Origin: Hydrogenophilales bacterium
GTDB taxonomy: Bacteria; Pseudomonadota; Gammaproteobacteria; Burkholderiales; Thiobacillaceae
Reading direction: 5' to 3'
NCBI GenBank assembly: GCA_024636775.1
Contig: JAGXGP010000004.1
Coordinates: 1 to 35,856 of the forward strand
DNA length: 35,856 nt
Positions 1 through 35,856 of this stretch are shown piece after piece. Below the pieces are notes generated by a model. That model worked only from the letters and a program-made list of their open reading frames with translations. It did not search any database and was not told the DNA's origin. Position 1 is the stretch's first letter. The number at the start of each line of letters is the position of its first letter. A program made the translations under genes and the position numbers.

Positions 1-504
1 CCAGGCCACCACACGCCGCCAGCCTCTGCGTGCAAACAGGGCGCGCAGCTCAACCGGGGTTGCACGCAGCGATGCAAAATCAGGATGGGGGGGCAATGCA
101 ACCCCTTCAACCTTTCCACCCACATGCCAGACGCCAGCATCTTCCCACGCATCAGCGATGGTCAGAATGGCGAGCATGTATCCCTCACCATCGCGTAGCG
201 CAACACGGTCCCCGGGCTTCATTTTTTCCGTGGCATGTTTCTGAAAAGCCAGGGAAATCGGCAACGGCCAAAATGTGCCGTCATCCAGCTTTTGATCTGT
301 TTCGACTTGTGCACACTGGGCGCGCGTCATGAACCCGATCAGGGGTGAGTAGGCGCCCGTCATCAGCATTTCAAGTTCGCATTGCTGACGCCAATCCAGA
401 TCGATCGAGGGCAGGCTGAAAGCTTCTTGCTTGAGTGCTTCAGTCTTCGCGGGGTCAATCAGATTGACGAGGTTACCGCCATAGGGCGAGATCAATTGAT
501 CCAC
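1..504 (-). CDS. sat: Sulfate adenylyltransferase (ATP sulfurylase), N-terminal part, runs off the window
   Basis: Interconverts sulfate + ATP and adenosine phosphosulfate (APS) + pyrophosphate, in assimilation or, run backwards, in sulfur oxidation. Only the first 168 codons are present. The translation begins MDQLISPYGGNLVNL and contains LMTGAYSPLIGFMTRAQ, typical of the PUA-like N-terminal domain of ATP sulfurylases. It stops at RRGWRRVVAW, the segment that normally comes just before the catalytic QTRNPxHR motif, so the active site lies outside the window. No ATG is available. The GTG at 504 is chosen because it has a GGAG about 7 bases upstream and lies 3 bases after the stop of the DHH gene, suggesting co-transcription. 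Whether it is fused to an APS kinase cannot be seen. Confidence 0.9.
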   Translation of the reverse strand, partial: MDQLISPYGGNLVNLIDPAKTEALKQEAFSLPSIDLDWRQQCELEMLMTGAYSPLIGFMTRAQCAQVETDQKLDDGTFWPLPISLAFQKHATEKMKPGDRVALRDGEGYMLAILTIADAWEDAGVWHVGGKVEGVALPPHPDFASLRATPVELRALFARRGWRRVVAW

Positions 505-507
505 AGT

Positions 508-1470
508 TCAGCTCCGGGTAAAAACTGCATAAAAGGCAGTAACAAATCGATCTATTTCGGACTCGGGCAAGTGATTGATGCCCGCAGCGCCTTTGCGTCC
601 GCCGCCTGTCTCGAACTGGCTGCACAACATGTCCGCACCTGCTCTGACTTCCAGCGGGGCGCGCACACTCACCACATAGCCTCCTGACGGCTTGGCCGTG
701 AGGACAGCATGCGCCTGTGAAGGGCTATCGACGGCGAGTTGATTACCCAACACGCCTGAAATCCGCCGCGCCCATTTCTCCGCAGGCAGCATGAAAATGC
801 GTCCGGCTGCGCGCATTTCTGCTGCGTTTACGGCAACAGCGCGGACCATGTCGCTCTGGTAACCGGTCTTGAGCGTTTGATAGGCGGGCGATTCGGCAAT
901 GAAAGCGAAAGGATTGGAAAATGGACGCAACTGGCGATACAAATCGGCCGGGTCGTAAAACAGGTCGTCGAGCGTTTCTCCGTAACCGTTGTAGTTGAGG
1001 CATTCACCCAGTGACTTCAGTTGTGCCAGTTGACTGTCAGACAAGTTGAGCGGCGCTGCAGCCTTGCGCGCCGCATCAGCAAGGTTGTCACCAAACGCAG
1101 CCGTCACGGCCCATACCAGCTGTTTACCTTGCAAGCTCTGGTTGACCAACAGGCTGGTGCATGTGTTGGCATCGGTATCAATATGCGGTTCGAAATTAGG
1201 GTGCGAGGGGATATCACCGGGTTGATGGTGGTCAAAGTAGCGCACATACGCACCCGCCTTGAGCAGCTGATCCAGTGCTTCGCGGTTTTTTGAAAGCGCA
1301 ACATCAAGCACGGTGACGCGGTCCCCTGCAGCGGCTTTTGCCCGCCCCAGCAAGCTGATATCGCGCTTGGGGCCTGTTATCAGCTCGGTCTCGACTGGGT
1401 CGACCAAACGCAGCTGATGCAATGCGCAAATACCGTCGGCGTCGCCGTTGAACACGTCAATGAAATGCAT
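508..1470 (-). CDS. DHH family phosphoesterase
   Basis: 320 residues. The N-terminal DHH domain shows GDADG (9-13), a VLDVA strand with Asp56 and the signature FDHH (79-82), which bind two metal ions in NrnA/RecJ-type phosphoesterases. Close to the C-terminus, GGGRKGAAG (289-297) stands where the DHHA1 substrate-binding GGGHxxAAG motif is expected, with His replaced by Arg. Family members cleave short oligonucleotides, pAp or cyclic dinucleotides, or act as exonucleases; which applies here is not visible. No signal peptide, so cytoplasmic. The start overlaps the end of the VanZ gene by 14 bases and the stop is 3 bases from the sat start, so it is probably in the same operon. Confidence 0.85.
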   Translation of the reverse strand: MHFIDVFNGDADGICALHQLRLVDPVETELITGPKRDISLLGRAKAAAGDRVTVLDVALSKNREALDQLLKAGAYVRYFDHHQPGDIPSHPNFEPHIDTDANTCTSLLVNQSLQGKQLVWAVTAAFGDNLADAARKAAAPLNLSDSQLAQLKSLGECLNYNGYGETLDDLFYDPADLYRQLRPFSNPFAFIAESPAYQTLKTGYQSDMVRAVAVNAAEMRAAGRIFMLPAEKWARRISGVLGNQLAVDSPSQAHAVLTAKPSGGYVVSVRAPLEVRAGADMLCSQFETGGGRKGAAGINHLPESEIDRFVTAFYAVFTRS

Positions 1471-3766
1471 GGGATGCCGGGGAGTGTAGCCGTTGAGCGG
1501 CGCGGAAGTAGGGCCATTGTATGAATGAAAGTGCGGTTATGACAAGAACATGCAATGCACCGTAGCGCAGCCAGATGACAGTTTGCGTGGCGTAATGCTC
1601 GCGGTCCGGGCTCAATAAAAACTGCAGCGCCGAAAATTGCTGGTCGTATTTGTTGATTTCGCCTGCCAGCCCGACGTACAGAAACAATGCCGCCAATGGC
1701 AACGAAATAAGCCCTCCGGCCAACCGGGGGATGCGCTGACCCGCGGATGAGGGTGAAGTGATCAGGGCCGCTGCAAAGAACACGGTGAAAAGCCAGGCAC
1801 ATAACGCCACAAAAGCAAGCGCTTGTGGCGCAGCAATCAATTCGGTGAGATTGTCAGTTCCCGCCTGCATCACCACGCCCCAATATGCCAGCACCAAGCT
1901 GGGAACAGCGCTCCAGAATTGCATGGCGCCGAGCTTTCGCCCGCGCCAGCGTCGAACGGCTTGCGTAGCCAGGTACAACAACGTACCCGGTATCGCAGCC
2001 AGCGCAATCCAGCGCAACCCTATCTCCCATTGCCCTGCCCAGCCTAACACCGGACTGCCCACCAAATCATGCAGGCTTTCATCCGGAACGGCCATTTTCA
2101 GCATGAGAAATGACACTCCGCCATAAACCAGCAAACCCAACGGCAATTGCCACAACCGATGGACGCCGGATAGTTGGCGCCGGGCCAGCCACACGGGCCA
2201 CACCGCCAGCCAGTAACACACGCCGGCAAGCAGCAAGGCCGACAGCCAAATCGTGTCCTGCCGGAGTAGTTCGCGCGCGTTGTACGGCACGAAGGGGGCA
2301 TGCGCCGCGCCCCAAAACAGCAGCCCCATTCCGGCGATCGTCAACGGAAAATGCCAGCGCGTTCTGGATACCGGAATCGCGACAATCAGTGCTGGCGGAT
2401 GATTGGTTGTTCCTTGAGGAATGGCGCGACGTGGTGCATGCAATATGCGGCGCGCCACCCCGTATCCCACGAGTCCACCCAACCAGGCCAAAAACCAGTC
2501 GGTCGTATCAGCAATTTTGAGTGGCATCATCACCTGTCCCAATTCAACGATGGCAGGCATCATCGCCAATGTCAGCATGGCCAGCGCAAACAACGGCCCA
2601 CGCCAACGCCAGGGCTGACGTGCCACACCCCATGCCAGCAATCCGCCGAGTGGCGCAAAGAAGAGTGTCTTGCGCAAGACCTCGGTAATGGCACGATATT
2701 CAGTACCAAAGTAATACACCTCGAACGGCACTCGATATATGAAATCGAGACGGCTTTTTATAAAAGCGCCGTCCGTGCGGAATTCAAAGGGAAACCAGAA
2801 CACGAATAACAACACGACCATCCACCCCAATGCCAAGGCAAATGGCAGCCATGCTGCCCAAGGCAGGGTGTGATCCATGGTCGCTTCACGCTTGGCCAAA
2901 CGGCCGCCGACAAAGCTGCCCAACGCCGCCCCAGCGGCCGCTGTAAACAAGTCGGTGACATCGCTCACGCGCGAGTAGACAAAAAGTTGCAAAAACTCCA
3001 ACAGGGCAGCAGTCGCCAATACCATCCCCCATACACGCCATGCACTGCGCGTTCCATCCAGGCGCCAGAGTAGCGCAAGGGGTGTCCAAATCAGGGCATC
3101 GCTGGCGATTTCATACAGGGCGTAGGCGGCATCGTCAGGCAAGCGATCAAATGGAATCAAGTTGACGTTGCCGCCCTGCCATTTATGGAATATTTCGACC
3201 AGGCTGATGGTCAGGTCAAGCGGCAGAACGTTATAAACCAACACCCCCGCCAAATACACCCAGGCCAACCGTTCTGCCAGTGCGGCGCGAGCATGAAGCT
3301 GCTGCCAGGACTGCAGCCACCCAACAAAGCGACGACCGCCCCCCCACCAGGCCAGCACGCCGATGATGCCGCCCAGCGTCTCGGCCATGATGTCGTTCTG
3401 CGAAACGGTACGTTGCGGGAAAAATAGCTGGGTAAACTCAATACCGAAACTGAACGCAGTGGCCGCGGGAATCAGCGCCAGCGTGGCCAGCACGCCAAAA
3501 ATACGGCTCTTTCCGGCCGCCAATACGCCCATCCACAAAAACGTCAACGGAATGAATAGCAGAAGATTGGCCATCCAGTCGGCACGCGAGCCGATACCCA
3601 GTTTGAGAAACGGGATCTCGTCAAACCGTGCAATCGCCTCGGCCCAGGGGATAGGCCGAAAATCCAGTGGAACCAGACTGCCATAAATGACAAACGTGGT
3701 GTATGCCAGTGCAGCCATCCACAACAGGCCGCTGGAATTTCCGGAAGTCTTCTCGTCGCGATTCAT
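1457..3766 (-). CDS. Large VanZ-type polytopic membrane protein with three VanZ-like blocks
   Basis: 769 residues from the ATG at 3766, whose ATGA overlaps the stop of the beta-helix gene. A start 24 codons upstream is open but would overlap that gene more. The protein is nearly all hydrophobic segments (I estimate 18 or more). VanZ-like features recur three times: YGSLVPLDFRP near residue 28, YNVLPLDLTIS near 178, and FVFWFPFEFRTD near 320. Each is followed by a helix pair and a segment resembling the VanZ pattern (NLLLFIPLTFLWMG, DALIWTPLALLW, KTLFFAPLGGLLAWG). Ordinary VanZ proteins have one such domain of about 120-170 residues. The C-terminal third is further membrane segments that I cannot assign. 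VanZ domains are often near exopolysaccharide and exosortase genes; glycopeptide resistance is not implied. Confidence 0.75.
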   Translation of the reverse strand: MNRDEKTSGNSSGLLWMAALAYTTFVIYGSLVPLDFRPIPWAEAIARFDEIPFLKLGIGSRADWMANLLLFIPLTFLWMGVLAAGKSRIFGVLATLALIPAATAFSFGIEFTQLFFPQRTVSQNDIMAETLGGIIGVLAWWGGGRRFVGWLQSWQQLHARAALAERLAWVYLAGVLVYNVLPLDLTISLVEIFHKWQGGNVNLIPFDRLPDDAAYALYEIASDALIWTPLALLWRLDGTRSAWRVWGMVLATAALLEFLQLFVYSRVSDVTDLFTAAAGAALGSFVGGRLAKREATMDHTLPWAAWLPFALALGWMVVLLFVFWFPFEFRTDGAFIKSRLDFIYRVPFEVYYFGTEYRAITEVLRKTLFFAPLGGLLAWGVARQPWRWRGPLFALAMLTLAMMPAIVELGQVMMPLKIADTTDWFLAWLGGLVGYGVARRILHAPRRAIPQGTTNHPPALIVAIPVSRTRWHFPLTIAGMGLLFWGAAHAPFVPYNARELLRQDTIWLSALLLAGVCYWLAVWPVWLARRQLSGVHRLWQLPLGLLVYGGVSFLMLKMAVPDESLHDLVGSPVLGWAGQWEIGLRWIALAAIPGTLLYLATQAVRRWRGRKLGAMQFWSAVPSLVLAYWGVVMQAGTDNLTELIAAPQALAFVALCAWLFTVFFAAALITSPSSAGQRIPRLAGGLISLPLAALFLYVGLAGEINKYDQQFSALQFLLSPDREHYATQTVIWLRYGALHVLVITALSFIQWPYFRAAQRLHSPASHAFH

Positions 3767-5013
3767 GGTTGCACGGCATCCAGTGTACGCAACAAAGCGG
3801 GGGTTGATTTTGCTCCGGGACGCCCCGTGGCTTGCCAACCAGGATAGCTTGAGAATTCGCGCATCAAGCCAGCGGGCAAGTCGTGCGCCACAGGGTCTAA
3901 CGCCAGCAACCGCGCGGTGAGGTCTGGCACGGGGACGCTCGCCAACTCGCGTCGATAGGCCAAGGTGACATTATGTGTCTCCTCGCCACCATGCAGGGGT
4001 GTGCTGGCCGCCACGACGTTAGCGACCACGTACTGACGATAAGCGGTGTTTTCGCCCCTGCGCACCTGGATTCCCGTGCCCGAAGCCAGTACCGTATTGG
4101 AAAAAATCACTGTGTCACGTGGCACGTCATTGTGCGGCTGGATTCGAATTGCATCGCCGCGGTCGTTGATAAACACATTGTCGTACAGTGCCACACGCCC
4201 TTCGGCCTGCAACAGCGCTTCGGTTGGATTCGGCAAAAAAAGATTGCCATAAATCAGATACCGGTCCTCGCTGCCAACTCCAGCCAAGGGGAAATGTCCC
4301 AGCAGAACATTGGGCCGGGCTTGCGACCCAGGCAAGGTGTCCTGCTTGGAGAATACGTTATAACGAATCATCGTCTCGTGACGTCCGGCGATGTCGGACA
4401 GGCGTGTTTTCTGATGTTTGATTTGCAGGTTGTAACCCAGCGTATGCGAAACATGATTGGCTTCAATGAGGCCACCGACAAACGGGTCGGAGCCATCCGA
4501 ATCGCCAAAGTACATCCCGGTGCCGACATGCTCGATACGATTCTTCCTGACCACCCAGCCCAGCGCCGGGCATTTCGACGAGATGCCTACATTCTGCTGC
4601 GAAGCAGCATAATCATGAATGAACAGATGCTCCAGCGTAATGAAGTCGGCAAAGCCACTATGGCCTTCGGCCTTGACTGCATCCACACGAACGTTGCGAC
4701 CGTCCAACTCAAGATAGCGCAATACCAGATAGCGCACATTGATCAGGCTGACCGTGTTGACCCCCGGCCGCGCAATGAAGCGTGGGGGCGCCAAACGATT
4801 GGCCGCTTCGACGATGATGGGTTGATCGATACGGCCTGACAGGTTATGCAACGGCAAACCCTGGAGATAATCTCCGGGTTCGAGCAGTAATCTATCGCCA
4901 GGCTGCAGATGCTGGATCTGTTCACGGTAACCATCAGGGCTCACGCGGTAGTCTGCAGCCGACGTCACACCCGACAGCAAACATAGGATACCCGCGAAAA
5001 CCACGGCTCGCAT
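3763..5013 (-). CDS. Secreted right-handed parallel beta-helix protein
   Basis: 416 residues with a signal peptide, MRAVVFAGILCLLSGVTSA, cleaved before ADYRVSP. The N-terminus (IQHLQPGDRLLLEPGDYLQGLPL) is the usual entry of pectate-lyase-like beta-helices: a parameter-like 'GD.l.l.pGdY' strand. The body has many short beta/Asn-rich turns (RKNRIEHVGTGMYFGD, IEANHVSHT, IRYNVFSK, YGNLFLPN, YDNVFIND, FSNTVLAS) matching successive coils of PF13229-type beta-helices. These are often polysaccharide lyases, epimerases or adhesins. No catalytic residues can be assigned. The start ATG directly abuts the aroK stop (TGAATG), and its own stop overlaps the VanZ start, so it is in an operon with both. It probably acts on or binds an extracellular or periplasmic polysaccharide (inference). 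Confidence 0.75.
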   Translation of the reverse strand: MRAVVFAGILCLLSGVTSAADYRVSPDGYREQIQHLQPGDRLLLEPGDYLQGLPLHNLSGRIDQPIIVEAANRLAPPRFIARPGVNTVSLINVRYLVLRYLELDGRNVRVDAVKAEGHSGFADFITLEHLFIHDYAASQQNVGISSKCPALGWVVRKNRIEHVGTGMYFGDSDGSDPFVGGLIEANHVSHTLGYNLQIKHQKTRLSDIAGRHETMIRYNVFSKQDTLPGSQARPNVLLGHFPLAGVGSEDRYLIYGNLFLPNPTEALLQAEGRVALYDNVFINDRGDAIRIQPHNDVPRDTVIFSNTVLASGTGIQVRRGENTAYRQYVVANVVAASTPLHGGEETHNVTLAYRRELASVPVPDLTARLLALDPVAHDLPAGLMREFSSYPGWQATGRPGAKSTPALLRTLDAVQP

Positions 5014-5565
5014 TCAGACCACCGGATCGGACGGAGGCAAATCACTCCGCAATAATTCCAGCTTGCCCAACAGAACGCGCGTCATGCCTGCAACGCCTTG
5101 GCGCCCAGTATCCACCACGATATCGGCCACCTCCCGGTACAGCGGGTCACGCTGTTGATATAACTCGCGCAGCCTGGCCAGCGGATCCTCGGTTTGCAGC
5201 AACGGCCGATTCCGGTCATGCCGGGTACGTTCATACAAATGCTCCGGCGTGCCGCGCAAGTAAATCACCATGCCGTTTTTGCGTAAGTTGTCGCGCGTAA
5301 TGGCCGACAACACCGCACCGCCCCCCGTGGCCAGCACGATACCCCTCACGGCGGTCAACTCCGCAATCACCCCTTCCTCGCGCTTGCGGAAACCCGCCTC
5401 GCCCTCTATTTCGAAAATGATCGGAATCTTGACGCCGGTGCGCGCCTCGATTTCGTGGTCCGAGTCGTGGAACACGCAGCCACAATGCCTGGCCAGCAAC
5501 CGCCCCACCGTAGTCTTTCCCGCCCCCATTAAACCGACGAGGTATAAGTTGTCTCGCTTGCTCAT
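5014..5565 (-). CDS. aroK: Shikimate kinase
   Basis: Phosphorylates shikimate at the 3-hydroxyl with ATP, the fifth step of chorismate synthesis, in the cytoplasm. 183 residues, normal for AroK. Motifs: Walker [10 protein letters not shown] (11-19), shikimate-binding DSD (34-36) and R60 in GFRKRE, GGG (81-83) in ATGGGAV, and the lid arginines in RNRPLL (118-123). It follows pilQ, as in many betaproteobacteria and gammaproteobacteria, but the usual partner aroB is not next; the beta-helix gene starts at the very next base after the stop. A terminator between pilQ and aroK suggests aroK has at least partly independent transcription. Confidence 0.96.
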
Positions 5566-5626
5566 AGGCGGATTCTAATGTACGCCATGGCTTTCGAGGC
5601 TCGTTTCCTTGAAGAAAATCAGAACG

Positions 5627-5654
5627 AAAAAAAGCGCGGGGCCAGCCCGCGCTT
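5627..5654 (-). terminator. Rho-independent terminator of the pil operon
   Basis: Read on the minus strand, a perfect 8-bp G+C-rich stem (AGCGCGGG / CCCGCGCT, extendable by one A-T pair) with a 5-base loop is followed by seven T. It lies 17 bases after the pilQ stop and about 60 bases before the aroK start. Confidence 0.9.
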
Positions 5655-5670
5655 GAATGGGTAATCGCGA

Positions 5671-7836
5671 TCAGCGAATCGACAGACGGTCGTCGAGAAT
5701 ACGAGGCGTGATGAAAATTATCAATTCAGTTTTGCTGTTTTCCTTGCCAGTGGTTTTAAACAGATTACCGAACACGGGAATATCGCCTAGAAGTGGTACT
5801 TTGCTAACAGTTGAACTCTCGCTGCCATCAAAAATGCCACCCAACACCAAGGTTTCGCCATTATTCACGCGTACCTGAGTCTTGATCCGCTTGGTGTCGA
5901 TTGCGGGGTTGTCGCCAATGTTGGCGATGTCACGTACCGCATCTTTCTGCACCTCGACCGTCAGGATAATCGAGTCGTTGTTGAGAATCTGCGGATCGAC
6001 CAGCAAGCACAGGAATGCGTCTTTAAACGTCACCGTGCTGACTCCACCCAATTGCGCAGGTGGCGTTATGTAAGGAATCTGCGTGCCGTTGAGAATCACT
6101 GCCGGCTTCTGGTTGGTCGTCATCACGCGCGGATTGGAAATCACCTTACCCCGTTCGTCGGCTTCCAGCGCACGTAACTCCAAGCCCAGCAGACTCCCGT
6201 TAGCGCTATCCAGCAAGGACATGATCAGGTTTGGTGCCACTCCGGGGAGCGCTTGCCCGCCCCCGCTAATGCTCCGGCTGCCGCTGCTGTTTGACGCACG
6301 AAAATTCAGGCGCGCCCCCAGATCACGACTCCAGCCATCAGTCGCCACAACCACCCGCGCCTCGATCATGACCTGACGTGCCGGCACATCCAGCCGTGTG
6401 AGCAGTTCCCGCACCTCTTGAATCTTGCGTGCGGTATCAGTAATGATCAGCGTATTGGTTTTCAATTCATAGGTCGCGCGGCCGCGCTTGGTGAGGACTT
6501 TCTGGTCGTTTGCTCCCTCTCCCTTCTGCGAGGCCTGCGCTGCAGCCGCACCACCCAAGCCCTGCGCCTGCGCCGAGCAGTTCACCGAGTTGTTACCGGC
6601 GGAGGCGAGGAAGGCACCGGCGGCAAAACCGTACAGCATGGTTTGCGCTTCATCCGCCCGCATGTAGTTCATCTGGATGTATTCGGTGGTCAGGGGTTCC
6701 AGATCGGCCACGGCCGACTTGGCTTCGAACTCCAGTTTCTCTCTGGTCAACAGCTCGTCCTTGGGCGCGATCCAGATCACGTTGCCGTTCTGGCGCTTGT
6801 CCAGGCCCTTGCTCTGCATGATGAGGTCGAGCGCCTGATCCCACGGCACGTCCTTCAAACGTAATGTCAGGTTGCCATTTACGGTATCGCTGGCAATGAT
6901 GTTGAGGCCAGTAAAGTCGGCGATGACCTGCAGCACCGAGCGCACTTCGACGTTCTGGAAATTGAGCGAGAGCTTTTCCCCGACGTATTTGACCTTGCCG
7001 TCAGCGGTCTTTTTCTGGCCATCATCACTCTGCTTGACTTCAACAATGAAGCTGTTGTCAGTCTGGTAGGCCGAATATTCCCAACCGCCTTTAGGCTGTA
7101 TCACCATACGAGTGTTATCACCCAGTGTATACGTCTCAACGGTTTGTACCGGGGTACCGAAATCAGCCACATCAAGGCGTCGCTGCAACGCTCTGGGCAG
7201 TTCAGCACCAATAAAGTCAACCACGATGCCATTGGCTTGCTGGCGAATATTGATGCCAGTCTGTGCATCAGACAATGTTGTCACAATGCGCGCTTCGCCC
7301 GCCCCACCACGACGGAAATCGATGTCACGAATATTATGAGATGCCGCTCCTGGCGCCGCATCGGCGAAGCGCGGGCTCACATTTGCCGGCGCTGTACCTG
7401 CTGCGCTGAGATTGCCCAACGCGACGATCAAGGTTTTGCCTTCAATCTTCGCGTCGTATTCAACCGACTTATTCAAATTAAGCACAAGGCGAGTACGCGT
7501 TCCTGCCTGCACCACATTCACGCTCGTAAGCGGTCCCAAATTGGCCTCAACCGTATTTCGCCCCATCGCATTCCCCGTATCCGGCAAATCAAGCGCGATA
7601 CGCGGGGGGTTTCCGACCGTAAATCCTGCAGGCTCGGCGGTCAGCGCTTTCTTGAGCGTCACCCGCACTACCACCTGGCCGCCAGGCAGTGTGGTGGTTT
7701 CAACGCTTTGTACCGCGTTACCGGTGGGCGGCACATCAGCAGCGCGCACTGTAAGCGGAAGCACTAAACCTGTGAGTAAGGTGATCCCAATCAGTTGACG
7801 GGACAGTTTCTGGGCAATTTTCGGCAATGCGTTCAT
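5671..7836 (-). CDS. pilQ: Type IV pilus secretin PilQ
   Basis: Forms the outer membrane ring through which the type IV pilus passes. 721 residues with a signal peptide ending around AVRAAD (about residue 33). Domain order: two AMIN domains (about 40-140 and 165-265; peptidoglycan binding), an STN/secretin N0 domain (about 290-355, NVEVRSVLQVIADFTGLNIIA), a secretin N1 domain (about 380-480), and the secretin core (about 540-715) ending VPLLGDIPVFGNLFK and TELIIFITPRIL, the classic secretin signature. There is an insertion rich in Ala, Gly and Gln between the STN and core domains (AQAQGLGGAAAAQASQ), as in other betaproteobacterial PilQ. Last gene of pilMNOPQ, 31 bases after pilP. Confidence 0.97.
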   Translation of the reverse strand: MNALPKIAQKLSRQLIGITLLTGLVLPLTVRAADVPPTGNAVQSVETTTLPGGQVVVRVTLKKALTAEPAGFTVGNPPRIALDLPDTGNAMGRNTVEANLGPLTSVNVVQAGTRTRLVLNLNKSVEYDAKIEGKTLIVALGNLSAAGTAPANVSPRFADAAPGAASHNIRDIDFRRGGAGEARIVTTLSDAQTGINIRQQANGIVVDFIGAELPRALQRRLDVADFGTPVQTVETYTLGDNTRMVIQPKGGWEYSAYQTDNSFIVEVKQSDDGQKKTADGKVKYVGEKLSLNFQNVEVRSVLQVIADFTGLNIIASDTVNGNLTLRLKDVPWDQALDLIMQSKGLDKRQNGNVIWIAPKDELLTREKLEFEAKSAVADLEPLTTEYIQMNYMRADEAQTMLYGFAAGAFLASAGNNSVNCSAQAQGLGGAAAAQASQKGEGANDQKVLTKRGRATYELKTNTLIITDTARKIQEVRELLTRLDVPARQVMIEARVVVATDGWSRDLGARLNFRASNSSGSRSISGGGQALPGVAPNLIMSLLDSANGSLLGLELRALEADERGKVISNPRVMTTNQKPAVILNGTQIPYITPPAQLGGVSTVTFKDAFLCLLVDPQILNNDSIILTVEVQKDAVRDIANIGDNPAIDTKRIKTQVRVNNGETLVLGGIFDGSESSTVSKVPLLGDIPVFGNLFKTTGKENSKTELIIFITPRILDDRLSIR

Positions 7837-7867
7837 GTCAGCCTCTTTAGATATTCAGTACTACAAA

Positions 7868-8365
7868 TCATTCTTGCAAAATCAGGGTGCTGGTGCGTTC
7901 GGACCAATCCCCGGCGCTATCCTGAACAATTTCACGCAACGAAATTTCATTTTCGTTAATTTTCGTGACGAGACCAAAGTTCTGGCCCACATAATTGCCT
8001 TTCTTGACGTGATAAATTGCTTTATCAGGGGTCAAGATCACAGCGTGGATTACACCGCTCTTCGACAACATGCCGACCATTTTCAGCGTTTCCAGTGAAA
8101 ACGCTTCCAAAGGCTCTTTGGGTCGGTTCAAGTCGGGCTGCATTCCCCCGCCTCCCCCGCTTGACAGCTTTCTGGGTTTGAAGGGATCGGGCAGGTCAAA
8201 TGCATTGTAAGTAAACGGTTCAAATGCTTTGACTTCAGGCAGCGGATCAATCTTCCCTTGCATATCCTTGCCCGTTTCATTCACAAAGGTCTGCAAATCA
8301 TCCATTCCGCCGCCGCCGCAGCCGGTCAGGCTCAACACAATTACCATACTGGCCAGGCGCTTCAT
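7868..8365 (-). CDS. pilP: Type IV pilus assembly lipoprotein PilP
   Basis: 165 residues. Lipoprotein signal peptide with lipobox LTGC and Cys16 as the modified residue, followed by Gly-rich GGGG. It has the PilP pattern: a flexible N-terminus (FEPFTYNAFDLPDPFKP) that binds PilN/PilO, then a small beta-sandwich (LETLKMVGML..GVIHAVILTPDKAIYHVKKGNYVGQNFG) that docks on the PilQ N0 domain. The start ATG overlaps the pilO stop by 4 bases. Confidence 0.95.
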   Translation of the reverse strand: MKRLASMVIVLSLTGCGGGGMDDLQTFVNETGKDMQGKIDPLPEVKAFEPFTYNAFDLPDPFKPRKLSSGGGGGMQPDLNRPKEPLEAFSLETLKMVGMLSKSGVIHAVILTPDKAIYHVKKGNYVGQNFGLVTKINENEISLREIVQDSAGDWSERTSTLILQE

Positions 8366-8982
8366 TTCGGTTGCTCCTTGGCTTTTTGCTTACGCGAGAT
8401 CGTCTCTTCGTCGTCCAGATACCGGTATGTTCTGACAACCGCGTCCATATTCATCACGCCATCCTTGGCCGGACTCATGTTGATATCATGCAGCGTTACG
8501 ATCCGAGACAGTTTCGCGACGTCACTAACGAAAGCAGCTATGTCATGGTAACCACCAGTTACTTTGACGCTGATCGGTGTTTCGGCATAAAACTCGGAAA
8601 CGGTTTCCGCCGCGGGTTTAAACAGTTCAAACTGCAAACCCCGGCCCAAACCCGCCTGGTTCACATCCGTGATAAGCGCATCCATTTCCTGTTTATTGGG
8701 GAGCTGCTTCAACAGAGCACCAAACGCCTGCTCAATATCCACCAGTTGTTTCTTGTAGGCTTCCAGATTGATAGCCTGGTTTTTTTTGGTGGTAAACACG
8801 GCTCTCAGTTCGGTTTCTTTTTGCTTGGTTACATCCAGTGCTTCCATGTTGCCGCGCCAATCAAACCACCAGCCTGCTGTCACAATGGCCGCGCACAACA
8901 CAGCCAGTGCCACCAGCTTGGTCGCTAACGGCCAATCCGCCAAGGTTTTTAAATCCAGGTTATTGAGGTCGTCCAGGGTCAT
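8362..8982 (-). CDS. pilO: Type IV pilus inner membrane protein PilO
   Basis: 206 residues. A short cytoplasmic N-terminus, one membrane segment (about 25-42, LVALAVLCAAIVTAGWWF), a coiled-coil (about 50-95) and a ferredoxin-like periplasmic domain with LPNKQEMDALITDVNQAGLGRGL and a conserved VTGGYHDIAAFVSDVAKL segment. Pairs with PilN to form the alignment subcomplex between PilM in the cytoplasm and PilP/PilQ in the outer membrane. ATGA-type 4-base overlaps with both neighbours show translational coupling. Confidence 0.95.
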   Translation of the reverse strand: MTLDDLNNLDLKTLADWPLATKLVALAVLCAAIVTAGWWFDWRGNMEALDVTKQKETELRAVFTTKKNQAINLEAYKKQLVDIEQAFGALLKQLPNKQEMDALITDVNQAGLGRGLQFELFKPAAETVSEFYAETPISVKVTGGYHDIAAFVSDVAKLSRIVTLHDINMSPAKDGVMNMDAVVRTYRYLDDEETISRKQKAKEQPK

Positions 8983-9557
8983 GCTTTGCCCCCCTTATTC
9001 TGCGTATCTTGTGGTTGTTGTGAAGTTTGCTTGACCGTCAGGACAAACTCGTTGGCACGCAGGTTATTGACAGTAGCCGACTTGATTTCGACCAAATTGA
9101 CTGACTCAAACCAGGGCGAACTCTCCAGATTACGCATCAGCGAGGAAACGCGTGCGCTCGACTGGGTGTAACCACTAAGCGTAACCATATCCCCAGCTTG
9201 ACTGAAGGACTTCAGATACAACCCCTCTGGAAGCAGCCGTATCATCTGGTCAAATAAATGTACAACTTCAGTACGATTTGACTGCAAGGTTTCCACAACC
9301 TGTTTACGTGCCAGCAACGCCTGAGTTTGTTCGCGGATTTTCTTGATTTCGCTGATCTGAATGTCGAGTTTGGTGATTTCCTGATCAAGGAACGCATTAC
9401 GCGCATCCTGTGTCGACTGGCTTGCGGCAATAAAACTGTGTCCGAGCAGAACAACGACGACACCTGCGGCGACAGACATGCCAAGGAGAATATTGAACTG
9501 GCGCCGCCGAGCCGCGCGCGCAAGTTCTCGGTGAGGGAGAAGGTTAATGCGAATCAT
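8979..9557 (-). CDS. pilN: Type IV pilus inner membrane protein PilN
   Basis: 192 residues. Begins with MIRINLLPHRE, the conserved N-terminal INLLP motif that inserts in the PilM groove. One membrane segment (about 22-44) and a coiled-coil (about 55-95) precede a periplasmic ferredoxin-like domain (LLPEGLYLKSFSQAGDMVTLSGYTQS). The start overlaps the pilM stop by 4 bases and the stop overlaps the pilO start. Confidence 0.96.
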   Translation of the reverse strand: MIRINLLPHRELARAARRRQFNILLGMSVAAGVVVVLLGHSFIAASQSTQDARNAFLDQEITKLDIQISEIKKIREQTQALLARKQVVETLQSNRTEVVHLFDQMIRLLPEGLYLKSFSQAGDMVTLSGYTQSSARVSSLMRNLESSPWFESVNLVEIKSATVNNLRANEFVLTVKQTSQQPQDTQNKGGKA

Positions 9558-10642
9558 TGGGGGTCAAACCTCCGCATAGCGAGGCCGCAGGCGACAAACA
9601 AGGACGGCGCATCAGCAGTCAGCGCCTGGGGCTTGATTTTCGAGCCTACCGCCATATTGGCAAACGGATTGACGACCAGCGTCGGCATTCCAATGCGCTG
9701 CCCTACGACTTCATCAATACCTGGAATCATGGCGCCACCACCTGCCAGCAGGACCTGATCGACCTTGCGATATTGTGTGGATGTCGTAAACAGTTGCAGT
9801 GCCCGGCCGATTTCCATCGCCAGGGTTTCACTGTAAGGCTGCAGCACTTCGACGTCATAACTTTCAGGCAACGTACCCTTGCGTTTGGCATTTTCAGCCT
9901 CTTCGCTGGTCATACCGTAGCGACGCGAAATTTCATTGTTAAGCTGGTTACCGCCAAACCCGTGTTCGCGCAGGTACACCGACTCGTTGTCATGAAGAAT
10001 ATTGATGTGCATGTTCTGCGCACCGACATCGATGATCGCTACGGTCTGGCCGGCGCCGCCACTTGGCAGCAGGTGAGCGATTTGCTCATAAGCCGTTTGT
10101 GAAGCGAAGGATTCAACGTCCATGATAAGGGCCGTCAGTCCGGCAGCTTCTGCCACGGCCACGCGATCCTCGACTTTTTCCTTACGTGCAGCAGCAAGCA
10201 GTATTTGGACGTCATCAGGACTGCCGGGCGAGGCGCCGAGAACCTGAAAATCAAGGTTCACTTCATCCAGTGAAAAGGGGATCACCTGATTGGCCTCCGC
10301 TTCGACCTGGTTTTCCAGGTCCAGCCCTTTCAGGCTGGCGGGTGCCAGGATCTTCTTGGTGATCACAGCGGATGAAGGCAACGCAAGCGCAACGTTCTTG
10401 ATCCGTGAACCCAGGTTTTTCCAGGCAGTGCGTAGCGTGTCAGCCACTTGATCGAGGTTCGCGATATTGCCATCCATCACCGCATCCTTGGGCAAGGGTT
10501 CGATAATATAGCGCTCGATTCGCAGCATCCCTTTGCCGGCATCGGACAATTCCACCAGCTTGACCGCAGTCGTGCTGATGTCCAGTCCGATAATCGGCAA
10601 GCCTTTGGCAGACAGCCAATCCAAGTTGATATTCAGGTGCAA
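9554..10642 (-). CDS. pilM: Type IV pilus assembly protein PilM (actin-like ATPase)
   Basis: 362 residues. Actin/FtsA-like fold: phosphate-binding loop 1 GLDISTTAVKLVEL (about 19-32), VAIIDVGAQNMHINIL as the second phosphate loop, and the adenosine loop VLLAGGGAMIPGIDEVV near the C-terminus. Cytoplasmic, binds the PilN N-terminus. No ATG fits: the reading frame begins with TTG at 10642, which has AAAGGA six bases upstream. First gene of the pilMNOPQ operon, divergent from the PBP1A gene, the usual arrangement in many proteobacteria. Confidence 0.96.
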   Translation of the reverse strand: MHLNINLDWLSAKGLPIIGLDISTTAVKLVELSDAGKGMLRIERYIIEPLPKDAVMDGNIANLDQVADTLRTAWKNLGSRIKNVALALPSSAVITKKILAPASLKGLDLENQVEAEANQVIPFSLDEVNLDFQVLGASPGSPDDVQILLAAARKEKVEDRVAVAEAAGLTALIMDVESFASQTAYEQIAHLLPSGGAGQTVAIIDVGAQNMHINILHDNESVYLREHGFGGNQLNNEISRRYGMTSEEAENAKRKGTLPESYDVEVLQPYSETLAMEIGRALQLFTTSTQYRKVDQVLLAGGGAMIPGIDEVVGQRIGMPTLVVNPFANMAVGSKIKPQALTADAPSLFVACGLAMRRFDPQ

Positions 10643-10648
10643 GAGTTT

Positions 10649-10654
10649 TCCTTT
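10649..10654 (-). promoter_or_regulatory. Ribosome binding site fixing the TTG start of pilM
   Basis: AAAGGA on the minus strand, six bases before the TTG at 10642-10640. It supports a non-ATG start, since no ATG occurs in the conserved N-terminal part of the protein. Confidence 0.7.
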
Positions 10655-10680
10655 ACGCTTCTGTGAGTTGGCGCTGTTTC

Positions 10681-10709
10681 TTATTATTGTTTTGAGATGC
10701 TAGCAACAA
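10681..10709 (-). promoter_or_regulatory. Probable sigma-70 type promoter for pilMNOPQ
   Basis: On the minus strand TTGTTG (10709-10704), a 17-base spacer and TAATAA (10686-10681) form a reasonable -35/-10 pair. The leader to the pilM TTG would be about 30 bases. Assigned by eye only. Confidence 0.5.
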
Positions 10710-10789
10710 CACATGGTTTTTAACAGTTTTTTTCTCATCACACTGCAAGAGCTGAACATATGTGTCCAATTTCCAACACCACTAACGCC

Positions 10790-10795
10790 TATAAT
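10790..10795 (+). promoter_or_regulatory. Possible -10 element (TATAAT) for the PBP1A gene
   Basis: A perfect TATAAT on the plus strand, but the sequence 17-18 bases upstream (CAATTT region) is a poor -35. If used, the transcript would have a leader of about 215 bases before the ATG at 11019, containing the 10857-10881 hairpin. Confidence 0.35.
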
Positions 10796-10856
10796 CGGCG
10801 GAAACTTTAGGCACTCTGGTTCATTTCAGTTGCAAGGCGTTTGAGTCAGGATGGCA

Positions 10857-10881
10857 GCTTGCCTTACAGTACAAGGTAAGC
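10857..10881 (+). repeat. Hairpin in the PBP1A leader
   Basis: GCTTGCCTT and AAGGTAAGC form a 9-bp stem (one G-T wobble) with a 7-base loop. It is in the predicted leader of the PBP1A transcript; no T-run follows, so it is not a terminator. Confidence 0.4.
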
Positions 10882-11018
10882 AATGCGTTTAAGTTGCCGT
10901 AAAAATCAATTCAAACAGCGGGTTATTGAGATGAATCCGCTGCACATCCCTAGGCGGAGCCGGGTCAATCGGCGCATATTTTCTGGGGATATCTGCCATC
11001 TCAGTATTAAGGAACACG

Positions 11019-13580
11019 ATGTTTTCGAAATGGTGGCACTACGCAATCGCCTTGGCTGTGAGCTTGGGCGTAGTGGGTACGGCACTGGCAGGCCTGGCTG
11101 CTGCACTGATATATCCCAACCTCCCGCCGCTTGAGGCGCTGACTGATTACAAACCCAAGCTCCCATTGCGGGTATACACCGCAGATGGCGCGTTGATAGG
11201 TGAATTCGGCGAGGAGCGTCGCGCGTTCATCACCATCGACAAAGTCCCCGACTACATGAAGCAGGCCATCATCTCGGCAGAAGATGAGCGCTTCTACTCT
11301 CATGGCGGCGTGGATACGCTGGGCGTGTTGCGTGCGGCGGCATCGAACCTGTTATCCGGCGGCGCCAAAGAAGGTGCATCGACCATCACCATGCAGGTTG
11401 CGCGCAACTTCTTTCTATCAAACGAGAAAACGCTGACCCGCAAGCTATCTGAAGCCATGCTGGCGATGAAAATTGAGCATAATTTATCGAAGGACAAGAT
11501 CCTCGAGCTCTACATCAATCAGATCTATCTCGGCCAACGTGCCTACGGTTTCGAAGCCGCCGCACACGCTTACTTCGGAAAAACCATGCGTGAACTGTCG
11601 CTGGCCGAGTTCGCTATGCTGGCAGGGCTCCCCAAGGCGCCGTCACGTTACAACCCGGTGGTTAATTTTCCACGCGCAAAATCACGTCAGGAATATGTGC
11701 TGAAGCGGATGCGCACGCTCAAGTTCATTGACCAGCCAACCTGGGAGGCGGCTGTCAAACAAAAACTGGTCATCCGCCAGAGTCGCCAGCAAACCGACGT
11801 GTCTGCCGACTACGCGGCGGAAATGGTGCGCCAGATCCTGTTCGAGAAATATGGCGAATCGATCTACAGTACGGGCATTAAAGTCGTCACCACCTTGAAA
11901 AAAGGGCAACAGGCCGCCGCCAACAAGTCTGTTTGGCAGGGAATCGCCGATTATGACCTGCGCCATGGTTATCGCGGCCCTGAGAAGCAGATCAGCCTGC
12001 CTGCCGACAAGGCGGCACGTGACGCTGCCATCGTCGACTTGCTAGATGATATTTCGCCGGTCAGCGAGATGCGCCCTGCCGTCGTCCTGAGTGCCGCCCC
12101 CAAACTGATCCATGCACAACTGCATGACGGAACGGTCGTTGAGATAACAGGAAACTCGCTCAATTGGGTGGCCAACTGGGCTAACAGCAAAAAGGGCCGC
12201 CAGCTTGAGCCGGGTGCAGTGGTACGCGTGCAATTGCTCAACAATAAATCGCAATGGCGACTGGCACAGTTACCGGAAGTCGAGGCGGCGCTGGTCGCCG
12301 TGAATCCCGAAGACGGTGCCATCACTGCGCTGGTCGGCGGATTTGATTTCAGCCGCAATAAATTCAACCGGGTGACTCAGGCATGGCGTCAACCCGGTTC
12401 GAGTTTCAAGCCGTTCATCTATTCGGCCGCACTGGAGAAAGGCTTAACTCCGGCGTCGATGATCGAAAACGCACCCATCTCGCTCACAGCCGACGAAGCC
12501 GGTGGCACCGCTTGGGAGCCCAAAAATTACGACAGCAGCACCGGCGCCCCGGTGCGCATACGCACGGCACTCACCAAGTCGCTTAACCTGGTTTCTGTGC
12601 GCATTTTGCAAGCCATCGGACCGTACTATGCACGCGACTACATCCGCCGTTTTGGCTTTGATCCGGCACGTCACCCACCTTACCTGACCATGGCGCTAGG
12701 CGCGGGCAGCGTCACCCCGCTGCAGATGGCTGCGGCCTATGGTGTATTCGCCAATGGTGGTTTCAGTGTTAACCCTTATCTCATTGACAAAGTGTATGAC
12801 AAGGACGGACGCCTGCTGATGCAGTCCAGTCCGCAAAAAGTGGGGGGGGACGCCCCACGGGTGATCGATCCGCGCAATGCCTGGCTCATGACCAATATGA
12901 TGCAGGATGTGGTCCGCTATGGCACCGCCGCCCGCGCGGGTCAGTTGGGTCGCAGCGACATTGCAGGCAAAACGGGTACCACCAATGATGCGCGAGACAC
13001 TTGGTTCGCGGGCTTCAGCCCCGACCTGGTAGCGATCGCCTGGATGGGTTACGACCAACCGCGCTCATTGGGTCGAAGCGAAACAGGCTCACAATCGGCT
13101 CTGCCTATATGGATGAATTTCATGGGAGCCGCACTCAAAGGCCACCCACAAAAAGGCTGGCCCATGCCTAGCGGCATTATTTCGGTGCAAATCAATCCAG
13201 ACACCGGCACACGCGTATCTGAATCGGTGTTTGACACAGTATTGGGTACGTCAACGCCTAGCAGGGCGGAATATTTTTATCAGGAATTTCCGCCCGCCGA
13301 TGCAACAGCCGTGGAGTGGAACTCAGAGTCCGATGGTTTCGCTGAGCCCGGACATATTGCAGAACCAGTAATTCTGAATGAGCCCACGCCAGTGCCAGCT
13401 GTTCCATCCGTTCAGGTTCCCGTTACGACGGTAAAACCAGCACAACCCATTGGACAAATTGCCCCCGCTGTCCCGGCCAAACCTGCACCTGTTTCCCCGC
13501 CTAACCCAACGCCTGCCGGGGTCAAGCCGTCGCCAGGCACACCGACCAAAGCGCCGGTTACCGTCGGAAAACCGATATGA
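11019..13580 (+). CDS. mrcA: Penicillin-binding protein 1A (bifunctional transglycosylase/transpeptidase)
   Basis: 853 residues; polymerises and cross-links peptidoglycan in the periplasm. N-terminal membrane anchor (about 7-33). Glycosyltransferase domain GT51 (about 55-230) with the catalytic EDERFYSHGG motif and RKLSEAMLAMKIE. An OB-like insertion domain follows, then the transpeptidase domain with SSFK (catalytic Ser461, Lys464), the SLN triad (SxN) and KTGTT (from Lys651). The C-terminal ~100 residues are a low-complexity Pro/Val/Ala/Thr tail (PVPAVPSVQVPVTTVKPAQP and similar), longer than in E. coli. ATG at 11019 is preceded by AAGGAACACG. Divergent from pilM; the end overlaps the next gene by 4 bases. 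The symbol ponA is also in use. Confidence 0.96.
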   Translation: MFSKWWHYAIALAVSLGVVGTALAGLAAALIYPNLPPLEALTDYKPKLPLRVYTADGALIGEFGEERRAFITIDKVPDYMKQAIISAEDERFYSHGGVDTLGVLRAAASNLLSGGAKEGASTITMQVARNFFLSNEKTLTRKLSEAMLAMKIEHNLSKDKILELYINQIYLGQRAYGFEAAAHAYFGKTMRELSLAEFAMLAGLPKAPSRYNPVVNFPRAKSRQEYVLKRMRTLKFIDQPTWEAAVKQKLVIRQSRQQTDVSADYAAEMVRQILFEKYGESIYSTGIKVVTTLKKGQQAAANKSVWQGIADYDLRHGYRGPEKQISLPADKAARDAAIVDLLDDISPVSEMRPAVVLSAAPKLIHAQLHDGTVVEITGNSLNWVANWANSKKGRQLEPGAVVRVQLLNNKSQWRLAQLPEVEAALVAVNPEDGAITALVGGFDFSRNKFNRVTQAWRQPGSSFKPFIYSAALEKGLTPASMIENAPISLTADEAGGTAWEPKNYDSSTGAPVRIRTALTKSLNLVSVRILQAIGPYYARDYIRRFGFDPARHPPYLTMALGAGSVTPLQMAAAYGVFANGGFSVNPYLIDKVYDKDGRLLMQSSPQKVGGDAPRVIDPRNAWLMTNMMQDVVRYGTAARAGQLGRSDIAGKTGTTNDARDTWFAGFSPDLVAIAWMGYDQPRSLGRSETGSQSALPIWMNFMGAALKGHPQKGWPMPSGIISVQINPDTGTRVSESVFDTVLGTSTPSRAEYFYQEFPPADATAVEWNSESDGFAEPGHIAEPVILNEPTPVPAVPSVQVPVTTVKPAQPIGQIAPAVPAKPAPVSPPNPTPAGVKPSPGTPTKAPVTVGKPI

Positions 13581-14152
13581 AAAACCAGGACATGCGCCGC
13601 CGCATAGCACACGTGGCGGCGCGCATCCTGGCGGAGGATGGAAGCCTGGATTACGGTAGCGCGAAACGCAAGGCCGCTCGCCAGCTAGGCGCACCCGACA
13701 GTGACAATCTGCCTGACAACCAGCAGATCGATGAGGCCCTGCGAAGCTACCAAGCGCTCTATCAGGCTGAAGAAACGCGTGAGCAGCTGGCGTTGCTGCG
13801 CCAAGTCGCCATTGAATACATGGAACAGCTGGCGAATTTCGACCCGCACTTGACCGGCCCGGTACTCAACGGGACCGCGGGCAGAAACACCGAGATCAAC
13901 TTGCAACTCTTCACCGATGACCAGAAGGAGGTTGAGTTTCTGTTGATGCGACTGACAATACCCTATCAGACCGCCGAATACAGAATGAGCGACGCCCCCG
14001 GAAAGGTCTACCCACGCTTTATCCTTAATGACCCCCGCGCCCCGGTTGATCTGATTGTTTATCCCGCCACGGACCTGCGGAGCATGAAGCGACTGCAGGC
14101 AGATGGCAGGCCGCGCCGACTACGCCTGACCCAAGTGCGGACATTGACTTGA
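13577..14152 (+). CDS. Conserved hypothetical protein downstream of PBP1A
   Basis: 191 residues, no signal peptide or membrane segment. The N-terminal part is helical and basic (MRRRIAHVAARILAEDG, YGSAKRKAARQLG); the C-terminal half looks like an alpha/beta fold with FTDDQKEVEFLLMRLTIPYQ and FILNDPRAPVDLIVYPATDLR. I recognise it as a widespread betaproteobacterial family of unknown function, sometimes loosely called nucleotidyltransferase-like, but I see no GS..D.D signature. Its ATG overlaps the PBP1A stop (ATGA), so it is translationally coupled. A sigma-54 promoter for the next gene begins 23 bases after its stop. Confidence 0.7.
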   Translation: MKNQDMRRRIAHVAARILAEDGSLDYGSAKRKAARQLGAPDSDNLPDNQQIDEALRSYQALYQAEETREQLALLRQVAIEYMEQLANFDPHLTGPVLNGTAGRNTEINLQLFTDDQKEVEFLLMRLTIPYQTAEYRMSDAPGKVYPRFILNDPRAPVDLIVYPATDLRSMKRLQADGRPRRLRLTQVRTLT

Positions 14153-14162
14153 ATGACGCACT
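14134..14162. repeat. Inverted repeat upstream of the sugar-transferase sigma-54 promoter
   Basis: AGTGCG (14134-14139) and CGCACT (14157-14162) are perfect inverted arms with a 17-base spacer, 23 bases centre to centre (about two helical turns). The repeat is centred about 28 bases upstream of the -24 box and overlaps the end of the preceding gene. Could be an activator site; could be chance. Confidence 0.3.
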
Positions 14163-14174
14163 CATAAAAAATGT

Positions 14175-14189
14175 TGGCATGAATGATGC
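14175..14189 (+). promoter_or_regulatory. Sigma-54 (-24/-12) promoter for the sugar transferase-prsK-prsR genes
   Basis: TGGCATGAATGATGC matches the RpoN consensus TGGCACGNNNNTTGC at all positions except C6 and T12, with the essential GG and GC at the correct 12-base distance. Expected transcription start near 14201, 25 bases before the GTG at 14226. The promoter of the PEP-CTERM gene (30953-30939) has the same two deviations. Confidence 0.75.
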
Positions 14190-14225
14190 TAATCAACTCC
14201 CCATGACTCAATTTAGCGAACACCA

Positions 14226-15620
14226 GTGATCCGGTTCTTTCGGCACTATGTGCCCCTTAACTTATTGATACTGGTGCTGATCGAAGCACTGATATTGGGC
14301 GGCGCCATCTACGCTGGCGTCAGCGCGCGCTTTTTGGAAATCGGCACAATTCCGTCGGAATTAACCCCGCTTTTACCCAAGGCACTGACATTCGCAGTCG
14401 TTATGCTGGGATTGATGACCGCCAGCGGCCTGTATGACCTTGAATGGCAGGGCGGGGCGCGCGTATTGTTGCAACGCCTCAGCCTGAGTTTCGGCATTGG
14501 CTTGCTGGCCATGAGCCTGCTGTTTTACGTCTTCCCTGTCTTGCTGGTCGGCCGGGGAGCCTTTCTACTTTCATTTGGCCTTGCCCTGCTGGGCATATTG
14601 CTAAGCCGGACTTTATTCTTGCGCTGGTCGCGGGTGGGCGCATTCAAAGCCCGCGCACTGGTTATTGGTACCGGCAGCCGCGCCGCCCAGATCGAAACCC
14701 TGTTGTCAGATCGCGGTCATGCCAGCAATACCGAGGTGATCGGCTATGTTCCCATGGGCGGAAGTCATCATTTCGTCGACCATGTCCGGATTATCAACAC
14801 CGAGGAGTCTTTGGCCGACCTGGTTACACGTCTGCAAATCAGTGAAATCATTCTGGCTGTACGTGATCGTCGTGATGGCGGCATTCCCGTACAGGATCTT
14901 CTTAGATGCAAGCTGCGAGGCATCCGTATCCTGGAACTGTCCAGTTTCTTCGAGCGCGAAAATGGTCATTTGCAACTCGATTCATTGAATGCCAGCTGGA
15001 TGATTCTGGCTGAAGGCTTTTATCAGGGCATCTTGCGCGACACAGTCAAACGCCTGTTTGACCTGGTAGTCAGCGCTGTCCTGCTAACGGTAAGCCTGCC
15101 CATCATGGTGCTTACCGCGCTGATGATCAAACTGGAAAGCCATGGTCCCGTGTTATATCGTCAGGAACGCGTTGGACAAGGGGGCGACAATTTCACCATT
15201 TTCAAATTTCGAAGCATGTGTGTCGACGCGGAAAAAGATGGGAAACCCAAATGGGCACGCCAAAATGATGACCGGATCACCTTTACCGGGCGACTCATCC
15301 GGCGTACACGCATTGATGAACTTCCGCAGGTTTTCAACGTATTCTTTGGCAATATGAGCTTTGTGGGGCCGCGCCCCGAACGCCCCTATTTCGTACAGGA
15401 CCTCTCTCAGAAGATTCCCTATTACGGCGTCCGTCACACCGTCAAACCTGGCATCACTGGCTGGGCGCAAGTACGCTACCCCTACGGGGCAACCGATGAA
15501 GATGCCATGCACAAGCTGCAATATGATCTTTACTACGTCAAAAACCACAGCCTGTTTCTCGACCTCATGATCCTCTTTCAGACTGCACAAGTGGTGTTGT
15601 GGGGAAAGGGCGTGCGCTGA
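14226..15620 (+). CDS. Exopolysaccharide sugar transferase, PEP-CTERM/XrtA system type (EpsB-like)
   Basis: Polyprenyl-phosphate glycosylphosphotransferase that transfers the first sugar phosphate to the lipid carrier for exopolysaccharide synthesis at the inner membrane. 464 residues. Four to five N-terminal membrane segments (about 10-140), a CoA-binding/Rossmann-like central domain (ARALVIGTGSRAAQIETLL, about 145-260), then the C-terminal bacterial sugar transferase domain (about 275-464) starting KRLFDLVVSAVLL, with FKFRSM, RIDELPQ, FVGPRPERP and KPGITGWAQVRYPYGAT. The last motif and the overall layout fit the PEP-CTERM-associated family (TIGR03013 type). The start is GTG at 14226 (conserved MIRFFRHY start) with only a weak ribosome site. 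The sigma-54 promoter just upstream and prsK/prsR just downstream tie it to the Prs regulators. Confidence 0.92.
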   Translation: MIRFFRHYVPLNLLILVLIEALILGGAIYAGVSARFLEIGTIPSELTPLLPKALTFAVVMLGLMTASGLYDLEWQGGARVLLQRLSLSFGIGLLAMSLLFYVFPVLLVGRGAFLLSFGLALLGILLSRTLFLRWSRVGAFKARALVIGTGSRAAQIETLLSDRGHASNTEVIGYVPMGGSHHFVDHVRIINTEESLADLVTRLQISEIILAVRDRRDGGIPVQDLLRCKLRGIRILELSSFFERENGHLQLDSLNASWMILAEGFYQGILRDTVKRLFDLVVSAVLLTVSLPIMVLTALMIKLESHGPVLYRQERVGQGGDNFTIFKFRSMCVDAEKDGKPKWARQNDDRITFTGRLIRRTRIDELPQVFNVFFGNMSFVGPRPERPYFVQDLSQKIPYYGVRHTVKPGITGWAQVRYPYGATDEDAMHKLQYDLYYVKNHSLFLDLMILFQTAQVVLWGKGVR

Positions 15621-15640
15621 CCGCGCATCCCTGATCCACA

Positions 15641-17722
15641 ATGCCCGAAACTCTGCTTATCCTGGCCACTGCTGGATACGGGCTTGCGGCGCTAGCCTAT
15701 CTGGGGCTATCCGGACTCATCATTTCCAGCTGGAAACGGCGGCACGGACGACTGTTGGTACTGGCCACCGGCCTCAGCACAATCTGGGGGGTGTTGTCGG
15801 CATTATCGGCCTGGGGGTGGATGCCTCCGGTGCTGGGGTTTGCGTCTGAAATCGGGCGCAATGGCGCCTGGCTGGGGTTGATGTTATACATCCTGCATCT
15901 GCGCCTGCCACCCGGTGCGACCCTGCCCGCACCGTTACGCCTCATCCGTGCCCTGAGCAGTGTGCTGGTTGTCGGACTGCTGGTTGGCAGTCTGATGCCG
16001 GTCATCGCGCCCACCCAACCGGTTATGCCGCAATGGGCGGGGAACCTGGGGCTCCTGCTTCTGGCTGTGTTGGGACTGGTTCTGGTTGAACAGGTCTTCC
16101 GCAGCACCCGCCCGGAAGACCGCTGGGCGATCAAATTCCTTTGCCTTGGGCTGGGTGGCCTGTTCATTTACGATTTTTATCTGTATGCCAACGCCATGCT
16201 TTTCGGCGCCATGGATGCCCAGATTTGGGCGGCCCGCGGTTATGTCGTCGCCATGGTGGCGCCCCTGATTGCAGTCTCTGCTGCGCGCAACCCGGAATGG
16301 GCCGCACCGGTTGGTTTGTCGCGCAGTATGGTTTTCCATACAGCCAGCCTGCTGGGAGCAGGCGTCTATCTGCTGCTGATGGCAGGCGCGGGCTACTACC
16401 TGCGTCTGTTTGGCGGCGAATGGGGCGATGTGGTACAGACCATTTTCATTTTTGCCGCCGCCATGTTGCTGATGCTGCTGATGCTTTCCGGCACCCTGCG
16501 CGCTCGCCTGCGGGTGCTCCTGTCCAAGCATTTTTTCAGTTACCGCTACGACTACCGGGAAGAATGGCTGAACTTCACCCGCACCCTCACCGAGGGGCAG
16601 CCCGGCGAGCAAATGTGTGAACGCGCAGTTGAGGCCTTGGCCCGGCTGCTCGAAAGCCCGGGCGGCGCCTTATGGATGCGCGAAAGTCAGACAAGCTATC
16701 AACGTGCCAGCCACTGGAATTGGGGCGACATCCAAGGTACGGAAGCAGCCGACTCCCCTTTTGTTCAATGGCTTGCAGAGAAGCAATGGATACTTGATCT
16801 GGACGAGATGAAAACCCGTCGTGAACTGTACGGCGATCTCGATTTGCCTAGATGGATTCAGCAAGCCGATGACGCATGGCTGGTGATGCCGCTGATGTTG
16901 CATGCAGAGCTGCTTGGTTTTGTCGTGCTGAAACATTCTCTTGGAAAAGCCAATTTCAACTGGGAGGTGAGTGACCTGCTGAAAGTTGCATCTCGGCAGG
17001 CCGCAGCGCATCTTGCGCAAATGCGTGCGTCCAACCAATTGATCGTGGCACGGCAGTTTGAATCTTTCAACCGAACCACCACATTCGTCATTCACGACCT
17101 GAAAAACCTGATCGCGCAGCTCTCCCTGTTGTTGGCCAATGCCGAGAAGCACAAACACAACCCCGAGTTTCAGGCTGATATGCTGGACACGGTAGAGAAC
17201 GCAGTCGTCCGCATGAACAAAGTGCTCACCCAATTGCGCCGGGGCGGCGACGATGCCCGTATCGAATCCGTGGCACTGGCTGAAATTCTGAAAGACGCCG
17301 CCGCCAGCAAAAAAGCCTTCAAGTTACGGCCTCAGCTGGAACTTCCCCCCGGCGGATTGCGGGTCCAGGCCGAGCGCGAACGGCTCACCCGCGCCATAGG
17401 CCACCTGCTGCAAAATGCGCTTGAGGCCACACCTTCAAGTGGCCAGGTGACGTTACGCGGATGCGAGGAATTCGGCCAGGCCGTCATTGAAATCATCGAC
17501 ACCGGCAGCGGCATGGATGAAGCCTTCATTCGAACCCGGCTGTTTCAGCCATTTGATTCCACCAAGGGCGCAGGCATGGGCATAGGCGCGTATGAGTGTC
17601 GGGAAACCCTGCGTGCACTCGGTGGTTCGATCGAAGTAGACAGCACACCGGGCAGCGGCACCCGGTTTCGACTCACCTTGCCGTTGGACCCGCATTCATT
17701 TCCCAAAGGAGACGCCGCATGA
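15641..17722 (+). CDS. prsK: PEP-CTERM system sensor histidine kinase PrsK
   Basis: 693 residues. About eight N-terminal membrane segments (1-290) form an integral membrane sensor. A GAF-like region follows (about 310-460: ALWMRESQTSYQRASHWNW, DDAWLVMPLMLHAELLGFVVLK). Then the phosphoacceptor segment FVIHDLKNLIAQLSLLLANA with His485, and an HATPase domain with N box HLLQNALEAT, G1 IIDTGSGMDEAFI and G2 GAGMGIGAYECRETLRALGG. The layout matches the XrtA/PEP-CTERM histidine kinase family. 20 bases after the sugar transferase; its stop overlaps the prsR start (ATGA), so the two-component pair is coupled. Confidence 0.94.
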   Translation: MPETLLILATAGYGLAALAYLGLSGLIISSWKRRHGRLLVLATGLSTIWGVLSALSAWGWMPPVLGFASEIGRNGAWLGLMLYILHLRLPPGATLPAPLRLIRALSSVLVVGLLVGSLMPVIAPTQPVMPQWAGNLGLLLLAVLGLVLVEQVFRSTRPEDRWAIKFLCLGLGGLFIYDFYLYANAMLFGAMDAQIWAARGYVVAMVAPLIAVSAARNPEWAAPVGLSRSMVFHTASLLGAGVYLLLMAGAGYYLRLFGGEWGDVVQTIFIFAAAMLLMLLMLSGTLRARLRVLLSKHFFSYRYDYREEWLNFTRTLTEGQPGEQMCERAVEALARLLESPGGALWMRESQTSYQRASHWNWGDIQGTEAADSPFVQWLAEKQWILDLDEMKTRRELYGDLDLPRWIQQADDAWLVMPLMLHAELLGFVVLKHSLGKANFNWEVSDLLKVASRQAAAHLAQMRASNQLIVARQFESFNRTTTFVIHDLKNLIAQLSLLLANAEKHKHNPEFQADMLDTVENAVVRMNKVLTQLRRGGDDARIESVALAEILKDAAASKKAFKLRPQLELPPGGLRVQAERERLTRAIGHLLQNALEATPSSGQVTLRGCEEFGQAVIEIIDTGSGMDEAFIRTRLFQPFDSTKGAGMGIGAYECRETLRALGGSIEVDSTPGSGTRFRLTLPLDPHSFPKGDAA
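17705..17711 (+). promoter_or_regulatory. Ribosome binding site fixing the prsR start
   Basis: AAAGGAG, seven bases before the ATG at 17719. It selects this ATG over an upstream in-frame ATG at 17596 that would add 41 residues unlike any receiver domain and lies inside prsK. Confidence 0.8.
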
Positions 17723-19077
17723 GCGACGCCAAACAAAAAATCTTGCTGGTGGAAGACGACCCGGGTTTGCAAAAGCAGCTCAAGTGGAGCCTGAGCGACT
17801 TCGAGTTGCTGATCGCGGCCGACCGCGACAGCGCCATCGCCCAGTTGCGTCGTCACGAACCGCCGGTGGTGCTGCTCGACCTTGGACTCCCCCCTGATGC
17901 AGACGGCGCCACCGAGGGCCTGGCAGCCCTGCAGGAAATATTGGTTTTATCACCGGCGACCAAAGTCATCGTCGTAACCGGCAACCTCGACCGCAGCAAT
18001 GCTGTACAGGCCATTCAGCTTGGTGCCTACGACTTTTTCCAGAAACCCTTTGAACCTGAAGTACTGGCTTTGATGGTCGCGCGCGCACTGCATGTACACG
18101 CGCTGGAAGCGGAAAATCGACTGCTGATTGCCCGACAGAGTGGCGCCGCGCTAAAGGGACTGATCACCAGCAGCGAGTCGATGCTTAAAATCTGCCGTAC
18201 TATTGAAAAAATCGCGCCGGCCAACGTCACCGTGTTGTTGCTGGGAGAATCCGGCACCGGCAAGGAAGTCCTGGCGCGCGGCGTCCATGATTTGTCTCCG
18301 CGCGCCGACAAGCGCTTTGTCGCCATCAATTGCGCGGCGATTCCCGACACCCTGCTCGAATCCGAGTTATTTGGTTATGAAAAAGGCGCCTTTACCGGTG
18401 CGGCCAAACAAACCATCGGAAAGATAGAGTATGCCAACGAAGGCACCCTGTTTCTCGATGAAATTGGCGATCTGCCGATGCCGCTTCAAGCCAAATTGCT
18501 TCGTTTTCTACAGGAACGTGTCATTGAGCGTCTGGGCGGCCGAGGCGAGATCCCGGTCGATGTGCGTATCGTATGCGCAACGCATCGCGACCTCGCTGCC
18601 ATGATCCGCGAGGGCAGCTTTCGGGAAGACCTTTACTATCGCTTGTCAGAGATTGCAGTGTCGATTCCGCCCCTGCGAGAGCGACCAGGCGACGCTGTAC
18701 TGTTGGCACTGGCTTTCCTGGAACGCAATGCGAAAGAGATGGGACGCAACATCCGCAGTTTTACTGCGGATGCACTGGGCGCGCTCGAGGCCCACGGCTG
18801 GCCGGGTAACGTTCGTGAAATGGAAAACCTGATCAAACGCGCCACCATCATGGCCGAAGGCAACCAAATCACCGTAGACGATCTTGGCTTCAAGGCAGAC
18901 CAAGTCGGAAACTTGCCTCTGAACCTTCGTCAGGCGCGCGAAAATGCCGAGCGAATGGCAATCACCCAAGCGCTCGTACGAAGTGAAGGCAACATCGCCC
19001 AGGCTGCAGAACTACTGGGTATCACGCGTCCAACGTTATACGATCTCATGGCAAAAATCGGGATGAAGCAATCCTAG
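17719..19077 (+). CDS. prsR: PEP-CTERM-box response regulator PrsR (sigma-54 activator)
   Basis: 452 residues, cytoplasmic transcription factor phosphorylated by PrsK. Receiver domain (1-125) with acidic pocket VEDD, phosphoacceptor Asp54 in VVLLDLGLP and Lys in FFQKPFEPE. AAA+ domain (about 148-380) with Walker A GESGTGKE, GAFTGA (the loop that contacts sigma-54), Walker B GTLFLDEIGDL and the arginine finger region FREDLYYRL. C-terminal FIS-type helix-turn-helix (about 405-450: GNIAQAAELLGITRPTLYDLMAKIG). The presence of -24/-12 promoters upstream of the sugar transferase and the PEP-CTERM gene fits its role. Last gene of its group. Confidence 0.96.
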   Translation: MSDAKQKILLVEDDPGLQKQLKWSLSDFELLIAADRDSAIAQLRRHEPPVVLLDLGLPPDADGATEGLAALQEILVLSPATKVIVVTGNLDRSNAVQAIQLGAYDFFQKPFEPEVLALMVARALHVHALEAENRLLIARQSGAALKGLITSSESMLKICRTIEKIAPANVTVLLLGESGTGKEVLARGVHDLSPRADKRFVAINCAAIPDTLLESELFGYEKGAFTGAAKQTIGKIEYANEGTLFLDEIGDLPMPLQAKLLRFLQERVIERLGGRGEIPVDVRIVCATHRDLAAMIREGSFREDLYYRLSEIAVSIPPLRERPGDAVLLALAFLERNAKEMGRNIRSFTADALGALEAHGWPGNVREMENLIKRATIMAEGNQITVDDLGFKADQVGNLPLNLRQARENAERMAITQALVRSEGNIAQAAELLGITRPTLYDLMAKIGMKQS

Positions 19078-19111
19078 AAATCCAAATTGGTCGCGACTGA
19101 GTAGAGAGCGC

Positions 19112-19143
19112 TGGCAAGTTGCGAGGACAGCTGGTTCTTGCCA
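19112..19143. repeat. Inverted repeat after prsR
   Basis: TGGCAAG and CTTGCCA, perfect 7-bp arms with an 18-base loop, in the 225-base gap between the convergent prsR and MMPL genes. It lacks a T-run on either side, so it is only a weak candidate terminator or processing site. No gene is visible in the rest of the gap. Confidence 0.3.
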
Positions 19144-19302
19144 ATAATGCGGCCAGCGTGCCACGGTTCGGCTCAGCCCGATGCATTCCCCCACGGGAAA
19201 TAGGGATGGTGGGCGGCTGTAACAAATTCAATATTGCTGCGGCATTTACAACTCTTTCGAGCGGTCAATTGTGGTTGTTTGGATTACCCGGTAAGCCAAG
19301 CG

Positions 19303-21579
19303 TCATTTCACCCGATGGCGTAATCCCAACAAGGCGGGCATCAACAGCAATTCAAACACCTGACCTGCAAAAAGTCCGACAGCACACAATATGCCAAAAT
19401 GGGCTGTCGGGCTGAAATCTGACAGTCCCAGCAAGCTAAACTGGGCAATTAACACGATCGAAATGGCAATAACTGCCCGGCCTGAGCTTTCGACACTGCG
19501 GATGATGGCGAACACAGGACTTACGCCGTGACGAATACGGTGCAGATAGCCGTGATACAAATGGATGGTGTCATCCACCGTAATGCCCAGAATGACCCCA
19601 GCGATCATCACGGTTGCGACATCAAGCGCAATGCCCACCGTGCCCATCATCACAAAAATGAAAAACAATGGTGCGAGGTTCGGCACCAGACAGATTAGCG
19701 CCCCGCGGAACGAGTGGAACAGCAGCGCCAACAGCAGCAGAATCTGCAAAAAGGCGGAGGAGAAGCTTTTGACTTGGCCTTCTACGATGCGATCTTCCTG
19801 ATCTGAAAACAGTCGTCCAAATCCTGCGAAGTCGACTTCCACCCCGTCGATCGGATGCGCAATCACGTAAGCACGCGTCTTTTCGATTACCCGGCTGATT
19901 TCGTTTGCACCGTGAACATTCAGACTGAGGGTGATGCGGCCGCGCTGGAATTCTCTATTGACCAGTTCATACAAGTCGTCGCCGTCATAGATAAGCAGGA
20001 GTTGTTTAACCACTTTTCGATTGGTCGGAAGCGCATTGGGGCCGAGGTCTTCGCCTCTGAAAGCGCTATTCATTTGTTCCAATACGTCGACCATCGAAAA
20101 GGCGCGATCGACTTCGGGCTGTTGTTTGACCCAAACTTGCAATTTCTTGATTTGAGCCAATGTGGCCGGGTCTTTGAGACTGTCGCGCGACGATCCAGTG
20201 AGCACAATTTCGAGGCTGGTAACGCCGGACAACTTGTTTTCTATTTTGTCCGTGCTGCGGCTAATGACATGATCTGGCGCGAAAAACTTGATCAGATTGG
20301 ACTCGACCTTGACCTGCATCACCAACGGAATCGTCGCCAGCACAAGCACGACAGTCACGATCAGAACGGCTCTCGCGTTACGCAAACTAAACACTGCCAC
20401 AGCAGCGGCAAGGCGACGAGCGTGTGCCAAGCCGGAGCCTCGCCGCGGCCAGCGTGGCGTATCCCATTTCAGCAGAATCGGTGGCACCAGAATGAACACC
20501 ACCAGAAACACCATCAGCGTACCGATTGCACCCGCCAGGCCAAACGTCTGGACCGGCGGGATATCCACCCAAAGCAGGCTCAGCAAGCCAGCACCGGTCG
20601 TCAGTACATTGAACAGTCCGGGCTTAAAGGTATCCTTCAGCGCCCGTGCGATGCGTTGCGGGCGCTTCAACAGGGCGACACGTGCGCGCTGGATGGCTGC
20701 ATACAAATGCAGCAGCGTAGCCGTCGTGTAAGCGGCCATCAGGGTAGGAATCATCGCGGTGATCGGCGTGTAGGGTTGCCCAGACAGCACCAATCCGGCC
20801 ACACTGGCCGAGACCACCGCACCCACGGCAAGACCCCCCACCACTACCGGGCGAACCCGGCCCACCACCCACCACATCAGCGCCAATCCAATCACAACCG
20901 TGAGCGGAATGAAAATGGCACTGTCACGCCAGATCGAGTGGAGCTCCTCGACCGTTTGCGCCACGGTTCCGGCAGTGGCTGTGTGGACGGATTTGAGGGT
21001 CGGCTCGGCCGCGATAGCGGCTTTGAGCGCGAGATAAACATCGCGCCGGGCGAGACTTTCCTTAAGAAATATCGGGCGCACCACCAGCGCTACGGCCCGA
21101 CCATCTTCCGACGCAATCAGGCCAGGCGCAAAGGCATCGCTCATCACACGGGCTTTCCACTCGGCGGGAGTACGTGTATCCAGCTTGTTCGGGTCAACCA
21201 GCCGAGACACGGCAAAGCCATCGTCAGTGGCCTCGATATGTTCGACCGTGGTCAATGTCAGTACCCGATCAACCGAGGGGTGCCGCTCCATCTTCTGCGC
21301 GGCGCGATGCAGCGTGGCGAGAAATGCTGGCGAATAGAGCGCGTCGCCTTCAAACAGGGCAATTATGGCTTCGTCGTTGGGAAATTCCTTGAACAACGAA
21401 TTGCGCAGCTGGATAGCCGGCGCATCAGGCGGTGAATAAATATCGCCCGCGTTATTGAAATGAATATTAAAAAGAATTGGCAGTGATGCCAGTTGAATCC
21501 CGAGCAGAATCGCCAGCGCCAGCCACGGCGGCAGCAGGGGGACGCGGGTGCCATTGAACCAGGCCTTCAGCATCTCCAT
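19303..21579 (-). CDS. MMPL/RND-type transporter permease
   Basis: 758 residues, inner membrane. Classic duplicated RND layout: membrane segment 1 (about 18-38), a large periplasmic loop, membrane segments 2-6 (about 215-375, SIWRDSAIFIPLTVVIGLALMWW), membrane segment 7 (about 405-425), a second periplasmic loop, and segments 8-12 (about 615-750) with GVILGITVDDTIHLYHGYLHRIRHG, where the paired acidic residues (VDD) in the membrane are the proton-relay type seen in the MMPL/HpnN-like branch. Tripartite drug efflux pumps are about 1000 residues or more, so this is the smaller lipid-exporter-like branch. Third gene of the trio: it starts 13 bases after the outer membrane protein gene. Confidence 0.9.
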   Translation of the reverse strand: MEMLKAWFNGTRVPLLPPWLALAILLGIQLASLPILFNIHFNNAGDIYSPPDAPAIQLRNSLFKEFPNDEAIIALFEGDALYSPAFLATLHRAAQKMERHPSVDRVLTLTTVEHIEATDDGFAVSRLVDPNKLDTRTPAEWKARVMSDAFAPGLIASEDGRAVALVVRPIFLKESLARRDVYLALKAAIAAEPTLKSVHTATAGTVAQTVEELHSIWRDSAIFIPLTVVIGLALMWWVVGRVRPVVVGGLAVGAVVSASVAGLVLSGQPYTPITAMIPTLMAAYTTATLLHLYAAIQRARVALLKRPQRIARALKDTFKPGLFNVLTTGAGLLSLLWVDIPPVQTFGLAGAIGTLMVFLVVFILVPPILLKWDTPRWPRRGSGLAHARRLAAAVAVFSLRNARAVLIVTVVLVLATIPLVMQVKVESNLIKFFAPDHVISRSTDKIENKLSGVTSLEIVLTGSSRDSLKDPATLAQIKKLQVWVKQQPEVDRAFSMVDVLEQMNSAFRGEDLGPNALPTNRKVVKQLLLIYDGDDLYELVNREFQRGRITLSLNVHGANEISRVIEKTRAYVIAHPIDGVEVDFAGFGRLFSDQEDRIVEGQVKSFSSAFLQILLLLALLFHSFRGALICLVPNLAPLFFIFVMMGTVGIALDVATVMIAGVILGITVDDTIHLYHGYLHRIRHGVSPVFAIIRSVESSGRAVIAISIVLIAQFSLLGLSDFSPTAHFGILCAVGLFAGQVFELLLMPALLGLRHRVK

Positions 21580-21592
21580 GCAATGATTCCGT

Positions 21593-23038
21593 TCAGAATT
21601 TAGTACGCAGACCCAGCGTGATCAGCGAATGATCCTGGTGGAAACCACCCAGGGTACGTGCCTCACCGTTGAAGTAATGCGCAGCAACATACACCTCATG
21701 CGGCTCCCAGCCAACATAGCTGAGCTTGGGGCTAAGATAGACATCGTGTACGTTAAAGCCGGTGGAAAAGCGCATCCCGGCTTTCCAGCGTCCCCGTCCA
21801 AAACTGGTCTCGACTTCGCCATTGGCGCCGTAATACTCCTTCAACTCAAGGATGCTGCGATCGCTTTGTAGCGCATGAGCGACCAGCTGTAGATTGACGC
21901 GGATATCCTTCCCGCCAGGAAAAAATTCCACAGCGCCGATCCAGTCGAGTGAGTGTGTGGTGTCCATCGCAGTGGTAGTCAAGGTCACCGGTACATTGTC
22001 TGTGTACCCTGCTTCCATTCTCCAGGTGAGGCCACCCCGAACCAGTTCCAGATCAGCACCGACAAAATTGTTGAACGGATGCACCGCGGTGAGCGAAAGC
22101 GGCCCGACACGGTAATACGGCAACGACTGCCGGGTTCTCGCCAGCGTAATGCCGAAATCAAACGGCTCGCCGGTCTTGCTTAAACGTACGGCACCACCGC
22201 CGCTACCGTGTTCATCTTCTTCAATCCGCGCAGCGCCCACCAAAAACGCAAGTGCGGGGCTAGGAGCAATACCGAGCACCTGACCTGTACTGCGGTTTAT
22301 CGGACTCCAAACGCTGGCCACGTCGGGCAGTTGCGCGCCCCGAAATACCGGCAAATACACTGCATCCAGCTTGTAGTCGCCAAAACTTTGTTCCCAGCGC
22401 GCAGCCAGTTGGGCACGGCGACGGTCAGGCAAATCATCCAGTACGAATCGGGTGAGGTCGGTACGGCTCACACGGTCAGCCAGCGGGATTTCATCGGCGC
22501 GACCCCATATGATGGTCTGTGCGCCGAGTGTCAGGCGGGTATCCCCATTGCGGTAGCGCGCATAAGTGTCACTGTAATCTACCAGCGACTCCCGATGATC
22601 CGCACGACCCCCGTCCTGCATCATGCCATCGAGCCGTGCGCCAGCACGAAACTCCCAGTTATTGGTGGATTGCCACAAAACATAAGGGCTGATGCGCAGA
22701 GTGGAATAGGTATCGGCTTCCGGCGCGTCGAGCAGGCCTCCCGCTTCCAGCAACAGATCATCAATGCCATATTTGAGCGTGGGCTGGAATCCGCGCGCCC
22801 TTGGTTTACGACTGCGCGAGGTTGGGGGCGGCAGATCATCCGCTGCGTTGATCATTGGTGCAGCTACGCCGGGAGCAGCTTCAGCTGAGGCCGGACGCGA
22901 CTTCCGTGTCGGGGTGCGCGGCGGAGGCAGGTCATCGGTTGTGATTTCCGCCTCACCTCGAAGAGGTGGCAAACCGTCAGCCGCATAGACGGGCAGAACA
23001 AAGAGCGACAGACTCAAGCTCAGCAACATGTTTTTCAT
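21593..23038 (-). CDS. Outer membrane beta-barrel protein of the transport trio, function unknown
   Basis: 481 residues. Signal peptide MKNMLLSLSLSLFVLPVYA. Residues 21-82 are a disordered, basic Pro-rich linker with the motif DDLPPP repeated at 35-40 and 67-72, each followed by a basic RKSR/RKPR segment. From about 85 the sequence alternates like a beta-barrel (TLRISPYVLWQSTNNWEFRAGARLDG, DTRLTLGAQTIIWGRADEIPLAD) and ends with HSLITLGLRTKF, the terminal Phe typical of BAM-inserted barrels. WGRADEIPLADRVS is reminiscent of DUF1302-type proteins but I cannot confirm membership. Its start overlaps the stop of the LolA-like gene (ATGA), and the MMPL gene follows after 13 bases. Confidence 0.75.
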   Translation of the reverse strand: MKNMLLSLSLSLFVLPVYAADGLPPLRGEAEITTDDLPPPRTPTRKSRPASAEAAPGVAAPMINAADDLPPPTSRSRKPRARGFQPTLKYGIDDLLLEAGGLLDAPEADTYSTLRISPYVLWQSTNNWEFRAGARLDGMMQDGGRADHRESLVDYSDTYARYRNGDTRLTLGAQTIIWGRADEIPLADRVSRTDLTRFVLDDLPDRRRAQLAARWEQSFGDYKLDAVYLPVFRGAQLPDVASVWSPINRSTGQVLGIAPSPALAFLVGAARIEEDEHGSGGGAVRLSKTGEPFDFGITLARTRQSLPYYRVGPLSLTAVHPFNNFVGADLELVRGGLTWRMEAGYTDNVPVTLTTTAMDTTHSLDWIGAVEFFPGGKDIRVNLQLVAHALQSDRSILELKEYYGANGEVETSFGRGRWKAGMRFSTGFNVHDVYLSPKLSYVGWEPHEVYVAAHYFNGEARTLGGFHQDHSLITLGLRTKF

Positions 23039-23862
23039 GGGCGATATTCCGATTCCAGGCTTTCGTCAGCCAAAGTTTGGGGAGTGAAAAGTTTGGACGG
23101 CAACTTTTGATCATACAGCGCGATATCGACAACCATGCGAGTTTCGTGGCCGCTCGCAAGGTCTATCATGCGGCTATCGGTCAAGGTCCAATAGCCCTGA
23201 TTGCGCTTTTTCGCACGCAGAAGCCAACGCTTGCTAGGGGCATTGGTGTCTTTCTCAAAATAATCCATGCGTTGCAGAATGGCAGTCGAAGGGTCGATCC
23301 AGCTGATGCGTATTTTATAGGCGGAATCATCAGCGTCCAGTGGCACACTTTCGAGCACATCACAGAGGATGCCATTCTCAGTTTGCTTACCGAGTATACG
23401 GTGACGATCCTTAGAAGGCTTGCGTTCCTGCAGGTCCTCGAAAAACAAGTCGGAACCAACAAAGCGCCCGCCTTTGCGGTCGCTCGAAATACGCCGCACC
23501 CGGTCGAGCGCGGGAAGATAAAGCCACTGGTCAGTAGTGCCATCGACTTTGTCGATGCTCAGAAGACCGGTGCCCGCGATATCTTCCGGATCGAGAAAGC
23601 GAATCAGGTTAGCGGTTTCACCACCCGATTTGTCGAGCCGATAAGTGACGATTTCACGGATGCGTGGCGCCCGGCCCTTTTCGGTCAGCACCATGCGGCC
23701 CAGTGTGGTCAGGTCGCGCCCGTTGGGGCGATCATAGACGCGCTGCGCCAACAGCAATGCGTCGTTGGCCATGGCGGGTGCCGTCAAAGTGAAGCCGCCC
23801 GCCAACAGCAATAATAAAATAACAGACGAGCGAAACCACTGGCTTAAGTTTTGCTGATTCAT
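23035..23862 (-). CDS. LolA-like periplasmic protein (outer membrane lipoprotein-sorting family)
   Basis: 275 residues with a signal peptide cleaved around APAMA-ND (residue 32). Features of the PF17131-type LolA-like family: RMVLTEKGRAPRIREIVTYRLD, LIRFLDPEDIAGTGLLSID, QWLYLPALDRVRRISSDRKGGRFVGSDLFFEDL and YDQKLPSKLFTPQTL near the end. Members have the unclosed half-barrel of LolA/LolB and carry a lipid or lipoprotein across the periplasm, often next to MMPL permeases. First gene of the leftward trio, divergent from prsT (start-to-start 123 bases). A role in lipid transfer between the MMPL permease and the outer membrane protein is inference. Confidence 0.87.
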   Translation of the reverse strand: MNQQNLSQWFRSSVILLLLLAGGFTLTAPAMANDALLLAQRVYDRPNGRDLTTLGRMVLTEKGRAPRIREIVTYRLDKSGGETANLIRFLDPEDIAGTGLLSIDKVDGTTDQWLYLPALDRVRRISSDRKGGRFVGSDLFFEDLQERKPSKDRHRILGKQTENGILCDVLESVPLDADDSAYKIRISWIDPSTAILQRMDYFEKDTNAPSKRWLLRAKKRNQGYWTLTDSRMIDLASGHETRMVVDIALYDQKLPSKLFTPQTLADESLESEYRP

Positions 23863-23949
23863 CTGGCGCGTTCCCTAGATATCATAATGGCATACCAGTT
23901 TATCGATAAAAAGGAGCGATATACTGTCTGGCGATCCGCATAGTTGTTG

Positions 23950-23964
23950 AATGTGTAACACATT
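23950..23964. promoter_or_regulatory. Perfect 15-base palindrome, possible operator
   Basis: AATGTGTAACACATT: 7-base arms around a central A, in the 123-base region between the divergent LolA-like and prsT genes, 21 bases upstream of the prsT ATG. It would overlap a possible -10 (TATTCT, 23964-23969) for prsT. No protein can be named for it. Confidence 0.45.
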
Positions 23965-23985
23965 ATTCTAAACAGGATTTCTTTA

Positions 23986-26775
23986 ATGCGCCTATTTTCA
24001 CACCCGTACACCGCCCGACCAAGCCGATTGCTGATCACCTGCTTGCTATGTCTCGGCTTAGCCGCCTGCAGCGGAGAAAGTAGTGAGTCTCTTCTTGGCC
24101 AGGCAAAAGCAAGCATCGCCAAAGGCGACCTGAAAGCAGCAACTATCCAGCTCAAAAACGCAGTTATCGCAGACGACAAAAACGCCGATGCACGTTATGA
24201 ACTAGGCAAGCTATATCTCGAACAAAGTGACATGCCTAGCGCCGAAAAAGAGTTTCGGCGTGCCCGTGAAATCGGCTATGCGGCAAGCACCGTCAATCCG
24301 ATGATTGCCCGTGCGGTGCTTGGGCAGCGTGAATACCAGCGAGTGCTGGATGAACTACCCGCCCCGACCGAAAGCAACGCAGATGCCGCCACGCTGCATG
24401 CGCTGCGCGCCACGGCCGAACTCAGACTGGGGCGCAAGGAAGACGCACGCAAAACGATACAGGTCGCACTGCAAGCCGCACCTGGCAATGTCGATGTCCA
24501 TCTGGCGCTGGCCGAATTGGCCCTGTCTGACGGCGATGCCGAAAAAGCCATGCAGGAACTCGACCAGGCATTGCGCATTGACCCCAAACACCGCGACAGC
24601 CTGATGCTGAAGGGAGACCTGCTGCGCGCCACCAAAAAGCCGGTTGAAGCCGTCGCGGTCTATCGTAAAATCCTCGAAATCGACCCCCGACATACCGATG
24701 CCAGGCTGGCACTGGCGGGTATCGCCATCGCCGACAACAAACTGGATGAGGCACGCAAAGAAGTCAACGCTGCACTGAAGTTCACCCCCGGCAACCTGCA
24801 GGCACGTTACACCGAAGCGTTGATCGACTTCCGCGAAAAGAAAACCGAAAGTGCACGCGACCATCTGGCAGGCGTATTGAAGGCTGCCCCCAGCTTTGTG
24901 CCCGCGCTGTTACTGGGTGGGTCGATCGAATACGCACTCGGCAACCTGCAAACCGCCGAAGCGCACCTCAACAAGGTGATCAAGGCCGCGCCAAACAATC
25001 TCTATGCGTTGCGTCTGCTGGCTGCTTCACAATTGCGCCTGGGCCGCCCGGACGATGCCGCGCGAACCCTTGTGCCAGCGCTTAGATCCGCCAATCCAGA
25101 CGCTGGCGTGCTGGTCGTTGCGGGCGAAATCGCGCTGGTCAAGAAAGACTTTTCTCAAGCATCGTCGTACTTTGAACAAGCCACCAAGCGCAATCCTGAT
25201 AATGCGGCCATCCGCACCGAGCTCGGCATTTCCCGCCTGGCCCAGGGTGACAGCCGCGCCATGGCCGACTTGCAAGTCGCCGCCGAAATGGAGGGTGCCA
25301 ACAGCCGAGCCGACACCTTCATCATCCTCAACCAGCTCAAGAAAAAAGAATTTGATGCTGCTTTAAAAAGCATCGCCGCACTTGAGAAAAAGCAGTCCGC
25401 CAGCCCATTAACCTGGAACTACCGGGGCGCTGCCTACCTCGGTAAGCAGGACGTGGCCCGCGCACGCGACAGCTTTAGCCGAGCGCTCAAAATCGATTCC
25501 GCGTTTTTTCCTGCCGCAGCCAATCTGGCGCAACTCGACCTCAAGGATAAACAACCTGCTGCGGCAAAAAGCCGGTTCGAGGGCATCCTCAAGGCCGACC
25601 CCAAGCACCTCAACGCGATGCTCGCGCTGGGTGATCTGAGCCTGCTCGACAAAGATGAAAAAACCTACGTCAAGTGGCTGAAAACAGCCGCCTCCGCCCA
25701 CCCCCAGGCACTGCAACCGCGAGTGGCACTGGCGCGCTACCAACTCGCCAAAGGCGACAAAAACCAGGCTCTCTCCACGGCGCGCGAAGCTGTCAACGTC
25801 CAACCTGACAACCCGGCCGCGCTCGAGCTCCTCGGTACCACCCAACTGGCGCTGGGGGACACCACCAACGCGCTAGGCAGCTACCGCAAGCTGGTCGAGC
25901 GCCTGCCCGGCCAGGCCTCACCCCTGATCAAGCTCGCCACCGCGCAGATCACTGCCAAAGACCCCGCCGGCGCACGAAAAACCCTGCAGGAAGCCCTGCT
26001 CATCCAGTCGGACTTCCTCGACGCGCAACTGATGCTGGGCGGTGTCGAGATCCAGGATGCGCACTTTGACGCGGCCCACAAACTTGCCAGGCAAGTGCAG
26101 CAGCAAAAACCCGACAATCCGGCGGGTTTCGTACTAGAAGGGGATACCGCGTTCGCGCGCAAGAATTACCCTGCCGCCCTCGCCGCCTACGAGCGCGCGC
26201 AAAAACTCAATCCTTCCGGCGCACTGCTCGCCCGCCAGTTGCCAGTTTTCAACGCCACCCAGCGCCCCGAAGAAGGCGAAAAACGCCTCGCCGCCTGGCT
26301 GACCACTCACCCACAAGACGCCGGCATCCGTGCCGCGCTGGCCGAAAGCCTGATCAAACGCAAGCAATACGCCGCCGCCGCCGACCAATATCAGATCCTG
26401 TACAAGAGCAACCCCAACAACCTCATTGTCCTGAACAACCTGGCCTGGGCACTACTGGAAACCAATGACAACCGCGCGCTCGGATACGCCGAGCAGGCGT
26501 TCAAGCTCAACCCCGACAATCCTGCCGTAATGGATACGCTGGGATGGATCCTGGCACAGCAGGGCCAGACCGAACGCGGCATCAAACTGCTGAAGCAGGC
26601 GCTAGCCAAAGTCCCGGACGCTGCGGAAATCCAGTTTCACCTCGCCGCAGCCCATGCCAAATCGGGCGACCGCACCCGTGCACGGGGCGAACTCGAACGC
26701 CTTCTGACAAGTGGGGTAGCATTCCCCCAAGAGCAAGAGGCACGCGCCCTGCTCAAACAACTTACAGCCAAATAA
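23986..26775 (+). CDS. prsT: PEP-CTERM system TPR-repeat lipoprotein PrsT (copy 1)
   Basis: 929 residues. Lipoprotein signal with lipobox LAAC, Cys28. The rest is a long series of tetratricopeptide repeats (I estimate 20 or more), for example AKGDLKAATIQLKNAVIADDKNADARYELGKLY split over successive repeats and QPDNPAALELLGTTQLALGD, ending NPDNPAVMDTLGWILAQQGQTERGIKLLKQAL. Length and architecture match the PrsT family (TIGR02917 type), a scaffold of the exosortase/exopolysaccharide system at the outer or inner membrane face. The start is supported by AGGA at 23973 upstream. It is followed 125 bases later by a second, homologous gene. Confidence 0.9.
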   Translation: MRLFSHPYTARPSRLLITCLLCLGLAACSGESSESLLGQAKASIAKGDLKAATIQLKNAVIADDKNADARYELGKLYLEQSDMPSAEKEFRRAREIGYAASTVNPMIARAVLGQREYQRVLDELPAPTESNADAATLHALRATAELRLGRKEDARKTIQVALQAAPGNVDVHLALAELALSDGDAEKAMQELDQALRIDPKHRDSLMLKGDLLRATKKPVEAVAVYRKILEIDPRHTDARLALAGIAIADNKLDEARKEVNAALKFTPGNLQARYTEALIDFREKKTESARDHLAGVLKAAPSFVPALLLGGSIEYALGNLQTAEAHLNKVIKAAPNNLYALRLLAASQLRLGRPDDAARTLVPALRSANPDAGVLVVAGEIALVKKDFSQASSYFEQATKRNPDNAAIRTELGISRLAQGDSRAMADLQVAAEMEGANSRADTFIILNQLKKKEFDAALKSIAALEKKQSASPLTWNYRGAAYLGKQDVARARDSFSRALKIDSAFFPAAANLAQLDLKDKQPAAAKSRFEGILKADPKHLNAMLALGDLSLLDKDEKTYVKWLKTAASAHPQALQPRVALARYQLAKGDKNQALSTAREAVNVQPDNPAALELLGTTQLALGDTTNALGSYRKLVERLPGQASPLIKLATAQITAKDPAGARKTLQEALLIQSDFLDAQLMLGGVEIQDAHFDAAHKLARQVQQQKPDNPAGFVLEGDTAFARKNYPAALAAYERAQKLNPSGALLARQLPVFNATQRPEEGEKRLAAWLTTHPQDAGIRAALAESLIKRKQYAAAADQYQILYKSNPNNLIVLNNLAWALLETNDNRALGYAEQAFKLNPDNPAVMDTLGWILAQQGQTERGIKLLKQALAKVPDAAEIQFHLAAAHAKSGDRTRARGELERLLTSGVAFPQEQEARALLKQLTAK

Positions 26776-26790
26776 GTTGCCAGATTTACT

Positions 26791-26843
26791 TTGAAGCGTA
26801 CAACACATCGAGGTCTTGTGTGGTCGCGCCCCCGCAGCTTCAA
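26791..26843 (+). repeat. Nested inverted repeats in the gap between the two prsT genes
   Basis: Outer arms TTGAAGC (26791-26797) and GCTTCAA (26837-26843) enclose inner arms ACACA (26803-26807) and TGTGT (26817-26821). In RNA this would give a two-level hairpin between the two genes. No T-run follows, so not a canonical terminator. Confidence 0.3.
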
Positions 26844-26900
26844 GCAGTCATTGAGTCTGTGTTTTCTTGATCCGACAATGTAACCCAGTGGAGTTTGCAG

Positions 26901-29681
26901 ATGACCCAACGCCCCGTCGCCCTTGCCATTGCCCTCGCCTTTGCCGCCACCGCCTTGCTAACTGCATGCGATAGCACAGCGAAGCTCACCGAGCAGGAAC
27001 ATATTCAGCGGGCGAAAGACTTTGAAGACAAGGGAAATCTTAAAGGCAGCATTCTTGAATTGAAAAATGCCGTCCAAAAGAATCCTGACAGCCCTCAAGC
27101 CAGGCTCATGCTCGGGCAAGTCTATTTAAAATCGGGAATGGGCGCGGAAGCAGAAAAAGAGCTGGCTCGGGCAGTACAGCTTGGCGTCAATCGCGAAACC
27201 ATCAAGCCCCAACTTGGCGAAGCATTGCTGATCATGGGGGAGTACAAGCGCATACTTGATGAAATCCAGCTTGGCGACAGCACCTCCACAGCGCATCGAG
27301 CCCGCATTCTGCAATTGCGAGCCGATGCCCTGCTCAAGCAAGGCAAGTTGAAAGAAGCTTGCGATACCTTCCAGCTATCACTGGATACTGATTCAAACAA
27401 TCCGCCTACCTACTGGGGCCTGGCTCAATGCGCTGTTGCTGAGCGTGACATGGTAAAAGCCAGACAGTGGCTCGATACGGCAATCAAGATTGCAGACAAA
27501 CAAGCAAAGACCTGGGTTTTTATCGGTAGCCTTGAACAGCTAAACAACAACATGCAAGCAGCCATGGCTGCATATACCAACGCCCTGAAATTGGACCCGA
27601 ACAATCTGGAGGCGCTGCAAAGCCACGCCATACTCAGCATGATTCTTGGCCAGTGGGAGGTAGCAAAGAAAGATATTGATACAACTCGGAAGCTCGCACC
27701 GAAATATTTTGGCACCCATTATCTTCAAGCCTTGTTCAATTTCCGCCAAAAGAAGTACCCGGAAGCGCGGGATGAGCTCAATGAAGTATTCAAGATCACC
27801 TCCGATCACATGCCGAGCGTACTGCTTTTTGGGGAAACCACATTCGCCCTGGGATCGCATCAGCAAGCGGAATCCTACCTGAACCGATACCTTGCGCAGT
27901 TTCCCGGCGATGCTCATGCACGCAGGGTGTTAGCTGCGACCCAACTCAAGCAAAATCAACCCGACCGCGCACTGGAAACGCTTTCGCCGCTATTGCGTTC
28001 CGAAAAAATGGACCCTGGTGCGCTTGCCCTCTCGAGTGAAGCCTATCGAATCAAGGGTGAGCCCCAAAAAGCGGCGGAACTGCTAGAAAAAGCGGCACAG
28101 CTCGACCCCCAAAATGCCGATATCAAAACGCAATTAGGGAGAAATCACCTCGCTGCAGGAGACACCACTGGCGCCATCAACCAGTTTGAAGCTGCCGCCG
28201 CCCTCGATCCCAAGCGAACCCCAGCCGACAGCCTGTTAATACTCAGTCTTCTTGAGCAGAAAGCGTACGACAAAGCCCTATCTGCCATCCAGAGCCTGGA
28301 GAAGAAACTACCCAATAGTCCTGTCACGCATGAACTTCGGGGCAAGGCCTATGCAGGCAAGAATGATTTGGTAAATGCCAGAAAAAGCTTCGAACAAGCA
28401 TTGGCTATCGATCAGAACTATTTCCCGGCTATCGCAGGCCTTGCGAACCTGGATTTGCGAAACAAGGATTTCTCAAGTGCCCGAAAAAGACTCGAGAAAA
28501 TTCTCAGTCAGGACAAGAACAACCTACTGGCAATGATGTCGCTTGCTGAGTTGGCTGCCGTCAACCAGCAAGCGGTTGAATATGTAGGCTGGCTTGAAAA
28601 AGCGGCCAAGGCGCACCCGAAAGCCGCGCCGCCCAGGATTGCGCTAGCCCATCATTACATGGCCAAAAATGACGCTCAAAAAGCGCTGGCTTTAGCGGAC
28701 GAAACCCTCAACGCGAACCCGAATAACCCTGCGGCACTGGATTTGCTTGCAAGCATCCAGTTGGCCACCGGTAACAAGACTGGCGCACTTGCGACATACA
28801 ACAAGCTCGTCCAGAAAGCAGAATGGTCGGCAGAAGCTCACTACGGACTCGCCAAAGCCCTGCTTGCCAATGGGGAACTGACACCTGCGCGCGCCGAATT
28901 GCAAAAAGCATTGCGCATCAACCCCACTCATCTTGCCAGCCAGGACGCCCTGGTAGGACTGGAAATGGGGGACAACAACCCAAGTGCCGCGCTTCGCCTG
29001 GCCCGGCAAATGCAGGCCCAGCACGCCAACTTGCCATTGGGGTATGAACGAGAAGCCGACATACTCCTAACCCAAAAACAGACGCTTCAAGCAATCAAGG
29101 CTTATGAACTGTCACTTCAGAAAGGCGCTGGCTCAGTCGGACTCATCAAGCTGCACCAGGCATACACCCTTGCCGGGAACACCACCACAGCCGACCAACG
29201 GCTTAGCGATTGGCTAAGGCAGCACCCAACCGACACGGCTGTCCGTACCTATGCAGCCGAGCACTTCATGCGCAGCAATCGCAACAAAGAGGCGATTGTC
29301 CAATTTGAGTTACTCCAACGACAGTTTCCCAACAATCCGGCCATCTTTAACAATCTGGCGTCTGTCTATCAAGCCGAAAAAAATCCACGAGCATTGGTTG
29401 CAGCGGAGCGGGCCCTGAAATTATCCCCCAACAATCCGGCCATCCAGGACACCTTGGGCTGGATTCTGGTTGAAAAGGGTCAAATCAAGCGTGGGCTGGA
29501 ACTCCTGAAAAAAGCCGCCATCGCCGCGCCTCGCGTGCCCACCATTCGTTATCACTACGCAGTCGCGCTGTCACAGAACGGCAACGCGGTACAGGCAAAG
29601 AAAGAGTTGCTCAGTTTATTACAGGCTTTCCCTACATTCCCAGAAGCGGAAGCCGCGAAAGAATTGCTCGCACGCCTTTGA
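26901..29681 (+). CDS. prsT: PEP-CTERM system TPR-repeat lipoprotein PrsT (copy 2)
   Basis: 926 residues from the ATG at 26901; a TTG two codons upstream is open, but GTGGAG lies 7 bases before the ATG. Lipobox LLTAC, Cys23. TPR repeats through the whole length, aligning with copy 1 by eye at many points: KGNLKGSILELKNAVQKNPDSPQARLMLG at the start, NNPAALDLLASIQLATGNKTGAL in the middle, NNPAIQDTLGWILVEKGQIKRGLELLKKA at the end. The two copies are clearly paralogues but far from identical, so the duplication is old or one copy was acquired separately. Copy 2 has somewhat lower G+C than copy 1. Same signalling or scaffolding role presumed. Confidence 0.9.
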   Translation: MTQRPVALAIALAFAATALLTACDSTAKLTEQEHIQRAKDFEDKGNLKGSILELKNAVQKNPDSPQARLMLGQVYLKSGMGAEAEKELARAVQLGVNRETIKPQLGEALLIMGEYKRILDEIQLGDSTSTAHRARILQLRADALLKQGKLKEACDTFQLSLDTDSNNPPTYWGLAQCAVAERDMVKARQWLDTAIKIADKQAKTWVFIGSLEQLNNNMQAAMAAYTNALKLDPNNLEALQSHAILSMILGQWEVAKKDIDTTRKLAPKYFGTHYLQALFNFRQKKYPEARDELNEVFKITSDHMPSVLLFGETTFALGSHQQAESYLNRYLAQFPGDAHARRVLAATQLKQNQPDRALETLSPLLRSEKMDPGALALSSEAYRIKGEPQKAAELLEKAAQLDPQNADIKTQLGRNHLAAGDTTGAINQFEAAAALDPKRTPADSLLILSLLEQKAYDKALSAIQSLEKKLPNSPVTHELRGKAYAGKNDLVNARKSFEQALAIDQNYFPAIAGLANLDLRNKDFSSARKRLEKILSQDKNNLLAMMSLAELAAVNQQAVEYVGWLEKAAKAHPKAAPPRIALAHHYMAKNDAQKALALADETLNANPNNPAALDLLASIQLATGNKTGALATYNKLVQKAEWSAEAHYGLAKALLANGELTPARAELQKALRINPTHLASQDALVGLEMGDNNPSAALRLARQMQAQHANLPLGYEREADILLTQKQTLQAIKAYELSLQKGAGSVGLIKLHQAYTLAGNTTTADQRLSDWLRQHPTDTAVRTYAAEHFMRSNRNKEAIVQFELLQRQFPNNPAIFNNLASVYQAEKNPRALVAAERALKLSPNNPAIQDTLGWILVEKGQIKRGLELLKKAAIAAPRVPTIRYHYAVALSQNGNAVQAKKELLSLLQAFPTFPEAEAAKELLARL

Positions 29682-29686
29682 TTTTA

Positions 29687-29750
29687 TTGAGGGGGCTTCT
29701 ATATCCGGCTCATGAGCGGGGGGCTATTCAGCCACCCCAATATCCCTCAA
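29687..29750 (+). repeat. Structured 3' element after prsT copy 2
   Basis: Outer arms TTGAGGG (29687-29693) and CCCTCAA (29744-29750) enclose a hairpin GGGGGGCT (29718-29725), loop ATTC, AGCCACCCC (29730-29738) with one bulged A. It begins 5 bases after the stop codon and lacks a T-run. Possible 3' stabiliser or processing site. Confidence 0.4.
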
Positions 29751-29782
29751 TTCGCACCAGATTGCTCAAGTGGTTGAAACTA

Positions 29783-29811
29783 ACAGGGGCTGGAGGACCT
29801 GTGGTTTTTTT
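29783..29811 (+). terminator. Possible weak terminator for prsT copy 2
   Basis: Short stem ACAGG / CCTGT with a 10-base loop, followed after GG by seven T (29805-29811). The stem is only 5 bp, so confidence is limited. Confidence 0.4.
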
Positions 29812-29949
29812 GTATCGTGTTACTCATTGATGCCACCGGGATTAGGCTTGCGCGCTTTACCGGCCCAGCAGAACCCGGTCTCCACAACAAGATGAGCGCC
29901 CAATCAAACCCTCTCTCTCCCGATCACGCCATGCTGGATGCACACAAAC

Positions 29950-29979
29950 AAAAACCCCGCCTAAACTGGCGGGGTTTTT
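29950..29979. terminator. Bidirectional Rho-independent terminator
   Basis: A perfect 12-bp inverted repeat, AAAAACCCCGCC / GGCGGGGTTTTT with a 6-base loop (TAAACT): G+C-rich stem with a T-run on both strands. It lies between the convergent prsT copy 2 and the PEP-CTERM gene and serves both directions. Confidence 0.93.
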
Positions 29980-30022
29980 GATGAGGCTGATGTTACCCCC
30001 GGGCCGAAACCCAGATTATCGT

Positions 30023-30856
30023 TCAGGCTGATTTACGCTTGCGCAGGGAAACACCCATGCCAATCAGGCCCATACCAAGCAAGGCCAAAGTAGCGGGTTC
30101 CGGCACTTGATTGAAATCAACAGCACCGACAGCGCTGATCGCCACATGAGTACCGTTGATGGCAACACCTTGAGACGTATTATTGAAAGCGTTGAAGGCC
30201 AAAGTGTAGAACGGGTCAGGATCAACGAAGTAAAGGTCGCCAGCTGCGGTATTCGCATAAGACGTGGTCGAGTTCAGGAACGCTCCGCCAAGTGGGTCAA
30301 TGCCCGCGAGGCCTACAACCAGGCTTCCAGAACCAAACAAGGTGTCACCCGCATTTTGCGAGATCGACGCTTCTGAGCCGAGGGTGGCCGCAGAGAAAAG
30401 TGTACGCGTAGCAGCATTCGCAAAGTCAGTATCTTGCCACACGCTGAAATTCAGGCTTGACAAGTTATAGGTGCTACCAATGGTTCCAACCGTGCCGCTC
30501 GCCAAAGTCGCCACCAGATTGAACGTGAGGTAGAGGCCGTGAGTGACGCCGAGACCACTCGTAATCGCTGGCACAGTGCCCAACGGCAATCCTAAGGGGC
30601 CGCCGTTTGTGAAGCCACTAAAGTCCATATAACCAAAGTTCGTGGACAAGCTTCCTACACCGACGCCACCCGCATTAATGGTCAGACGCTCAGATGAGCC
30701 GCCGTTAATTGAGGTCGCATAAAAACTGTTGAGTGTAGCTGCGTTGGAGTCCGGGTCTACTTGAAACTGAGGTAAAGCAAATGCACTGGCTGACAGTGCC
30801 AGCCCCATTGCCAATCCGGTTGCGACGAACAAGGGCTTGAATTTTACGATTTTCAT
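30023..30856 (-). CDS. PEP-CTERM sorting domain protein (exosortase substrate)
   Basis: 277 residues. Signal peptide up to about residue 27 (MGLALSASAFA), a Gly/Ala/Ser/Thr-rich body without Cys, and a C-terminal PEP-CTERM signal at 251-277: VPEPATLALL, a hydrophobic stretch, and the basic tail RKRKSA. Such proteins are exported by Sec and processed by an exosortase before release into the extracellular matrix or surface attachment. The body (FGYMDFSGFTNGGPLGLPLG, GDTLFGSGSLVVGLAGIDP) is not a domain that I recognise but resembles other PEP-CTERM matrix proteins. Ribosome site AAAGGAA 9 bases before ATG. Promoter is sigma-54 (30939-30953), no exosortase gene is in the window. Confidence 0.93.
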   Translation of the reverse strand: MKIVKFKPLFVATGLAMGLALSASAFALPQFQVDPDSNAATLNSFYATSINGGSSERLTINAGGVGVGSLSTNFGYMDFSGFTNGGPLGLPLGTVPAITSGLGVTHGLYLTFNLVATLASGTVGTIGSTYNLSSLNFSVWQDTDFANAATRTLFSAATLGSEASISQNAGDTLFGSGSLVVGLAGIDPLGGAFLNSTTSYANTAAGDLYFVDPDPFYTLAFNAFNNTSQGVAINGTHVAISAVGAVDFNQVPEPATLALLGMGLIGMGVSLRKRKSA

Positions 30857-30938
30857 GATTAATTTCCTTTCACTTCTTTAAAGAAACGAGCTTTCGACTT
30901 GGACGGGTTTCTTGGTTTATCCCGATGAACAACTTAAA

Positions 30939-30953
30939 GCATTGCCCATGCCA
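30939..30953 (-). promoter_or_regulatory. Sigma-54 (-24/-12) promoter of the PEP-CTERM gene
   Basis: Minus strand TGGCATGGGCAATGC: the RpoN consensus TGGCACGNNNNTTGC except at positions 6 and 12, GG and GC at exact spacing. Predicted start near 30927, leader of about 70 bases. Its two deviations are identical to those of the promoter at 14175-14189. Confidence 0.78.
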
Positions 30954-31005
30954 GCTGAAAATTAAATCACTCAACCATTTGATTTGCATAACACTTATCA
31001 ATTCG

Positions 31006-31016
31006 ACCAGCCTGGT
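31006..31016. repeat. Short palindrome upstream of the PEP-CTERM promoter
   Basis: ACCAG-C-CTGGT, 5-base arms with one central base, about 58 bases upstream of the -24 box. Could be an accessory activator site or chance. Confidence 0.25.
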
Positions 31017-31038
31017 TTTCACTCACCGATGTTGAGCA

Positions 31039-31057
31039 GTGTAAAGTTTCCCGACAC
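31039..31057 (-). promoter_or_regulatory. Candidate PrsR enhancer site
   Basis: On the plus strand GTGTAAAG-TTT-CCCGACAC: an imperfect inverted repeat with half-sites GTGTAAAG and GTGTCGGG, centred about 96 bases upstream of the -24 box at 30953. That is the normal distance for a sigma-54 activator site. Assignment to PrsR is inference from gene context. Confidence 0.5.
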
Positions 31058-31085
31058 CCACGGGACGAAGATCAATCGTCAAGCA

Positions 31086-32144
31086 TTATCCATTCTTAAT
31101 ATAACCCTCTGCCCTCCCCCGCCCGGCCACAATTGGTATTGGCTTGGCAAAGCCCATCCTGAATAACATCAAAGGGATAGCCTCACCCAGAGCGGTTCTC
31201 CAACCGTCCGCCAGGCTGCGCTGCGTATCGACTGGAACGCCCTCCTTACTAGCCCCTTGCAGCGCAAATATTGCCGAGGCCGGCATGGGCTGCAGGACAC
31301 GCCCCTGGCTTGTAGCGGTTAGCCAGATCCGCTGAAAAGCACGCCCCACATCGAAAATCGACTGGTCATCAGCATTTTTTACAGTCAGAAAACCCAGATT
31401 CGGCGCTAATCGGCATGGCAAGTCGCAGGCACGCCAGCCCATCATGTAGTGCGCGCCGAGCAGATTAGTCAGACGCATGACCGGCCAGTGGCGCAGCAGG
31501 GCAAAAACCGGACGCAATAGCGGCTCAACGCCCAGCGCACCGGGGGGCAGACCTTCGGGACAGCTCGCGTGCCAACCTGTTTCGAAATGGATAGCTGAAA
31601 AAAGCTCTTCGTGCAGTACCCGGGTACGGAATCGTTCGGTCTCGGCGCGCCGCATCAAACGAAGGATCTGATTGCGTATCGCGGAGTCGTCCAGCCAATT
31701 TAGCTGGCAGTCTGGGAAAAGCTGCGCTGCCGAATCCAGTTCGGCCTGCTCTGCATGGGCTATTCTGGGGCCGCGAAAATACACCCGACGGTTTGTGTGC
31801 CTCAGCGGAATCATTTCCCACAGCGGATCGGCCACGGTTTGGTCTGGCTTCAAATGGATGCTCAGAACCCAATCAGGCTGATTCGGGTCGGGTAACAGTA
31901 ATGGGACGGCCCGAATGCCAAAGCGGCTTGCGGTTATGGTCAGATTTTCAACCAGCGCCCCCAATGACATCAGGGCGAGCGCCCGGTTGTAGCCCGCGGG
32001 AGGCGGGAGCTTCGGCTCGGTATAGGTGACACGGAGGGTATCGTGATCAAGCCTGAAACGGACTCGGTGATGATTGTCCGCGGAAGGCGCCAGGATGGCG
32101 CCTTCCAGGATAAAGCGTAGCGTGTCCTGGTCCAGTTGGCTCAT
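31086..32144 (-). CDS. Nitroreductase-fold protein of the acyltransferase-E1 cluster
   Basis: 352 residues from the ATG at 32144, which overlaps the ThiF stop by 4 bases; a GTG 18 bases upstream is also open. Nitroreductase features: LEGAILAPSADNHHRVRF (13-30, FMN phosphate region), LALMSLGALVENLTITASRFGI (56-77, the dimer helix) and RHTNRRVYFRGP (115-126, like the RRSVRxF motif). Flavin enzymes of this fold reduce nitro or enone groups, or oxidise as in thiazoline oxidases. The C-terminal half is longer than a standard 200-residue enzyme. A fused E1 + nitroreductase arrangement is known from mycobacterial MoeY/Rv1355c-type proteins; here the parts are separate coupled genes. Substrate unknown. 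Confidence 0.75.
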   Translation of the reverse strand: MSQLDQDTLRFILEGAILAPSADNHHRVRFRLDHDTLRVTYTEPKLPPPAGYNRALALMSLGALVENLTITASRFGIRAVPLLLPDPNQPDWVLSIHLKPDQTVADPLWEMIPLRHTNRRVYFRGPRIAHAEQAELDSAAQLFPDCQLNWLDDSAIRNQILRLMRRAETERFRTRVLHEELFSAIHFETGWHASCPEGLPPGALGVEPLLRPVFALLRHWPVMRLTNLLGAHYMMGWRACDLPCRLAPNLGFLTVKNADDQSIFDVGRAFQRIWLTATSQGRVLQPMPASAIFALQGASKEGVPVDTQRSLADGWRTALGEAIPLMLFRMGFAKPIPIVAGRGRAEGYIKNG

Positions 32145-33001
32145 TTCAACCCGAGCTGCCACCGGGCAATGGCAAGGCCCAGGCGCTGAATCGGGTTGTT
32201 GTTGCCCCAGGGTCGCCAGGTATGGGTCAGCTTGTTTTCGTAAGCATCAAACTGGTAGCCGTGCGGCGCGGCCAGAACCTTGCCGCGTTTCAACAGGATT
32301 TTCAGCGCCTCGGTGGCTGCGGCCCCCGCGCATAACTGGCACGCCATAGCGGTTGAGGGTCCGCGCTGACCGGCAAAGTCGACGGTGGAACGATCCGCCA
32401 GATAGCCGCGTTGCAGCATGGCGGGGGACAGACCCAACAAGAAGCGGAGGGCTTTTTCGTTGTCGGACACACCCTCGAACCGAAAATACTCTTCGAAGCT
32501 CATGCGGCCGGGCAAAATGTTGACGATGGCTGTGCCCATGCCCAGTGGGGCGGCGATGACGGCGGGGATGCGCAAGCGCTCGCACGCCCTGTAGACCGCT
32601 TCTCGCGCGGCGAACACGAAAAAATCCAGACCGTCGACATAAATATCGACATCTTTGAAGAAATCATCCAAGTTGGTTTCATTGACACCTTCGGGGAAAA
32701 CCCGGATATCCAGTTCGGGATTGATATCCCGCGCCTGTTCAAGCATGACGTCGACCTTGGCACGACCGAGAGTTTGCATAGTGGCGCCAGCCTGGCGGTT
32801 GAAGTTAACCTGATCGAAGGTGTCGAAATCGGAAATATTGAATTTTCCGATCCCCAGGCGAGCCAGCGTCAGCAGGTGAATTCCGCCTACGCCCCCCATC
32901 CCGGCAATTGCAACACGCACATTACGTAACGTGCTTTGCTCCGCTTCCGTGACCCAGCCAATATTTCTAGAAAAGGCGGTGCTGTAATCGAATTGTGGCA
33001 T
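32141..33001 (-). CDS. ThiF/E1-like adenylating enzyme
   Basis: 286 residues, cytoplasmic. Nucleotide-binding GMGGVGG (34-40), acidic DFDTFDQVNFNRQ (58-70) with the R/N/Q residues that contact ATP, Lys82, and YVDGLDFF (121-128) in place of the usual D-G/A-D strand. Family members adenylate the C-terminus of a ubiquitin-like sulfur carrier or a peptide. The two CxxC pairs that hold structural zinc in ThiF/MoeB are missing: the only cysteines are 140, 221 and 224, the last two in CQLCAGAAATEALK. No obvious ThiS/ubiquitin-like partner is encoded next to it. The gap to the acyltransferase stop is 11 bases, and the stop overlaps the nitroreductase start. Confidence 0.85.
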   Translation of the reverse strand: MPQFDYSTAFSRNIGWVTEAEQSTLRNVRVAIAGMGGVGGIHLLTLARLGIGKFNISDFDTFDQVNFNRQAGATMQTLGRAKVDVMLEQARDINPELDIRVFPEGVNETNLDDFFKDVDIYVDGLDFFVFAAREAVYRACERLRIPAVIAAPLGMGTAIVNILPGRMSFEEYFRFEGVSDNEKALRFLLGLSPAMLQRGYLADRSTVDFAGQRGPSTAMACQLCAGAAATEALKILLKRGKVLAAPHGYQFDAYENKLTHTWRPWGNNNPIQRLGLAIARWQLGLK

Positions 33002-33012
33002 TTGAAGTCTAT

Positions 33013-33822
33013 TCAGTCGCCTCTTAAGAGGCGCTGGACAATCCCTTCCTCATCATCTTTCGAGAAAAAATAAGGATAGAGCGAGCGTTCAATTCTCGCA
33101 GCCTCGGAATCTGTTGTCCCCCCCCAATGCGCTATCTGCTGATCGACATAATCGATTTTCAGGCGCAACAATACCCCCATCGTGTTAACACGTGTATTGA
33201 GACGCTCCTCACCAAACGGCTCAAATCCAAGCATGCGCTTGTAGAAAAGGGCGTGCCTGGGAGTGACTTCAATCAGCACATCTGTCTGATTATGCAGGAT
33301 GCGCCCGTAGATATAAGCAATATGAAAAAGACCCGCAAGGACGCGCTTGGACCCGCGTACTTGATCTACCGCAAATTTTGTCAATTCGCAGATCTTGCAT
33401 CCTTCATCCCTGAGTTCATCCACTTCTTTTTTGTAATTTTCATCGGCCATCAGCGGATTGCCTGCATCAATGCCGAGGGTCAGGGTCCCGACAACAGCTT
33501 CATTCTGTGATGCCATCAACGTAATCCGGTCTGGCACTTTCAGCATGCCCGGCACGTCATATCCACGCTTCATATACATGCGTTGGATCAACATGCTGGC
33601 ATTGTTGACGCGTTCCTGTGAGTGCGCCAATCGAATTTTGAAATTTTGTTCTTCTATGGATTCAGGCTGCGGTTGACGACTTTCATCACCCGGAATCATG
33701 ACTAGATCTTTCAGGGTGTAAGGCGACACAGCAATAATGGTGTTGTCCCATTCATCTGGGCTTTTTCGCCATTCTCTGGTACCAAAAGGGAACTTACGCT
33801 TGTCTGACATTTTTCCTGACAT
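33013..33822 (-). CDS. N-acyltransferase of the FeeM / PEP-CTERM-exosortase-associated type
   Basis: 269 residues (a second ATG 12 bases downstream has AGGA very close, so the start may be 33810). GNAT-like fold: EEQNFKIRLAHSQERVNNASMLIQRMY (57-83), RITLMASQNEAVVGTLTLGID (99-119), CELTKFAVD (145-153) and EVTPRHALFYKRMLGFEPFG (185-204). These match N-acyl amino acid synthases (FeeM) and the related acyltransferases found with exosortases, which join acyl chains from acyl carrier protein or CoA to an amino acid. The CoA-type RxxGxG loop is poor, as in acyl-ACP-dependent members. First gene of the cluster; hemB lies about 100 bases upstream in the same direction. Product unknown. Confidence 0.78.
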   Translation of the reverse strand: MSGKMSDKRKFPFGTREWRKSPDEWDNTIIAVSPYTLKDLVMIPGDESRQPQPESIEEQNFKIRLAHSQERVNNASMLIQRMYMKRGYDVPGMLKVPDRITLMASQNEAVVGTLTLGIDAGNPLMADENYKKEVDELRDEGCKICELTKFAVDQVRGSKRVLAGLFHIAYIYGRILHNQTDVLIEVTPRHALFYKRMLGFEPFGEERLNTRVNTMGVLLRLKIDYVDQQIAHWGGTTDSEAARIERSLYPYFFSKDDEEGIVQRLLRGD

Positions 33823-33858
33823 AACTTGGTCCGTTAAATTCTGAGCAAGTTACCTATC

Positions 33859-33868
33859 TGAATATTCA
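33859..33868. promoter_or_regulatory. Palindrome just after the putative promoter of the acyltransferase cluster
   Basis: TGAATATTCA, perfect 10-base palindrome, about 7-16 bases downstream of the predicted transcription start. Operator-like position; identity unknown. Confidence 0.25.
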
Positions 33869-33881
33869 ATTGTGTACGTCT

Positions 33882-33911
33882 GTTATACGGAGAAAATGGG
33901 CAGAAACTTAA
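33882..33911 (-). promoter_or_regulatory. Possible sigma-70 promoter for the acyltransferase-E1-nitroreductase cluster
   Basis: Minus strand TTAAGT (33911-33906), 18-base spacer, TATAAC (33887-33882), giving a leader of about 53 bases. The -35 is weak. No terminator is seen between hemB and this gene, so read-through from hemB is also possible. Confidence 0.35.
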
Positions 33912-33923
33912 TCGGAGCTTGAT

Positions 33924-34985
<1,062 letters not shown>

Positions 34986-34995
34986 TCAATGGTGT

Positions 34996-35098
34996 AAGAC
35001 GATTTTTGATCGTCTTCCCGCTTCTCCTCCCTGAGCGGGATGCCTTAATCCCCTTAAGGCATTTTCAGCCCCGGCCCCTCCCTTGGTCGGGGCTTTTT
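34996..35098 (+). ncRNA. Candidate small RNA of four consecutive hairpins
   Basis: In the hemB-yihA gap the plus strand carries: stem 1 AAGACGAT/ATCGTCTT (34996-35016, loop TTTTG); stem 2 CCCGCT/AGCGGG (35017-35039, loop TCTCCTCCCTG); stem 3 ATGCCTTAA/TTAAGGCAT (35040-35062, loop TCCCC); and stem 4 AGCCCCG/CGGGGCT (35067-35094, loop GCCCCTCCCTTGGT) followed by TTTTT. Both flanking genes run on the minus strand, so a plus-strand terminator has no gene to serve unless an RNA is made here. Three of the loops are C-rich and resemble anti-Shine-Dalgarno sequences (TCCTCC, CCCTCCC). No clear promoter was found upstream. Confidence 0.5.
35067..35098 (+). terminator. Rho-independent terminator ending the candidate small RNA
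   Basis: AGCCCCG / CGGGGCT 7-bp stem followed directly by five T (35094-35098). The direction (plus) is opposite to both flanking genes. Confidence 0.7.
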
Positions 35099-35150
35099 GT
35101 TTGTTCGCCCCGCAGGATGAAAATTGGCTTGCAGATACGGCTATCGACTA

Positions 35151-35777
35151 TCACTCAGCCGGTTGCGTGTCGCGTTGAAGTGCTTTCGAGAACCAGCCTT
35201 CGATCAAGGCAGCCGCATCTTCAGCGCCGAGGCGGGACAGACTGGAAAACAACTGGACAGTGACGCCCTCCAGCGCAGCGAGTTCCTGCTTGACGCGGCG
35301 CAAGGTCAATACTTTTTCGCTATTGGATAGCTTGTCAGCCTTGGATAGCAGGATATGGACCGGTTTACCGGTGGGGGTAAACCAGGCGAGCATCTGTTTG
35401 TCCAGTGGCGTCAGCGGATGGCGCGCGTCCATGATCAGCACCATCCCAACCAGCGCATCACGCTCCTGAAGGTAGCGCGATAACAGATTTTCCCACTTGG
35501 CCTTCACGGCCGGCGGAACTTTTGCATACCCGTAGCCCGGCAGATCGACCAGATAGACGTCTGCATCCAACTCAAAAAAGTTGATTAACTGGGTACGACC
35601 TGGTGTTTTGGAGGTATAAGCCAAGCGATTAATGCGCGTCAGCAGATTGATTGCGCTCGATTTTCCGGCGTTGGATCTCCCGGCAAACGCAACTTCGGCG
35701 CGGCTGTAGGGCAAATCGCGCAGCTGGGCGACCGAGGTATGGAAGTGGGCGCGATTGAGCACGGGCTTGGCAGTCAT
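35151..35777 (-). CDS. yihA: Ribosome biogenesis GTP-binding protein YihA/EngB
   Basis: GTPase needed for 50S subunit assembly. 208 residues from the ATG at 35777; an upstream ATG at 35831 would add 18 residues (MLLKLAKLGKTGSLAVTN) but sits on top of the divergent gene's ribosome site, so the shorter form is preferred. G1 GRSNAGKSS, G2 region TSKTPGRTQLINFF, G3 DLPGYG and G4 SKADK are all present, as is the typical AHFHTSVAQLRDLP start. Neighbour hemB and a divergent small gene are common in betaproteobacteria. Confidence 0.95.
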   Translation of the reverse strand: MTAKPVLNRAHFHTSVAQLRDLPYSRAEVAFAGRSNAGKSSAINLLTRINRLAYTSKTPGRTQLINFFELDADVYLVDLPGYGYAKVPPAVKAKWENLLSRYLQERDALVGMVLIMDARHPLTPLDKQMLAWFTPTGKPVHILLSKADKLSNSEKVLTLRRVKQELAALEGVTVQLFSSLSRLGAEDAAALIEGWFSKALQRDTQPAE

Positions 35778-35834
35778 ATTAGTTACCGCTAAACTACCCG
35801 TTTTCCCAAGTTTTGCAAGCTTCAGGAGCATTTG

Positions 35835-35856
35835 ATGAAACTCGTCGTCTCTATGG
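35835..35856 (+). CDS. Start of a rightward gene, cut by the window edge (possibly cytochrome c)
   Basis: ATG at 35835 is preceded by AGGAG (35824-35828) with six bases between, and seven codons (MKLVVSM) follow before the end. The divergent position next to yihA is where betaproteobacteria commonly have a c-type cytochrome followed by cytochrome c biogenesis genes; that identity is inference from gene order only. Confidence 0.5.

Follow-up and report, generated by a model that had tools for sequence, protein, structure and literature searches.

A predicted acyl-oxazolone biosynthetic cluster beside flocculation and candidate lipid-export genes in a Hydrogenophilales genome

Results and discussion

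Three adjoining genes in a draft genome of a Hydrogenophilales bacterium (assembly GCA_024636775.1, 87% complete) very probably direct the synthesis of a small lipid built from a fatty acid and an amino acid, a type described only recently. The window, meaning the whole stretch of 35,856 nucleotides analyzed here (contig JAGXGP010000004.1), encodes an N-acyl amino acid synthase (NAS), a ThiF/E1-like enzyme, and a flavin-dependent oxidase (FDO), and taken as a whole these are likely an acyl-oxazolone/N-acyl-dehydro-amino-acid biosynthetic unit, which is the best explanation we have. In relatives, the cluster is often beside cell-aggregation and lipid-export genes, providing a testable clue to the function of such lipids. 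The three-part pathway, and the link between NAS genes and exosortase loci, were already known; new here are the association of ThiF with the exosortase XrtA, the finding that the acyltransferase family TIGR03694 follows ThiF, the linkage to LolA-like genes, and a genus core of NAS plus ThiF.

Three coupled genes and their families

As in the original prediction, a check of open reading frames placed three coupled leftward genes on the minus strand, at the positions then given: NAS (33013..33822, 269 aa), ThiF (32141..33001, 286 aa), and FDO (31086..32162, or 31086..32144 and 352 aa when read from an internal ATG). NAS and ThiF are 11 bp apart, and the ThiF stop overlaps the ATG of FDO at 32144 by 4 bp. 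Because of this overlap, FDO probably begins at that ATG, and the GTG at 32162 lies 6 codons too far upstream. The genes thus adjoin one another in the window, an arrangement kept only partly in relatives.

The families assigned from the letters alone (FeeM-type acyltransferase, ThiF-like enzyme, and nitroreductase-fold flavoprotein) were borne out by profile and structure searches. NAS, which we compared in an 11-row alignment, belongs to the FeeM/AHL-synthase-type N-acyl amino acid synthases (FeeM/NasY type), matching PF21926 (E 2.7e-45) and, as its sole PDB match up to E 1, FeeM (2g0b, E 8.9e-7); a profile search found no TIGR03694 match in it at E 1. ThiF matches PF00899 (E 2.4e-44) and scores 442 bits against NF006077 (cut-off 266), and residues G34/G36/G37/G39, R69, K82, D123, and D126 are invariant in all 16 rows of its alignment. 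By profile score only, NF006077 is followed by PRK14851 (300 bits) and PRK14852 (265 bits), both below their cut-offs, and then by MoeB/ThiF models, while in the PDB the TcdA enzymes come top (E 1.2e-13). Among named relatives, the five nearest to the window ThiF are Thiobacillus/Hydrogenophilales proteins, and the gene also occurs in loci of Massilia eburnea (60% identity) and Thalassotalea algicola (59%), whose genera contain known producers.

FDO is an Acg/TyzC-like oxidase of the nitroreductase superfamily, an assignment based on profiles below their cut-offs together with a predicted fold. It scores 20.2 bits against the Pfam nitroreductase family (gathering score 23.5) and, below curated cut-offs, matches the Acg-family FMN oxidoreductase model NF047509 (E 7.9e-33), the model PRK14851 (E 4e-35), and the Rv1355c family (E 2.5e-25); PRK14851 and PRK14852, the second-ranked models of ThiF, both match FDO as well. 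Since a phmmer search of the PDB gave a best match, the Acg homologue 2ymv, of only E 0.3, folds were compared, and the top PDB match of the predicted structure (pLDDT 83) was again 2ymv (E 5.4e-13).

Proposed pathway

Each reaction below, and their order, is predicted by homology. In the first step, NAS would N-acylate an amino acid, with acyl-ACP or acyl-CoA as the fatty acyl donor; an aromatic substrate is somewhat favored. ThiF, a putative ATP-dependent azlactone (oxazolone) cyclase, would adenylate the carboxyl group, whereupon the amide oxygen would close the ring to give an azlactone (5-oxazolone) and AMP. FDO, with FMN, would act as an O2-dependent desaturase, introducing an alpha,beta double bond, and the product could stay an oxazolone or open to an N-acyl dehydro-amino acid. 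Such a chemistry class is highly likely. The original prediction had named N-acylation, E1-like carboxyl activation, and a flavin redox step, which is largely right, as these are the steps by which TyzACB and TrzAS make acyl-oxazolones (PMC10404671, PMC12856293), although the precedent reaches the window through homology. OxzAB of Pseudoalteromonas rubra also makes acyl-oxazolones (de Rond 2021, cited in PMC10404671/PMC12856293). The further statement, that these three parts together are absent from all described pathways, does not hold, nor does the novelty of the system: OxzAB, TyzACB, and TrzAS have them, so that by homology the enzymes belong to a characterized pathway, one other than molybdopterin synthesis.

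Exosortase surroundings and regulation

The PEP-CTERM gene reported alongside the cluster was recovered as pepA, encoding a flocculation-associated protein (30023..30856, minus strand; NF033554 floc_PepA 148 bits, cut-off 80; PF07589 E 1.1e-7). Other markers of an XrtA/PEP-CTERM locus are present on the plus strand, namely two copies of prsT, for the XrtA/PEP-CTERM TPR protein (23986..26775, TIGR02917 980 bits; 26895..29681, 830 bits), an EpsB2-type XrtA-system glycosyltransferase (14226..15620, TIGR03013 551 bits), the histidine kinase PrsK (15641..17722, TIGR02916 910 bits), and the sigma54-type response regulator PrsR (17596..19077, TIGR02915 762 bits), whose true start is probably downstream of 17596 because the TIGR02915 match begins at residue 49. 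The source genome holds 21 PEP-CTERM matches. In this draft, which is 87% complete, no protein reached the XrtA cut-off of 208, and the search gave just one other exosortase, at 146 bits; XrtA is present in 20 of the 25 genus members, the source genome counted among them.

A common transcript of pepA with the cluster may exist, but pepA begins 229 bp past FDO and has a sigma54-like promoter of its own (GG-N10-GC, 30938..30953, minus strand, 11 of 12 consensus positions), and 3' of it lies an intrinsic-terminator-like hairpin of 13 pairs with a T-rich tail (29949..29980, minus strand). Three sigma54-like sites with at least 11 of 12 positions occur in the window, against 0.5 expected from 20 base shuffles; epsB2 also has a sigma54-like site (14175-14190). 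Upstream of pepA-like genes in relatives, such sites were found in locus L097 (12/12) and locus L098 (11/12), and none of at least 9/12 in locus L076. No site of at least 10 positions lies ahead of NAS, and joint sigma54 control of pepA and the NAS operon was set aside as unsupported. Neither terminator-like hairpins in the region (4, against 5.6 in shuffles) nor sigma70-like promoters in 29600-34200 (2, against 3.7) were enriched.

Linkage across relatives

The original prediction had proposed checking conservation of the gene order and its link to exosortase genes. The exosortase link is strong, with XrtA in 35 of 40 genomes carrying an over-cut-off ThiF versus 37 of 329 without (Fisher p 1.2e-23, genomes not phylogenetically independent); four ThiF genomes in the class sample, besides the source genome, lack an over-cut-off XrtA. 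An acyltransferase lies within 12 kb of ThiF in 32 of the 40 genomes with this ThiF family. FeeM matches near ThiF were counted twice, once taking all at E 0.001 and once only those of at least 80 bits, in 40 genomes. The complete three-gene order was less constant: FDO is absent from 11 of 24 genus loci (the window counted among the 24). In 13 of 39 class loci, an oxidase match shares the reading frame of ThiF. By a pattern test, ThiF has a PEP-CTERM gene no more than 3 kb away in 20/23 genus, 18/39 class, and 21/38 named loci, the named loci having been collected in a single search with the window ThiF as sole query and hence biased to close relatives. The constant core in the genus is NAS plus ThiF, usually near a PEP-CTERM gene.

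Among XrtA genomes, TIGR03694 occurs in 25 of 35 with ThiF versus 4 of 37 without (relatives, not phylogenetically independent). This "exosortase-associated acyltransferase" thus follows ThiF rather than XrtA in relatives, which suggests that, in many of them, it catalyzes the initial step of this pathway; the window itself has a NAS of the FeeM family instead.

A candidate lipid exporter is also encoded in the window on the minus strand, comprising an MMPL/HAE3-type RND transporter as the putative engine (19303..21579; PF03176 E 4.9e-25; TIGR00921 E 9.6e-30, below cut-off), a DUF1302 protein that is presumably placed in the outer membrane (21593..23038; PF06980 E 5.9e-7), and a LolA-like periplasmic carrier (23035..23862; PF17131 E 2.8e-50). 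The trio is 8.5 kb from the ThiF cluster, with the two prsT genes between them on the opposite strand. Of the 40 ThiF genomes (not phylogenetically independent), 23 have a LolA-like gene no more than 15 kb from ThiF, versus 0.78 expected, and it is often accompanied by an MMPL or LolCDE-like engine. LolA-like genes were counted from 79 matches of at least 76 bits in one list and from those of at least 74 bits in a second; weaker ones were dropped, including a 23-bit contig-edge fragment 7.4 kb from ThiF (genome G360) and one of 30 bits located some 14 kb from XrtA (genome G198). Across the 39 class loci, nine combine LolA-like with MMPL, nine combine it with an FtsX-type permease, and none has both (MMPL at least 150 bits, FtsX at least 80 bits, DUF1302/LolA E 1e-6, in stretches limited to about 10 kb or by the contig ends). 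Only 5 of the 38 named loci have LolA-like genes, and the exporter link is therefore clade-limited. A mere link to XrtA was rejected as its explanation, as XrtA has a LolA-like gene no more than 30 kb away in only 2 of 37 XrtA-positive genomes without ThiF versus 7 of 35 with it, and both of the former carry a FeeM/TIGR03694-type match at 3.6-5.1 kb from the LolA-like gene.

Overall, a proteobacterial branch of the pathway is tied to exosortase/exopolysaccharide loci, and part of it also to a Lol-like lipid export relay. From this linkage, we give even chances to export by such a relay, in which the MMPL pump, LolA-like carrier, and DUF1302 protein would carry the product to the outer membrane or outside. 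A role in aggregation, with the product acting within the exopolysaccharide/PEP-CTERM program, is suggested by linkage more tentatively.

Alternative readings

The product could instead be a diffusible signal, an N-acyl amino acid or oxazolone that toggles aggregation in an AHL-like manner, which we consider unlikely. In structure, TyzA most closely resembles FeeM and an AHL synthase (PMC10404671), and stieleriacines change the species composition of biofilms (PMC7293339); however, no LuxR-type receptor was found among the 25 window proteins scanned, where the regulators seen are PrsK and PrsR.

Absence of the oxidase from part of the genus bears on another reading. In 10 of 23 genus genomes searched, partly drafts (70-100% complete), no strong FDO match was found anywhere (best 64.4 bits), and three of these ten are listed as 100% complete; an unlinked FDO copy was thus rejected as the cause of the FDO-less loci, with the caveat that several genomes are drafts. 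All 11 FDO-less loci have a PEP-CTERM gene within 3 kb of ThiF, and in four an alpha/beta hydrolase-like gene adjoins ThiF (PF00561 E 7.8e-31 in the one scanned). NAS, ThiF, and the neighboring PEP-CTERM gene could accordingly form the invariant unit, with TIGR03694 as first enzyme in many Proteobacteria and the oxidase as exchangeable, optional tailoring, and the azlactone could be a reactive acyl donor attaching the N-acyl amino acid to exosortase-sorted surface proteins, such as the nearby PEP-CTERM protein, or to exopolysaccharide. If true, this would be a new way of lipidating the PEP-CTERM matrix, yet we regard it as improbable: the window does have the oxidase, the small molecule is itself the product in characterized systems, PEP-CTERM neighbors are also expected if the lipid only accompanies the exosortase program, and we know of no acylation of a PEP-CTERM protein.

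E1-like and nitroreductase-fold enzymes also co-occur in azole/azoline formation on ribosomal peptides, an alternative raised in the original prediction. It found no support and is very improbable, as no YcaO-family match turned up among the 25 window proteins scanned, ThiF and FDO fall with NF006077 and the Acg/Rv1355c group, and the NAS gene beside ThiF would be left unexplained. Housekeeping sulfur-carrier activation for molybdopterin or thiamine can practically be dismissed, for although MoeB and ThiF belong to the same superfamily and their models match, they do so at 59-89 bits against cut-offs of 152-633, the protein has three Cys and a single CxxC where the MoeB zinc site requires two CxxC pairs, and two further over-cut-off ThiF-family genes lie elsewhere in the genome.

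Comparison with known systems

The acyl-oxazolone reading places the window among several described systems. TyzACB of Mycobacterium tuberculosis likewise consists of three separate genes, for an acyltransferase, a ThiF cyclase, and an FDO-A oxidase (PMC10404671); the likeness is one of gene families. The subcluster of its oxidase TyzC, FDO-A23, includes sequences of Actinobacteria, Betaproteobacteria, and Hydrogenophilalia, and an MMPL gene, mmpL9, is nearby, as an MMPL-type transporter is in the window region. The systems differ in that tyzA is on the opposite strand, and an exosortase/PEP-CTERM context is not mentioned in the portions of PMC10404671 covered here. OxzAB and the mycobacterial TrzAS have the same three activities and an acyl-oxazolone product, with ThiF and FDO fused rather than separate as in the window, and TrzA acylates tryptophan (PMC12856293).

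NAS, ThiF, and nitroreductase genes have also been assigned to the producers of thalassotalic acid, kyonggic acid, and stieleriacines, operon-like in Thalassotalea and Massilia (PMC12479983). Their products are N-acyl dehydrotyrosines, where that of the window is predicted, and no acyl-oxazolone has been observed for them (PMC12479983). The Stieleria cluster additionally has methyltransferases, and that of S. maiorica holds a PEP-CTERM gene, as is found near the window cluster (PMC12479983/PMC7293339).

The position of a NAS gene beside exosortase-system genes agrees with earlier work that connected such synthases with PEP-CTERM/exosortase loci (Craig, Cherry and Brady 2011). Among the matches listed in a search of open-licence literature, with subscription papers outside its scope, no paper combined ThiF with exosortase or PEP-CTERM. 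Separately, exosortase, PEP-CTERM, and nitroreductase terms occur together in PMC2907700. Although the portions of PMC9850573 on the flocculation locus of Aquincola tertiaricarbonis do not mention an acyl-oxazolone cluster such as the window has, pepA there likewise adjoins prsT, with -24/-12 sigma54 motifs of its own and a putative terminator between the two genes.

Gene layout of the window

The window makes up contig C77 in a draft genome of 2.8 Mb, split into 159 contigs and 87% complete. Its genes for the N-acyl amino acid synthase (NAS; 33013..33822, minus strand), the E1-like enzyme ThiF (32141..33001, minus) and the nitroreductase-superfamily flavin oxidase (FDO; 31086..32144, minus) are tightly packed, with 11 bp between NAS and ThiF and a 4 bp overlap between ThiF and FDO, and pepA, a flocculation-type PEP-CTERM gene (30023..30856, minus; 148 bits), lies 229 bp beyond FDO. 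Further genes of the exosortase (XrtA) system in the window are two prsT, prsK, prsR, and epsB2, and a block of three encodes a LolA-like carrier, a DUF1302 protein, and an MMPL transporter. A Thiobacillus MAG encodes a ThiF with 97% identity to the window's; ranked by ThiF, the five nearest named relatives are four Thiobacillus and one other Hydrogenophilales. At 1457-3838, a 793-aa protein with three VanZ-like stretches adjoins a beta-helix/NosD-like protein (weak match, below cut-off).

Sigma54-like sites agreeing at 11 of 12 positions precede pepA and epsB2, and a third of equal score falls inside prsK (0.5 expected in the window); the window scan gave no such site for the NAS operon. In Aquincola, pepA adjoins prsT and is transcribed from a sigma54 promoter (PMC9850573). 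Elsewhere in the window's genome, G000:C119:4628-5407 (locus L074) encodes an exosortase of a second type, whose score against the XrtA model (146 bits) is under the cut-off, on a contig with three PEP-CTERM matches.

When compared with L075, a relative's locus, window positions 27992-32142 showed hardly any DNA similarity between flanks 92% and 97% identical, and similarity breaks at the ThiF stop codon. Protein identity is 99% for NAS and 97% for ThiF, 50% for the oxidase and 55% for the second prsT, and L075 has a different PEP-CTERM gene in pepA's place. From the sequences, it looks as if the oxidase-pepA-prsT end was exchanged, but misassembly may also account for the difference, as L075 comes from a MAG and the window from a draft genome.

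Conservation within the genus

Among 25 genomes of the genus, the window's included, ThiF exceeded its cut-off in 23 and XrtA in 20. NAS and ThiF are present in all 23 loci taken from the 22 other ThiF-bearing genomes, and FDO directly follows ThiF in 12 of them (13/24 with the window). ThiF of genome G376 is split over two frames (L135, G376:C57, 21969-22559 and 22552-22830), reflecting either gene disruption or misassembly. HemB is encoded in 21/23 loci; L118 and L128, the two without it, sit on contigs measuring 6.9 and 8.3 kb. By best BLAST hit, FDO forms two groups, window-like (4/13) and L077-like (9/13, named for another locus). Searched with an alignment of FDO, 13/23 genomes gave a strong match (at least 288 bits), always adjoining ThiF; in the remaining 10, no match exceeded 64.4 bits. 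NAS and ThiF are adjacent in seven of the 11 FDO-less loci (window counted among 24), while the remaining four have an alpha/beta-hydrolase-like gene preceding ThiF, with a methyltransferase-like gene separating ThiF from NAS, as identified by Pfam scan in L130 and by sequence resemblance in the other three.

By a pattern test, a PEP-CTERM gene lies within 3 kb of ThiF in 20/23 genus loci (the exceptions being L113, L124, and L129), 18/39 class loci and 21/38 named loci, with chance proximity estimated by hand at ~5-6% of loci (21 PEP-CTERM matches in 2.8 Mb). All 11 FDO-less loci have this neighbor, which Pfam confirmed in the four scanned (L121, L122, L130, and L131). In L097 and L098 (Massilia eburnea and Duganella sp.), a PepA-like gene preceded by a sigma54-like site comes after NAS and ThiF, and neither locus gave an oxidase match. 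Their layout is core-only, the same as in several Thiobacillus-genus loci.

Linkage to exosortase and acyltransferase across the class

In a class sample of 369 genomes, scores for the ThiF family NF006077 split clearly (320 versus 144 bits), with 40 genomes over cut-off, the window's included. XrtA was over cut-off in 35/40 ThiF genomes versus 37/329 others (Fisher p 1.2e-23); the five ThiF genomes with no XrtA over cut-off are the window's (a draft, 87% complete), G098, G249, G350, and G360. XrtA lies within 50 kb of ThiF on the same contig in 14/40. Within 12 kb of ThiF, 32/40 genomes have an acyltransferase gene (a TIGR03694 match above cut-off or a FeeM match of at least 80 bits); 37/40 have one anywhere in the genome. 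Despite its name, "PEP-CTERM/exosortase system-associated acyltransferase," TIGR03694 follows ThiF rather than the exosortase, exceeding its cut-off in 25/35 XrtA-positive genomes with ThiF versus 4/37 without (p 1.1e-7). The window's genome departs from this pattern: NAS there is FeeM-type and no TIGR03694 match reaches cut-off. The 40 genomes are related, representing 34 genera; counted per genus, XrtA occurs in 29 and TIGR03694 in 26. Layout is variable, as an oxidase match is in-frame with ThiF in 13/39 other class loci.

Candidate exporter

A LolA-like gene lies within 15 kb of ThiF in 23/40 genomes (19/34 genera), versus 0.78 expected from LolA-like genes per genome placed uniformly. Within 30 kb of XrtA, one was found in 7/35 XrtA-positive genomes with ThiF versus 2/37 without, and both of the latter have a FeeM/TIGR03694-type match 3.6-5.1 kb from the LolA-like gene. 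When the 39 other class loci were cut at about 10 kb, 20 had a LolA-like gene: nine with MMPL, nine with FtsX-type permeases, none with both, and two with neither. A DUF1302-type protein accompanies 17 of the 18 with either engine; in the FtsX-type locus L037, Pfam confirmed two FtsX permeases, an ABC ATPase, LolA-like, and DUF1302. Many relatives are without this link, since only 5/38 named loci include a LolA-like gene within reach.

Enzymes and proposed reactions

By homology, NAS would acylate an amino acid, ThiF would close an oxazolone at the expense of ATP, and FDO would carry out O2-dependent desaturation. The sole solved relative of NAS up to E 1 is FeeM (2g0b, E 8.9e-7). ThiF, which has three cysteines only, retains the glycine-rich nucleotide loop, R69, K82, D123, and D126 in 16/16 aligned rows, and the solved structures that match it best are those of TcdA enzymes. 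These reportedly form cyclic t6A (PMC4405576), using ATP to close a ring on an N-acylated amino acid, and TcdA is therefore, by analogy, a good mechanistic model for the putative ThiF step. FDO misses Pfam's cut-off; its predicted model (pLDDT 83) best matches the Acg homologue 2ymv (E 5.4e-13, TM 0.65/0.69).

Comparison with known systems

The original prediction knew of no described pathway with exactly these three parts; however, this kind of pathway is already known from OxzAB, TyzACB, and TrzAS and from producers of thalassotalic acids, kyonggic acids, and stieleriacines (PMC12479983). In TyzACB, the acyltransferase acylates L-Tyr or L-Phe, ThiF with ATP yields the oxazolone, and FDO with O2 desaturates (PMC10404671). 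TrzS must cyclize first, whereas the Tyz order is not obligate (PMC12856293, PMC10404671), and natural N-acyl oxazolones described so far derive from aromatic amino acids (PMC12856293). The TyzC subcluster of Grigg et al. (83 sequences) spans Actinobacteria, Betaproteobacteria, and Hydrogenophilalia (PMC10404671), and so may already include oxidases of the window's clade.

NAS genes have been linked to PEP-CTERM loci (Craig 2011, as cited in PMC4897644, PMC7293339, and PMC8776678). Among the papers listed by searches of an open-licence library, none joined ThiF with exosortases, and in PMC8776678 oxazolone and exosortase occur only in unrelated passages. Within that scope, no earlier description was found of the link between TIGR03694 and ThiF, of the Lol-like exporter, or of the NAS and ThiF core with its PEP-CTERM neighbor. 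The exporter has a parallel in M. tuberculosis, where tyz genes adjoin mmpL9 (PMC10404671). The stieleriacine cluster itself includes a PEP-CTERM gene (PMC7293339). In another relative's locus (L138:4896-8714), an NTR-like gene, an O-methyltransferase (PF00891, E 8.5e-33), and ThiF are consecutive, with NAS on the opposite strand, a gene row reminiscent of the O-methylated stieleriacines.
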